DNA of 64,000 nt from Trissonchulus latispiculum (lineage: Eukaryota > Nematoda > Enoplea > Enoplida > Ironidae). Of this stretch, positions 1 to 64,000 are shown piece by piece. Every line of letters starts with the position of its first letter. Within the stretch, counting starts at the first letter, position 1. The notes under the pieces were generated by a model, which saw only the letters and a program-made list of their open reading frames with translations, ran no database searches and was not told the origin of the DNA. The translations under genes were made by a program, and so were the position numbers. The stretch lies in NCBI GenBank assembly GCA_030248195.1, contig JASAND010004386.1, positions 1 through 64,000 of the forward strand, read 5' to 3'.

Positions 1-567
1 AGACGTGGCACAGATGGACAACTGACCGACTTCAGGAGACGGTCGGGACAGCCTCGCCAGACAATATACGCAGGGGCAGATCCGATCCTAAGGGCGAAAT
101 GACTCGCGCTCTCACTCACTTAGAATTAATCTACCTACCTAGCAGGAGCTCAGAAATACTCAAACCTAACTAAATACACTTTAATAAGGAACAGAATAAC
201 AAGTTATAGTTAATAACAACACAATATAAAATACTTGGATGAACCCTCAAACAAACACACACAAACAACAAACACAATAACTTACAGTGACACAGGGGGC
301 CGGTCGGCCAACGTACCAGTAGCTCCGGGGAGAGCTACGAGGGGGCGAGCAATATATACAAGGAATAATAAGGGGGACAGACTTTAAAATGCAGGCGCTC
401 ACGACGAAAGAATAACACTGACTGGCTAGACTAGCCTGTCAACAGGACTAGTCTAGACAGCACGTGATGATTGCTGTGTGATTACGAAACGTAATCACGT
501 GACTAACTGGCGTAGCCACACAGCAGTAACAGATAGGTTGACTAATGTGTCAGCCCTATCCGTTACA
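1..567 (-). mobile_element. Ty3/gypsy LTR, truncated by window start
   Basis: This segment shares long stretches with the LTRs of the intact gypsy element at 20991 and 39242, in the same orientation. Shared pieces include 'caggagacggtcgggacagc', 'ctacctagcaggagctcag' and the 'ggccaacgtaccag' block. It ends at 567 in 'ccgttaca', the same terminal octamer that ends the left LTR at 21741. The DNA after 567 does not match the element interior, so this is probably a solo LTR or the outer end of an element lying before the window. It keeps a splice-donor-like GTAAGT at 285-280 (minus strand). It is clearly diverged from the other two copies. Confidence 0.75.
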
Positions 568-703
568 CAGTTGCATATACTGTACAATAATTGAACTGTA
601 TTGTACACTGTACGAACAAAGAATTGGTCAGACTTGTAGTAAAAAATGAAAGCGCTAAAGTAAGTAGATCGCTACGAACCGAGCAGAAGATGAAAGTGTC
701 ACT

Positions 704-1900
704 TCATTCTTCCTTCCATTCAAGTGAACGCAAAGGTTCAGCACAGCAAATACGAATGCGAAATATAACCGCCAGAATTGTGCCGGAGGTTGTGGAACGC
801 CTGATTATCTTCTCAATCAAAAATATCAAAACCGTTAGCGTATAACTTAGCTTCAGTAGCATAGAAACGCTGCTAAATCTTTGCAGGGAAATTGGTTCGG
901 GAATCGGAATTGGAATTTCCTTGTTTAACCAGGGCGTTGAGTATTTCCTCTGTATAGCCGTCCAGATTCCGTGCTGAACTATTTCACTGTAGTATTGATT
1001 TAACTGATGAAACAGCTTCTTTTGTGGTTTGCTTACCAAACTGTATTGATAATATTCCATATTGCTCGCAGGCAGAACAAAAATATTCTTATAGGTTCTT
1101 GTCTTATATCTCAACCATGACATCTTTCCGAATGTAAAGTAGATCGGAGATTTGGAGATCATGGAAAACATTAAACTAAACGAAGAGCAAACTTCTATGT
1201 TGTCTGGTAAAGCTTCTACTAGTGACTTTTGACTTCCCATGACCTGATCCGATACAAGCGCAATCAAATTGGCTTTTCTGGCCAAGTGCAGCGTTTGCAA
1301 ACTGTTGAACGGCAGCTTAGCTTTTGCCGCAACCAAATGACTTCCTATCAAGGCATTTATCGTAACTAAAATAGCCTGCCATCCAATCAATAAAGCGAAA
1401 CAAGATCGAAACAGACTCTGAGTAGACTTTCTTCCTGAATGATTAAATTGAACAGCTAACATTAGATAAAAGTAGCCGAGAAAAAAAGGAACGGATACCC
1501 AAGCTATCACTTCTTGTGGAGAATTTTTCCAGAAAATATTAACAGCAATTGCCACTGGTTCTGAGTATAAAGTTAGCGTGGTTGCCAACATTCTGCCTGT
1601 TGTTCCCACAAAGAACGGTGGCGTTACATTAATTCTATCAGTTAGAATATCGTCGACATATCCATATGCCGCTCCTGTTGTGGAGTTGTAGTCCCCTTAT
1701 GTATCGTCAGTAGAAGGTAGAAATTAGAGTGTGTGCCCATATCGGTGAGCGAAATCAATCAAAACTTCAGCATTCGATCCAGACAAGCAGTGCTTTGAGA
1801 TTGGTTGGCGAAGTGCACAGACATTTATTTTGGGAGGATCAGAGCCAGATGCTCCGATGAATAAAAATTTCTTCTTCATTAGTTGTTTGTGGAAGTGCAT
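704..1900 (-). pseudogene. Ionotropic receptor (IR/iGluR superfamily) pseudogene, single exon
   Basis: Read on the minus strand from an ATG at 1900-1898, one frame runs to a stop at 704, about 398 codons, but is interrupted by two in-frame TAA codons at 1726-1724 and 1699-1697. The layout follows the IR family: a short first ligand-binding lobe ('SGSNAEVLIDFAHRYG', 'TTGAAYGYVDDIL'), a hydrophobic segment 'VSVPFFLGYFYLMLAVQF', a pore/M3-like stretch 'FALLIGWQAILVTINALIG' followed by a second lobe, and a last membrane segment 'LSYTLTVLIFLIEK'. IRs are ligand-gated chemosensory cation channels of protostomes. The two stops so close together, with matching sequence on both sides, argue for a dead gene rather than an intron. 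Assignment is by topology and loose motif similarity, without alignment. Confidence 0.6.
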
Positions 1901-2480
1901 TTAATCTACATCAAAACAAACTTTTGACAGTTTGCATAGCGTAATACAACACCAAGCACTGGGTTTCAGCCATTGCCAGGAACATTTCTGGAAGGCCCTA
2001 ATTTGGCAACAAAAAATAATATTTGAGTATTATGAAACACTGTAGGCGCTATGCTTTTTGCACAAACGTTGTAAACAGAAATACATGCCCGGGGCGGGCC
2101 AAAATTTAGTAAGCGGCCCGCACAGGCTGATGCGGGCAGAGTTTTGAGGCTACGTTTTGTTATACCAAAACTAAGGCTTGGCTTAAGATTTTGGACAAAA
2201 CAGTTACTGCAACTCAACTAATTTTAGGTTAAAACAGTATATAATGGTTTTAAAATTTCTATTGTTGTTCATCACAGAAACCTTAGACTATGCCTTCTTT
2301 ATATTAAGCAAAGTACTGAATTAAAAAAAATTGTGGTCTATTGGTTTTGACGCTGGCCTAAAAACCTAGGTCGCTTTGAGCAAATTGTCTTAGGGTTGCC
2401 GACGCAAACACTGCTTTGGAGTGACATTATTAAGTAAAAGTCATGTCATTGGTGCATAAACTTCAGCTTGAAACTACTGT
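1901..2480. other. Intergenic, no gene seen
   Basis: A+T-rich spacer upstream of the receptor pseudogene. It contains a short G+C-rich island near 2085-2150 with partial inverted repeats of GCCCGC and GCGGGC. No supported coding region was found on either strand. Confidence 0.5.
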
Positions 2481-2553
2481 GTTCCCGTAGCTCAGTTGAC
2501 GGAGAGTTTGCCGATTGCGCAAAATGTCGTCGGTTCGAGTCCCACCGGATGTC
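2481..2553 (+). repeat. tRNA-like sequence (tRNA pseudogene or SINE head)
   Basis: An A-box-like stretch 'TAGCTCAGTTGACGGAGA' (2488-2505) and a perfect B-box 'GGTTCGAGTCC' (2532-2542) are correctly spaced. An anticodon-like stem TTTGC/GCAAA can form, but the loop has G rather than U at position 33 and the acceptor stem pairs poorly. This looks like a tRNA-derived SINE head or a tRNA pseudogene rather than a working tRNA. Confidence 0.45.
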
Positions 2554-2910
2554 CAAGTGTTTTGAGTTTTCGGTAGTAAATGAGTTTTCATAAACTTTTA
2601 AACTTAAGTTTAAAAGCTTGATTTATGCTTTGAAATCTCAAAACATAAAATGAATTAACTAGTAGTATACAAATACGGGTTCTGGCACACTTAGCTAATA
2701 GTAGTGGTCCCTGGTGGGATTAACAACTATCTGGTAATACTTATTTGTCATAAGTGGCTTGAATTAATCTTAAAGTAATTGTAATTGCTTATGTGACCTT
2801 TAAATTCCATTTAACATTAAAGTGCCTAAGTAGTATAGGAGAGATGAAACCCTACACCATGGAAATCTTCAACACCTTTATTCATTCTATACATAATTCA
2901 ATACATACAA
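2554..2910. other. Spacer to the left of Polinton 1; element end not found
   Basis: A+T-rich sequence between the tRNA-like repeat and the polymerase C-terminus. The left terminal inverted repeat of the Polinton should lie here or just outside. No inverted match to the region right of 16120 could be found by eye, so the element end is either lost or too diverged to recognise. Confidence 0.4.
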
Positions 2911-5900
2911 TCAATCAATCAATACATGACCATAAGCAAGTGAATGAATGCCATCATCAAGTATGTAACATTTGTCATCATAGGCGCTTAATCCTACCTT
3001 ATACCTTTGTACTGTAGTCAACTGATGTCCTTTCCTGTCAATGCTAGTACTCATAATATGTCTGGTCTGACCTCCTTCAAATAGGATTCTCTTATAATCT
3101 CCATGACTCAATCTCACCGATCTGCTTAGTCCCTTAGCTGCTGACTTATCATCTCCCTCACACCCGATGCTGTACATCTTCGCTCTCAGTCCAACAAATT
3201 CACTTATAGGCTTCCCCTAACTTCATCCTTCATCTTACCAATTACCTTCTTGTTGGTTGTGCTGTACAATGGATGTTCCTTAGGATAGTTGCTGGTGTCA
3301 AATAAGTCAATGTTTTGTGCCATGTCTTGGTAAATGTCAGGGTGTTTGTCACGTGGTAACAGAAGCTATCAGTATCAGTATACAGTAGGCTTGCTCTATC
3401 ACCGTACTTCTGTCTCATGTAATTGTAGTGAAAATTATACATGAGATACTTCGATAATTCCAGTACGGTAAATCCTACATATACTGGCTTAGATAGCTTT
3501 ACTGTACGTTTCTGCATCTGAACTGCTACCAAATCCCCTGAAAAGGCTTCACATGCCTTATACCTAGGGTTTGCAACTAACTTCTCAAACTTCTCTGGAC
3601 TTCTACATGATTGAGTACATTCTCCATTGTCTTCCCAAACACCGCATTATTCATGAGCTTGTATACATCTTCCTCGAACCTGCTCTTAGCGGCTGCTCTC
3701 TTCACCATATTCAACTCAATATAGGGTTTCATCCATGCTTTTTCCTCAAATGTTATTCCCCTATGTATCTTTCTTAGCACTAAACCCTGATCCAAATACT
3801 GTTCTAGGGTATGTTTGTGTACGATGTAACGAGTCTTATTCTGTAAATTCGGAACTAACTTCCCTGTTGCTTACTGTATGGTGATATCATACCCTCGCTG
3901 ATGGTAGTTCGCTCAGGTGCAAGTGGATAGTCATTGTGTGCATGATGTAGATTGTGTGGATAGTCAAGGTCAACTTCAAGGATACATGGAACGTGTGTCC
4001 ATTGATCTAAGTCTGTCATCCACCTAAAATTGCGTACGGGTAACTTCTGGACCACTGATCATCCGTATAAATTATGCATATCTACGTAGGTTATGTATGT
4101 TATTGGAAAATTGGGATTATAGTCATCCAACAGTGGATTATTAGCCTTAGCGTACCGTTGAGCAACCATAGCCACTCCACCCCTAATCCCATCTTCAAAA
4201 AACTTGTACATATCCGGGCCAGTCAATAGATCTAACTCTTGTCCTGTATACTTGAGACAGGCGTCCCATGCAAATGAAGGTACAGTACAATAATGACATG
4301 GATCTAAACCATATGTTTTCAGACTGGTTCTGCGAAAATTCGCTACCACATCTGCAAGCAATAAGACATCTGTTCTCAGGTATTCATCGTGATACTGTCC
4401 CATATTCTGAATTCCTAGACTCTGCCATACATTGATTGCATGTTCGTAGTCACTGCTACTCATGTCACTGTCTGCCAATTTACTGTGGAAGGCTTCAGTG
4501 GGAGGTAACTGCTGCTCCTCGAATCTTGCCCATGATTCCATATATTCATAAGGATATACGCCCTTCCTTCTCATCAGTACTAGCTTGTCACCGTAGAAAT
4601 TAAATCAGCCAATCCACCTGCTAATGTATCTAGTGACCTGTTCAGGAATTGATAGCTGTCAATGAACCTGATACGCCATTCCTGCTCGACATTCAACTCA
4701 AAACATAGGTAATCTTCTAAGCCCTTCGGTACGCACGTGATGTCAAGCTTAAACTCCTTACTGATCCTCCCAACTTCCTGCATTATTAGGTGCCCATCGT
4801 ACTGCTTTAGGTTGTGGAACATTACAGTCACCGTTTGTCCAAGCTTATATTTGAGATTACACCGCCTGTGTGCATAACCTCTAATTGTCCCGCAAATATG
4901 ACAATGGTCTCATGTAGACTCACCCTCCGCAATTGTTACATGGCATAGATGGCATTCTGTACAATGTTGAAGAAGTCGCTTGGGTAACCTCAGATACTTA
5001 TTCAGAACTTCCTGGTACTGTTGACCCTTCTGTATGACGGTCCTTAGGAATTGCTGCACTGCGTCTTCCCCTCGATAAATTATCGGATCTCCCCTAACCA
5101 CTGGCTTTCCGTCACAATACTGGAGAACATCTACTAGTCCAAACGCACATGGTTTATGTCGCTCGTAACTGTTTGTAAATGAAGACATTGGGTTAGGCTG
5201 ACATGTGTCTATCTTCTCTAATAAACACTCAAAATCTGCGTAAATCGCGTAAGGTCGCATTAATCGCCTATGATCATTCTGAAATTTAAGCTTTGTCAAT
5301 GATGGCATTACTGTAATCTGTAAATTGTCAGTACTACAAAGGTTCTGATGTTCATTACGTCGTTCTTCTGTGCCAAATGGAAATAGACAATGATTGCAAA
5401 AGTACTTTCTTCTTTTTTCTTTCCGCTGATCATGAAGAAATCTTCCAAGGTCCTTGATCAGGCAGTAGTGTGGTTATTCAGGAGCAATAGGTGGATACGT
5501 TTTTCACGTCTGGTCTTCGATAGGTATAGGATATGAACTGATTTGTCGTAACCATAGACATTGATGGATATATCGTTCTGTCGTTCAAATTTGGGAATAT
5601 CGTTTTCTTTAACTGGGAACTCCAGACCTTCAAAGTTCAGATCATCCACAAATTGTTGATATTTGAAAACTATTCGCATTTGTCTTCACTGGATGTAGTC
5701 CAGCCAAAATACTCCACATGAAGCATTTATTGTCACTGTTCTTAGGATTGATGATTGCCTTCTTGCTTTCAAGCTTCTTAGGCAATGGTATGTAGGTTGA
5801 TCCAAATAATGGTCGGTATTTGGCAAGGTGAATGTCCAGGTATCGTACATGATCAATTACCCAGCCAGATCCATTACGCTGAAACTCTTTGACATTGGCC

Positions 5901-6187
5901 AGAATGTGGTTAATCATGGAATTCATGGGTACATCTTCTCCAGACATGATGATGGTCTGTTTGCTGGCTAAATAGCTGCTCATTGTTTCACTGGTGATCT
6001 CATTGATGAATAGAATATGAAGTCTTAAATGCATCTTAATGACTTGATCACTGATGAGATTCTGAACGGTCTCGGTAGATTCCAGCAGGTATTGTTTCGA
6101 ATCATTGGTGGCTACATCTGGGGTTATCCGGTACCACCGATAATAACCTCTTAAAGAAACCGCTTGACGTTGCAAACTCATTTTCAA
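2911..6187 (-). pseudogene. Protein-primed family B DNA polymerase (pPolB), fragmented
   Basis: This is the replicative polymerase of the element, here broken into about nine frame segments. From N to C terminus they are 6187-5642, 5679-5458, 5308-4910, 4831-4580, 4574-4059, 4055-3855, 3795-3577, 3532-3242 and 3177-2911. Exonuclease motif I is 'YADFECLLE' in 5308-4910, motif II is 'HNLKQYDGHLI' in 4831-4580, and motif III is 'YLRTDVLLLADV' in 4574-4059. Polymerase motif A is 'YVDMHNLYG' near 4060, motif B is 'KLMNNAVFGKTMENV' near 3630 and motif C is 'LLYTDTDSF' near 3370. The C-terminal 'YILDDGI' block near 2950 is also typical. All catalytic aspartates are visible in the fragments, so the decay is mainly by indels. 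The family normally has about 1000-1200 residues, which this span fits. Confidence 0.9.
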
Positions 6188-6346
6188 TACTAACTCTCGA
6201 AACTAATTACCCTTCTTAATACCCCTGAATGACCCCTGAAAAAAGATGACATTAGAAAACAGTGATATTACAAAAGGCTGCTTTGAATAACTCTTGATTT
6301 ACATACAGTTACCATTATTCCACGAATGTACGTTAACTGCAGTAGA

Positions 6347-6691
6347 TTACTGGTAATATTCGCTTAGTGTTGCACGTAAGTATTCAAGCTCTGTGATATT
6401 ATCTATCTTAAATTCAGTCATTTTATTATGAGTTGACTGTAGACTTCTAGTAGTATCGTAGCAGTATTCCCAACAGTGTTCCCATTCAACGCAGTGACAG
6501 GAATTGGTTCTATGACTGAGTTCATTCTCTCGACATAGATGTAAGCTACAATCAGTGAATCTGTGGTATAGATGGTCAGCGTCTAGTATTGTGGTAACAT
6601 TGTTCTGAGATAGCCTTATACCCTCATCTGTTTCTGTGACGATAACAGCGTCTGCTAGGGTTGTGAGTGCTAAAAGTATTAGTAGATGCAT
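6347..6691 (-). CDS. Small secreted Cys-rich protein, unknown function
   Basis: The 114-residue product begins with a likely signal peptide ('MHLLILLALTTLADA') and has a compact Cys/His-rich core ('HLCRENELSHRTNSCHCVEW' and 'CWEYCYD'), consistent with a disulphide-bonded secreted domain. It contains possible N-glycosylation sites (NNVT, NIT). It lies between polymerase and protease on the same strand, where Polintons often carry variable cargo. I do not recognise the family. It is intact, unlike its neighbours. It could be an exported virion-surface or host-interaction protein, which is inference only. Confidence 0.55.
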   Translation of the reverse strand: MHLLILLALTTLADAVIVTETDEGIRLSQNNVTTILDADHLYHRFTDCSLHLCRENELSHRTNSCHCVEWEHCWEYCYDTTRSLQSTHNKMTEFKIDNITELEYLRATLSEYYQ

Positions 6692-6737
6692 GGTAAGGTA
6701 TGGTTAGGTTACGTGATAAGTTACGATTAGGTTAAGT

Positions 6738-7227
6738 TTATACGATAGCGTGATACTTTTTATGACATATCAGACAGTTAGGTGTAGGCGGTGTTCTAAT
6801 TCTCAGGGAATCAACAAATGTCTTAACAATACTGTCATTGGTATCACTGCGCTTCCTGAGATATCTGATGATGGAGTCCATTGATCTTCCTCTTGCTCGG
6901 TGGTGAAGGAAGTAGATACAGTATTCTAAACAAACATCAGTGGTAAAATCTTGTAGCTGGATAGGATTGTATTCTAATAGCCTATTTCCAATGAAAGATG
7001 TGAATAGTAGAGGTGGTAATCCATAGCTATCAAAATACTCTACCTTATTGCCCTCCAACCACATTGCAACCCAGTGTTCTCCAGGTTCATTAGCCCGTTC
7101 AGTATTCGCAACAAGACAACAACATTGACTTGGTATCCTATCAGGTAATCTATCACTTGCAAATACTCCCAGGAAGGAAATTCTACGGTCTTTGCTTATA
7201 GTTAGATGAATTTTTTTTGGTGTTCAT
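6738..7227 (-). CDS. Adenain-like cysteine protease (capsid maturation)
   Basis: The frame from 7205 down to 6738 matches the adenovirus/Polinton protease family, which cleaves virion precursors. It has an N-terminal 'FLGVFASD' block, the catalytic His in 'GEHWVAMW', an acidic residue in 'EYFDSYG' and the catalytic Cys region 'DVCLEYCIYFLHHRARG'. The family usually has Cys-Gly where this copy has Cys-Leu. An ATG at 7227-7225 overlaps the stop of the capsid gene as ATGA, but lies one frame away, across an A8 run near 7211-7218. The gene is therefore either slightly damaged by slippage or begins elsewhere. The C-terminal 'CLICHKKYH' adds a possible metal-binding pair. Confidence 0.75.
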
Positions 7228-8496
7228 AGTGCGTAGTCAAAGAATGGTGTTCGATTATAATCTATTGATATGAGATTATCAAATTCGCCATATATAATGA
7301 TTTCAACTCCTTGAGGGTAAGTGGCTGTAGGTAGGGCTTTCTCTAGTTGCATTCTCAGTAATACGTAACCTTCCCTGATCAATTGCATAGCTCCTGTATC
7401 CACGCTATCGGGAGTTAGATCAAATGCAAATATCGTGTATACTTTACCAAAATCTTCGTAGGAAATATCTGCACCTTTAGTTGACCCTGCCATGTCGTTA
7501 CCCTCATACAGGTATATGAAGGGTATTGTGTACTGGAACTTATCCCATGCCATCCTCATAGGTTGTTTGGGTGCAAACTCATCTCCGTACTTGAGTGCAA
7601 TCTCGCTGACGTTACAGTGTTGGAACTCTAGGGGATTATGTTTCTGACTTCCATTGAATGCTTCTGACTTTACCATTGCCACTAAGACTCTGCGTGGAAG
7701 TTGACCAATGAAGATGGAGTTTTCAACTATTGCCTGTACTCCAGGTGCGATATGTCTGGTTACTAGCTTAGTTCGTCTAATGTGATATTTGGCAGTTTCA
7801 CGATCTCTCAGAACACCCTCAATTGCCATGGTCAGGGAATCTTGAAGTTTTACCTTCCATACACACCACCTAATGTCGTCCACAATGAGCTTGTATCCAC
7901 TGGTTGCTGACTGTAGCAGTACATCGTCAGTATTTCGATGTATTTCCAGACTCAACTGACACTCACTTAGCAGGTCGCAGTGAAGGGGTCCTGCTACGAC
8001 TACATAGCGATCATCAGTGAATGGAATTCCCCTGTGTTTAGCTGCTATAGATGTAATCTCGTTAAAGTCACTGTCCTTTGCAAATAGGTTACTCTGTAGA
8101 TGTGTGGTCTTGGCTTCCTTCCCAAAGTTGGCTATTGTCTCGAGGTAGGCTCCATAGGGATACAGGTCTCCACTGTTGTAAATTTCCTTATCTGACAGTT
8201 TGACTACCAATCGTCTGATGAATGTTTTTGCTAGCATATTGATGGGTGCTACTGAGATACTACCATCCGCCGCCTTTACCACAGCCTTTCCATCACTGTC
8301 TGTTATTCGTAGCTTCAGGTATAGTTAATTTTTTATTCAGGTCAAGCATGTAGGAATCCTTAGGTACTTGGAATAGGTATGGACCTGAACTTGTAACAGG
8401 ATTTAGGGGGTAAATTTCTGCCATGTACCCACTCTCTACACTAACCTGAGTTGGACGTAGTGAGAAGAGATCCATCTCGGACTTAAAGCCCGGCAT
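7224..8496 (-). pseudogene. Major capsid protein (hexon-like double jelly roll), one frameshift
   Basis: Two adjoining segments encode the Polinton/adintovirus major capsid protein. The first, 8496-8293, has 'FSLRPTQVSVESGYMAEIYP' and 'PYLFQVPKDSYMLDLNK', the characteristic N-terminus. The second, 8282-7224, is 352 residues with 'APINMLAKTFIRRLVVKLSD' and 'YNSGDLYPYGAYLETI', the region that leads into the first jelly roll. The two are offset by one frame at about 8290-8345, next to an A-rich run. Apart from that shift the gene is uninterrupted. The total of roughly 420 codons is close to the usual length for invertebrate Polinton capsids. The stop overlaps the start of the protease gene, showing tight packing. 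Confidence 0.8.
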
Positions 8497-8569
8497 TGAC
8501 TTTCCATCTACTTGCTTAGCCGTATTAATACTGTGCTAGTCATATAATGATCAGTATTATTATAGGTTT

Positions 8570-8956
8570 TTATGGGCTGTATATGCCACGCTTCAATCTC
8601 TTAACTCGTCGACTATACGGTCTGGATCCAATACCTTGACCATGTTGAATTGCCTTACCACTGTTCTCAAGCATTCGTCCAATGGCTTCCTTACCTCTTC
8701 GCTTGAACGATTCTCTCGGATCTTCACCTCTGTTTAGGTAATCTTGAGCCATCTTTCCTGCTGTCTGAAAAGCTTGTCTACCTGTTTCTAGTCCCATACG
8801 ACGTACGACAGGCCAAATAAACCGACCAATACCTCGCAGTAGACTTCCTAACCCGTCGCCACGGGGATACCTTTGACCGGCGTAGAATCCAGAACCCCTT
8901 TGAACCAGGTGGAGTTGCCAGTCCTCAACGGTTTCGGGATGATATCTAGTCCTCAT
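8570..8956 (-). CDS. Small basic Polinton virion protein
   Basis: The 128-residue, Arg/Lys/Gly-rich product contains 'GSGFYAGQRYPRGDGLGSLL', resembling the conserved glycine-tyrosine-arginine patch of a small Polinton protein encoded beside the capsid genes. An amphipathic helical middle ('GRQAFQTAGKMAQDYLNRG') and a basic tail follow. Its start at 8956 overlaps the end of the upstream penton-type gene by 11 bases. An adenovirus core/cement-like virion protein is the most likely role, judged from charge and position; the precise homologue is not certain. Confidence 0.6.
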   Translation of the reverse strand: MRTRYHPETVEDWQLHLVQRGSGFYAGQRYPRGDGLGSLLRGIGRFIWPVVRRMGLETGRQAFQTAGKMAQDYLNRGEDPRESFKRRGKEAIGRMLENSGKAIQHGQGIGSRPYSRRVKRLKRGIYSP

Positions 8957-9706
8957 GATTTTTCTTGAAGTGTAGCTTAATGACTATATTGCCATACTCA
9001 AAATGTACAGTCCTCCCAATGTGGTTGTTTATATGGACTTTAAAGGTGCTAATTAAGTGTTTATTCACAGGGACGTAGTGGGGTTGAAAAGAATGTTGGA
9101 TGATATCTCCATACTCATTACCAGTTTTTACAATTCCCAGTAGATTCCCGGTAGTTGTACCCATTAACTGTTCTTTCACAATGTCACAATGAACTTGAAG
9201 ATAATGATAGGTATGGTCAGGTGGACGTTGTGTGTAGAACTTCTTAGTCCTTAGGGCATCCGTACCATCCTCTACGGTAAATTTCTAAGAGTCAAAGCCA
9301 AGAATGCGTGCAATTGTAGGTGCAAATTGAACAAAACCAAAGTTAGGTCTTTCAAGGTGTTCTTGGTTCTTGTATAAGTCCAGGTAAACCCGATCCATTT
9401 CCTGATCATAGACGAAACGTATAGGAGGTGATTCCTGACGTTCATTAAGAATTGACTGAATGGTAAGGTTGATGGTGTTTATCAGGTCGTGAAGGTTATA
9501 GTACCTCCGTCTGGTATATTGCCAACTACTCTCTCGTTTGCCTCAAATAATACTATAATGAATGTATCAGAATCAAGGGCTTTCCAGGTGTGAGGATAAA
9601 TGAAGTCTACCATTGCAACCGACCACCTACCATGGAGATGTAGTGGATGAGCCAATTGATTCTCGAAGGTACCGTCACTTAAAGTTAGATACAGGTAGAA
9701 ACTCAT
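8946..9706 (-). pseudogene. Penton-type minor capsid protein, copy B, diverged
   Basis: The segment starting at 9706 ('MSFYLYLTLSDGTF', then 'PLHLHGRWSVAMVDFIYPHT') matches the N-terminal pattern of the Polinton penton protein. The end at 9179-8946 ('HYVPVNKHLISTFKVHINNH', 'VHFEYGNIVIKLHFKKN') matches its C-terminus. The same two landmarks occur in the neighbouring copy A, so the two genes are paralogues in tandem. The middle (9180-9480) can be read open for much of its length but changes frame at least once, and a stop lies near 9284. Copy B is more diverged than copy A. Confidence 0.7.
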
Positions 9707-10510
9707 CTTTGCTTTCGGAAGTGTAACTTTGCAAATACCTTTCCGTACTTAAAGTGTACCGCGTTTCCGTGATCATCCTTTATATGTATTTCAATACTAT
9801 CAAACTCTTTCAATGGTATATAGTGTGGATTGTTGTATATTCGATCAATAGTATCATTATGCCTTCCTTCTATACTAACAACACGAATGATGGGTGAGAT
9901 GGTGTTTCCTATCACTTGCGGTGCTACCACGTCACAATAGATGAACATGGAATAGAGTCCGCCTCTCAGGTCTGGTGCACTATTGGCGACTGCGTATCTA
10001 GGTGGTGAGTCCGTCTTTTCCTTAGGTACGACCTTTGTGTCCGAGTATCCTAGCATATGCTTTAGCTGCTTACTGAAGTGTAACGACTTAAAGTCTGGTT
10101 CTTTGTCTAGGGTAGTAGGTTTCAGTCCAACTCGTCTATGAAGTTCATCGTAGGCTAGTTCACAATTGATTTTCTTAGTCAATTGTATAGTTGATGGCAT
10201 CACATAGCTGATGTATAGACTCATAGTCATTTAGGGGTATGTGACCATTGAACTTCTTTTTGCCAACAGTCACTCCAAGCTTCGCATCAGCTTTATTACC
10301 AACATTAAACCAGGTGACAGGATATCCGAGCTCTACTAATGCCACTTCCCATTCGCCTTCAAGGTCTACTCTGTGAGGAAGTTTGACTCTGTAGTTGTTT
10401 AGTTTGTTGGTGCAGTTGTCGCCGGTATTACTGGGTAGGTACAGATAAAAATCCATTATCTTCTGTAAGCCAACTGTTAAATTTGTCAGGGTATCCAAGC
10501 CACTTGACAA
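9703..10510 (-). pseudogene. Penton-type minor capsid protein, copy A, one frameshift
   Basis: The N-terminal part (10510-10175) has the family signature 'FYLYLPSNTGDNCTNKLNNY' and 'EGEWEVALVELGYPVTW'. The C-terminal part (10230-9703) has 'LRGGLYSMFIYCDVVAPQVI' and 'AVHFKYGKVFAKLHFRKQ'. The two parts overlap in different frames at 10230-10175, so one indel separates them. This protein forms the vertex (penton) capsomer in Polinton-type capsids. It is followed at once by copy B, whose start at 9706 overlaps the end of copy A as ATGA. Confidence 0.75.
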
Positions 10511-11520
10511 AATACTCTTTACGACCCTTACGCCTTCTTGTTTTTATTACTTTTTCTACCCAATATGTGTCTGGTTCATCAACCCGTTGTACTTCAGCCT
10601 CATAGAATCCACCCTCAATCTCTTCTACTCCGTAATCTTCTAGGTGGTACATTGGTGGATTATTGGTACTGACCTTTCGTATTCGGAACGGTTCTTCTGA
10701 CCAGTTAGGCAAATAACCTTTATCGAACAATCCCTTTGCTTTACTTATTCAAACCATTTCTCCAAACTTCAGCTTAGTTGGCTTATTATTATTATTTGTA
10801 TTGTTATTTCTTCTTGTCTTCCCGTATAAAGCTTTTCTAACAGCTTCCATATTTTCTGGTTTAGATGCCTAAACAGGAGGCATACGAATACTCCGGTGAC
10901 GTGCATTATTGTAGTCACTGACGAGTTCGGGTAGTGCGTCAAAGTACCTGTAAGATCTTGCCTAGGTAAAGAATTTCCATATCTTTGTCGTGATTGTTCG
11001 GTTGAAACGTTCTACTAGACTGCACTTAATCACAGGATTATTACACGTGTAAAAGTTGACATGGTGGGTGTTTAGCAGCTTCTGGAAATCCTTATTGAAA
11101 AATTCTTTGCCTCTATCAGACTGAAGGTTAAGGGGTGATCGACCGCCTGCTAATATTTCCTGGAACGCTCTTGTCATCTCTATACCACCTTTACTCTTAA
11201 CGGGTAGTATCCAAGCGTACTTAGAAAAGGCATCAATACAAGTGAATAGATACTTATAACCATCAGTTTTCTCTGAAATCGATACCATATCTGCCAAGTC
11301 TATTTGCCATAGGTCGTCAATTGCTGATACAACATATCTCCTCGTGGGAAATTTGTGCCTTACAGGTTTATGGGTGCTGTAAGTATATTGTTTCTCCAAC
11401 CACTGACGTACCCTTGACTTTGAAATTCCATGTCTTTTCGCTTCCTGGTACACACGATTAATACCACCAAATGCTGCAGGACTTTTAGGGTCTTAGTAAA
11501 TATTTTCCAAACTTGTCTGT
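10428..11520 (-). pseudogene. Retroviral-type integrase with chromodomain
   Basis: The catalytic core lies at 11453-10962: first Asp in 'LWQIDLADMV', second Asp in 'LQSDRGKEFF', and Glu in 'CSLVERFNRTI', so the DDE triad is complete. The N-terminal 'AAFGGINRVYQEAKRHGISK' block typical of Polinton integrases is present, but a TAA at 11495-11493 replaces an expected residue there. The C-terminal part (10730-10428) has 'FDKGYLPNWSEEPFRI', then a chromodomain ('YWVEKVIKTRRRKGRKEYFV', 'KWLGYP'). A frame change lies between 10962 and 10730. The enzyme inserts the linear element DNA into the host genome, and chromodomains bind modified histones. Confidence 0.85.
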
Positions 11521-11536
11521 ATTCTACCAGTATTCT

Positions 11537-12034
11537 CTAGTGACGTTTCCATCTCAGTTTTCTAAGTGCTGATCTAAGTCCTTGTCCAGTCTGTGTACTT
11601 ATGTACCGTGGATTTCCGATAAGTTCACGTGGTACATTACTGTCCCTTAATGCCTTTGCCAGTATTTGCCAGCCTGTTGCAGGTGGTTTACTGGGTCTAT
11701 AGCGAATAAAGTTGTGAATCAGATAATATATTCTGGACCCAGGTACTGGTTGACATTGATATTCTATTTCACCTCGACCATTAACCTTGAGACTTGGTAT
11801 GCTCATGATATGTTCAATCAGATGCCTTCCCTTCTGCTGTACTGTTGGAGGTAGAGTAGATACTATGTCGGGATGTGCAGGAGTCTTTATGGTCATCTCT
11901 GTTGGTTTGTCCCGTAGTATTCTTCGTCGGAAGTCTGCCTGCTTAAACAGCTTGCTCTTGATATCTACTGGTAGTTTTGACTTGAGAACATTACTGGCCT
12001 CCTTCTCTAGTGCCCTACTATGTATGTTCATCAA
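11537..12034 (-). CDS. Conserved Polinton protein, function unknown
   Basis: An intact 165-residue product, rich in Lys and Arg at both ends. Features such as 'KGRHLIEHIM', 'NGRGEIEYQCQPVPGSRIYY' and 'PATGWQILAKALRDSNVPRE' resemble a protein commonly found between integrase and ATPase in invertebrate Polintons. I recognise the pattern from memory but know of no established function. It shares strand and tight spacing with its neighbours, and is probably a virion or assembly protein. Confidence 0.55.
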   Translation of the reverse strand: MMNIHSRALEKEASNVLKSKLPVDIKSKLFKQADFRRRILRDKPTEMTIKTPAHPDIVSTLPPTVQQKGRHLIEHIMSIPSLKVNGRGEIEYQCQPVPGSRIYYLIHNFIRYRPSKPPATGWQILAKALRDSNVPRELIGNPRYISTQTGQGLRSALRKLRWKRH

Positions 12035-12047
12035 AGTAGTCTGGTTT

Positions 12048-12136
12048 GACTAGGATTGAATATTCCATTGTTACTCGATCATCAATAGTACCAGTTTTTC
12101 TTATTTATGATTTTCTTTATCACATGTGTATGTATG

Positions 12137-12180
<44 letters not shown>

Positions 12181-12367
12181 CGTATGAGATTTCCGAGTAG
12201 TCCACTGACAATACCAGCAATTGGACCATGTAATGCTGGTAAGAATCCTCCGTGTTCTAGGATTCTGTTAAGAATTGACTAGGATTGAATATTCCACTGT
12301 AATACTCGACTATCAATAGTACCAGTTTTTATTATTTATGATTTTCTTTATCACATGTGTATGTATG

Positions 12368-12444
<77 letters not shown>

Positions 12445-12520
12445 CGTATGAGATTTCCGAGTAGTCCACTGACAATACCAACAATTGGACCAAGTAATGC
12501 TGGTAAGAATCCTCCGTGTT
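12048..12520. repeat. Tandem duplication of about 230 bp containing (ATT)n microsatellites
   Basis: Two direct copies, 12048-12276 and 12277-12520, start with 'gactaggattgaatattcca' and end with 'gctggtaagaatcctccgtg'. Each carries an interior (ATT)n run, at about 12137-12180 and 12366-12444. The second copy contains the 3' end of the neighbouring small Polinton gene (stop at 12441). The first copy is therefore a partial duplicate of that gene's end plus downstream DNA. Confidence 0.85.
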
Positions 12521-12776
12521 GGACTATGACCTTCTTCTTCTTCTTGAGACTTACTCTTTTCTTGCGTAGTGTCCTTAGAGCGTACTTATATCTGGCTAGT
12601 CTATCCTTATTCTTCTTTGATATTTTCACATTTCCAGATAAGACATTTTCAGCACAATCGCAAATGGCATTTATGAGATCAGGACTTCCATGCAGAATAA
12701 TTGCATCTCTTTGTTTGCGTCTTTTGCAGTGACACAAGAGCCGTAGTGTATCAATGTTTATTTCAAAACTATCCAT
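12441..12776 (-). CDS. Lys-rich small virion protein with hydrophobic C-terminus
   Basis: The 111-residue product has a very basic middle ('RKKRVSLKKKKKVI') and ends in a hydrophobic, Gly-rich tail 'GGFLPALLGPIVGIVSGLLG'. This combination is common to a small Polinton/adintovirus protein that has been compared with adenovirus core peptide X or membrane-active minor proteins. Such a tail could act on membranes during entry or bind capsid interiors. It is intact. Its last codons are duplicated in the 12048-12276 repeat, where the upstream coding part is missing. Confidence 0.55.
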
Positions 12777-12786
12777 GACTATATAA

Positions 12787-13446
12787 TTATTGCTTGTTTG
12801 TTTCAGTTTTTATGGAATATACATCTGTGTAAAGATCATCGGGAAATATGTGACCTCGTAGACGGAGTTTTTCTGGAGTGTTCTGATCCAAGTCTATCAG
12901 TAGGTATCCGTGAGGTCGACTAGTTGCACGGTCAAAGGCTTCCATAAAACCCTTCACTCTACCAGGATACATTTGTCTTGCAAGATTCATTGGTGTTATC
13001 TTATCTGCAGGGTTTTTCATCAGGACAATATACTGACTGTTTATCCTGTTAGTTCTCTGTCTATTGTAAAAGATGTCTTGATCAATGTTAACTACACTAC
13101 AGGACCAATGATGACATCCACGAGTGAACTAAATTAGGTTGCTGCTTAATTTCACTCATTAGATCATCAAGGACTACCAGTTTTGCATCGGGGTCTTTAA
13201 CATTTCCAGGTCAGGCAATCCCTTCACAAATTCTACCTGTGGAAGGTTATCATATGCTTCTTGCTACTCAGTATAACACCAAATTATCTTTTCAGGAGGT
13301 ACAGAGATCATTTCATCTGCATGTTGTACTAGTCTTGACACGAACGTTGTCTTTCCTGCTTTTGTTGGTGCCGCCACAATGCATGTGAACGGATGCTGAA
13401 ATTTCGGTGTCTTTACTGTTTCCATTATTAACCTACTTGTACACAC
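12787..13446 (-). pseudogene. Genome-packaging ATPase (FtsK/HerA-type)
   Basis: The N-terminal part (13446-13264) has Walker A 'APTKAGKTTFVSRL'. In the middle, near 13190-13150, a second frame holds Walker B 'KLVVLDDLM'. The C-terminal part (13020-12787) has 'QMYPGRVKGFMEAFDRATSR' and 'GYLLIDLDQNTPEKLRLRGH', a strongly conserved ending of Polinton packaging ATPases. The enzyme pumps element DNA into the procapsid. Frame changes separate the three parts, so this copy is not functional. Its order beside integrase and the small virion proteins is standard for Polintons. Confidence 0.8.
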
Positions 13447-13579
13447 AAAGTCTGTTTATATGAGTTTACTAGTCACAATTAATGCACCAATACACATCAA
13501 CAATTGTCATCAATATGTTTTCAATATGTCAATACGTCATTGTTTCTTCAGGTTCTAGTTTCTCATATATCCACATCTT

Positions 13580-13786
13580 CTATTTGACGTCCATCTCTTC
13601 GTCAAGGATCAATTCTTCCACAATTTCAACAGGTTCTTCTTGGATTAGCTGAGTCATATCCACATACAAAATTCTCCTCCATCGGATTCCAGGAATAGAA
13701 ATGATGATATTTTGTTTCGGGTATCTTGTGCATTTACGCTTATGATAGCGACTTAAACGGATCAGTGACTGAAGAGCCTTATACAT
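13580..13786 (-). CDS. Small protein of unknown function
   Basis: The 68-residue product is basic in its first half ('RLSRYHKRKCTRYPKQN') and acidic at the end ('EEPVEIVEELILDEEMDVK'). It sits between the ATPase and a putative membrane protein on the same strand. No family is recognised, and it may not be a real gene. Confidence 0.3.
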   Translation of the reverse strand: MYKALQSLIRLSRYHKRKCTRYPKQNIIISIPGIRWRRILYVDMTQLIQEEPVEIVEELILDEEMDVK

Positions 13787-13926
13787 CTTGAAGAGAGAGA
13801 AGTTGAGAAGAAGGGTTAAGAGTGACGATGAGAATTAGATGGATTCAGTCCCCTACTTAATGACTGTAGTGGTCATAAACTTGATCAGCTGTTAGACTGA
13901 CTGTTGATTATTTATTATGATAAATA

Positions 13927-14229
13927 TTATGTTGGACATTCAAAGTTTAGGCAATGATAGACGAATATCTTGAATTCACGGAACTTGTCAGCGGCGAGTG
14001 AGTATTCGTTCCAGCCATTATGGAGAAAAGTTGCTGTGTCAGTCGTCAGGCTGAACTGAGGAGGGAGATTACACTGGGTATGCCGTGACGATAAAATCGC
14101 TAATACAGTCGTAGACAATAAAAATTTTATGAGAAGGCATGCGGTTATACATGGAACTTTTCTGACCAATTGCTGCTTCGAATCTTTTAAACAGGACTGC
14201 TCGTCTTGGGAATTTGATCCAATATCCAT
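13927..14229 (-). CDS. Putative single-pass membrane protein
   Basis: The 100-residue product has one hydrophobic segment ('ITACLLIKFLLSTTVLAIL') at about residues 28-46, preceded by a short charged head and followed by a longer polar domain with several cysteines. That suggests a type II membrane protein. It is the first minus-strand gene left of the divergent TBP-like gene. No family is recognised. Confidence 0.4.
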   Translation of the reverse strand: MDIGSNSQDEQSCLKDSKQQLVRKVPCITACLLIKFLLSTTVLAILSSRHTQCNLPPQFSLTTDTATFLHNGWNEYSLAADKFREFKIFVYHCLNFECPT

Positions 14230-14484
14230 AGTCAGGATCTTAATCTATGCGAGATAACAATCCTTCTATGTGCTTCTTATTACCATAGAATCTTGATACT
14301 GTTCTCGTATCAGCCCTATTCCCATGTAATTTCCCAGTATAATTTTGTCTTGCTTGATAGCCGAACTTCACATGGCATAGACGTGTGGGGAGATTCTAGT
14401 ATTCCATAAACCCTTCATGGAGAGTAAATAAGTACTAAATAAGTAGTAGTAACGATATGTTGCTGATTGCGAAGAATATGCGTT

Positions 14485-14940
14485 ATGATTGTCAACGTTA
14501 TTCTTAATGGCCGTTTTGATAAACAACTTAGATTATCAGACATTCCTAACATTAAGCTGTACAAGGGATTTATTGGTGGTAGTTTGAAGCTTGAAGAGGC
14601 AACATTTCAACTTTTCCGGAGTGGTAGTTTTGCTTGTCTTGGATGCAGATCTGTCGAAAGGGCCAATCAATGTACAGTTCAACTAGCCAATAGCCTTGGA
14701 GTTGGAATTCTTCAACGTGGTAAAGTGGTTAATCTTGCCTCATCCTTTAGCGTTGGCAAGTGCATAGATTTGAACAGACTGGACAAGCACCTAAGGAATA
14801 ACTTTCAGGTATGCTATGAACCAGAACTTTTCAATGGACTTACGTGTAAAATTGATGGAGTAACAGCTCTGATTTTTCACACTGGTAAGGTCATTCTTAC
14901 TGGCGCTAAATGTTCACTTCACCTGCAATCTACTAAATAA
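14485..14940 (+). CDS. TATA-binding-protein (TBP)-like protein
   Basis: From the first in-frame ATG (14485) the product is 151 residues and contains two imperfect repeats like the TBP saddle. The second repeat is clearest: 'YEPELFNGLTCKIDG' followed by 'ALIFHTGKVILTGAK' (about residues 111-142), nearly the TBP consensus. The first repeat has 'FQLFRSGSFACLGCRS' (41-56), the equivalent of the LIF-SGK-TGAKS strand. The linker 'VVNLASSFSV' resembles the start of the second TBP repeat. Phenylalanines at positions 29, 44, 116 and 131 line up with the four that kink TATA DNA in TBP. TBP cores are about 180 residues, so this one is trimmed, mostly at its ends. It is transcribed divergently from the virion block. 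A role in element-specific transcription initiation is inference. Confidence 0.8.
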   Translation: MIVNVILNGRFDKQLRLSDIPNIKLYKGFIGGSLKLEEATFQLFRSGSFACLGCRSVERANQCTVQLANSLGVGILQRGKVVNLASSFSVGKCIDLNRLDKHLRNNFQVCYEPELFNGLTCKIDGVTALIFHTGKVILTGAKCSLHLQSTK

Positions 14941-15010
14941 ATCTGATAACTCTAGTCAATAAGAAGACTGACCCTTAGCACTAGCCTAGCCGCAGTATCC
15001 ATATCTTACC

Positions 15011-15379
15011 ATGTCTAACCACAGTCAGTTAAACGAATTCCTACAAAAGACCCTACGCCAACCACCACCAGTTCAGGTATGGACTACTGGTCGATGGGTT
15101 GCAGTCATGGTGATAGGCTGTAAGACCTGGACAAGTGCTCCACTACCACATCCACGTAACGCTATCGAGCAAGTTTCCGGCATGGTCTATGATGAACTAT
15201 GCCATATGGATAAAGAATCTCTCAGACGTGAGTGCGGTTTACCACCAAGACCTCATGTTCCAGAAATTGATGCTGTCAGGGATAAGATGAGAGATTTACG
15301 TTCCATTATGAAACATCACCAACGGATTCAAATCATTTATAATCAACTAGACAAATTGGAAGCTGAGATATTTGAATAA
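15011..15379 (+). CDS. Unknown protein with C-terminal coiled coil, beside the TBP-like gene
   Basis: An intact 122-residue product starts at 15011, 70 bp after the TBP-like stop and on the same strand. The N-terminal half includes 'VWTTGRWVAVMVIGCKTW'. The C-terminal third is charged and heptad-like ('DKMRDLRSIMKHHQRIQIIY', then 'LDKLEAEIF'), consistent with a coiled coil. No family is recognised. Its position suggests co-expression with the TBP-like protein, so it could be a partner. Confidence 0.5.
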   Translation: MSNHSQLNEFLQKTLRQPPPVQVWTTGRWVAVMVIGCKTWTSAPLPHPRNAIEQVSGMVYDELCHMDKESLRRECGLPPRPHVPEIDAVRDKMRDLRSIMKHHQRIQIIYNQLDKLEAEIFE

Positions 15380-15665
15380 TGTCTATTCTATTCTATTCTT
15401 CTATTATTTATCGTTCTACCAATGTTAGTCAATAACATTTCGTTTATTGTAAAACAGGTAATACATACAGCGCATATAATGATTAGTGTGATACAGTATT
15501 GCTATTAGTGTGGGGATACGATACATTCTGGTACATTCCACTGTTTAACCATACAATTTCCAATCCATTCAATGAAGGTGATTGAACGATTGTCTGGTGG
15601 TATGTTCCAAGCACTGTGATTACATCCTGCTTCGCCGCTGGTATCGTAGGGAGGTGACGTTAGAT

Positions 15666-16120
15666 TCAGCAATCATGTACTTGCTCTTGCTGAAAATCTT
15701 CCATGCAACTTCCTGGCTTCTCCGGTTCACTCGCAAACAACTTCGCCAGATTGTACTGTCCGGATTTGACCAATGAATCGTGAAGTAGGGATCCAACATC
15801 ATGCTGTTGTTTAATCTTTAGTAGGAGGCTGAAGGCACCTTCGTATTGTGATTCGGCCTTGATTGTGTCACGGAAATGCTTCGTCATGCGCTCGTGTTCC
15901 ACCATGTAGTCGGCAATTGGATTTGGCTCCATCTCATTGCATGGCAAGACCAAATTATCCGTAATCACTTTCTCAATTGGCGTTTCTAGAAACATACTGA
16001 AATAGTAGTAGACAAAAAATACACTGGCATAATGATATGTGATCAGGAAAATAACAATAGGAAAATATTACACTTACCATCAGATGTAATCATTAGATTC
16101 TTAAGATCCAGGATTGACAT
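15666..16120 (-). CDS. CARD-like (death-fold) protein, two exons
   Basis: The main exon (15985-15666) encodes a region with the pattern of a caspase-recruitment domain: a helix ending 'DYMVEHERMTKHF', then 'TIKAESQ', 'FSLLLKIKQQHDVGSLLHDS' and 'SGQYNLAKLF', which corresponds to the conserved end of CARD helices 4-6. A short first exon (16120-16078) starts at ATG and ends at a consensus donor GTAAGT. An acceptor AG at 15987-15986 restores the frame and makes a 92-bp intron. CARDs are adaptor domains of apoptosis and innate immune signalling, so a viral copy could block or redirect host signalling (inference). No premature stop is seen, unlike the structural genes. The alternative is another death-fold subtype (DED or DD). 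Confidence 0.6.
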
Positions 16121-16849
16121 GGTTGAATTCAATGAGCGAAACTAATGAGATAAGTAAATGAGGAAATAAGCTAAATAGATTTACTTTATATTAATTTTGC
16201 TGCATTCTTGTGCTAGGTTTCATAAAATATTTGTATTTTTGTAATTGGGGTTTTCAGGTGTTTTCAGTTGACTCTAGCCATATTGTAGTTATGATATGTT
16301 CCCTGATTTATTCTTCTTCAGTTATATTTATAGTCTAAATTTCGTTGAAGTCTTAATGTCTAGTTCATCATTTCTTCATAACATCTGCTCATCTCCATTG
16401 TCTTTTTTCACTTGAAGTCATTCATGAATTTTTCAAAACACTTATTTAAATGTAACGTCTTTTTTACATTTGTGGGTTTATCATTTTCGCTATGCAGTTG
16501 TTTGAGCGGAGGTTTTTCTGTTTAACAATTTGTTTCCCTGCCAGTTAACGGCAGCTGTAAACTATAGCTTTCAAAATTACTGATGCTGAAAATGTTTGTA
16601 AATAACTTTGCATTGATTACACCTGTGAGCTGGAATATTATAGTAAATACATTAAATTGAAGAATCACACATTCTTTTTTCATACTGTTGAAGAATTCAC
16701 ACAACAACTATTATGTGAATCTTAACCGAATCTTTCTTTTATTAATCTTCGCAATTAATCTTTCAAACCATTAATTTAATTATTAATTAATTAATGATGT
16801 AATCTTTCAGAAATCGAAAATTAGCCTATATCATTAATATTTAACACTC
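16121..16849. other. Intergenic right of Polinton 1
   Basis: A+T-rich sequence with no supported gene. It should contain the right terminal inverted repeat of the Polinton, but no partner to the left flank was recognised. Confidence 0.4.
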
Positions 16850-18260
16850 ATGGAATTGAAAATTAGCCTAAAACCCATTAATCATAACCTTTGAGGAAAT
16901 AGAAATTCTCCCATACAATTAGAGACTTGAGGAATTAGAAATGAGCCCATATAAAGCTCTCTCTTAACCTTATGAGGAATCTGAAATTCACCCACTTTAT
17001 GCAACTAAGTTTTCGGTTGTGTGTTTAAGTTGACACTCAAAAATATCATATACTTGAAGTAAAATATCGTTCACAAAACTAATAATAGTATAGCTCAATT
17101 ATATTCTCCATAGTCTTGTTCTGCTGCTTAATAATTCTACTGTTTTTGCAAATATATCTCACTGTGTGTTTGATTAATAGCATGTGTAACATTTCATGCA
17201 ATTCTCCTTATTTTTCATATTTTTGAATTCTTTAAGTCAACATCTGCTTCTTCATTTTTCAGTCAAGCATAATTAAACATCTGTCTTTTTATTCACCGAA
17301 AGAATTGCTCATTTAATGATGATGGTTTCCATGTTTGGTTTTAAATTGTTCGTGTAGTCTATTTAATTTCACTGCTGTTTCTTAGAAACTCATCTTCTTT
17401 AATTAGTCTGTAAGTTTATCACTAGCAAAATTTTTAAACCAAATGTAAAGTATCCCCATGACCAACCAGAAATTCACACAAACTCTCTAACCCATAAACT
17501 TTAGGATGTAACATTAAGCAATATAAGTAGTTGTTCCTACATAGGAATAAGGAATCAAAAATTAGCACAATTGTATTCATGCAAGTAAGCTTTTGAGGAA
17601 TTCTCCGAATAGTAATTAATAATATAACCTTAGTGGAATCCTATATTAGCCAAAAGTAATTATCACACAATCTTTGAGGAATCCAGTATTAGCCCAAAAC
17701 CCATTAATCATAACCTTTGAGGAATTAGAAATTCTCCCATACAATTAGAGACTTGAGGAATTAGAAATTAGCCCATATAAGCTCTCTCTTAACCTATGAG
17801 GAATCTGAAATTCACCCACATAAATTTCATGCAACTATTTTTTGAGGAATTAGAAATTAGTCCAAAAGTAATTAATCACACAATCTTTGAGGAATCCAGT
17901 ATTAGCCCAAAACCCATTAACCATTCATGCAATTAAGCTTTGAGGAATCAGAAATTAGCCCACATAATCTCTCTCTGTCTCAAGCTATGAGGAATTGAAA
18001 CTGCAACCAAGACTCATTAATCTTTCATGCAATTAAACTTGAGGAATTCTATATTAACCTAAAAGCTATTAAGTTTGAAGAATTGAAAATTAGCCCACAT
18101 CAATTTTGTGTAGTTAAGGATCTTGACACAATCCAAAAAGCAAACATAGGAATCCAAAATTAACCCAAAACATGTTAGACTTGAGGAATTAAAAATTTAC
18201 CCAAAAGCTATTAAGTTGAGGAATCCAATATTTACCCAAAGCCAATTAAGGAGTCCAAAA
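16850..18260. repeat. Degenerate minisatellite, unit about 45 bp
   Basis: The motif 'GAGGAATTAGAAATTAGCCC' recurs with variation, with successive starts for example near 17719, 17755, 17799, 17844, 17889, 17942, 17989 and 18032. A block of about 125 bp at 16868-17000 recurs almost unchanged at 17697-17822, so higher-order duplication occurred as well. A non-repeat stretch at about 17010-17580 interrupts the array. Confidence 0.8.
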
Positions 18261-19215
18261 GCAATTAATTTTATTTGGAAGCACAAGTCATTGAATTCAT
18301 ATAGAAATTAAAAGATTGTAGCTGACAGATGGTATGATAAGTCTGAAAGTTAATAGGCAGATTGTAAGAAAAAATTTTAAAATTAGTCACACTCTAACAC
18401 ACAGACAGATGTCACAAACAAGCCTAGTATAATTTGACATGTCAGATAGCTTAACCCATTAATTTTCTTTGACAGCCATTTGACAGCTAACTGTCATAAT
18501 TTGACAGGTGAATCCATAAATGGAATCCAAAATTAGCCCAAACAGGTCCCATTTCATCTTTCCTATACTACGTTAGCTATATACTATTTCTGAGTTTTTC
18601 GTTAAGAACATGTTAGCTTTGTGTTGAACATATTTGGAAATAATTTATTTATCTATCACAGCCTAGCACATGATAACCAAAAGTCATAACAAGTTACAAC
18701 TTTAGAGAAACAACTGGACGTGAAATGTTGATTGTATACATTACAATAAGTTGGAAGATTACGAGCTTACATTATTTTAATCTTAATGTTTAACTTATTA
18801 CTGTGAATGCAGATGATGTCAGTCAATCTTGCATGCCGCAAATGGTGTATGCGGAAAACGGGCCAGACTTGTGAGGGCTGAAACTTTCAGCGCGGGCTAG
18901 GAGGCGGGTGATCCAACGTCCAACTTTGGTATGTCTTTGTGTGTTTTCTCTTTTGAATCCCTTTCCTCTTTCCCTTTTTACGGTAAAATATGCAGTGGGT
19001 GTTGACTTGTCTGAATGTTTTTCTGTGCGAATGTATGTATAAGTCTCCCATAGATCCTAACGAAATGGCGTACAGATGTGATGTTGTTTGTATGCATGTA
19101 AGCCTATTTTCTGGTTCTTTTCAGCAATTTCTCTGGCCCCCTTTCCTTAAAAATACGTCCGAGACAGCCTTTAAGCCTAGGGTACCACGTCGCTGAGCGC
19201 TTTCCTCCTTTCCAC
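18261..19215. other. Intergenic, no gene seen
   Basis: A+T-rich at first, with repeated short 'TGACAG' motifs near 18380-18510. Near 18830-18920 it becomes more balanced in composition. No supported coding region. Confidence 0.4.
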
Positions 19216-19219
19216 TTAA

Positions 19220-20431
19220 GGGGGGGGGTCGCCGGGTACCAAATTTTATAGTCACCGATTTCGCTCATTTTTGGGTGTAATATACCCCCATATGTGTCCA
19301 AAAACAAGACACATTTTTAGAGTCCAGGGTCAATCCAGTTAAGAGATATTGCAGTCCAAATCCCTACAATTTAGTATTTACGCCACTATGCCTCGCTAAG
19401 GGCTTCGAAGACGTGTGCACATAGGATGACAAAAGACTACGGTATGGTCAATATATCAAATTAAAGCCTCTATCTTGGGCTATTTATTGCTGTGCAAATG
19501 ACAATGATACGTCAAGCAACGAGCTAGAAACGGCGATTGAACCATTTGATCAAGCTCCTTCCGACTGTTATTTACGTTAAACTTTAATGCGGCTTAACTT
19601 TCTCATACTGCTTTGTAGAGATTTGGTGCAAGAAGATAAACTGTTCAGAACATCGAGAGCTTCAATTTGGTATAAAATTTGGCTGTATTTGAAAACTTTG
19701 AAAATTTGCGATTTTTTGACACTAGGCCTCCGTCATCGGCATGCATCCACAGTTAAACACCAGCAATTGCAGTTAAATTTAGCGCACATCTTCCTTTCAT
19801 ATGTGCAAACTGGCACACCGAATTTGGTTGGAATAGCTAGGCTTTCACCCGACTTAATATGAACCATTATATTCAAAAAATTGAGAAAATGACGTATTTT
19901 TAGGCAAAACGCCAACGCGGCAACCAAAAGTATGAACTATCCACAAGTAGCAGCATAAATTTTGCGTATGGAAATTGAACCTCTATTTGTGTACTGTGTT
20001 AATATCTATATGCAAAATCTGTGCAGTAAACGGTTAGTTCAGGCCACGACGAAACATTTCTTTGGTGATGTTTTTGTAAGTCAAATTTGTGCAAAAACCG
20101 GCTTCACCCAACTTTGAAAATTTTTAGAAAATCGCTGAGCTAACACAAAAATACCTCATATAGATGTTAACACGCTACCTAGTCCAGATTAACATTTTGC
20201 CCAGCTATAGCTAGTTTTCTCTTGCGCAACGCTCAAACTTTTGGTTACCGCGAAATTTTCCTAACTTTTTCATTTTCCTATGTTTAACACATGCCACCTT
20301 TGGAGGACTATTGTGAATGATAGGGAAAGTTTTGCAACAAACGCAACTGTCTTGTTTTGGGGACCCATGGGGACTACAAAATATGTGAAAATGAGAAAAA
20401 TCGGAGATGGTCGAAAATTCGCGACCCCCCC
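19220..20431. mobile_element. Non-autonomous DNA transposon with TTAA target duplication (family A)
   Basis: The element is flanked by TTAA at 19216-19219 and 20432-20435. It has terminal inverted repeats GGGGGGGGGTCGC and GCGACCCCCCC. It is about 1.2 kb and has no transposase-like reading frame. TTAA duplications occur in Kolobok and piggyBac elements; termini beginning with G fit Kolobok better (inference). Confidence 0.65.
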
Positions 20432-20435
20432 TTAA

Positions 20436-20990
20436 GGTGCTGGTTCGGGTTCGCGTATTTTTGGGCTTTAAAAGCGCAATTGTCGTTGAAATTTATTCAA
20501 ATTTGCTACAATTACATTATTTACTCTATAAAACATGTTAGAAAAGTCGCGGCTTGAAAATTGGAGTTTTTGAGAAATTAGCTTTATTCCGCTATAACTT
20601 GCACTGTGACTACCCTACATGGATGAACTTATGGTCATTCGAATTCTCTCACCAAGACCTACAACTTTGCTCTTGAGAGTCTTCTTCGATTCTTTACGGT
20701 TTAAGAGATAACAGCGAAAATTGATTTTCGAGGTCCAAAACCGGCGATTTTTCGAAAAATCAAATATTGCAAGATTTCGACAGCTTCAACAGCGCTGGTC
20801 CGTCGGTCAAGTAATGTCCATATTTGTGGTCTTAAAGGACATCTTATGCCCAACGGAGAGCTCTCTGCGGTATCTCTGCCGGCGCACAGCAGCGAAAATG
20901 TAAAATTTTTAAAATCGCAACTAGATTGTTTTGAACACGGATTTCTCTCAACTCATGTAATCAATTAAACTACATATTATTAAACTACGT
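20436..20990. repeat. Truncated TTAA element (family B) cut by the gypsy LTR
   Basis: The sequence after TTAA at 20432 starts 'GGTGCTGGTTCGGG', almost the same as the start at 62995 ('GGTGCTGGTATCG'). No matching right end is present before the LTR at 20991. Family A therefore inserted into the terminal TTAA of this element, and the gypsy element later removed or separated its right end. Confidence 0.45.
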
Positions 20991-21741
20991 TGTAGCGGGG
21001 CAAGTACCTGATTCTACGTACAAGCACCGTTACCACACCCGAAACCTGACGGATGCGGAGACCGTACACAAATAGACAACGAACCGACTACAGGAGACGG
21101 TCGGGACAGCCTCGCCAGATGTAAACCGGGTAGAAACCTGCCCTAAGTGAAGAGATGCCTCCTCACTCTCACTATATTGGATTCGAACAGGACCTACCTA
21201 CCTAGCAGGAGCTCAGTAGACTCAGCCTAATTAAATAGTAACAACACTTTAATAGAAAGAAACAACAAATATTATTATATAAGAATAATAAAATATAGTT
21301 ATGGGCCGGGCCCTCAGTTATACAAGCAATCACACAAATAAGGTAACTTACAGTGAAATAGGCCGGACGGCCAACGTACCAGACTCTGCTCTGGGGAGAG
21401 CAGGGGCAAAAAATATACAGTGAATTGGGGGAGAGAGTTAGAGAGGAATAGAGCGGGTGTACACGTTGAAAGAAAGTACAAGACTGAAGGGGGGAAGCGA
21501 GTGTTGGGTTGAACCCTCCCACGAGCGCCCCCTAGTGAGAATTTGCCCCCCAATCACGTAGCTCCCCGTATAGCAAGGGGGGAACCCACCCAATCCCAAA
21601 CGTACACGTTGGGGGAGCTACGTGACTTGCAAAGTAAACCCAGCCCCTTTTTGATGATGATATACTAAGCCAAGCAGGTAGCTAGCCTAGTGATATCACC
21701 AACAACGGAAAGGTTGACCATTCCAACCTTAATCCGTTACA
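20991..21741 (-). mobile_element. 3' LTR of the gypsy element (complete)
   Basis: This 751-bp LTR starts TGTAGCGG and ends CCGTTACA on the plus strand, giving short inverted ends. A GTAAGT splice-donor-like site lies at 21351-21346 on the minus strand. The right copy matches along its length but with many substitutions and several small indels. Confidence 0.9.
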
Positions 21742-23236
21742 TCTCCCCAGGGCTCGCCATCCGAACTCCCGAGAGGATCACTGTTCAAAGGCGAACTGGT
21801 ACGTGAGCCGAGCTCTCAATACAAGCACACATAGTACAGAGCAATGCTGCTACAAATACTAGTACACTACAGACGATCTGTCAGACTGCAAGTCACAAAG
21901 CTAGACTAAACCATGCTATACTAGTCAAAACTACGCAAATCTACGTATATAAGTATAGTAGAAAAATACAAAAAACAAGTGATTAAATACGGCATGTTTA
22001 CAGTGGAATAAACATATACTAGCGTTGCCAGTAACAATCACAAAGTAAAGCACAAAATGACCAAAATTATGCATATGCAAAAATACACGTATTAGTAGAA
22101 CCGTAAGGTTATTTGGAATTAAGTAGCTAATATGAAAATACAATGACTTTCCAAAAGTAACTCATGGGAAAGAGGAGTTACCCTCCTTTGGAATGTATAG
22201 TCAAACGAGTGTGTTAGTTATATTAAGATAACAAGAAAATAAAATGAACTTTCAAATAAAATATTAATAAATTTAAGTTAAACCATGCCAAGCTAAGGTT
22301 TATCAGGCCTTCGCTCGACAAGGCAAACAGCCTATGATAATAATAATCATAATAATAAAGTTACTATAGAAAGACACACCGTTAGGGTGAGGTCCTAGGG
22401 GAAATAAACACCACCCTCCCACGGTAAAAATTTTGTATTTTCATATGATGATGCCATCACTGGGATTTTTTGACAAAATAAAGCAAATATGGCAGTTATA
22501 ACAATGACACATGGATCGAATCCTCACAAAAATAAAGCACTGGTCATAAAATGAGCAAACATAAATTGGCATAGATTAATACTATCAGAAAACTTTGGTT
22601 AATATACGACATATAGTATAGATTAACAGAAAAACCACAGGAAACTACAGGCTCAAAACTAACATTACAGAAAGATTATAGGTTCGCAAATTACTAAACA
22701 AGAAAATAACAAGTTCGAAATAATTAATATAGAAGAATATAGGTTCAACAAACTAACTAGACAAAAGAGATTTCAGATTCAAAGAAAATACGTACATACC
22801 TAAATTTACACAGTGCACATAACAAGAGATAAGGCTCGTAAGTAAATACTTTCAAACATAACTAACAAATACAAAATATAGAGATTACAAGTTCGTAGAA
22901 ACTAAACATAAACAACACAGAAAATTCCAAATTCTTAGATAAAATACAAAATAACATACTATATATATATGGAATGTATGCAGAAGTGTCACTGTCACAA
23001 AAATACTGATAAAACAAAGACCTAATATAGCGGTCTGGATCATAATGATCAGGAGGAGAATTCCAAATCCAATTTCTGACATCGGCCGAGCCGTCAGCAT
23101 GGTGGGCGACATGGATCAGACCCAAGAGGATGCCAGAAGAAAAAGTCAAATCAGGAAAGGAATCTTTCCGTGGAGAAATAGTCATAAATGATGGAGAACT
23201 CCAGATTCCGAAGCTTGAGGGTCGATGCCGACTCGC
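21742..23236 (-). other. 3' untranslated region of the gypsy element with polypurine tract
   Basis: About 1.5 kb between the third ORF and the 3' LTR, A+T-rich and without a supported gene. The bases next to the LTR read 'CCTGGGGAGA' on the minus strand, a polypurine tract in the correct place to prime plus-strand DNA synthesis. Confidence 0.65.
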
Positions 23237-26200
23237 TCAATACTCCATCATAATAATGTCCGTGGCCCGATGGTGGTCTTGGGGATGAGGTTCCAGAGGG
23301 TTCCACAGGGTCAGGGCGATTGATGGACTGAAGACGTTCTTCTCCTCACCCGGAGGGGCGCAACCGATAATATGGATGCCCTCCCTGTTGACTGGCATGT
23401 CAATGGGCTGATTCTTCAGGGCCAATGGTGGTTCCGTTCGGAAGAAGGGAGGCGCTGGCAGTCCCTTCTTGTAGCGCTCCGCAGCCACCGCGATGCGTTT
23501 GCGGACCACGTCAAGATAGGCGTTGAGCCGACAACCAGCCAAGGGAATTCGGTCGAACCGGTCCTCCCAAAGCTCGTCGGGTCCAGCCTGCATGAACCAC
23601 AGTCCCACCTCCGTGTAGAGGGACCCCTGAATGTTGTTACCTGACCAATTGTTGGTGTTGAACAGCCAATTGTACTTGCCGTCGAACAGCAAGTCATCAG
23701 GCTTGAAGCCCCGAGGAACCTTCACACCAATTCCCCACCAAGGGTCCGTGGAAGCCTTGCAGTAATAGCTCCCAATCGTCTGGACCAGGAACTCCTGCAT
23801 ATCAGGGCAATGATAGAAGACGTGGAATATGATCAGCCGCTGCGTGAGCTGATCAGGACCTGACTGCCATCGCTGGAGGCGACAATCGGGCAGGGCGGCA
23901 ATGGCCTGATCCGTGCTATGCTTGATAGCGAAGCCATCGCGACCGGGATTATCCCTCACAAGGTCCTTGACGACGTCAGACTGGCAGTACCAGCCCTTAC
24001 GACCCTGATAGAGGTGCTCCTTGGTACCAACGTAATGATTCTCGAATTGTTCCACCGGCAGGTTGACGTATGGCTGATGTTTGAACATGAAGGAGAAGGC
24101 ATATTCCGGCCCCAGATAGAAATTGAGGAAGTAGCCCTCGTCAACGTTCGCGATGCCCGCGACGTTGGGTCGGTGGTAATCCAACATGGCCTTCTTGATG
24201 GTCATGCATCGGGTTCGCAAACGACGGCTATGCATGTGACAGCAATAGAATTCACGGAAGTCATGCCGTCGGATCAGATGAGGGTACCGGAACAATTCCG
24301 GCACCAAAGCCGCCGTGGCCATACAGTTGGCCCATCGAGCAGTGGACGAAATCCGATTGACTGGAAAACCCTTGTAGATTTTCCCATAGCGATCACGGTA
24401 GTCCGCAATCTGCCACCGTGAGTGCCAGTTGGTTCTACCACCACTCGTCACCTTCTCAGGCGTAGCCTTCATGTGATTCGTCAACTGGGGATCGCGGTCC
24501 CACATCCTCTTCCAGATGATATCCAATAAATCATCCGGGAGCCGTTGGGTCTCGTGGATATGCGCCACCATCCACTTGAGGACCTCCTCACGGAACAGGG
24601 CCACCCAAGGGTGCAGATTCCGCTCGCTAGGGTCACCCGGGATGTTATGGGGCATCCACTGGAGATTATTGTCCCGCATATAGATGATGGGATGATCAGG
24701 CCAACGGTCCAATTTGATGGCCGCGATCTCCGCCGGTGTCGGTTGTTCGATCTTAAATCGGTCGTAAATCGGGTCTTCCGTCCCACGGGACACCTGCTTC
24801 GCGATGTCCTGGTTGAGCATGTCGCAAAGGACGGTGACCAAATAGACCCGAAACGGTGGAAAATTGTCACGTGTATAGTTCGACGGATATTCAGGTGGCA
24901 GTTCCCGAATAGCCGAAGTTTTTCCGTCCGCTTTCTTGATAGTTTTGACTTTAGGGACACGATAAGCCGGCGATTTTGGTCGTGACCGACTCAACGTGTC
25001 AGCGGCGTGATGACGATCACGATCATGACGAGATTCTTCACGTCGTTTAGTCGGATAGGCCGGAGGGCGACGGTCCTCGCGACGATCTTCATGACGCTCA
25101 CATTCGTGGCAGATGTCGGTCGAGCGATTCCGCTCTTCCGAATAGCGATCTCGTGACGGTTTCCGATGACGGTCGGACTCACGACGACGAGCCGACGGTG
25201 AACGGTCACGTGTAGACCGTCGGTCATGATGACGACTCGTTGACGGATACCGACGATGGTCATCTCGGGACTCCGGTCGGCGATCACGAGATGTTCGTGA
25301 CGCGGAACGGGAATCTCGACGACGAGATGCTGATCGTCGACGATGACGGTCCGTTGATCGTTCTCGACGGTGTGATCGCGATTGATCACGAGGTTCAATT
25401 GATGGAGGGGGACGTGATGTCTCCCGCCGAGGCGACCGCTGCGATCGTGAAGTAGATGGTTTATCGTCCCGGCGACCGTGATAGACGGCCTCCCACCTGT
25501 CGTGGTCCGGAGAATCCCTGGGTGGTTCCTCCAGAGGGACGTAGGACACCCGTCCAGGTGTTGACGATCGTTGAGGATGGCTTCGAGGAGTAGTTGAAGC
25601 CGTGATAGCGGTTGCGACGGATGAATCCGAGTCGGATCCGTAAGGGCGATGGCCACGGCCTCGTCCTGAACCAGAGATACCGCCGAAAAAGTTCGATTCG
25701 GACGCAGCCATTCCAGGTTTGGCCGCTTCCGCTCCAGCCAACGGGGTTTTGGGTGCAGACCGGGCGATGCCGCCACTAGATCCTCCCTGCGACGATTCAA
25801 CACGACGAAGTTTCGTGCCGAACCGCGCCGCGGGGACCGAGGTGACCACCGGGGAGGGAGGGGTCGTCGTTCCCTGCAAAGACCGGATGACAGACGGCCC
25901 CATCAGCACATCACCGGTTGGGCAAACCTGAGGAACCACAAAGTCAGATAGATCCAGGTTAGGCTTGGGTACGGCTGGCACCACGGATTCCCGTCTGCCA
26001 GGCCGCGAGGAGAGCCCATCATGCTCCCGCATGATCATAACCGGATTAAGTCCCTGCAGTTCTGCCTGCTGCATCACCTCCATGAGTTCCACCTTCTGCT
26101 CCTTGCTCAGGAACATGGAACCCATCACCTGCGAAAAGTTCGTGTCCCCGACAGTTAGAGAGTTCAAGGTGTTGATGTACGGCAGTACACCATGGGCCAT

Positions 26201-29200
26201 TGCACCGCCATCCCGTTTCCGATAGAGGATGACCAAGTCGGACCACCGCAAAGCAGGGCCCGAACCATCCACGGGGACCTCCCGGTAGATTTCCCAGAAT
26301 ACCGGTTGACCCTGACCAACCATCCTGAAGAAGGACTCAGGATCATAGCCAGGCATTTCGGGGTCCGCTGGGGGTCCCACCACGTAAATATGGCGTTTCG
26401 GTTGAATAACGCCAATGGGAGAGTCTCTGTAAAGGGCGTTTAATGTCAAGATGGACTCAGGGACCAGGACCTGGATATAGGGTTGAACCCTCACCACGGA
26501 GACATTCGTCGACGACTGGACTCCTGTCGAAGGATCCGTCGACGTAGCTAGTTGGCTGGTGATCATGGGCTGCTCCAGCTTCCAGTGATAAAGATCAGGG
26601 GAATAGGCAGTCGGGCCCGTCACACCACCAGGACGTTCCTCACAAGCGACCAAGAAACGCTTGGCCTCCTGATAGGCGACATGAGGGATATCTCCATGTT
26701 GGGCCAAGATCTCGTCCACGGTCGTAGGAGCTCCACTCGACGATGGGGTTGAGCCCAACGTGCGAGGAACTCGGATCCCTGCGGCCAGCGAAGCTAGCCG
26801 TGCCCGCTGTTCTTCCGTCATTGGTGGATACCAGCCAGGTTGGGTGACTGGAATGGCCATCGTGAGCCTGGGTGCACAAGCTTCTAGGAGGGTCGGCTGG
26901 AAAGTCCCCTGTTGACGTTGTGCGTCTTCTTCTGTGGGCGTACCAGGCCGAGCTCCAGCTTCTTCTGACGGTTGTTGCTCATCAGGCTGATATTCCGTCT
27001 CCGAATCGGATACCTCCACCACTTCGTCGTCTTCCACGGTTGCCTTGGCCAGGCTCGCAGATTCCTGCTGCCGGGTAGACGACCTAGTCCGTCGCGGACT
27101 AGTGGTGACCGCCGTTTCAGCCGGCCGGGACGAACCCGCCGTCTGATATGTAGGCCGCTCCTCCAGATAGCGATGACCGCCCGAATATGTCACTGGAGGT
27201 AGCTCCTTCTTTCTGGGATCACCAGTTCCCTCATGATAGTGAGTCAGTGGTGGCAGTTTCTTCGGCAGAGGTGGCAGTCTCGTCTCCTTCTCTCGTCGTT
27301 GAGCTGCCTTTCTGGCTTCCACCAGCGATTCTGGTTCATCAGCCATGGTCTGTTCGTTCGGAGGAGTTGACGACCAGTCGGAACCATCCGAAGGCCGATC
27401 ATCTGACCGAAGAAACTGATGGGCTGTTTCAGGTGGTAAATCCGTCGGAGTATCATTTGGATCAGCGTGATGACGCCGACCTGCGACGGCCGCATACCAG
27501 TTGAAATCCAGTATGTCATCCCGTCGTCGCAGGGTCAGGTACTTCAGTTCATAAAAGTTGGTCAAAAGTTCCATCAGAAGCACCCAGGACACTTCCCGAA
27601 GCGGGTGGGCAGCATTGCCTCCTTCTGCTTCGGAAACTGACAATGACCAGGCGAAGCTTCCTTTGAGATACTTCACCGACGCTCGTTTGATGGTCAGCTT
27701 CTTCCGGAATTCCAGTTGGCGGGTGTGCTGAAGGTCCGATGACATAAACCGAAGAGGCGTAAACATCTTTGACTGCACAAGTGGGCCGAGCCCTAGTTCT
27801 GCCTCCTTGTTTACCTTCACCCATAGATCAGGCGAGAAAGTGTACTGCGCACTGCTAAGATAGATGACCTGGATCCATTCGTCCAGGCGCAGAGCATTAG
27901 CCACTTTGACCAGGCAGGCATAGATGGCCAAGATGTCCGCCAAGGCATATTTGGCTTCTTCCAAGGTCGGACAGACCGCACAACCCTTGAAGTTTTCCGG
28001 TTGAAGTCCCTTCGGAGAAGGCACGTCGCAATAGTTACAGATCTTATTCAGGGAGAAGTGAGTGCTGATGTAGCATTCCTTGGTCGTATCGGTGATGCTT
28101 TCCCAAGGGACCACAGGAACGCTAGGGTCCAATTCTCGGCGCTTCTTGATGTAAGGCACCGATTGCGCGACGACCGCTCCCAGTTCTGCTGCGTAGGTCT
28201 CCATACCTGTGATGCCACAGAATTTGGCCAATCGCAGAAAATCAGCCTGTCCACCAGCAAATACCATATAAACTGGCTCAGGTGGGTGCAGGATGATCTT
28301 CAGAGCATAAAGGACCGCGTAATAGTCCGAGACAGTGACCAGGATTTCACTGACCACGATCATGAAGACCTTCGGATGCTTTGCTGGGACTGGACCAGCA
28401 ATTTGGATCATGGTGACAGTAGCATCCATTTTGTTGGCGAACTGGGTGTACGCACCACCTTCGATATCTATCGCAACGACGCCCGTTGCCTGATAGGTTT
28501 CGAGGATATCCGGAAGAGCATCAAATAGACCCTGAAGGGTCCTGATCAACCGCAACGGCTGAAATTGGTCCGGTAAAGGCAATTGATCTGCACAGAACCG
28601 CTGATGCCTCTCCGGTTCCTTTGCTGTCGTGATGTCGTTGATGGCTTCTATCAGGACGGCATCCGGATGTGCGATATCGAAGTCCTTCTCCCGACCCATG
28701 AGGACTTCCTTCAAATATGCATGGTAGGTAGCCACGCCGTACAAATGTTCCTTGGCTTTATCCTGGAGATCGCCAGGAATGGCTTCGATGTCCTCACGGT
28801 TTGGCAGTTCATAGGATAGTGCGATGACCTTCTCCGGTGGGGTCATGGTAATTGGATTACGATCGAGGGGCAGGGAATGTTCGTGGCCGTCCGCAACCAA
28901 CGGGACGCTCTGAACCACCTCGTCCATTCCTGCTGCCCGTCGGGGTGGGACTCCTAGCGATTCCGCTATATCCGCCGACAGAGCTTCCCGTTCCTCGTTG
29001 ACCTCTTCGACCACCATGAGCTGGCCCGCTTTCAGCTGAGCATCAGCGACTTCGCCCATGGGGACGTTCTGCCGGGTGGTTGGATTGCCTGTTGCTGGCG
29101 TGTCCGATTCCAGATCCACCACCGTAGGGGTAGCCGATGCCGGCTCCGCCTTCTGGTTCTTCGCATTAGAACGAGTTCCTCGTCGTGATGGTTTTTCGGG

Positions 29201-30310
29201 AGGCTCGTCGGTCTCAGTAGCAGATTTGACTGATTGAGTCCCACGCTTATTCTTCTTGGAATTACCACGATTCCGTTTCTTCGATTTAGTAGAAGTTGAC
29301 TGAGATGACTCAGCAACTGACGAAGCAGTGTCCAAAGATGCTAGAGACTGACTGCGCATCTTCTGCAGGACGACTTGGCGTTGGCTTTCCAGCAGTGCCA
29401 TCTGCTTCTCAATGTCCTTAAGTGACAATGTGGTTTCCTTCCCAGGAACCACTGGGGTAGTGTCTTGACTTACTCCAGGCGCACTTATGGAGCAAGTAGA
29501 TGTTGGACTGTTCCTTCGTGATGTTGCTCGTTGCTTTTTCCCATTTGGAGCTGAACTCCGAGTGTCTGAATCTTCAGTGGTATCACCACTGGCAGCAACT
29601 GCTGGGCGCTTGGTCCCCTGACTAGACGGATTGACAGGATTGGTTTGATGTTCGGGCTTGCCAGCTGGGCTAGGGACCTGGCGTCCGTGGTCTGTTCGGT
29701 GGCCAGTCGTTGGGGCCGGGCAGCCCTGCGCTGCAGCCACCGCGTCCTTACCAGCAGAGACGGTCTCGTGAGCTGGCTCGACGGGGACCTCAGGCAAAGA
29801 CTGGGGGTCCATCTGGCCGGCATTTGATGAACCCACAGGGGATGGGGTAGGAGCATCAGGTTGGCCTCCCAGACGTGATGCCACGCTGGAAGGTCCAGGA
29901 CCCATCCGATTGCTGTCCGAGGCGACCACGGCACTGTACAAGTCCGTGTCAATATTGGGGTCCAATTGTCCAAACAGATCCGATAAAGGGTCCACCGAAG
30001 ATTCCGACACCTCGTAAGTGTCAGACACACAACCGGGAACCACTGGCTGCTGTCCCATGGGGTGATCGGAGCCCAGGTCCTCGACCACCGATTGAGGCTC
30101 CCGCGCAGGCGGAAACTGCTGCAAATCCTCGGTGTCAGGCGCCGGACCTTGGGCCGAGCCCTCACCAAGCATGGGATCCCGTGCCATCTTCTGCTGATTT
30201 CGCTTCCTGAACTGCTGGTGCATGGTGACTATCTCCAATTGTGCGCACAAGATACAGAAATAATTTGATCCAGTTGATACTACACTACAACCAGCTGAAA
30301 CAATAAGCAA
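23237..30310 (-). CDS. Large third ORF: DEDDy 3'-5' exonuclease + RS-rich linker + NADAR domain
   Basis: The open frame is 2357 codons. The first AUG in good context ('ACCATG') is codon 30 at 30223. Residues 30-490 are Ser/Pro/Lys-rich and probably disordered. Residues about 570-810 form a DnaQ-fold exonuclease: motif I 'VVAIDIEGG' (D615, E617), motif II around D690 in 'GGQADFLRLAKFCGI', motif III 'YALADILAIY' (Y788, D792), the RNase D/WRN/EXD1 pattern. Residues 1615-1795 are rich in Arg-Ser and Arg-Asp. Residues about 2058-2235 match NADAR: 'TKEHLYQGRKGW' (E2098), 'CKASTDPWWGIGV' (D2189) and 'GNNIQGSLYTEV'. NADAR proteins act on N-glycosidic bonds of nucleotide or ADP-ribose compounds. The ORF occupies the env position but has no signal peptide, fusion peptide or membrane anchor. 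Confidence 0.85.
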   Translation of the reverse strand: MLIVSAGCSVVSTGSNYFCILCAQLEIVTMHQQFRKRNQQKMARDPMLGEGSAQGPAPDTEDLQQFPPAREPQSVVEDLGSDHPMGQQPVVPGCVSDTYEVSESSVDPLSDLFGQLDPNIDTDLYSAVVASDSNRMGPGPSSVASRLGGQPDAPTPSPVGSSNAGQMDPQSLPEVPVEPAHETVSAGKDAVAAAQGCPAPTTGHRTDHGRQVPSPAGKPEHQTNPVNPSSQGTKRPAVAASGDTTEDSDTRSSAPNGKKQRATSRRNSPTSTCSISAPGVSQDTTPVVPGKETTLSLKDIEKQMALLESQRQVVLQKMRSQSLASLDTASSVAESSQSTSTKSKKRNRGNSKKNKRGTQSVKSATETDEPPEKPSRRGTRSNAKNQKAEPASATPTVVDLESDTPATGNPTTRQNVPMGEVADAQLKAGQLMVVEEVNEEREALSADIAESLGVPPRRAAGMDEVVQSVPLVADGHEHSLPLDRNPITMTPPEKVIALSYELPNREDIEAIPGDLQDKAKEHLYGVATYHAYLKEVLMGREKDFDIAHPDAVLIEAINDITTAKEPERHQRFCADQLPLPDQFQPLRLIRTLQGLFDALPDILETYQATGVVAIDIEGGAYTQFANKMDATVTMIQIAGPVPAKHPKVFMIVVSEILVTVSDYYAVLYALKIILHPPEPVYMVFAGGQADFLRLAKFCGITGMETYAAELGAVVAQSVPYIKKRRELDPSVPVVPWESITDTTKECYISTHFSLNKICNYCDVPSPKGLQPENFKGCAVCPTLEEAKYALADILAIYACLVKVANALRLDEWIQVIYLSSAQYTFSPDLWVKVNKEAELGLGPLVQSKMFTPLRFMSSDLQHTRQLEFRKKLTIKRASVKYLKGSFAWSLSVSEAEGGNAAHPLREVSWVLLMELLTNFYELKYLTLRRRDDILDFNWYAAVAGRRHHADPNDTPTDLPPETAHQFLRSDDRPSDGSDWSSTPPNEQTMADEPESLVEARKAAQRREKETRLPPLPKKLPPLTHYHEGTGDPRKKELPPVTYSGGHRYLEERPTYQTAGSSRPAETAVTTSPRRTRSSTRQQESASLAKATVEDDEVVEVSDSETEYQPDEQQPSEEAGARPGTPTEEDAQRQQGTFQPTLLEACAPRLTMAIPVTQPGWYPPMTEEQRARLASLAAGIRVPRTLGSTPSSSGAPTTVDEILAQHGDIPHVAYQEAKRFLVACEERPGGVTGPTAYSPDLYHWKLEQPMITSQLATSTDPSTGVQSSTNVSVVRVQPYIQVLVPESILTLNALYRDSPIGVIQPKRHIYVVGPPADPEMPGYDPESFFRMVGQGQPVFWEIYREVPVDGSGPALRWSDLVILYRKRDGGAMAHGVLPYINTLNSLTVGDTNFSQVMGSMFLSKEQKVELMEVMQQAELQGLNPVMIMREHDGLSSRPGRRESVVPAVPKPNLDLSDFVVPQVCPTGDVLMGPSVIRSLQGTTTPPSPVVTSVPAARFGTKLRRVESSQGGSSGGIARSAPKTPLAGAEAAKPGMAASESNFFGGISGSGRGRGHRPYGSDSDSSVATAITASTTPRSHPQRSSTPGRVSYVPLEEPPRDSPDHDRWEAVYHGRRDDKPSTSRSQRSPRRETSRPPPSIEPRDQSRSHRRERSTDRHRRRSASRRRDSRSASRTSRDRRPESRDDHRRYPSTSRHHDRRSTRDRSPSARRRESDRHRKPSRDRYSEERNRSTDICHECERHEDRREDRRPPAYPTKRREESRHDRDRHHAADTLSRSRPKSPAYRVPKVKTIKKADGKTSAIRELPPEYPSNYTRDNFPPFRVYLVTVLCDMLNQDIAKQVSRGTEDPIYDRFKIEQPTPAEIAAIKLDRWPDHPIIYMRDNNLQWMPHNIPGDPSERNLHPWVALFREEVLKWMVAHIHETQRLPDDLLDIIWKRMWDRDPQLTNHMKATPEKVTSGGRTNWHSRWQIADYRDRYGKIYKGFPVNRISSTARWANCMATAALVPELFRYPHLIRRHDFREFYCCHMHSRRLRTRCMTIKKAMLDYHRPNVAGIANVDEGYFLNFYLGPEYAFSFMFKHQPYVNLPVEQFENHYVGTKEHLYQGRKGWYCQSDVVKDLVRDNPGRDGFAIKHSTDQAIAALPDCRLQRWQSGPDQLTQRLIIFHVFYHCPDMQEFLVQTIGSYYCKASTDPWWGIGVKVPRGFKPDDLLFDGKYNWLFNTNNWSGNNIQGSLYTEVGLWFMQAGPDELWEDRFDRIPLAGCRLNAYLDVVRKRIAVAAERYKKGLPAPPFFRTEPPLALKNQPIDMPVNREGIHIIGCAPPGEEKNVFSPSIALTLWNPLEPHPQDHHRATDIIMMEY

Positions 30311-30315
30311 AAAGG
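30294..30315 (-). promoter_or_regulatory. Predicted splice acceptor for the third ORF
   Basis: The minus strand reads a pyrimidine-rich tract (CTTTTTGCTTATTGTTTCAG) ending at 30295, just upstream of the first good AUG of the third ORF at 30223. With the LTR donor, this would give a spliced subgenomic RNA. Confidence 0.55.
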
Positions 30316-30856
30316 TGTAGGTTCAACATGCAACAAATAACCCAAAATTTTGCGGTAAGGGACCACCCACCCAGGAAAAGGGAAAATTTTATATTGAGAT
30401 AAAAATTAAAGTAATTAGATTCTTAGGAAAAGTTTAAAAATTCGGGGATTAATTGGAATTAAAATAGAAAGAACTCTTAGAGAATTGTTGAAAGAAGTAA
30501 TGGATCAAAACCCTCCCAACAATTGAAAAAATTAACCCCCACAAAAAGAAAACTTGACCCAAAAACACAGAACAAAAATTTTATCCCCCCAGTGAAGTTA
30601 GTGGTACGTTGGCGTGACCAGCCTACAAAGTGGGGCCCCATAGGGCTAGTGCACACACATACGTTATCCTTTATGAGTGTTATAAGGTAGCTAATCTTAC
30701 AACAAACATACGTATATGACCAAACATACGCTCCTTACTAACATCACCAGGTTACCATGTAAATTTCCCATGATGGTTTTAACCACAAGCATGTTGATTT
30801 GCATCCTGACCAACTTGAAGGTAGGATGCCCTACCCTTCTTGGACCTGACCAAGGC
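30311..30856 (-). other. Spacer between pol and the third ORF
   Basis: An A+T-rich, non-coding stretch of about 550 bp that separates the pol stop from the third ORF. It ends with the predicted splice acceptor. Nothing else is recognised in it. Confidence 0.5.
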
Positions 30857-33800
30857 TTAATGTAACTGCTGAGTTGGAACCTTGACTGGCCGTTCATGAT
30901 ATGGTTTGATCTTCTCGATGTGAACCACATCCGGCTTGTCCTGAGTTCCAACTTTCTGGATCCGGAAATTGACTTCCGACATCTTCTCCATTATCCGGTA
31001 AGGACCTTCCCATTTTGGTCTCATCTTGGCGCACATACCGGAAGGAGTTACTCCTGTAACTTTGCGCATTACCAGCATTCCGCGCTTGTAGTGGACCTCC
31101 TTGACCTTCTTGTCGAAATTTCTTCTATTCTTCAGCGATGCCGCTTCCAACGACTCACGAGCAGCCTTCCAAGCTCGCTCCAACCGGAACAGATGGGATT
31201 GTGAGTAAGAATCATAATTCTCCACCACCTCATCATTTCTACCATCGAAGAAATGATCCAACGGCAACCGGATATCATGTCCAGTCATCAGGAAATGAGG
31301 CGTGTCACCCACTGAACTATGAACCGAGTTCCTATATGCGCAGAGCGCCCAGTTCACATAGTCATCCCAATCCGTCTGGTATATGTCCGCATACTTCATG
31401 AAAATGGTCCGGAGAGTCTTATTCATCCTCTCCACCACTCCATTAGCTTGCGGATGGTAAGCCGTTGTCCGCTGAAGTTTAGATCCACTAAGCTCGGACA
31501 GTTTGCTGAACAGCTTTGACATGAAATTTGGTCCACGGTCCGACAGCAAATGCACAGGAACTCCCCAACGAGCTACAAATCCATTGAAGTAGTAGTAGGC
31601 TGTCGTTTCTGCCTTCTCGTCGGGCATCGGAAATGCTTCCGCATACCTCGTAAAATGATCAATGACGACCAAAATACAGGTGTTGCCTCGCATTGTCCGG
31701 TTCTTCGTGCAATGCATCACATCCAGACTGACCAAATCCAGAGGTCTGTTGGCACGTACTTCATTCTGCAAGCCAGCTTGAGGCCTTGCTGGGCCTTTAT
31801 TGAACTTGGCACATACCTTGCAAGTTCTGATGTAATCAGCGAGGTCCTGTGCCATGGTCGGCCAATAATACCTTGACACTAGACTCGCATAACATGCTTT
31901 ATGGCTGCGATGACCGCCAACCATGAAGCTAGTGTGTACTTCTTCCATGATTACCTCTCGGTAATCGTAAGGCACAGCGATTGATTTGAAGGCATCACCT
32001 CTTCTTCGACCTCTCTCATCCACGTGCCAAACAAACAGGAGACCATCCTGTAAGAAGAAGTAGTACGGCCGGAGCTTCTGCAACAGCGCAGCATCTTGGT
32101 CATCATCCGGCAAGAATTTCCGTTCAATCAAGTCCACCATAGGCTTGAATTCCGGATCATTGCGCAGCGCGCGTTTCCACTCGGCGGAGGTGAGCACATC
32201 ATCACCAATGGCGCAGATTTCCGGCGGGTACATGACCTCAGTCCCATCCATTTCCATTTCCGTAGGACGGTCATAGCCTGGAAGACGTGACAAAGCGTCC
32301 GGAACAACATTGTCACGGCCTGGTCGATAATCCACTATGAAATCGAACTCCTGCAGGCGCAAGGCAAATCTTGCCTGTCTTCCAGCTCCCAGCACTGATC
32401 TGTTGTTAAGGAGATCCTTAACTGCCATATGATCCGTTCTGATGATGAAGGCTCTTGTTGTCAGATAGTGGCGAAATTTCTGACATGCCCAAACCACTCC
32501 TGCTCCTTCGAGATCCGTGGCCGAATAATTCCTCTCGTACACCGTCAGTGTACGACTGGCATACGCCACTGGACGTGTCTTCACCGTCCATGCCTCGCCC
32601 GGTTTCTTCGGACTACGAGGAATCGACACAGGCTGTTCGAGGACCGCTCCCAAGCCATGATGGCTCGCATCCACCGACAAGATGAAAATCTTGTCGAAAT
32701 CCGGATACGCCAACACCGGAGCTTCGGTCAAAATCTTCTTCAAAGCGTCGAACGCCTGTTGTCTAGCTTCGGTCCACTCGAAGACGGCATCCTTTTTGAG
32801 CAGTTGAATGAGCGGTGATGCCACCTTGGCAAAATTGGGCACAAACCTCCTATAGTACCCTGCCATTCCGAGGAACGCCTTAACGCCACGGCAGTCAGTA
32901 GGATTAGGCAGCTTGGCCACTGCAGCTACCTTGTCAGGATCCACTTCATAGCCATCCTGACTGATCATATGCCCTAAGAAAGGGACTTTCTTACGGATGA
33001 AGACACATTTCTTCAGTTTGATCCGCAGTCCGTTATCACGCAGCTTCTGGAAAACGACCTTGAGCATTTTCAGATGCTCACTGAAGGATCGTGATGGAAT
33101 CAGGACATCATCAATGTAGACAGGCAGTCCAGTGAGGACCTTTTCCATGATCCTCTGAAAAGTGGCTGGCGCATTGCACAGCCCAAAAGGCATGACGTTC
33201 ATGTGGAACAGTCCCATGTGAGACACGAACGCTGTCTTTTCTCGATGCTCAGGATACACCTCGACCTGCCAATAACCAGCTGCTAAATCTATCGTGGAGA
33301 AGATTGCACTACCCTTGAGCTGGTCCATGATCTCATCAATCTTTGGCAGTGGGTAATTGTCCTTCTTGGTGATCTTATTCAGCCTGCGGTAATCAATTAC
33401 CAGTCTGGTCGAACCATCCTTTTTTCCAACCAGAATGCAGGGAAAAGACCACGGACTTGTCGAGGGTTCACATACCCCTTCCTTAAGCATCGAGTTGATG
33501 TGCTTCTCGACCTCAGCCTTTTGCTTCGGGTTCATACGATAAGCACGGCTCTTCAGAGGTCCATCCTTGCCTGTATCAATCAGATGCTGATCGATTTTGG
33601 TCCGACCAGGATTCCCTGGCCGGGCCACCACGTCGTAGTATTCCAAAAGCATCTTCTTGAACTCCGCTTTGATGTCGTCCGAACAATCCATCTTATCAAA
33701 ATCAACATTGGCCTCAATATCCTCCAGTTTTTCTTGCTCTGTAGGTTCAGGACGTGGCTCCCGATCCTCAGCAGAGTAGAAATGTCCACCAGTGGCCGTT

Positions 33801-36157
33801 TCCGAAGGCATTTCCCGATCCCTATCCGCATCAGGACCAGTTGACTGCTGGACCTCGGTTCTATGTTTGGGCTCCTGGACCGCATAAGTTACTGGTCGAT
33901 TGGGTTGCCGAACCACGACTGTGTCATCCTGTTCCATAGATGGCTCCAACGGTAAATCCAACGGATAAAATCCAGGAAACATCCTGTGTAACTTGCTTAC
34001 ACTTTCACCCACCTGTTCCGCCCATAGCGAATAGGTGGCCGGATGCCCGAACCATCTATTGAGATTGTAATGGATGGTCTGCAAGTCGACCCCTGCCTCC
34101 ATTACATAGGATGTTGGCCGTTCCGCCTCACGGACCTGGACTGCTGGACAGGCCTCTCCCATTACCATTCCTTTAGGGAGGTCAACAATTCGGTCTCCTC
34201 CATTGTACACACGAATGTAGGTGACCTTTGGCGTCACAGTCAGGACACCAGCCTGTGGAAACACTCCGTGTGTTTCAATAGCTTCCGGGTCCGCTTCAAA
34301 CAGCATGAACTGGCTCTTCGGTAAGGCTAAGCCCCCTGGCATCACCGCCTTCACCGGAACATCCTTTTCTCTACCAGGGAGCACTCTGACCCTTTCCCTG
34401 ATACACAGGTTGACAGCTGCAGCCAAAGGGATATTATACACCACCGCTATCCCCTGCAGTTCAGCAGAATTCAGAAATAGCACTCTTCCATAATAGCTGG
34501 ACATGAATCCACCACCAGGATGAATGCTGTAGCCCAAATCGTACAGGAAGTCATACCCTATTAGCATTTCCTGTTGTAACTCCGGAACCACATAGAACCT
34601 GTACGTCGTACTTTCCGCCATTTGACCTTGCGTCTGGCAAAACCTCAACGTCAGTTTGCATTGACCAAGGATCGTCAATTTATTGCCTTCTCCGGCTGCC
34701 GAAATGCTAGGCATCTCCGCTGCTGTCATGGGCGTCAATGCGTGATGCTTGACCCTCTCATAGAACTCCTGTGAGATCAATGAGACAGAAGCGCCGGTGT
34801 CCACTAGACCCAGGGCAGTGACATCATTAATCCGGAAAAGGACATATGGCGAGTGCCGCAATGAGATGGAAGCCACAGAATTCGCAAAATAGACCGCTTC
34901 GCCCTCCATAACCTGTCGGACAGCTTCACGGATGCCCTTTTCGGCCGAGCCGTCATGGTCGACCTCGGCTCCGGGATGCCCCGAAGTCGAAGGACGATCC
35001 GTGTCGTCTTCAGGTTCGGTGGCCTTCGACACCTTTTCAACCACATTAGCGGTGTCCTCCTGACGGAATTTCTTCATGAAGGCACTCAGAACCTCCTCGA
35101 AATCCTCCATGTTGTCAATGACCGTCTTCGCTGCTGCCTTCGTTTTGGGGGATTGCCGTTGAACAGCACCCTCCATTTTCCCCAACTTTTCCTCTTCCTG
35201 GCTCCAGGCGTCCTGAGCTTTGGTCAGTCGGGACCAGTATGCCTCCAACATATCCGCGTCCACTTTGGACAAATCCAACGGATCAAACCTATTGAACGTC
35301 GGAATATCGTCCTGACCTTTGGTGGAGGTCCGGTTCGCGGACTTACGAGGAGTTTGCCAGGTATTCCCAACCGACCTCTGGAGCTTCAATTTCGGAATAG
35401 GTGGAGTTTCCCGGTTCGCATTCTCGGTTTTTCCGGCAGTAGCAGACGTCGATGACGACGTAGGATGATCACGGGGTCCGTCCCCGGGGCTCGTGCTAGA
35501 AACCCGGGTCGAACCCGAGTTCGAAGCACGAGCATCCGATGAACCAGGTTCCGGATTGCAATCCTTAGATGCAGCCTCCTGAAGTGACAAGCCATCCTTG
35601 ACCGTGATGGCTTGTGAGCCCACCGAATTCATGGGTGACTGTTCCGAATCTGATTCCTGACAAACAGACCCATCCTGAGACTTAGCTGTGCCCTTTTTCT
35701 TCTTTCCGTTCTTCTTAGGCTTTTTGGGCTTCTTCGGTTTCCGAGGTTCCTGAGATTCCTCAGGTTCCTGATATTCCTGAGGCCTCAAAGGTTCCTGTTG
35801 TTGCCGCTGGGGCAAATGGAGTCTTCGGGGGAAGACCCCAACCGAATGGCGGTCAGGCTTCCTTCCATTATGCAAAACACAGGCCATATGGAAGCAATTC
35901 GCTTCGGGATATCCTTCAATGCATTTCCAACGTGGGGTATGCAATTCCTCATCTGACAAGTCTCCAATCCATTGATAACGCAACATATTTACATGGCCTG
36001 AATGACGAGGCTGGTTGGCTGGTCGGCACCCATGACCGACTCGAGATCCCTGAGATCCATTGTTCGGGAAATTGTGACCCCTGTGGTCGGGTGGCCTCCT
36101 AATCATGCTAACATGACCGGCCTGCGGTTTTTTGGCGGGGGTCCGCTCCCCCATCAT
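30857..36157 (-). CDS. pol: Gypsy Pol polyprotein: protease, reverse transcriptase, RNase H, integrase
   Basis: An intact frame of 1766 codons. Residues 1-400 are disordered and Lys-rich. The aspartic protease active site is 'LGLVDTGASVSLIS' (D453). Reverse transcriptase spans about 850-1100 with 'LDLAAGYWQVE'-type motif 'STIDLAAGYWQVEV' and catalytic 'VYIDDVL' (1013-1019). RNase H follows with D1163, E1217, D1242 and D1287. Integrase has the zinc-binding H-H-C-C region ('VHTSFMVGGHRSH', 'CKVCAKF') and the triad D1479, D1540, E1576 with 35 residues between the last two. A GPY/F-like ending 'RPKWEGPYRIMEKM' is present and no chromodomain is seen. The start overlaps the gag stop as ATGA. No inactivating change is visible, so the enzyme set looks competent. 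Confidence 0.95.
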   Translation of the reverse strand: MMGERTPAKKPQAGHVSMIRRPPDHRGHNFPNNGSQGSRVGHGCRPANQPRHSGHVNMLRYQWIGDLSDEELHTPRWKCIEGYPEANCFHMACVLHNGRKPDRHSVGVFPRRLHLPQRQQQEPLRPQEYQEPEESQEPRKPKKPKKPKKNGKKKKGTAKSQDGSVCQESDSEQSPMNSVGSQAITVKDGLSLQEAASKDCNPEPGSSDARASNSGSTRVSSTSPGDGPRDHPTSSSTSATAGKTENANRETPPIPKLKLQRSVGNTWQTPRKSANRTSTKGQDDIPTFNRFDPLDLSKVDADMLEAYWSRLTKAQDAWSQEEEKLGKMEGAVQRQSPKTKAAAKTVIDNMEDFEEVLSAFMKKFRQEDTANVVEKVSKATEPEDDTDRPSTSGHPGAEVDHDGSAEKGIREAVRQVMEGEAVYFANSVASISLRHSPYVLFRINDVTALGLVDTGASVSLISQEFYERVKHHALTPMTAAEMPSISAAGEGNKLTILGQCKLTLRFCQTQGQMAESTTYRFYVVPELQQEMLIGYDFLYDLGYSIHPGGGFMSSYYGRVLFLNSAELQGIAVVYNIPLAAAVNLCIRERVRVLPGREKDVPVKAVMPGGLALPKSQFMLFEADPEAIETHGVFPQAGVLTVTPKVTYIRVYNGGDRIVDLPKGMVMGEACPAVQVREAERPTSYVMEAGVDLQTIHYNLNRWFGHPATYSLWAEQVGESVSKLHRMFPGFYPLDLPLEPSMEQDDTVVVRQPNRPVTYAVQEPKHRTEVQQSTGPDADRDREMPSETATGGHFYSAEDREPRPEPTEQEKLEDIEANVDFDKMDCSDDIKAEFKKMLLEYYDVVARPGNPGRTKIDQHLIDTGKDGPLKSRAYRMNPKQKAEVEKHINSMLKEGVCEPSTSPWSFPCILVGKKDGSTRLVIDYRRLNKITKKDNYPLPKIDEIMDQLKGSAIFSTIDLAAGYWQVEVYPEHREKTAFVSHMGLFHMNVMPFGLCNAPATFQRIMEKVLTGLPVYIDDVLIPSRSFSEHLKMLKVVFQKLRDNGLRIKLKKCVFIRKKVPFLGHMISQDGYEVDPDKVAAVAKLPNPTDCRGVKAFLGMAGYYRRFVPNFAKVASPLIQLLKKDAVFEWTEARQQAFDALKKILTEAPVLAYPDFDKIFILSVDASHHGLGAVLEQPVSIPRSPKKPGEAWTVKTRPVAYASRTLTVYERNYSATDLEGAGVVWACQKFRHYLTTRAFIIRTDHMAVKDLLNNRSVLGAGRQARFALRLQEFDFIVDYRPGRDNVVPDALSRLPGYDRPTEMEMDGTEVMYPPEICAIGDDVLTSAEWKRALRNDPEFKPMVDLIERKFLPDDDQDAALLQKLRPYYFFLQDGLLFVWHVDERGRRRGDAFKSIAVPYDYREVIMEEVHTSFMVGGHRSHKACYASLVSRYYWPTMAQDLADYIRTCKVCAKFNKGPARPQAGLQNEVRANRPLDLVSLDVMHCTKNRTMRGNTCILVVIDHFTRYAEAFPMPDEKAETTAYYYFNGFVARWGVPVHLLSDRGPNFMSKLFSKLSELSGSKLQRTTAYHPQANGVVERMNKTLRTIFMKYADIYQTDWDDYVNWALCAYRNSVHSSVGDTPHFLMTGHDIRLPLDHFFDGRNDEVVENYDSYSQSHLFRLERAWKAARESLEAASLKNRRNFDKKVKEVHYKRGMLVMRKVTGVTPSGMCAKMRPKWEGPYRIMEKMSEVNFRIQKVGTQDKPDVVHIEKIKPYHERPVKVPTQQLH

Positions 36158-38625
36158 TCGTTTCCCGAATTGCCACCACCTCGCTGACCAGCATTGCTTC
36201 CACCACCACCACCTCTTCTCTTGAACCCACCACCGCCGCGACCTGATGCCAGGAAGCGACCCGAACCACGCGTTGCACCTCCACCGCCGGACGGGCGTTT
36301 CACTTCAAATTGACCAGTGCCATCGTCCTTCTGCTTCAGCAGGCATCCGAAGAACCTGCTATTGACCATTCTGAGCCAAAGTGGGTCGTCACCCCAGAAG
36401 GTGATGTTCTTATTATACACCGGACAATGAGCCCACCTGTGACCAGGTTCCGAGCAGTAGGTACAACGATTGGACCTATCCTGAGCGGAAGATGCCTTTC
36501 CTGAACTTCCAGCGGCCGCCTGTTGCTCCACCAAGAAGCAGACTTCTTCCGGGTCCAAATCTTGCATGTTTGGGTCGTCCAATATCTCACAGGCTGCGAC
36601 CACTTCATCGTCCCAGGTTTGATGGCCTGCTGTCATCGCCTGGTTCTGAACGATTGAGTTCCTGATGTCCTGAAGTTCCCGTTTCAGTTCTCGTACGTAC
36701 GCAGGACATTCCTGTTGGTCAACGGGTTGAACCCTCTCACCATCACCAACGCTACATATGGTCTCCATGGGCTTTGACTGGGTGTCACCCTCTTCGACCG
36801 CCTCAAGAATACGCACGGCTCGCATGAAGATATCATTGGGCTTACGATGGTCCCAATTTTCGGCGTCAGCGAACAAACTGGCCACTTTTGCTCGCAGTGC
36901 CGGCATGAGTCCACGCGAGGCCCGTTCCACCACCTTCAGCTCCCGTTCCTTCAACGCGGCCGTCGGGAAAGCTTTACAGGCGATGGACCTCAGCTCATTG
37001 AGGTAATCCAGGCTCGATTCTGATGCGAGTTGCTTCCTTTCGAAGAATTCCCGGGCGTATTTATCGGCCGATTTGGTGACTGGCTCATAAAGCTGATGAA
37101 GAATGGACACCAATTCATCATAGGTTCCCATGGTCTGACCCTCCAGGTCTTGCTTGACCGACTCGTCAAGCAGATACCACAACAATGGTCGTTTGAGGTC
37201 AAGCTCGGCCCCACTAGCCTCCCAAGTTGACTCAAACATCTTCAACCATGTTGATAATTTGATGGCTCCTTTTCGGCCCTTGAACCTGGAGATGGACTTG
37301 AACCACTTGGTGTAATCATTCAACATCTGAACTTGTTGAGGTGTCATTCTGATCATATTGACCGACCCACCCGACGATGACCGTCGTGGTGGGGGACCAG
37401 TCGGTCGAACCGTCTGATCCTGTGATGGCTGGTGACTGGTTGATGGTTCCATTGGACTCGAATGACCAACTGGACTGGTTTCTGGAATTGATGACATCAA
37501 ACTCCGACCACCAGCATGAACTCGATGACCGGCTCGTCCACCACGAACCGATGGCCGCAAGATATTTGGCCGTCTGGTCACCGGTGATGAGGTACGTGAT
37601 GGTGTTGACCAAAGGTCCGGTCGCAATAGCTGGTTATTCACGACCGTCGTGTTCACAGTGATCACGACTGACCCCTCTGGACGCTGGGTCGAACCCATCT
37701 GTCCACTGTTAGTCCGTTGTGAGGGCTGAGGCACCATAACTTGTTGTTCCATTCCAGAGTTCGTTGCTACCGGGGTGATGCCACCCGTGGAGCTCCGTGA
37801 TGGACTTGGCTGATGAATCGGTGAAGCCAAAGCCTGGGAACCAACATCATACGATGGGTCCCAAGACAGCCTATGCTGTGCTCCCGATTCCATTGCCCAG
37901 TTGTTCAGTGCTGCCGTTCCAAGTGAGAATTCATGCTCCAGATCAATTCCTAGGTTCTGAAGCACTGACGTGACCAGGTCATTCAGAGGTGGCAATCCAG
38001 GCATCGCCGCAGTTCCCAGGGCCAAAAGATCATCATCAGATTCCGACAGAGACCGTTCATGAACCCGGGTTGAACCCAAGTCCATGCGTTCCCCTAGACC
38101 GACGACGGTCTGGTCCCCGGGACTCGACTCAGGACCCTGAGGAGAGTCCCTCTGGTCCAACCCAACCGCATTCCAGTCCAATGTCCTGATGGCTTCGTCA
38201 TGAAACCTCCGAGTCTGAGCGGTCGAACCGCCAGGCTGGTCGTCGGCTAATGATGCCATGCTTGAGGCTGCTGTCACAAAGACAGGTTCTGATGCCAGAC
38301 CTGCTTCCGGCAGTTCAGGCTCGGACAAGGTGGTCAAAGAACCGGAATTTGATGGGTCCAGAGAAGGGGCACTGCTTTTCCGAGCAGTCCCTGATGCCCA
38401 GCCACTCTTCTTTCTTCTAAGTTCCGCCATTGAAGCAGAACTAGACCGGGGGCGCATCCCTAGCGCCGGGTCCCGGTCAGTGAACGACCCAGCAGTCATT
38501 CTCGACGTAGACGGCAGACATCCCATACAGTCCACATGGGAGTCTCCACGGTGACCAGTCACACTATATGGTTGGTGACGTAGTTCCTTCTCCTTCAAGC
38601 GTTGACTAGTGCGCTTCTGATCCAT
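36154..38625 (-). CDS. gag: Gypsy Gag
   Basis: An intact 823-codon frame. Residues 1-420 are Ser/Thr/Pro-rich and probably disordered, which is longer than usual for gypsy Gag. Residues about 425-615 look like the retroviral capsid fold ('MLNDYTKWFKSISRFKGRKG', 'EFFERKQLASESSLDYLNEL'). One zinc knuckle 'CTYCSEPGHRWAHC' (C721, C724, H729, C734) is followed by a Gly/Arg-rich tail resembling RGG RNA-binding repeats. Gag packages the element RNA into virus-like particles. Its stop TGA shares bases with the pol start (36157-36154), so pol is translated by re-initiation or by a -1 shift. Confidence 0.92.
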   Translation of the reverse strand: MDQKRTSQRLKEKELRHQPYSVTGHRGDSHVDCMGCLPSTSRMTAGSFTDRDPALGMRPRSSSASMAELRRKKSGWASGTARKSSAPSLDPSNSGSLTTLSEPELPEAGLASEPVFVTAASSMASLADDQPGGSTAQTRRFHDEAIRTLDWNAVGLDQRDSPQGPESSPGDQTVVGLGERMDLGSTRVHERSLSESDDDLLALGTAAMPGLPPLNDLVTSVLQNLGIDLEHEFSLGTAALNNWAMESGAQHRLSWDPSYDVGSQALASPIHQPSPSRSSTGGITPVATNSGMEQQVMVPQPSQRTNSGQMGSTQRPEGSVVITVNTTVVNNQLLRPDLWSTPSRTSSPVTRRPNILRPSVRGGRAGHRVHAGGRSLMSSIPETSPVGHSSPMEPSTSHQPSQDQTVRPTGPPPRRSSSGGSVNMIRMTPQQVQMLNDYTKWFKSISRFKGRKGAIKLSTWLKMFESTWEASGAELDLKRPLLWYLLDESVKQDLEGQTMGTYDELVSILHQLYEPVTKSADKYAREFFERKQLASESSLDYLNELRSIACKAFPTAALKERELKVVERASRGLMPALRAKVASLFADAENWDHRKPNDIFMRAVRILEAVEEGDTQSKPMETICSVGDGERVQPVDQQECPAYVRELKRELQDIRNSIVQNQAMTAGHQTWDDEVVAACEILDDPNMQDLDPEEVCFLVEQQAAAGSSGKASSAQDRSNRCTYCSEPGHRWAHCPVYNKNITFWGDDPLWLRMVNSRFFGCLLKQKDDGTGQFEVKRPSGGGGATRGSGRFLASGRGGGGFKRRGGGGGSNAGQRGGGNSGNE

Positions 38626-39241
38626 AGAGTCGAACTCTCTTCTTGAATCTAAAAGGTCTTTTTCAAAAACAATATTAGATACGACTCAAAAATTTTCCTA
38701 GGTACCCCAGAAAAATACACTTATATACGTATATAAAAGTTTAGACAAAAATACAATATATATAGATGGTAATTGAGCAGATGCCTGCTATTTTTCAGAC
38801 CTGAAAAGGAAACAAGTACCAAAATTAACCTAAAAGAAATGCGATTAGACAAAAATCACAAGAACAAACAAAATTACCACAGTAAAATTATTTGTAGTAT
38901 AGGTATGAACTTTGGAAAAGTTTCCTAGCTCAAATCCCAAAAAATAGCCCTAAATTAGCTCACCCCAAAAATAAATACTATATTTTGAGCCTAAATTTGG
39001 GGGAACACAAGCACACAATTATATACGTATACAAAACACTCACACCCTAGAGAAAAAAATTCAGATTTTTGACCCTAGGAGGGGTTTACCTACCTAAGAA
39101 AAAGTTGGAAAAAATTACGTGCGCAAGCGCGAGGAACTACGGAGGGAACCCCAACGAAATTAAACAAAAATTGACAAAAATTTGGAAAATTTTCACGAAG
39201 GGGTTCAGGCAAGAAAAATCCCTGAGCTCCTGGCAGCCTAA
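38626..39241 (-). other. Leader between 5' LTR and gag
   Basis: About 600 bp of non-coding leader. A tRNA primer-binding site should begin at or within a few bases of 39241. The minus strand there reads TTAGGCTGCCAGGAGCTCAG, with no obvious TGG start, so the primer is not identified. Confidence 0.5.
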
Positions 39242-39925
39242 TGTAGCGGGGCAAGTACCTGATTCTACGTACAAGCACCGTTACCACACCCGAAACCTGA
39301 CGGATGCGGAGACCGTACACAAATAGACAACGAACCGACTACAGGAGACGGTCGGGACAGCCTCGCCAGATGTAAACCGGGTAGAAACCTGCCCTAAGTG
39401 AAAAGATGCCTCTTCACTCTCACTATACTGGATTCAGACAGAAACTACCTACCTAGCAGGAGCTCAGTAGACTCAGCCTAATTAAAGGTAGTAGCAACAG
39501 ATTTAATAAAGAAACAACAAATATTATTATAAAGAATAATAAAATATAGTTATGGGCCGGGCCCTCAGACAGACAAAACAGTCACACAACAAAAGTAACT
39601 TACAGTGAAAGGGCCTAAAAGGCCAACGTACCAGCGTTCGACCCAAAGGGGAGAAGGGGCAAAATATACACAGTGAATTGGGGGTGAGAGCGTAGAGGAA
39701 TAGAGCGGGTGTACACGTTGAGAGAAGTCATAAGACTGACAAGGGGGAAGCGAGTGTTTGGTTGAACCCTCCCACGAGCGCCCCCTAGTGAGAATTTGCC
39801 CCCAATCACGTAGCTCCCCGTATAGCAAGGGGGGAACCCACCCAATCCCAAACGTACACATTGGGGGAGCTACGTGACTTGCAACGTAAACCCAGCCCCT
39901 TTTTGATGATGATATACTAAGCCAC
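39242..39925 (-). mobile_element. 5' LTR of the gypsy element, outer end missing
   Basis: It matches the left LTR from its TGTAGCGG end to '...gatgatatactaagcca', then stops about 60 bp before the full length. The break at 39925 joins directly to an inverted piece of gag. The conserved GTAAGT lies at 39603-39598. There is noticeable divergence from the left LTR. Confidence 0.85.
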
Positions 39926-40168
39926 ACCGTGGAGACTCCCATGTGGACTGTATGGGATGTCTGCCGTCTACGTCGAGAATGACTGCTGGGTCGTTCACTG
40001 ACCGGGACCCGGCGCTAGGGATGCGCCCCCGGTCCAGTTCTGCTTCAATGGCGGAACTTAGTAGAAAGAAGAGTGGCTAGGCATCAGGGACTGCTCGGAA
40101 AAGTAGTGCCCCATCTCTGGATCCATCAAACTCCGGTTCTTTGACCACCTTGTCCGGGCCTGAACTGC
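39926..40168 (+). pseudogene. Inverted fragment of gypsy gag
   Basis: This stretch is the reverse complement of about 38553-38310, the N-terminal part of the gag gene, with only a few differences. It contains a TAG where the gag gene has a sense codon (next to 'gtggctaggcatcaggg'). It is a rearrangement scar, not an expressed gene. Confidence 0.85.
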
Positions 40169-40198
40169 CTGAATATCGAATATCGAGAAGGAAGCTGA

Positions 40199-40887
40199 GG
40201 AACCATATTTAGGCACAATATAATTATAGTGGAAATTGTACATGAGCAGTTTAGACAAATCGAGCACACTAAACCCAACATATATAGGCTTATTGAGCTC
40301 GACTGTCGGACGACTCAAACAAACTGCCACCAAGTCCTCATTAAAAACGGTTGAACGTTCAAAACGAGGATTTGACACCAGCTTGCTGAATCGGGACTGG
40401 TCACTTATAAGTTCCACATTAATATATTGACGGACATTTTCCATGGTTTTGCCAAGTACAGAATTATTTAACAATTTAAACAAGTTTTTTTTCAAAGTCA
40501 CTTTTTGCTGCCTTGTGCATCTCAGTGTTAAAGTTTATATACTGATGCATCCAAGCAGATTGACGAAACGCCAGGACGCGGTGCACTCGCTCTAATTTTA
40601 AGCCCAATGATAAGCATAACTTTAGATTACGAAAATGGATTATATATTTTGTTTGTTATAAAGATTGGGCACAAGCTTATGCACCTTAGAAACAGTAACA
40701 CTGAGATCCGTCTTCAACTGTTTACAATAAGGAGATAACATATCATTTGAAATCTCAAGATTTTCAAGCTTTTCAGGGGCCAGAGGATAACTGTTGTGCA
40801 AATGATGAAGCTCTTTTGGGTACCCCAAATCAACCTCTAAAATATAACCCTCCTCCCCGTCTACATCAATTGTAGACCAATTAAAGA
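40199..40887 (-). pseudogene. Polinton polymerase B fragment (Polinton 2 type)
   Basis: The minus strand encodes pieces between polymerase motifs A and C, including 'KLLNNSVLGKTMENV' (motif B), 'VYVGF'-like 'KPIYVGFSVLDLSKLLMYNF' and 'YILEVDLGYPKELHHLHNSY'. Its two ends, about 40199-40305 and 40730-40887, are nearly identical to 47020-47125 and 47351-47507 of Polinton 2. It is bounded on one side by the gag scrap and on the other by a reverse-transcriptase scrap. Confidence 0.85.
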
Positions 40888-41350
40888 AAGAATGGAACCC
40901 GACGGTCAAATTGAGAAGGTAGCCAACAGTGAATGGGCTACTCCTGCCGTCAATGTACCAAAACCCGATGGGGACATCCAAATATGCAAAGACTACAAGG
41001 CTACACTTAATCCCGCATTAAGAATGACTTGGCACCAGCTTCCTAGCCCTGAAGAATGCGTTCACGCCATGATTGGAGGGAAAAAGTTCACAAAATTGGA
41101 TCTTTCACAGGGCTACAACCAGTTCAGTTTAGACGAAGAAATCAAAAAATATAACTATCATGAATACAATAAAAGGTCCTAACCGTTGGCTCAGACTCCC
41201 CCTTGGAATATCCTCTAGCCCAGACATATTTCAAAGTCTAATAAACAAATTACTACAAGGAATTCCTGGGTTTGGTATGGTATTTAGACGGCATCCTGAT
41301 TACGGGGAAAGACGAAGATAAGCATCTGGTGCGACTGAAAGAAGTTCTTG
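40888..41350 (+). pseudogene. Gypsy reverse transcriptase fragment
   Basis: The frame from 40892 gives 'EWATPAVNVPKPDGDIQICK' and 'GGKKFTKLDLSQGYNQFSLD', clear RT motifs of a different gypsy lineage from the intact element. After a frame change it runs to a 'LDGILITGKDEDKHL'-like end just before 41350. Catalytic motif C is damaged. It joins directly to an LTR-like sequence, so RNase H and integrase have been lost. Confidence 0.8.
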
Positions 41351-41786
41351 TGTGAAGATAGCGTGCACTAAAGATAGATATTTCGTGAAGTTAGCACGCA
41401 CGCCTAAATTATGAAACTATTTGGAAAATGTTCAACTTGACAAACGCTCAGCGTATTTCTGACTTTTGTCTAGAATTGTCGGTACTTTAGCTAAATTCCC
41501 AATTGGTGCATGCTTGGTCGAACAGTTGCGATTTGGTTGTGGTGTAAGACGGTTGGGGGTTATTAGAAGGTTCTCCGAATTTGGGACAGCGAAGTCTGGG
41601 TAAAGTTTAGCAAAGTTTAGGTGTAGTTTTTGTCTGGCGCTTATAATTCTGCTTGTTTTGTGAACTTTTCTGGAAAGTATGTTTTGGAGTTTTGTCTAGC
41701 TCAGTTTGTGAAAGTGATAGTAAAATCATTTGTTGTTGAATATTTTCTTAGGCAGACTTAGGGCATTTTCTATCGGCATCACACAC
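41351..41786 (+). mobile_element. LTR-like sequence, copy 1
   Basis: It starts TGTGAAG and ends ATCACACA, and is similar in order and wording to 56070-56530, including 'gtgaagttagcac' near the start. The sequence just outside ('gtcttatcctaa', 'gtagtcaac'-type blocks) is also shared. It is probably a diverged LTR of a gypsy element whose RT scrap lies immediately before it. Confidence 0.5.
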
Positions 41787-42880
41787 CACACTGTTACCTA
41801 GTGATCTAGTCTTATCCTAAATTATAGATAGTCAACTCGTTTTATTCGAGAACTAAAGTCTGACACAAAAATGTGTGTACAAAATCTGTAAGGCTTCCAG
41901 TGAACTCAATATACGTCGTAACCCCATAAAACCATATATTTTCGGAATCCTTGCAGCGAGACGAACATTTTTATAATATTTAAAATTTTTTAAAATTTCA
42001 AAAAGTTTAAAATATTGGTTTTTCGGGAAATTTTTTCGGACCGTTCAAGCTATTCAGCTCATGCTTTCAGCAAACTATTCCCGTCCGAAGACGCATCCAT
42101 TGACACAAGAACGAAAAAAATCGGTTGAGAAATAAGCATTTTATTCCAAAATTTTGTTTTTCCATTTCCTTTGATGTTTGCCGCTTTTTGCAAATTTGAC
42201 TGGTTATTACTCACGACTCGCTCAACAGAAAAATTTTTCGATTAGATTTTCAGGACCGCCTAGGCGCCCGCTTTCACCTAATATATGTGGTATTTCAAAT
42301 TTTGAAAGTAGATTTTTTTGAAAAATACCACTTTTTGACCAAAAATTTCGGCAAAGCAGATTTAACAAAAGTGAGTACAAATAAGATAATCATAAAATTC
42401 AAGCTGAGCTGAATCCAACGATATAAAGCTTTTCTTGCTACGACTTATATAGCGCCAGCAATTAATTTTTAAACTATATCCCTGGACGTCGTGTTAATCT
42501 CTAGGGAAATGCAGGTTCTGGTCTAAGGTGTGCGATGTAAAACGATGGCTCTAAGTTTCTCCTCCTACGGTAATAATCTAATCAATCTTAGGGAAACTGA
42601 CAGAATCAGATTTATTATGAAATAATTTAATAATTTAATAAATATTTATTAAATAATAAATATTTAATAATAATAATAATAATAATAAATAAATTTATTC
42701 AAAATTCAAACAGTTAGGCAAAACATAACTCGGACTACAAAGTACTTTTGTTATGAGACACGAGAATGGACTGACAGACCACACAGTAACCATCGGTATT
42801 ACTTCAAAAGTGACGGCGAGACCCTATACGTTACTTGACCCTCACTCAATCCCTCATCCTGTTATTAAATGGAAAGCAAG
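41787..42880. other. Intergenic, no gene seen
   Basis: A+T-rich. The first 90 bp resemble the sequence after the LTR-like copy at 56530. It includes phrases such as 'gtttttcgggaaattttttc' that recall the interiors of the TTAA elements, and an (AAT)n run at 42600-42700. No supported coding region. Confidence 0.4.
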
Positions 42881-43340
42881 TGATAGCTACACTTTAACAC
42901 GAATGTGCCCCCGTGTGTGTGGGGGGGTAAACAGGCATACCCCCTCTTCGCTTGGTGGAGGGGGGTAGCCGAAAGTGGTTTCCGTTTGGTGGGGGAATAG
43001 CCAAAAATGGTCCCCGTTTGGGGCGAGGGGTCGCTGAAAGAGGTTCCTGTTTGGGGGGGGGTTGCTCAAGCAGGCGAAGTTTGGCTCATTCTGATTGGCT
43101 GTTGGCGACCCCCTCCCCCACACGGGAACCACTTTTAGCGACCCTCCCCCAACGGGTCCCTTTCTGAAAATAAGCTGTAAGCTGTAAATACCGTAATCCA
43201 TTACTAGACTCCCCCCAAACGGAGGGGGTTTACGTGATTTGATTGGCTGCTGACTTCCCCCCGCCCCCCCCCCCCAAACGACGGAGGGGGGTATGTGCTG
43301 TCGATTTGGTCGACTTCCCCCGCCCCCTAAACGAGAGAAC
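42881..43340. repeat. G/C-skewed repeat block with runs of G and C
   Basis: Units of the type 'CCGTTTGGGGGG' recur on the plus strand to about 43060 and are mirrored by C-rich units ('CCCCCCAAACGGAGG') after 43100. Two 'GATTGGCTG' boxes lie in the middle part. Several G-runs could form quadruplexes. Reading frames here are Pro/Gly-rich artefacts. Confidence 0.7.
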
Positions 43341-44754
43341 ATTCGCGTATTGTGGTCGAATCACCGTTACGCAATGATGCCAAGAACAGGAGCCCTCTAG
43401 TGGCTTACTCTTCTTCTATAATATAAGGGAATTATAGACTCTTGCTGATAGGCACCAAGCTTGGTCTTAAGTCTTTGTAAGAGAAAAGTAACAGCTTGAT
43501 TTATTAAGCACATAACCTATGGAGGTGTTGGGCCAGCTTTTGTAAAGGTGTTTTACGATATGTTCTACGTTGATAAAGAAATGAGCAGCTTAACTAAGTG
43601 TAGTGACAAAAAAGCTGCTAGGATTTAAAAACTAATGAAATACGTTTTATAGATGTAGCTGAATTTCATAACCACGACTGCATTTCCGATTTATTTTGAG
43701 AAAGTTCCTTAGTTTAATTATTAGCTTTGAATCCTCAGGATCTGAGTTTCGACATCTCTAAAGCTAATGACTTCTACTGGGTAATTTCTTTGTACTTTAC
43801 TTTTCGGAGCAATGCCGACTTCAAATGAAACAGGTAATTAGTGTGTTGGCGGACTAGTTTCTCACTTCCAGGTGTAAATAAACATGACTGTGAAATGATG
43901 ATGCACTGGTTTTCTTGGGGGAACACAGTTTATTACAGTCAGACAGGTTGGTAAATTGTTGAAACCTACGTTTATTCTCCACAAACGCATTCTGGTTTCT
44001 CTATACGTGTAAGCTTTCATAGAGTTTTACTCACAGTTTATACGGCGTCCCAAGCACGATAGCTTGGAAGAATCGATTTTTGTTTAGACCAGCAAAAAAA
44101 TCAGTCGTCAAATAGCGTTTAGGTATGGACTTCGTGTGTGATTATTTGTTAACAATGCACGTTGAATAATGAGCAGTGGAGAGTTTAAATAGAATTCATT
44201 GCATCATCGTACAGTCAGGTTTCGTCTTGTCCGGTTTGTTTGCTACTGCACTGCGACTTCGCCTGCTTTTCTCACCAGTTCACCTTCATGTGATTGTCAC
44301 ATGACATGCCACACGTTAACGCAACGCTAATTTCACTTTACACACATTTTGAGCTTCCTGCTCAGTTGCTAAATATAGCGTATACGCGGCGGCTAAGGCC
44401 GCAGCGTAAAAACAAATTTAGCTGAAGCAATTTTTGAAAATTTTTGAAAAAGTTAAATTGTTATTACTACTACCACCAGGATTGCAATTATTGAACAGGA
44501 ATTTTCTATTTTACTTACTATTTTGCCCTGTATCTAGTCGAAAATTGTAAGCTGTGAAACGGTGAATAAACTAAGGAAATGTTTTGTGATATATATTTAA
44601 GCTTTTCTCGGTGTTTTTGGGGGTTGAAATCCCCCGTTTTGGTTTTTGCCTTTCCCCGATAAGTCGCTTATATAACTAATGCAAAATTAGTATAATTTCT
44701 GAAAATTGCGGTTGTTCAACATTGCATTCATTTTGAAGATTTAGCACGGTCGGA
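43341..44754. other. Intergenic, no gene seen
   Basis: A+T-rich DNA without supported genes or recognised repeats on either strand. Confidence 0.4.
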
Positions 44755-45060
44755 GAATGTCGCATTACATTTCTTTCGAAAATGTTGCAAAACCTTGTCC
44801 CTTTAGCGAGCTTTCCATTACATTATTTCAAATTTTTAGTAACGTCTGCGGATTTCCCGTGTTTCACTTTTGTTACAGTTTAATGCCTTCAGCGCATTTT
44901 TCATTACATTTCCTTAGAACATTTTTGCTCCTTCGGACTTCCATTATATTTCCTATAAAATGTTCGCGCCGTCCGCGCTTTCTATTCCATTTATTTCAAA
45001 AATGTTGCACCTTTGTCGCGTTTTCCATTATTCCATTAAAATGTATCCATTAATATTTTT
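44755..45060. repeat. Degenerate tandem repeat, unit about 60 bp
   Basis: Variants of 'TTCCATTACATTTCTTTCAA' followed by 'AATGTTGCACC' and a GCGC-type block recur about five times. The apparent reading frame across it is a by-product of the repeat. Confidence 0.5.
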
Positions 45061-45167
45061 CTCAGTTTTGCAAACTTTTCTGATTTCCTGTGGAAAGCTG
45101 AATCAGTTCCCCCCAAACTTTTAAACTGTTAAAATTACTTGGCGTTTGTTTGACCTTCGAAAACAAA

Positions 45168-45635
45168 TTGTGAAATAGCTTAGTTCAAATTTGCTGTGCT
45201 GTAACTCCCGTGCCTCCATCCGAGTTGTGAAGCACGATGTTCACTGTGCTTCGCAACTGCATTTGTAAAGCACACTGTACAGTTCTTTACAACTGCAGTT
45301 GTGAAGCACGCTGTAGCGTGCTTCACAACCAAAATTTGTAGCTGCTCACTGCTGCGACCGACAACGCGCGCACGTTCAGCTGCCTTTTATACCCAAAAGA
45401 ATGCAAATCTGTATGCAAATTAGGTATCTGTGAACACTATTAGAAACAACCAAACGACAAATGAATCAATATTTTAGTAACTCTTTCAAACCAACCATAT
45501 ATGGTCCAGAATAGAATCCTTATTAAAACATTGCTGAAGTAAACGTTCTGCACATACTCACTGATGCAAAAGCTGAGCACCCCAAGTCTAATTCAAATGT
45601 CCGGTATTTCAAATTTGAACTAAGCTATTTCACAA
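45168..45635. repeat. Foldback element with 26-bp perfect terminal inverted repeats
   Basis: TTGTGAAATAGCTTAGTTCA followed by AATTTG at 45168-45193 is exactly inverted at 45610-45635. The interior holds alternating 'GTGAAGCAC' and 'GTGCTTCAC' motifs. It includes a perfect hairpin at 45298-45329 (14-bp arms, 4-base loop). There is no coding capacity, so it looks like a MITE or foldback element. Confidence 0.75.
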
Positions 45636-45925
45636 CTAAGTTGTTGCACAATTTCTCGCGCACCATCTAATTTACGGACACGCCAAGCAAAACTGCAAGG
45701 GGTTGTGAAACCCGAGTGTTTCGTAAAGCTTAAGTAGTATAAGAATGACAGTTCTGGAACAGAGGCACAGGGGGCATCAGAAGCACCATTACAGTCTGCG
45801 TTACGTCACAGTTTTGTTACGTTCTTCTGTGACTCCACCCTAGTTAGACCAGTATAATCTATTTGCACATTCTTAACCTATTTTCCACCGTACTTAAATG
45901 CCGCATACAAACAATTCACTCAGTT

Positions 45926-46453
45926 ATGGCTGTAGCATTTATTGCGGTTAGTTGTATTGGTGTTCCCAATCTTGAGGATGTACCATTGGAGATGACTGTG
46001 CTAATTGTTCATTCGGAGTCCTGTAAACCTGAGATTTGTCATTTACTTGTACGAGCTCCATATGATCTGAAGTATCTGAATTCCAAACAGCTTTCGACCA
46101 TCCAGTATGTTACGACGAAAACCTGCCTGGAATGGGATTCAAGTCCACATCTTTACAGCTGGGAGGAAGCGATGGACCACATCTCCAATTTCTTGATGGA
46201 ATCTGATGTTTCGGTAGTTATCACCAAAGGAACTGCTCAGTGGAATTTAATCAAGTTTGCACTGACTAAAAGAAACAATTTGGCTAAAGTTAAGGAAGGG
46301 GGCGCCCTTAGTCTTCCAAGTTATAGTCTACTATCCATCAACGAAGCAAAAGACTGCTGTCCTGATCATATGCTAAAAGACGGTGCAAAGTACTGTTCAA
46401 CTCATCGGGCATATCAACTGTTGAACTCTTTCTTTAAGAGGTACAATGCCTAA
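45926..46453 (+). CDS. Polinton 2 plus-strand protein, Cys/His-containing, unknown function
   Basis: From the ATG at 45926 the product is 175 residues. It starts hydrophobic ('MAVAFIAVSCIGVPNLE') and has a middle 'VVITKGTAQWNLIKFALT'. It ends with 'CCPDHMLKDGAKYCSTHRAY', a Cys/His arrangement. From memory this resembles a protein widespread in arthropod mobile elements that has a Lys-Gly motif and a C-terminal Cys-Pro/His/Cys-Ala pattern and may be a degenerate nuclease fold. That link is tentative. It lies 60 bp from, and converges on, the polymerase C-terminus. The frame is intact although the polymerase is dead. Confidence 0.55.
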   Translation: MAVAFIAVSCIGVPNLEDVPLEMTVLIVHSESCKPEICHLLVRAPYDLKYLNSKQLSTIQYVTTKTCLEWDSSPHLYSWEEAMDHISNFLMESDVSVVITKGTAQWNLIKFALTKRNNLAKVKEGGALSLPSYSLLSINEAKDCCPDHMLKDGAKYCSTHRAYQLLNSFFKRYNA

Positions 46454-47125
46454 TGTTTAGTTACTGTTTGTTTTATATTTTACCGTATAAACACATACAT
46501 TTTAGCGTTGCTTTATTGATTTACAATATCACAATGACCGTAAGCATTGGAAGTAATTCCATCATCCAAAATGTAACGCTTATCATCAAAAGCTGACAAA
46601 CTAATTTTGTTAGAAATTAGGGAAAAGAGTTGGTGTCTGTCGCTTCTGATCGTATTCATTACATTTCTACGTTGAGATTTATCAAACAAAGTCTGTACAT
46701 AATCGGAATGATTAAGATACTTTTTGACAACATACCTTTTAACACCCTTTGCCCTCTTTTTAGCCACACCCCCACACTAAATGCTATACATTTTTGCTCA
46801 CAACCCACAAAACTCAGATATGGGACTACCAATTACCATTCGTCTCATCTTTCATATCCCCCATAACCTTTTTATTGGTGTTGGAAAACAAAAAGATGAT
46901 CGGAAGGATAGTCACTGTAATCAAACAAATTAGAATCAACATGCATATCTTTATACACATCTTCACATTCTATATAATAGCACAAGCTGTCAGTGTCAGT
47001 AAACAACAATTTACATTTTGAACCATATTTAGGCACAATATAATTATAGTGGAAATTGTACATGAGCAGTTTAGACAAATCGAGCACACTAAACCCAACA
47101 TATATAGGCTTATTGAGCTCGACTG

Positions 47126-47350
47126 ATTTTAATTTTAATCGACTCCAAGCCCCTAAGTTTGAGTTAGAGAGCCCCTTAATTACGGCTCTAGAATTAATAA
47201 GCTAGTTAGAAGGAGTAATCCCCCACAGCCGGCAACTAGGAGTTGCCGGCCATGTTTCTACAAAAGCCCTGTAATGTCTAAAAATTTCCATAGTCTGTAA
47301 TATGTTTTATTTCAGCGTTAGGTCGGCATTAAAATCATTAGGTATTCTCT
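47126..47350. other. Foreign insert replacing polymerase motif B, with perfect hairpin
   Basis: Unrelated to the polymerase sequence still present in the fragment at 40306-40729. It contains the palindrome GCCGGCAACT-AGG-AGTTGCCGGC near 47229-47251. No coding capacity. Confidence 0.7.
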
Positions 47351-49077
47351 AAGGAGATAACATATCATTTGAAATCTCAAGATTTTCAAGCTTTTCAGGG
47401 GCCACAGGATAACTGTTGTGCAAATGATGAAGCTCTTTTGGGTACCCCAAATCAACCTCTAAAATATAACCCTCCTCCCCGTCTACATCAATTGTAGACC
47501 AATTAAATTTTGAAATTTCGGTATGTGGAATTTCAAAATTTAAATGGAATTGTGGATTTAAATGGAATTTAAAACATGGTTGACCATGGCTTTTGACTCA
47601 TACAACTTATTAGCATTAAGATACATAATATACGATAGTGGTAAGCTGGGATCAAACGAATCTAAATAGGGGTTGTTCGCTTTGGCATAGCGACGAGAAA
47701 TCATCGCCACACCTCCACGAATCCCCTGTTCAAAGAACATATACTGGTCGCTATCTTTGAGAAGCTCCAGCTTACTGCCAGTCAACTTCAGACAAACATC
47801 CCATCCAAAACTAGGTAATGTTATGTAATGAATGGGATCCAAGGCATAGTGTTGAAGACAGAAAGCTCTGAAGTTCTCAAAAACATCGGCCAACAACAAC
47901 ACATCAGTCAGCAAATACAAATCATGGTATTCACCAAGAGTTTGCACATTAAAGTTTTCCCACACCAAAATGGCATGCTGATAATCAGAGTCGGAAATGT
48001 CTTCCTCAGTTAGTTGGCTATAGAACACTAATTTAGGAGGAAGTCTATCTTCATCGAATCGCTGCCAGCAGTCCATATAGTCATAGGGGTAAACACCCTT
48101 TCGAGTCAACAGAGACACCTTGGAATGGTCAGGGAAGTTAGCAGAGAGTACTTGAAGCTGGCTGGTTTGTAGGTTGCTGACTAAAGTGTCCAGAGATGCC
48201 ATTAGGAACTAACAACTATCAATGAAGCGAATTCGCCATGGAGTAGGCTCTGGACCGTACCCACCAATGACTTTTTCCTCCTCTGTTTCATCTTCAACTT
48301 CTTCATCATTGTTTTGACATGGCTTTGATACTCAGAAACTTAGGTAATCCTCCATTTCTTTTGCAACAGCATTCATTTTCAGCTTTCTTCCGCTGCAAAT
48401 TTTTCCAATTTTCTGCAATATTAGATGTCCATCATATCGTCGCTGATTGTGGAAGACCACTGTAATGTCTCTATTCAACCGATGCTGCTGGTTGCATTTG
48501 TTGTGAGCAGCACCGCGATAGGCCCCACACAAATGTCAATGGTATCTGACTCTATCTTCGTGAAGCTGCTTTCCACACGAGTGACAACCATTTGATTTCT
48601 GAAACCCCGCCTTCTCTGTTGAATCCAGCTGGAGAGGAAGAGAACTGTTCAATGATGACACTCAGCAATGTCAATTAGTTTATCAAGCAACTTTTGAATG
48701 CAGTCTTGTCCTCGATATACTGTTGGTTTCCAAATGACTTTTGTAGACTCTCCACAACATTGTTTGATGGAAATAAAGCCATAACCACACGGCGTGTGTC
48801 GTTGATAAGCCATAGAGTATGACTTAGTCTCAGACGGTTGACAAGATTTTACCTTTTCAGTGAGGCATTCCAAATCTGCATAGACAATAAGTGGACTGCG
48901 CAGACGTCGATGAAGGTTCTTAAATCTCAAACTGTCATCTTCGGGCATAACAGTCTTGCTCGGTTTATTGGCAAGACATCTTTCCAGAAAATCAGTCAAC
49001 CTTTCTGCTGAATAACAAGGCTGTAAACATCGACGGAAAAAGTATTTCTTACCGTCATGATCACGCTGATCACTTAA

Positions 49078-50053
49078 GGTGGTGATTCCCTTTGGTTACG
49101 TAAAGTTTGCACCATTATTACTCATTCATTACTTGGAGTTAAGAAGCCATTTTTATATAAAAAATGTAGCTTGACATTTTCTCTTTTTAAAGCATATCAT
49201 GAAACTAATGTTGCTTTTTTAATATAACAATTTTAGAAGGAGTATAATTTTCCAGAATTTTTGTAGACTCAAGTAAATTTTTTCGGGAGACATCGGTTAT
49301 ATCATTCGATACCTCCAGCAAATAGCTGGGGACGATTTTTTATTTATTGTGAAATCGCTCTTCGTTGTAGAGAAATAAGCTGAAATGTGTACGTAACCTG
49401 TATTTTGCCTACTTTTTCCAAATTTGACAAGTGATTACTTTAGCTAGAAAGCAGCAATCGGGGCAACTAAAACGTCGTCCCTGGGTATATTTGTGCAAAA
49501 CACATTTGTTCAGTAGCAGCCCTCCAGCTTGCATGGTAAATGCTCCACAATCTTTGGAAACAAATTGGTCGTGTTTTTGCAAATACTACATTTTTCATGA
49601 TAGCAGCCTACGGGATAGCTGTTGGAAGACGATCAACTATCGGATAATTTGCCCCTGTGAAACCTTCAGATCGACGCCCTTAGTTTGATTTTACGACTTG
49701 CGTAGTTCAAGAAATGTTGAATTATTTGATTTATGCAAAAATGACAAGTTTTCGACGCCAAAACAAGAAAATCGACTATATGTCACGGTAGAGAAAAGCT
49801 AGAAAATTGCTCTAAAAAGTAAACATGTGGTGCTCAGTGAGATCTTTCAAATGAATATAGTCATAACTGTATAGCAGCTGTCAAACGTTCAGAAATTGGG
49901 AAAAACCGCTATTTTCCGGAAATCTCTAATTTTTGAATCGGGATTGCGCAGAGGGTGTTAGAACGTTAAAAGAACTTATTTCGGCAAGTTTCTTCAAATT
50001 TCATCTTGATGTACGCCGTCAAATAACAATATGTGCCCAAAAGGAATCACCCC
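49078..50053. mobile_element. TTAA-flanked transposon inserted in polymerase B of Polinton 2
   Basis: It is flanked by TTAA at 49074-49077 and 50054-50057. The ends are GGTGGTGATTCCCTTTGG and, inverted, GGGGGTGATTCCTTTTGG. Removing 49078-50053 and one TTAA rejoins polymerase-like sequence, which confirms the insertion. It is 976 bp and has no transposase. Confidence 0.85.
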
Positions 50054-51246
50054 CTTAAGAGACGATCCAGATTCTTGATACAGCTGTAGTGCGCTTCGTG
50101 AAGAAGAAGATCTACGTGTTGATTGTAGTTTTTCTTCGAAAGGTATAGAGGGAAAATAGACTTCCCTTCCACACCAAAAACGTTCATACTGATGTTGTTG
50201 ATCTTTTCAAACTTGTGTACATCTTGAAGCTTCATCGGCATTTCCATTCCAGTCGTCTTAAGTTCACTGATGTAAGTAATGCATTTAGATATTGCATGCA
50301 CGTCGTGGATTCTGTGGGATGCTGAGCTGCTAGAATGCCCCAAAGAAAGCACAAATTATCCTTGTTTTGCACGTTAATCACCGCCTTTTTTGCTTGAATC
50401 CAACGAGGCAAAGGTTTGTAGGAGGATCCCACCAGAGGATGATCACGAGCAATCTGAACATCCATATGCTAAATGTGATCCACAACCCAGTTGGAACCCA
50501 ATTTAAGAAATGTTTCCAAGTTCTTTTCCTCCTCCGCCAAGCTAACTTCATCACCCAAGGGAGATCCAAGCTGTACATCTCTAGCTTTACAGCAGAAATG
50601 ACCATCTGTCACCTCAGTCTTATCCGTAGCCCGTCGTAGACGGACCTTGGCGGCCAAAACTTTAACCCCATTAAACGTTCCCGTTCCCGATCCAACAGGT
50701 CCATTAACTGTTCTCGAACTTGTCCGAGAAATACCACCATATCACCCACAAAGTCCCTGGGCACAACTTGGTACCCAGTCAACCAACCATGAAATGCCTC
50801 TTGAGTAGAAAGTACATCATATAATGGTCCCTGAGGAGGTTCTGGCGAAGGCAACGGCATCTCTACCAATTCTTCATCAGATTCTGTCAGCGGCACGGGC
50901 ATTTCCAGCAGTTCATCATCTGATTCAGTATTTGGTTCCAAACGAACCCTCTTTGAAGGTCCGGCATCATCGTATGACTGTCGCTTTCTGAGATGAATTC
51001 TCAAATGCCGTTCTAGATTGTCTTTCCTCGAAAAAGCACTCCCACATTGCTGGCAGCTCCAACTGTTGTTGGCATGCACTGTCCGCTGATGACGTCGCAA
51101 ATAAGATTTCTTCTTAAAGGATTTACCGCAAATATCACATTGAAAATCCTGAGACATGTCCTAAAAATAATTATTACTTTGATAATGTCACAATCACAGT
51201 TAGTAACCACATAATCATATTTAACCAGTTTTCTTTTGTTTTAGGA

Positions 51247-51372
51247 ATGAAAATGAATAAGATCTTGCTTGTACTGGTTATTGCAGCAGTAAGTACTGCA
51301 ATATATTTCTCTCGTAAAAACTTGTCCTGGTACAGACAAATACTACATAAACACCACTTTACCCTATGTTAA
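51247..51372 (+). CDS. Tiny membrane protein of Polinton 2
   Basis: A 41-codon frame encodes one hydrophobic segment ('ILLVLVIAAVSTAIYFS') followed by a basic tail. It starts 90 bp upstream of, and divergent from, the zinc-finger polymerase. A GTAAGT inside it could instead be a splice donor. No family is recognised. Confidence 0.35.
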   Translation: MKMNKILLVLVIAAVSTAIYFSRKNLSWYRQILHKHHFTLC

Positions 51373-51403
51373 TGAATCTTGGGACATTGATCTTGGCTAT
51401 AGA

Positions 51404-51715
51404 ATGGCCGTTGATAGAAGAACATACGAAGAAGAAGTTGAATTGAGGGCAGTCATTGAAATTGCGACAAATCCTCACGCAGTATGCGGAGAACGTCTTT
51501 TAATGTTAGAAGATATTTGTGCAGATATTTTCCTACGACTAAACGTTAATGGATCTGTGGTTGGGCAATGTCAGGTTGGTCCAAATATTAGACATTTCTA
51601 TTGGAAAACACCCACTACGACAGATTTGATTCATGCATTGTTGAGACTCGACATTGAGAAAGTATTTGACGATGACTCATCGATTGTTTGCGACTTTTTT
51701 GACCTACTAACATAA
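51404..51715 (+). CDS. Polinton 2 small protein, unknown function
   Basis: A 103-residue acidic-ended product starts at 51404. It is predicted mostly helical ('EEEVELRAVIEIATN', 'ERLLMLEDICADIFL', 'TTDLIHALLRLDIEKVF'). The last helix has a loose similarity to the end of death-fold domains, but this is weak. It is intact and on the plus strand with the neighbouring small genes. Confidence 0.4.
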   Translation: MAVDRRTYEEEVELRAVIEIATNPHAVCGERLLMLEDICADIFLRLNVNGSVVGQCQVGPNIRHFYWKTPTTTDLIHALLRLDIEKVFDDDSSIVCDFFDLLT

Positions 51716-51723
51716 ATATTTAA

Positions 51724-52005
51724 ATGGATATAAATGGATTTACTGGGAGCCCAATCAGTTTGTATGGATTCTGTGGTACGTGTTGCGGCTTCCGAGTTAT
51801 GTCGGGGGTTCAAATTCAAGGCTTTTACGCAACAGAATGAAAGGTTGGCGTGGAGGAAGACGGATCAAACTGCTGATCACGGTTCCAGCTCTCAATTTGA
51901 AGGTGATAAGCCTCGTGCCTACTGGCCTCCTCTGCGGCACCGTGGGCACCGCCACCACCACCACCACCACCACCACAGGAAAATTTTTACGAGTCCTTTG
52001 TTGCG
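51724..52005 (+). pseudogene. Remnant of a small Polinton 2 gene with a (CAC)n run
   Basis: One frame from 51724 gives a Gly/Cys-rich start ('GFTGSPISLYGFCGTCCGF') ending at a stop near 51840. A second frame continues with 'GWRGGRRIKLLITVPALNLK' and then poly-Thr from (CAC)n at about 51952-51977. The two look like parts of one broken gene, but I cannot name it. The His-rich alternative frame is an artefact of the CAC repeat. Confidence 0.3.
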
Positions 52006-52008
52006 GAG

Positions 52009-52256
52009 ATGATGGCTGTCAGCAGATCCGAACCCGAGCAGGAATGGGAGAGGCACTATCTTCTTGCTTTTGCTAAGGAAGTCGAGAGATTGTTGAGATA
52101 CTATTCCAAAAACAACTTTGAATGTCTTGGATGCCTCCTTTGTCTATCACAGCAGGATCATACCTGTCTTGATGCGTATCGAAATTACTTGGATACCCAT
52201 TTTCAATATTTGGTTGAAGTAGCTGTTGATATGGAAGATGTGTTGAAGAGAACAAA
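52009..52256 (+). CDS. Partial Polinton 2 protein, cut by a gypsy insertion
   Basis: About 81 residues from 52009, including 'RLLRYYSKNNFECLGCLLCL' and 'SQQDHTCLDAYRNYLDTHFQ', a conserved-looking Cys/His motif. From about 52257 the same frame continues with gypsy RNase H sequence ('VSSNRLARWALMLSQFDY'), so the gene is truncated and fused by chance. I do not know the function. Confidence 0.5.
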
Positions 52257-53804
52257 CGTACCGGTTAGCTCCAACCGATTAGCTCGTTGGGCTTTGATGC
52301 TTAGTCAATTTGACTATGACACTGAATATCGGAAAAGCACTAACCATGCGATCGCCTATGTCCTAAGCCGTCTGCCCGCACGAGGAGATCCACAGTTTGA
52401 CGGGGAGGAAGATGGCGATGACGCACAGATGGTCTGCGCAATTGATGACATCAGCAATCAGATTTCTACGACCGATCGCAATGTTCTAGCCCGCGAGTCG
52501 GCCAGAGATCCTGTGATTTCATTGGTCATTCGTTTTACGAGTGAAGGTTGGCAACCAAAGAAAAACGATGAAAGAACTGAAGTTCAGCGTTTCCGACAAC
52601 TGGCAGATTCATTGTCTATTGTTAACGGCTGTCTCCGGCATGGCTGTCGAGTTGTGATTCCCGCCAGTTTAAGTTCCTAAGGCCCTGGGCTAGCTGCATC
52701 TTGGACATTTCGGTATGCAGCGAATGAAACAACTGGCCAGAACCGCCGTATACTGACCAAACATTGATGATGACATAGAGGCTACGTGTCGCGATTGCAT
52801 AGCTTGTGGAGAGCACCAAAACAAGCCGTCCAAGCCAGCAGTCCAACCTTGGATGCTCCCTGAGAAGCCATGGAGTCGATTGAATCTGGACCATGCAATT
52901 AACTTCCTGGGTTCAAATTGGCTGGTTCTGATCGACGCCTACTCGAAGTATCCGTGCATTCATCCAACACAAGCAGTTACTGCCAAGGCTACGACTGAAC
53001 TGCTAGAACAGGGTTTTGCGCACTTCGGGTATCCGCATACACTGGTAATAGACAATGCTTCTGCATTTACGTCTGTGGAAGTCTTGGTGCAGAGAAAGGG
53101 GCATCACACACCTTACGGGTGCTCCTTACCACCCAAGTACGAATGGAGCTGAACGGCTTGTGCAGACTTTCAAGCAAGCGCTAACGAAGTCAAGCCTACC
53201 TCCTAAAAGAGCACTACAGAAGTTCTTGATGCAGTACCGTCGAACACCAAATTCGACGGGGTACTCTCCAAGCGAGCTACTCAACTAAAGGCAGATTCGT
53301 ACTAAGATTGATACCTTGCTCCCATCTCCTGCTCACACAGCACAAGGGAAACAAGCCAAAGAAGCTACTAAATGGCCAGCAACAAAAATGGTTGCGAAGT
53401 TGGCTTCATCCTACGACGTTGGTGATCCGATCTACGCACTATACTTTGGACCCCGACGAGACAAAGGGCCGCGCTGGGTTGCTGCATTTGTGACCAAACG
53501 AAGAGGAACTCAAACGGTTGATGGGCGAGTCTATCCAAGAGCACCGGTTTGGCGTCGACATGTGGAACAACTACAACCACGACACGTCTCGCCAGATGAT
53601 ACAGAATCGGGAGAAGACATCTTCGTCTCCAACCGTTCTACATTTTTTACAACGTCAGAATTCTCGGATGATGGATCAAGTCCTACTACTGATTCTGATA
53701 TGAAGGTTCCAGCTGCTACGATGGAACCAGATGTTCAACTGCCTCGTCGATCAAAGCGGTCGACAAAACGAAAGGCTCCGCCCCGCTACTCGCCTTCACG
53801 GTGA
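52257..53804 (+). pseudogene. 5'-truncated gypsy element: RNase H end, integrase, C-terminal tail
   Basis: RNase H ends in 'YDTEYRKSTNHAIAYVLSRL'. The integrase follows with a zinc-binding 'CRDCIACGEHQN' region and core pieces 'VLIDAYSKYPCIHPTQ' and 'LVIDNASAFTS', then 'YHPSTNGAERLVQTFKQALT'. The C-terminal tail (53316-53804) ends 'RRSKRSTKRKAPPRYS'. There are stops near 52680 and 52757 and frame changes near 53100 and 53290. This is a different lineage from the intact element. Confidence 0.85.
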
Positions 53805-53825
53805 GGTTCAGGCTTGGTGGAGAGG

Positions 53826-54176
53826 TGTCGCGTACCTCGAATAATCCTGCAGAAACTTCGAGAACATTCCTTATAGCTCCAGACTTTTCTGTACCTTTGA
53901 AGAACTTTCTCGAAGTTTCTAGAACATTCTGCCATTTACTATATAAACGAGTGAATTTTACACTTGTTCTTCTTCGTCGTGTTTCATTACTGTTTTTCTT
54001 GTCCATGTTGACAACGCCATTACTGCTTTACGTTTACTTTATTCATTCCGCTATTTTACTGTTTGTTTTACTTTCATTTAGTAAACGTTACCTTTACTTA
54101 TTTCCTGCTTATTCTATACGCTATTCTCTAAGGCTTACGCCACTGGAATACAACAGTTATAATGTCATACCCGACA
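53826..54176 (+). mobile_element. 3' LTR of the truncated gypsy element
   Basis: Directly after the pol tail and a purine tract (GGTGGAGAGG), the sequence starts TGTCGCG and ends CCCGACA, giving short inverted ends. Length is 351 bp. It has a TATA box 'CTATATAAACG' near 53940, and no 5' LTR is found in the window. Confidence 0.75.
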
Positions 54177-54283
54177 CATCAGGGGCCAATGTTATCATCG
54201 TCAAAACCCGGGCTAAGTCGCTAACCCGGGTTAACTTGCCTATGTTTAACACATAAAGTTAACCCGGTTAACCCATTCTTGGT

Positions 54284-55640
54284 ACAATGCTTTTGTGATG
54301 AGTACTTGAAACGCTATGTCTTTCGCAATTTTCGGAGTTAGAAAGATCTCTATGCATCATTTTAAACTTATCTGTATATTCACATGAGCTTACGGAACTA
54401 CATAGCAAAATTTTTTGATACAAAGACTAAAGCCTAGTTTACAGCCACCAAGTTTCGCATCAAGTCAAGTCAAGTCAAGTCAAGTCACGTCAAAGTCAGC
54501 ATTCACAGATGTCTTTGACTTGACTTGACTTGACTGGACTTTGACTTGAAGCCCTTCAAGTCAAAGTAGACCAACATTCTACTTTGACTTGAAAACTTGA
54601 AAATTCAGCCAATCAGATTTGGACAAGTCTACACCAAAAGACAGTCAATTTGTGCCTTCATCTGAAGAATAAGGGAATGATACTCTCCAAACCGCTTCCG
54701 TTAATACAATTGGAAAATTGGCCTGACATGGAACTTCCTCTTCCTCCAATTTCTTTTCCTTCTGGCATATAAGGCACCAGCAATCGCGAGTAGTTGTTGA
54801 GCAGCAACGAGATCATGCAACATCATTAACCAGGAGTAATTAAAGACGCATAAGAGGAGCACTTTCAGTTGGATTACTTTAATTGAAAAAATTTGAAATG
54901 AAATTTGAAGGCTTCAATTGTAAAAAATAAATTTTAATAAGTCTTTAATAAAAATAAATTTTTGTTTAGCAGATTTTTCTCGAAACCTGTCGCTTTTAAC
55001 TTAGCAGTAAAATCCTGAGAAATTCTTTTAAATGCTTTATTAATTGCTTAAACTAAAGTTTTTATTTGCTAAGTGCTCATCTTTAATTTCAAAAAGTTGG
55101 GAGCAAAATTTTGGAGGGAACATAAATTACAACGGTTACGACTCTGATTGGTCAAATTCGTATGTGGGCGGAGCATTGTGACTTCTGTTGTGAATGCTCT
55201 CGCGTGCTTTAACTTGACTTAACTTGACTTTGACTTTAACTTGACGTGACGCGACTTGACTTGACGCGACTTGACTTGATGGCTGTGAACTAGGACAAAA
55301 ATCTTTGAACATTGATTTCTCAAAACTGTGGAATCGGTCAAAAGTGTCATGATATGAATAACATGTGGGCCGAGGGACATTTTTTGGGATTGGGCTCAGC
55401 AGGTATTATGCTCCAGAAAATTCCCCAAATGTGCACTGTAACACGAATTTCGCAACTTTGCACTGGGTTTTGTCGCAGCTGGAAAAGTTTTTGATCTAAA
55501 CAAGAAAAACGTCCCTCCGCCATAGTGCGAATTTTCGTCCTGCCAAAAATCACGCAAATCCATTGCGTAGTTTCTGAGAAATCAATGTTCAAAACAAAAT
55601 AATCGCAGTTTTGAAAAAATGGTTTTTCGGCCAAATCTCT
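54284..55640. repeat. TTAA element family C, copy 1 (5'-truncated, interrupted)
   Basis: 54284-54435 ('acaatgcttttgtgatg', 'tttcgcaattttcggagtta') matches 57460-57525 and 58928-58990. 55290-55620 matches 59040-59375 ('tgaacattgatttctcaaaa' and following). A separate MITE occupies 54441-55284 between the two parts. Confidence 0.65.
54441..55284. mobile_element. MITE with subterminal TCAAG repeats
   Basis: Ends are CCTAGTTTACAGCCACCAAG and, inverted, CCTAGTTCACAGCCATCAAG. Just inside both ends lie arrays of the pentamer TCAAG or its complement CTTGA (54472-54545, 55208-55280). There is no coding capacity. A hAT-like origin is possible but no clear 8-bp duplication was found. Confidence 0.7.
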
Positions 55641-56069
55641 AAGCTTGAAGCAACGAACTTCATCTAATAGACATTGATAAAATGTGCAATGGGACTATGG
55701 CCCTATTTCTTTAAAGATTAAACAGATTAGATTAAAATTAATCCGCATTAAAGAAACAGCACCTCGGATTAAACGGATTAACATTGAATCCAGCGAGTTA
55801 AACGAGTTAAACGGATAAAATTTAATCCTGTTTCTTTAATGCAACAAGGATTAAAATTTTAATCTAATCCTGTTTCTTTATTCCCACTTCGGATTAAAAA
55901 ATCAACGAGTTAATTTTAGCCCGACCTGCTTAATCGCTGCTTTACGTAATTTTCACAAATGCTTTACCTTTACTAGTACCTAAGGCACCTGTGAGTAACA
56001 TTCTTTTATCATGTCTCCTAATTATGTGGACTCGTCCGAGGCCGCCCGGGACCAAAAGAGGGGGTATTA
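55641..56069. repeat. A+T-rich block with repeated GGATTAAA and CCTGTTTCTTTA motifs
   Basis: Between 55695 and 55925 the words GGATTAAA, GAGTTAAA and TGTTTCTTTA recur in both orientations, suggesting a small degenerate MITE. The last 60 bp before 56070 include a purine tract (AAAAGAGGGGG) that fits the end of a retroelement. Confidence 0.4.
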
Positions 56070-56530
56070 TGTGAAGTTAGCACCGACAGGAAAGATATAA
56101 ATTATATTTGAGTTGCTAAGCCTAAGTGAATTAGTATTGCATTTCGACAAACGTTCAATGATTCTACATCACTCTTGTCTAAATTCGTAGGTCTGATTAG
56201 CTAATAGTTGTGATTCGCCATATTGGGTAGGTTCAAGTGCAGTTGTGGGTGTAGATTTGTTCGATAGTGGTTGGGTTGCAACGAGAAGAGTTAGGTTCGA
56301 GTTTGGGGGTAACTAACGTTGGGTTTTGGTCAAGTTTCCCTTGTCGCACTGTCGGCTTCTGCCGGGTGTTCTGGTTTGTTCTGTATTTTTGCCAACGTTT
56401 ATACGTTTGGTTAAAATTAATGTTTTGTATTGATTTCGTCATCAAGTTTTGCTTAAAATTTAATAAACCGTTGTAATCGCCAAATTGATTCTTAGTTGGT
56501 CAGGATCCTCCATTTCTCCAACATCGCACA
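56070..56530 (+). mobile_element. LTR-like sequence, copy 2
   Basis: It starts TGTGAAG right after a polypurine tract and ends ATCGCACA. It contains AATAAA at 56462. It is related to 41351-41786 in overall order and in the sequence beyond its end. It is presumably a diverged LTR; internal sequence is not preserved. Confidence 0.5.
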
Positions 56531-56889
56531 CCACCGGTATTCACTTGTAATCTAAAGTCTTATCCTAGTAGTCAAAAGTGTAGTCAACAGCATTTTATTG
56601 AGTTTCGTACAGTCAAACTCCACACCATCTTGTCCAGAGCCTGATTTTTAGGGTGAACAGTGCTTCTGCTGCACTAGCGGGAGCAAAAAACAGTTTTGTT
56701 TTAACAAATCTTTCTAATAAACTGGAAGTTGAAATATGAAGAAAATGGACTAGCACTGGTCGAGTAGAACTTATTAGCAATCTTGCTCAAGATACTTTTT
56801 GTTTTCTTCTTGCAGTGCTTCTTAGCTTAAGGTTAAATTGATGTCATTGTCCTTAAGTTTTGTTATCAGGTTTGTTGGTTTTACAGAAA
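56531..56889. other. Spacer before the DEG/ENaC-like fragment
   Basis: Contains a stretch shared with 41787-41870 and then unremarkable A+T-rich DNA. No gene is supported. Confidence 0.35.
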
Positions 56890-57282
56890 ATGTCATTGCG
56901 AAAATTTATTGCTGCACGAACACACGTGCAAGCTCTGGAATACATACTGGTGTTCAAGAGCAAACTGTCATTCATCTTATGGTTCACCTTGGCTGCTACA
57001 TGCATTGGTTTTTCCGTAGTTTCGGTGAATGGAATTGACAGACTATATTGGAATGGAGAAATTCAAACACATCTTAAAACTAAGCGACTCCGGAACATCT
57101 CTATCCCAGATGTTGCCATTATTCCTATGTCCAGGTTCTTAATTAGAAGTTTGTTTTTCGTCAGTGGTCGTACTCCCCTTACTTTTCACAAGCGGTTGCA
57201 GAAACAACTGCATTTATGCCATAAATTTTATGTCCCAATTTTATTCAAACTATCACAAAACACATCGATGAGTTTCTGTTAA
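56890..57282 (+). CDS. DEG/ENaC-like channel N-terminus (fragment or first exon)
   Basis: From the ATG at 56890 the 130-residue product resembles the N-terminus of degenerin/ENaC sodium channels: a cytoplasmic lead ('MSLRKFIAARTHVQALEYIL'), a first membrane segment ('LSFILWFTLAATCIGFSVVS') and 'ISIPDVAIIPMSRF', where the family usually has FPDVTIC. The rest of the channel is absent. A possible splice donor (CAG/GTTCTT) lies near 57133, so sequence after it may be intron. A family C transposon starts 160 bp downstream. Probably a pseudogene or an isolated exon. Confidence 0.45.
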   Translation: MSLRKFIAARTHVQALEYILVFKSKLSFILWFTLAATCIGFSVVSVNGIDRLYWNGEIQTHLKTKRLRNISIPDVAIIPMSRFLIRSLFFVSGRTPLTFHKRLQKQLHLCHKFYVPILFKLSQNTSMSFC

Positions 57283-57444
57283 AAGGTCGGCTTTATAAAA
57301 CTAGCATGCACGCTGAGAAACAAACATTCGCATGTGTAGAGAGTTGGTGCTTGCGTCTACACTTATATTAATTGTCACTAACTGCTGTACAACCTTGCTG
57401 TTGACGTAGTATCTAGCCTGTACGGTCTTTGAGCAGTTTTTTAA

Positions 57445-59653
57445 GGTGGTGGTATCCTTTTGTGCAGTGCTTTTGTGGTTTTTTGAAACTTTTTAACGTT
57501 CGCAATTTTGGGAGTTGTAAAGAGCTTAAGGGGGGGGGGCTACGAATTTCACTAAAAGTTCGATGTTGGAAAAGCTAGCTAGTCTTTTGCCATATAATAG
57601 TATTAGGTTTAGTGTAAAATAGTTTGAAGTTTGAAAGAATTCCATGCAGCGTAGCGTCCTGTGGAGCTATCAGAAGTTGGTGTTGTCGGTCCAAAGCTAG
57701 GCATGACACGTACACAAACTTTGCCTCGCCATGATCGCTATGCGCAAGGTACAATACCCAAATTTTCCAGAAATAGTACTGACATATAGCGCTTTGATAC
57801 TGTGTAAAATAATCCTTATATCAGTGTATACTTTTCTCTGCGACACAATCAAAGTGCGAAAAATTGGGTGTTGTAGGTCTATACAGGTTGAGGTTAACTA
57901 ACGCCTAATGAGCTGTGGCTTATTAAAGGAGCCCAGCTTTACTCCAATTAGTACTCCAAGTATCTGTCTTAACTTATGTAAAAATGACGTGATTTCGTTA
58001 ATCCCTGCGTTCGCAGTGCTAGATTACATAATTGATATTGTCGCTGTTTTTTGGTGCCATTTCGAAGATGTGAGTCAATTACTCCAAAATACTGTGCCAG
58101 AATCGGTTGAAACTTTGCACATTACAGGCCAGTGAGTGTACCAAGATGTACAGAAAGCTAGATCACTAAACCTCGCTTCAATATTTAGAAATGCTAGATT
58201 GATTTCTCGAAGTATGGATTGCGATCGCTCCAAAAAGCTCTAAGACAGTTGTAAGCGCATACTGAACGAAGGAAGCGTCATATCGAAAAAGGGATTTCAT
58301 ATTCGGATTCAGCAGGTCAAATAACCCCAATAAGCACCTTTTCGGCAAAATCGAAGACAAAAAATTTTGACCCCATTTTTACTGCGCTTAGCTAGCTTTT
58401 CAGGCCTAAAAATAAGGGTTATTTCCTAACAAAAACTTTGCCAGCACACAAACCAGAAAACCCAAACCCTCGAAACTCACAGACAGTTTGCCCTTATTAG
58501 AGTCTAATATTTGGTAAAAAGCTGGGGTAGGCTAGGGGCTGTCAATTTTATTAGATCGAAAACGGCGCACGGTCACATCGCAACTTTTTGTCAAATTTCA
58601 AATTTTGAGCGGTTATAGCTGAAGAAGAAAGTAACGCTCGAAAGCCGGAATACTTTTAATATTTAGCACTAGTAACAGTTAACATTTGTGGCAAAAAGTT
58701 TCAGAATTGGTCAAACCGTTAATCCACCAGAGCTAAGAGAAGCTTTTTCGAAAAACCCACTTTTCGCACCGAAATTTCGACTTTGGCGTAGTGCCAGAAT
58801 CGATGTGTGTTAGATATAATAATGCCCACTACGGACTATTTAACCTTGCTATGTTAGCTAATCATATGCCAAATGGTAGGTCTCTCTGAAGAAGTTGGGC
58901 AAAACCATTCGTAGCCCCCCCCCTTAATAGATAGTTTTAAAGCTTAAAATCTGTACATTCACGTGACCTTGCGAAACTAGCACAATTAACAAAAAATTAG
59001 CAAAAATTTACCGACATACTGACATCTGGCAGACTGAATATAGACGAAAAATTTTTGAACATCGATTTCTCAAAACTGTAATGAAATGAAAGTGAAATTT
59101 TTTTCTTGTGCCATGATATGAAGGACATATGGGCCAGAAGGATTTTTTGGATTTGGCTCAACAAGCCTCAATAGTCAATACTCGAGAAAATCCAGCAAAT
59201 GTGCGGGGACACGAAATTTCGCAACTTTGTATTCAGTGTTCTCACAACTGGACACGTTTTAGCTCAAACCAAGAAAAATGTCTCTCCGCAATAGGGCAAG
59301 TTTTCATCCAGCCAAAAATCGCGCGAATCCGTTGGGTAGTTTTGTAGAAATCGATGTTCAAAACAAAATAGTTGCTGTAACAGGAAGTATGCACAATTTG
59401 AGAAGATCCTAACAAATTCCATGACATGTTAGCCTTGGATGCCAAGCAGGTCAGAATGTTGCTTACACGCGAATGTCCTAATCCGTGTTCAACTTATTCA
59501 GTTTATTACAAAATTTAAACGCTTTTGAAAATCCAACAGTTTGATCCATAAAATGTTAACCACTTTAACAAAATGATTAACTGCTCAGCCCATTATTTCA
59601 TTAGTAATATTATTTATATACTTCTCTTTTCTCAAGCTGTATACCACCACCAT
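57445..59653. mobile_element. TTAA element family C, copy 2, with nested family A element
   Basis: It starts after TTAA (57441-57444) with GGTGGTGGTATCC and ends 'ATACCACCACC' at 59653. The start resembles that of the element at 49078. The right TTAA is degenerate. The family A copy 57530-58923 is nested inside. Confidence 0.6.
57530..58923. mobile_element. TTAA element family A, copy 2, nested
   Basis: TTAA at 57526-57529 and 58924-58927. Ends GGGGGGGGGGCTACGAAT and, inverted, the same G-run followed by CTACGAAT. It is about 1.4 kb with no transposase frame. Confidence 0.75.
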
Positions 59654-60129
59654 CTAATATTTTTTAAGGTTAACCTTAGGTAAAATTTTACTTGAAGCAA
59701 GAAGATGGCAGGGACTTGAAGTATCTAGAGTTGTGCTCGGGCCTTGAAGCGGTTCGTTGGACCCAGGCCGGCCTTGCTGTTGGAAGAACAGGTCCGGCTC
59801 GGTAAATGTTTTGCTGCACAACTCAAGATACAGCGATTCAGACACGTTTTTGCAAATGGTTAAAATCGAAAGTGGCCAAGTATTGCTATCATTCGAAAGT
59901 GTGTGCCATTTGATTAGCAGCAGGAGTGGGGATGAACCGTGAAAAGGAAAAATAATTAGTGAAGGGGTCAAAAATCATGAAAATTAGTGACTTAAAATGA
60001 GTCAAAGTTGAAGGTTGTCGGATAGGGGACGTATACGCATTCGAATTAAACAGCTGAACAAAGTTGTAATCGAGACATAAAAATTAAACAACGGCGTTAC
60101 ATTTTTCGACAATAAGGGATTTGACAACC
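59654..60129. other. Intergenic, no gene seen
   Basis: A 105-codon frame on the minus strand (59971-59654) has no recognisable features and is not supported. The rest is A+T-rich. Confidence 0.35.
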
Positions 60130-60815
60130 ATTTGTAAAGTTTTGGCCCCAGAGACTGGATATTGACGACCAAACTACTTTACTGGGGTGCTGTGCGCGAG
60201 AGGCTGGATACGCAACATGGACAGGGAGACAGATCCAGGCCGACCTAAAGCAAGTTTCGCCAACAAGTAAACCAGAATTATGAACATTAAATCTCACTCC
60301 CACTACGTTACCACAAAGCTAGCACCTAAGCACTCTACTTACCGAACTAACAAATCTAAACCTAGCTAAACGACAATAGGCCAAGTGACCGTATTACAAA
60401 TTTATTATAAAGAAAGGGGGGTGCACAGAATGTTCAAATATGTGTGACACTTACAGATTATTGATCCAGAAGTAGACAGGAAATATTGATATAGAGCATA
60501 GAAATAAGAATAGGAATATAGAATAAAATGTAGTGGCAGGTGAGAAAAACTAATCTACTTGGGTGTCCCCCACCCAACCTATCACCAGATTGGGAGGCCT
60601 TTTATTCGCCTAACCCGACTTTCAAAGGCACGGAGGGCCCCAGGTGAGACAGAGAAAGACTCAAAAGCATAAATTTTGGCAAGACACTACAGAAGGCAAA
60701 CCGATTGGCCACGTTGAAAGAAAGACAAAGACTGACTGAAAGAATGCTGGAGGCCGCCATAGTGATTACGAAGTCACGTGACATGCCTCCAGCCAATGAA
60801 ATTTTGACAGAGTTT
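60130..60815 (-). mobile_element. Degenerate LTR related to the large gypsy family
   Basis: Shares 'cacgttgaaagaaag' and the 'gattacgaagtcacgtgac' type block with the LTRs at 1-567 and 20991-21741, in the same order and orientation. It keeps a minus-strand AATAAA near 60400 and the GTAAGT donor at 60454-60449. The ends are not sharp. Confidence 0.5.
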
Positions 60816-61674
60816 TGAAATAGAAATTTAGGCGTTTTTAGGGAAATACATGATCTATCTTCGTGCAAATACTGACAATTAGGCATTTTCACATATAATT
60901 TATGAGCTAACGGGGCATTTTTAACAGAAACGAAATACTTGAACTAAGGTTAATTTTGAGTGAAGAAACTTTTTAAACAATAAAAGAAATATGACAGTAG
61001 GTCATCTACACCCTACTGTACACATTCATGAAAACTTTCTAGCTTGGCATAGTTTTATAACAGGTTTTAGTTGATGGCAGTTTAATTTTAACATTTGAAA
61101 GGAGCTGGAAAGTGGAAAGTCGAAGAATGTATCCGATTGCATTTGAACTGCTCGTGACCATCTGACTATCCTACCTACTATCCAATCGGTTATATATTTG
61201 AAATTCTAGCAATATTTCGTGGTAGTAGCCTGATTACATAGTATAAGAACAGTGTCGACAAGTGTTGCCATGCCAGTTAATGTTTTTGATCCAAGCTCTG
61301 AGCGCTATTAAGGTAGACCCATTTAGGTGAGGAGTTCAGCTCGGAAGCTGATATAGAGCGTGCTGTGTCGTTAGCAACGATTTTATCTGTTATCTATGCA
61401 TTCTCTCTCGATTGAAAAAGAAAATGGCATAAAACACACTGTGATTAAAAAATATTAAGGAATCCCACCCCGCAATATTAAGAATGAATTTAGGAAAGTT
61501 TGAGCAAACAATTCTCGGCAGAGAAATCTTGCCCTTTTTGGGCGCTACTTGTTCAAAATCACACCAATGCACACATCCAACGCAGGCAAATTTATTTTTA
61601 CATTAGTTTTTCGAAAGCTGCGCAAAATGGAAATACAGATCCGTGTGCAATAAATGAGTCAACAGTTCTAGTCG
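60816..61674. other. Intergenic, no gene seen
   Basis: A+T-rich with no recognised repeats or supported coding sequence. Confidence 0.35.
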
Positions 61675-62470
61675 GTTCCCTACCAAAACGTCTAAATTCA
61701 AAACGTCTAACGTTCATAACGTCTACCGACGAAACGTCTAACGACTAAACGTCCACAGACCAAACGTCTAATTTTCCTAAAATTGTATAACATGTTCAAA
61801 ACGTCTAAATTGTTTTCCAAAGGTTCCAAAGCCTTTACTATACTGCAAAGGCATTTTGAATCTTATTATTAACATCAACATTATTAAGTATTTTAAGATC
61901 ACTTTGCATTGAGTTCTACGCCATGTTTATTGTTTAATATTATGATTAATTAATTAATTTATTTATTATTAGTTTTCAAATTTAATTTAATATTATTTGC
62001 GCTTAGATGTTTGTTGTAAAGACAGGTCGTGAAAACCGTTGAAAAACATTTGTGAAACATACAAAATATTATTTTCTAAAATCACTTAAAATGAACTTGA
62101 ATCTTAATTTAAATTTAATATTAAATTTACAAAATTTAAATGTTAAAGATACCATACTAAATTCACTGATTTGGTCTAGTTTTAGTTTGCCAAGCTTTAT
62201 TTTCCACTGCATTATACTTTTTGTAGACTGATTAGCGTACCCGACCCCAACCACACGTTGAAACAGAATAAAAATTGTCAGATAAAACATTGCCAAAATT
62301 TTCCCAAAATTACAAATACACCATCTCAATCACAGGCAGTTGGGAAAGTGTAGGCGTTTTGAACTTGTGACACGACTTTGAAAAATTAGACGTTTGATCA
62401 GTAGACGTTTTGTCGGTAGACGTCATAAACGTTAGACGTTTTGAATTTAGACGTTTTAAGCGGACACCGT
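61675..62470. mobile_element. Foldback/MITE with AAACGTCTAA-repeat inverted ends
   Basis: The left arm (61678-61775) and right arm (62380-62468) are long imperfect inverted repeats, each made of tandem variants of AAACGTCTAA, for example 'aaaacgtctaaattcaaaac'. The interior of about 600 bp is A+T-rich and non-coding. Outer ends are CGGTTCCC and, inverted, CGGTGTCC. Confidence 0.8.
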
Positions 62471-62990
62471 TGTAGTCGTAAACCTATTTTTGTCAAACAA
62501 CGACCAAAATGTCTGGCCGAAAATTGTTCCAGAAACGGTGGATGAATCTGAAAGATATACTTCACACTAAGTCGTCAGACATTTTGTCAGTATCTGTCAT
62601 TATTCAAGTGCAATGATTCTTGAAAGTTGGATAAAACTAAAAGGTAAATACTTAATTTTACTTGTTGAAACGGTGTTTTTAGAAATCAAAAGCCCTTTCC
62701 TGGCAAATTGTCTCTGGAACACAATGCTCATTCATTCACTCGTTTATCCATTTATTTATTTATTTATTTATTCTAACCAACCAATACCATTTAAGAGCAA
62801 TAACAACAAATGAAAACAGCCAGTAAGGTATGAAACATACGCACAAAATAACACAAAAATAAGTAATACACTATTAAATGTTGGTAGAAGAGTGGTGGGC
62901 CGTTTGCCCGGCTGCGAATCCCCGTCCCATGACAAATTTAGATAGAGAGGTATTATTACCGTATTCTCGCGATTAAGGGAACAGGCTCTC
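62471..62990. other. Intergenic, no gene seen
   Basis: Includes a short (TTTA)n run at 62748-62772. No supported gene. Confidence 0.35.
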
Positions 62991-62994
62991 TTAA

Positions 62995-64000
62995 GGTGCT
63001 GGTATCGTTTATGTTATTTTGAAGGCTAGCTTTACAGCAAATAATCCCGAAGACCTAGAACTTCGCTTAACGACCTTACTGCTGTTCCCAGTCATGCTGA
63101 TAAAACCTTTAATCGTGTATGAAAAAATTTTTATTTTGACCAAAATGCCATATTTGACGAAAAACGATTATGCTGAGCTTTTCAATTTTAAGTGGTTTTC
63201 CAAATTATTTATCCATTATTAATATAAGTAGACAGAACCCAGACTAGAAACGACAAAAAATAAAAAAATTTTAAAGTTTTTGGATTTTAAGCTCGAACCA
63301 GACTACTTTCGGTGAGCGGACAGCGTGCAAATATATCTACTGCTACGAAAAATTAAAATTAACAGAAATTGCCATTTGTTTCTTTTAATGTCACTTATTC
63401 ATGCACATTTAATGACTGTGGATATCTTGCAGCTTAAAGTAATCCATAATAACAATATTCTGACGTATTCTTGGCATGAACAGTGCCGGGGGGAGTAAAA
63501 TTACGAAAATGGGGGGAGTACAAATGAAATAACATGGGGGGAGTACAAATGAAATAACGTTATTCGTCCCAACCGCAATTTCCACAGCGTCTGTAAACAT
63601 ATATGAAAACAAATATCTGAGCCCTATCCGTTTTCTCTCTCCGCAACCAGTTTATTTCACGATTTTACGATAACAAAACCATCAATTCTCTTTCGTCACT
63701 GCTGCGCCTTTGTAATGGCAAGCCAGCACTTAGCTAACTGTCAATTACATTGATCGTTAAATAATGAAGGAAATTTATGTTTTAAACAAGGGTTTCTCAT
63801 ACTTCGAGTAATATTGTGTTTTCAAATTTGGCGTACGAATTGACCAAAACTTATTGCAGGGTCACTTTTCCTAGTTTTCTGTTTGAGTCTAGAACAGTTG
63901 AGATATCGCTTGTTAAATTTTCAAAAATGGCATCAATATGCGTTTTTAGAAGTTTTCTGTCGACATGCTAAACAATAACTAAAATGCTGAAAAATGACCC
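62995..64000. repeat. TTAA element family B, left end; runs off the window
   Basis: After TTAA at 62991-62994 the sequence starts GGTGCTGGTATCG, matching the start at 20436. Near 63480-63560 a 'GGGGGGAGTACAAATGAAAT' unit is repeated. No right end is seen before 64000. Confidence 0.4.

Follow-up and report, generated by a model that had tools for sequence, protein, structure and literature searches.

Polintons (Mavericks) measure about 15-40 kb; why would one of them carry a gene for a TATA-binding protein (TBP)? The question arises from a 64,000-nt stretch of contig JASAND010004386.1 of the nematode Trissonchulus latispiculum (hereafter the window), in which a preliminary description placed a TBP-like gene with two readable TBP repeats (14485..14940, +) inside a Polinton. 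The open reading frame spans 14467-14940 (+), and its first ATG, at 14485, opens a single uninterrupted frame of 151 aa that has no N-terminal region ahead of its first repeat and ends short of relatives about 95% identical to it. Pfam model PF00352 matches this protein over two stretches at 80.7 bits (cut-off 22.9), which bears out the two repeats, and the segments quoted for them, 'PELFNGL' and LIFHTGKVILTGAK, are both present. Alignment likewise confirmed Phe at all four of the positions that had been singled out, which we take to kink DNA, and it places Asn at both presumed DNA-contacting positions and E-E-L at the residues presumed to form the TFIIB stirrup. The best matches in a sequence search of the PDB are TBPs, an AF2 model takes the saddle fold, and Pfam, AF2, Foldseek and VIA agree on the identity of the protein; the outcome named beforehand as a refutation, neither a profile hit nor a saddle, did not occur, and a chance open reading frame was rejected as a reading of it. 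A word search with the window TBP as sole query returned 21 candidates, none at E<=0.001, and PHROGs held no match for it.

The surroundings of the gene are those of a Polinton, and its position at a divergent junction is as first described. To the left lie minus-strand open reading frames and, further out, ATPase and virion genes, and directly 3' of TBP lies a conserved 122-aa open reading frame (15011..15379, +) that adjoins TBP in 29 of 29 sampled loci of the window's own family (family A, below). Aligned with L015 and L026 omitted for a stop in each, this downstream frame found no significant relative in Pfam and PDB profile searches, neither of which supported the dsRNA-binding domain considered for it. 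A retroviral-type integrase, as expected of a Polinton/Maverick, is present in the window copy as a piece with an rve domain (10965..11492, -; Pfam 50.2 bits against a cut-off of 32.6, query 10965-11453). The FtsK/A32-type packaging ATPase is recognisable through relatives: the gene is broken into an N-terminal piece (13267..13455, -; ATG at 13425) and a C-terminal piece (12790..13128, -; identified by similarity to relatives), which are 33-36% identical to L042-L044, and the L042 and L044 proteins score above the Pox_A32 cut-off in Pfam.

The rest of the virion block and the replication genes follow on the same strand. A small basic frame (12444..12776, -), placed from the ORF map and relatives, is one that we take to be pX-like, and within the same block the sequence around a TAT microsatellite is locally duplicated in tandem (12046-12256 and 12275-12520). 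What is presumably a penton-like minor capsid gene, so labelled from position and recall, survives as an N-terminal piece (10178..10543, -) and, in a different frame, a further piece (9706..10230, -), to which the TBP-fused domain of family B is homologous; PDB profile searches with the penton-like alignment gave nothing significant, so the name rests on position, recall and, for the family B domain, homology to this window gene. The major capsid-like piece (7227..8324, -) gives a double jelly-roll match in Pfam at E 8.5e-4 and 19.1 bits, below the cut-off of 27, and the capsid alignment had no match among PDB profiles at E<=1. The protease-like frame (6741..7223, -) has no Pfam match, and its relative in L057 reaches 16.1 bits for adenovirus endoprotease, below the cut-off of 21.3. 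DNA polymerase B is represented by pieces at 4913..5473 (-; labelled from relatives and position), 4062..4604 (-; DNA_pol_B_2 at 15 bits, below the cut-off of 25.8) and 3245..3646 (-; C-terminal, 56% identical to an L044 frame). No pair of terminal inverted repeats was recognised in 1-45000, and the left end of the element may fall outside the window. The shortened C-terminus of TBP and the splitting of several other genes over frames show that the window copy is decaying. Elsewhere in the window, a second, broken Polinton remnant with PolB-like frames was seen by eye (40061-49095, -), and a 2361-codon open frame (23240-30322, -) without a Pfam domain at E<=0.1 adjoins a Ty3-type pol frame (30860-36304).

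The gene is not confined to the window copy. A search of the genome (734 Mb, 21,732 contigs) with the window TBP, in which the best 150 of 845 candidates were scored, self included, gave 125 listed matches whose matched stretch is free of stops, and with the Pfam TBP model the best 150 of 1271 candidates were scored; in such listings one TBP gene may yield two rows. The host TBP, on contig C14517, accounts for two of the Pfam matches (112 and 105 bits); the highest of the others scores 75. The stretches around sampled places were read and assigned to families that we labelled A, B, C and E; the Pfam TBP model scored above its cut-off for the window protein and for all seven element proteins submitted from these four families. 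Scans of IMG/VR with TBP, two capsid queries, integrase and profiles returned no relatives apart from one tailed-virus contig, L051.

From family A, to which the window belongs, 29 further loci were sampled with 1.5 kb on either side, and 23 of these hold a core Polinton gene that near; the other six, and the 9-kb L041, have none within the stretch examined. Read over greater length, L039 and L040 have ATPase, pX-like, integrase and penton-like genes, and L058 has the first three of these. L041 also contains a palindromic TBP arm (2219-3554 and 3952-5287), with 1336-nt arms 98% complementary and 397 nt apart that extend outward in shorter arms, and it may be a head-to-head element dimer. As far as the stretches extend, family B (L042, L043, L046, L049, L050, L052-L056) carries integrase, TBP, penton-like, MCP and ATPase genes, all in the same direction. 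The order in family C (L044, L045, L047, L048) is PolB, integrase, ATPase, NADAR, TBP, a short frame of about 110 aa and MCP, the TBP being broken in L044. The NADAR-domain gene of family C (L044 3660-4175; PF08719, E 1.8e-40) stands directly before TBP and is joined with it in one frame in L048 (4364-5317), and the family C packaging ATPase (L044 2191-2871) starts with a C2H2 zinc-finger-like stretch (18.7 bits, below the cut-off of 25.2). In the family B and C loci named above, a short basic frame upstream of MCP was read by eye, apparently between the penton-like (or about 110-aa) frame and the capsid-like gene. Family E (L057) reads MCP, protease-like gene, TBP, and its TBP is 21-44% identical to the other family rows.

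With the family B ATPase as query, a listed TBP place lies within 8 kb of 98 of the 150 listed ATPase places (96 from the main TBP listings, and C1190 and C5593 from a further one). By ATPase identity these are 43 of 70 places at 60-100%, 55 of 61 at 46-59% and 0 of 19 below 46%; misses do not prove absence, since TBP places were taken from among the matches listed. Eleven of the 27 misses in the 60-100% class are plus-strand ATPases within 2.9 kb of the contig start, so near it that a TBP at its usual spacing would lie outside the contig. In L059 and L060, of the most divergent ATPase class, an HMM of element and cellular TBPs found no TBP in 8.9 kb. On these pairing counts and these two loci, TBP is widespread in the Polintons of this genome and not universal.

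Copies outside the window also reveal how the gene has been maintained. TBP dN/dS (Nei-Gojobori) is 0.12-0.16 between the A subfamilies compared, with 0.12 for L058/L039, 0.16 for both L042/L043 and L050/L043, 0.11 for L045/L047 and 0.20 for L052/L056; close copies range over 0.04-0.32, and several distant pairs are too saturated to yield a ratio. The element TBP is under purifying selection between subfamilies (0.11-0.20). The host TBP of this genome (L001/L002), by comparison, is split by introns and groups with ordinary eukaryotic TBPs. A host TBP retrocopy trapped by chance in the window copy alone, the alternative named in the preliminary description, would suit a decayed element such as this one, but it is refuted by the many copies across divergent Polinton families, by the separation of element and host TBPs in the tree and by the selection on the element genes.

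How often Polintons acquired the gene is a question of history. The position of TBP varies among families A, B, C and E, and in a first tree that included long-branch rows the element TBPs did not form one group and the element label needed three changes, a single origin being still compatible with that result. Both observations speak for repeated capture from hosts by different Polinton lineages, which would be compatible with the mechanism proposed below. Against it, a tree without the long rows sets 13 element TBPs together with P0029, P0066 and P0067 on one side at a support of 98/95, a value for all 16 rows together, with the three P rows counted in the element group by choice; on the other side are 16 host, eukaryotic and archaeal-looking TBPs, giant-virus TBPs not being among the rows. 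We regard repeated capture as less likely than not. The second tree left out P0033, P0038, P0039, P0044, P0053, P0054, P0055, P0056, P0058, P0059, P0061, P0062, P0063, P0065, L051, the window row, A_L036 and B_L050, and added A_L058, E_L057, B_L052, B_L053, B_L054, B_L055, P0034, P0036, P0066 and P0067; database proteins of more than 210 aa were trimmed to their last 190 residues, and the window TBP was represented by its 95% relative L010. An archaeal origin was rejected, as the element TBPs do not join the archaeal-looking rows. P0066 and P0067, from contigs of 1690 and 658 bases, are 47% and 44% identical to the L057 TBP, and by this resemblance TBPs of element type occur in other public sequence sets.

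The residues by which a TBP would act are retained to different degrees among the families. Every element row compared keeps the DNA-contacting Asn, and all keep at least three of the four kinking Phe, with four of four in the A, C and E rows; family B has lost the first Phe of repeat 2 in six of seven rows. The E-E-L stirrup is kept in families A and E, and all seven family B rows have a gap at its L in repeat 2. With their TFIIB stirrup kept, A and E fit a role in transcription best; family B, with its repeat-2 stirrup changed, may bind other DNA or serve another role.

Family B is also distinguished by a fusion. Of 150 listed TBP matches, 33 lie in open frames of at least 300 aa, and 32 of these score as family B, the remaining one being the NADAR and TBP frame of family C (C12868, L048). 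In the six of the 32 that were read (L049, L052-L056) TBP runs in frame into a penton-like domain, with an in-frame Met at the start of the penton-like part; the penton-like match was obtained by tblastn in five and by eye only in L053. The fusion partner aligns with the broken penton-like gene of the window (hhalign probability 96, E 3e-9), and for L052/L056 dN/dS is 0.09 in the penton-like half and 0.20 in the TBP half. Unless cleavage or splicing sets it free, TBP in the fusion lineages would be one portion of a longer protein. A bolder proposal would have family B TBP and a penton-like virion protein form one polypeptide, by which the element's own general transcription factor would ride in or on its particle and arrive together with the genome. 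On that view Polintons would count among the smallest DNA viruses that package a factor for promoter selection, and TBP would have been acquired once, before the families diverged. We consider this proposal, taken as a whole, unlikely.

The same join could serve a purpose other than transcription. The saddle fold might serve to bend element DNA, or to mark it, when the element is replicated, integrated or packaged, with the penton-like part tethering DNA to the capsid, and such an architectural role would agree with the six in-frame joins, with the gene order of families B and C, where TBP comes after integrase or NADAR and before the capsid-like gene, and with the changed TFIIB stirrup of B. 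It agrees less well with families A and E, whose loci, as read, keep the stirrup and show no fusion, and we hold it to be rather unlikely.

For a role in transcription, the upstream regions of element genes are informative. Among 45 element genes, 8 have a TATAWA that starts in the -60..-31 bin; the other bins predict 1.4, and each of 19 other 30-nt bins holds 0-4. The binomial tail of 7e-5 is approximate, since the genes are in part related to one another and two of them start with TTG. A cruder comparison, over 51 upstream stretches, put TATAWAW, TATAAA, TATTWA and TAATAA above dinucleotide shuffles but not TTTAAA; with TATTWA and TAATAA also enriched, the upstream signal is not purely TATA. 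TATAAAAG occurs at -36 to -38 before three genes of family C, and TATATAAA / TATAAAAG are candidate TATA-type boxes of the elements. In the window, TATAAA lies 35 nt before the start codon of the ATPase gene (13455..13460, -), which alone among eight gene or fragment starts inspected has TATAWA in -60..-31; the window TBP gene has none within 120 nt upstream, and by eye the regions upstream of family A TBP genes share no conserved motif. The scan for a shared TATA-like motif that had been proposed gives enrichment over the 45 element genes and a box at the window ATPase but none before the window TBP, and other AT-rich motifs are enriched as well. Further points against a TATA-based scheme are that host TBP can also read TATA boxes and that the 45 gene starts are partly related. 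Against the overall reading also stand the first tree, the most divergent ATPase places without a listed TBP, L059 and L060, the residue changes of family B, and the family A stretches in which no core Polinton gene was seen.

The whole genome yielded one match to TFIIB (PF00382) among six candidates, and this single match means that the elements bring no amplified TFIIB; Pfam recognised no further transcription gene in the loci read, TFIIB being the object of the targeted genome search. It is probable, in our view, that the window gene is an element-encoded TATA-binding protein, old and maintained in several Polinton (Maverick) families, which would direct element transcription via host TFIIB and RNA polymerase II. 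The element TBP would bind TATA boxes 31-60 nt before some element genes and recruit host TFIIB and RNA polymerase II, and these genes, probably those for capsid and packaging, could then be transcribed without dependence on host TBP/TFIID. The earlier suggestion that TBP redirects initiation to element promoters fits the TATA enrichment and the lack of amplified TFIIB, as we infer from the sequences. The retention of TFIIB-contact residues in A and E and the lack of another recognised transcription gene in the loci read (TFIIB being the one searched for genome-wide) would also suit a decoy, which would vie with host TBP for TFIIB, TFIIA or promoters and depress the transcription of host (for example antiviral) genes instead of acting at element promoters. 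Such host shut-off appears quite improbable, given the retention of the DNA-contact Asn throughout the element rows compared and the enrichment of TATA boxes before element genes.

The element TBPs share with cellular TBP (PF00352; host L001/L002 and human TBP) the two-repeat saddle, the kinking Phe and the DNA-contacting Asn, and in families A and E the TFIIB stirrup. They differ in being 24-29% identical to it in structural alignments of TBP chains, in lacking the N-terminal region, in forming an uninterrupted frame in a mobile element and, in family B, in the altered stirrup of repeat 2. In a viral fold library the best matches of the element TBP are giant-virus TBPs. Giant viruses usually bring RNA polymerase subunits; no amplified TFIIB, by contrast, accompanies the Polinton TBP here. 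Giant viruses and mirusviruses likewise encode their own TBP, in genomes far larger than those of Polintons. TBP is reported in 59% of mirusvirus genomes (PMC10132985); PMC11410667, in which the words Polinton and adintovirus do not occur, reports TBPs for large DNA viruses of three families already known and four additional ones. Compared by description, mirusviruses have an HK97 capsid, whereas the capsid genes here look double jelly-roll at sub-threshold scores. For the alga Cymbomonas, sporadic TBPs are reported in elements of putative mirusvirus origin, which lack double jelly-roll capsid, packaging ATPase and DNA polymerase genes, and not in that alga's Polinton-like viruses (PMC10675990). 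The TBP gene of L051 (7076-7672) is also virus-encoded, in a contig unrelated to Polintons, with terminase and portal-like genes and apparently of haloarchaea.

In its action, the closest analogue to the proposed scheme is the herpesvirus late-gene system. According to PMC4893493, the TBP-like protein of beta- and gammaherpesviruses (BcRF1/ORF24/UL87) directs host RNA polymerase II to late promoters, recognising TATT boxes as a member of a multi-protein viral complex; the element TBP would be a one-protein counterpart. U58/UL87-type proteins appeared in the viral fold library search only at E 3.3e-3. The preliminary description knew of no precedent in Polintons or adintoviruses, and among the open-licence papers listed by our searches on Polintons, Mavericks and adintoviruses there was likewise none on a TBP gene; two broad papers, on double jelly-roll viruses and on animal viruses, contain neither 'TATA' nor 'TBP' (PMC11071308, PMC11071296).

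Virus TBPs are thus already described in giant viruses, mirusviruses and herpesviruses; here virus-encoded TBP extends to Polintons, where the gene is amplified and maintained and, in one family, joined to a protein of virion type. For gene annotation it calls for caution, as such elements can inflate the TBP-like gene counts of a genome. Through the in-frame penton-like join, a general transcription factor might accompany the particle. The long maintenance of the element TBP suggests that these elements steer the host transcription machinery to their own genes, and its presence opens the expression of Polinton genes to direct tests. A maintained Polinton TBP, with no TFIIB of its own found, would show a small DNA virus taking over promoter choice with one protein.
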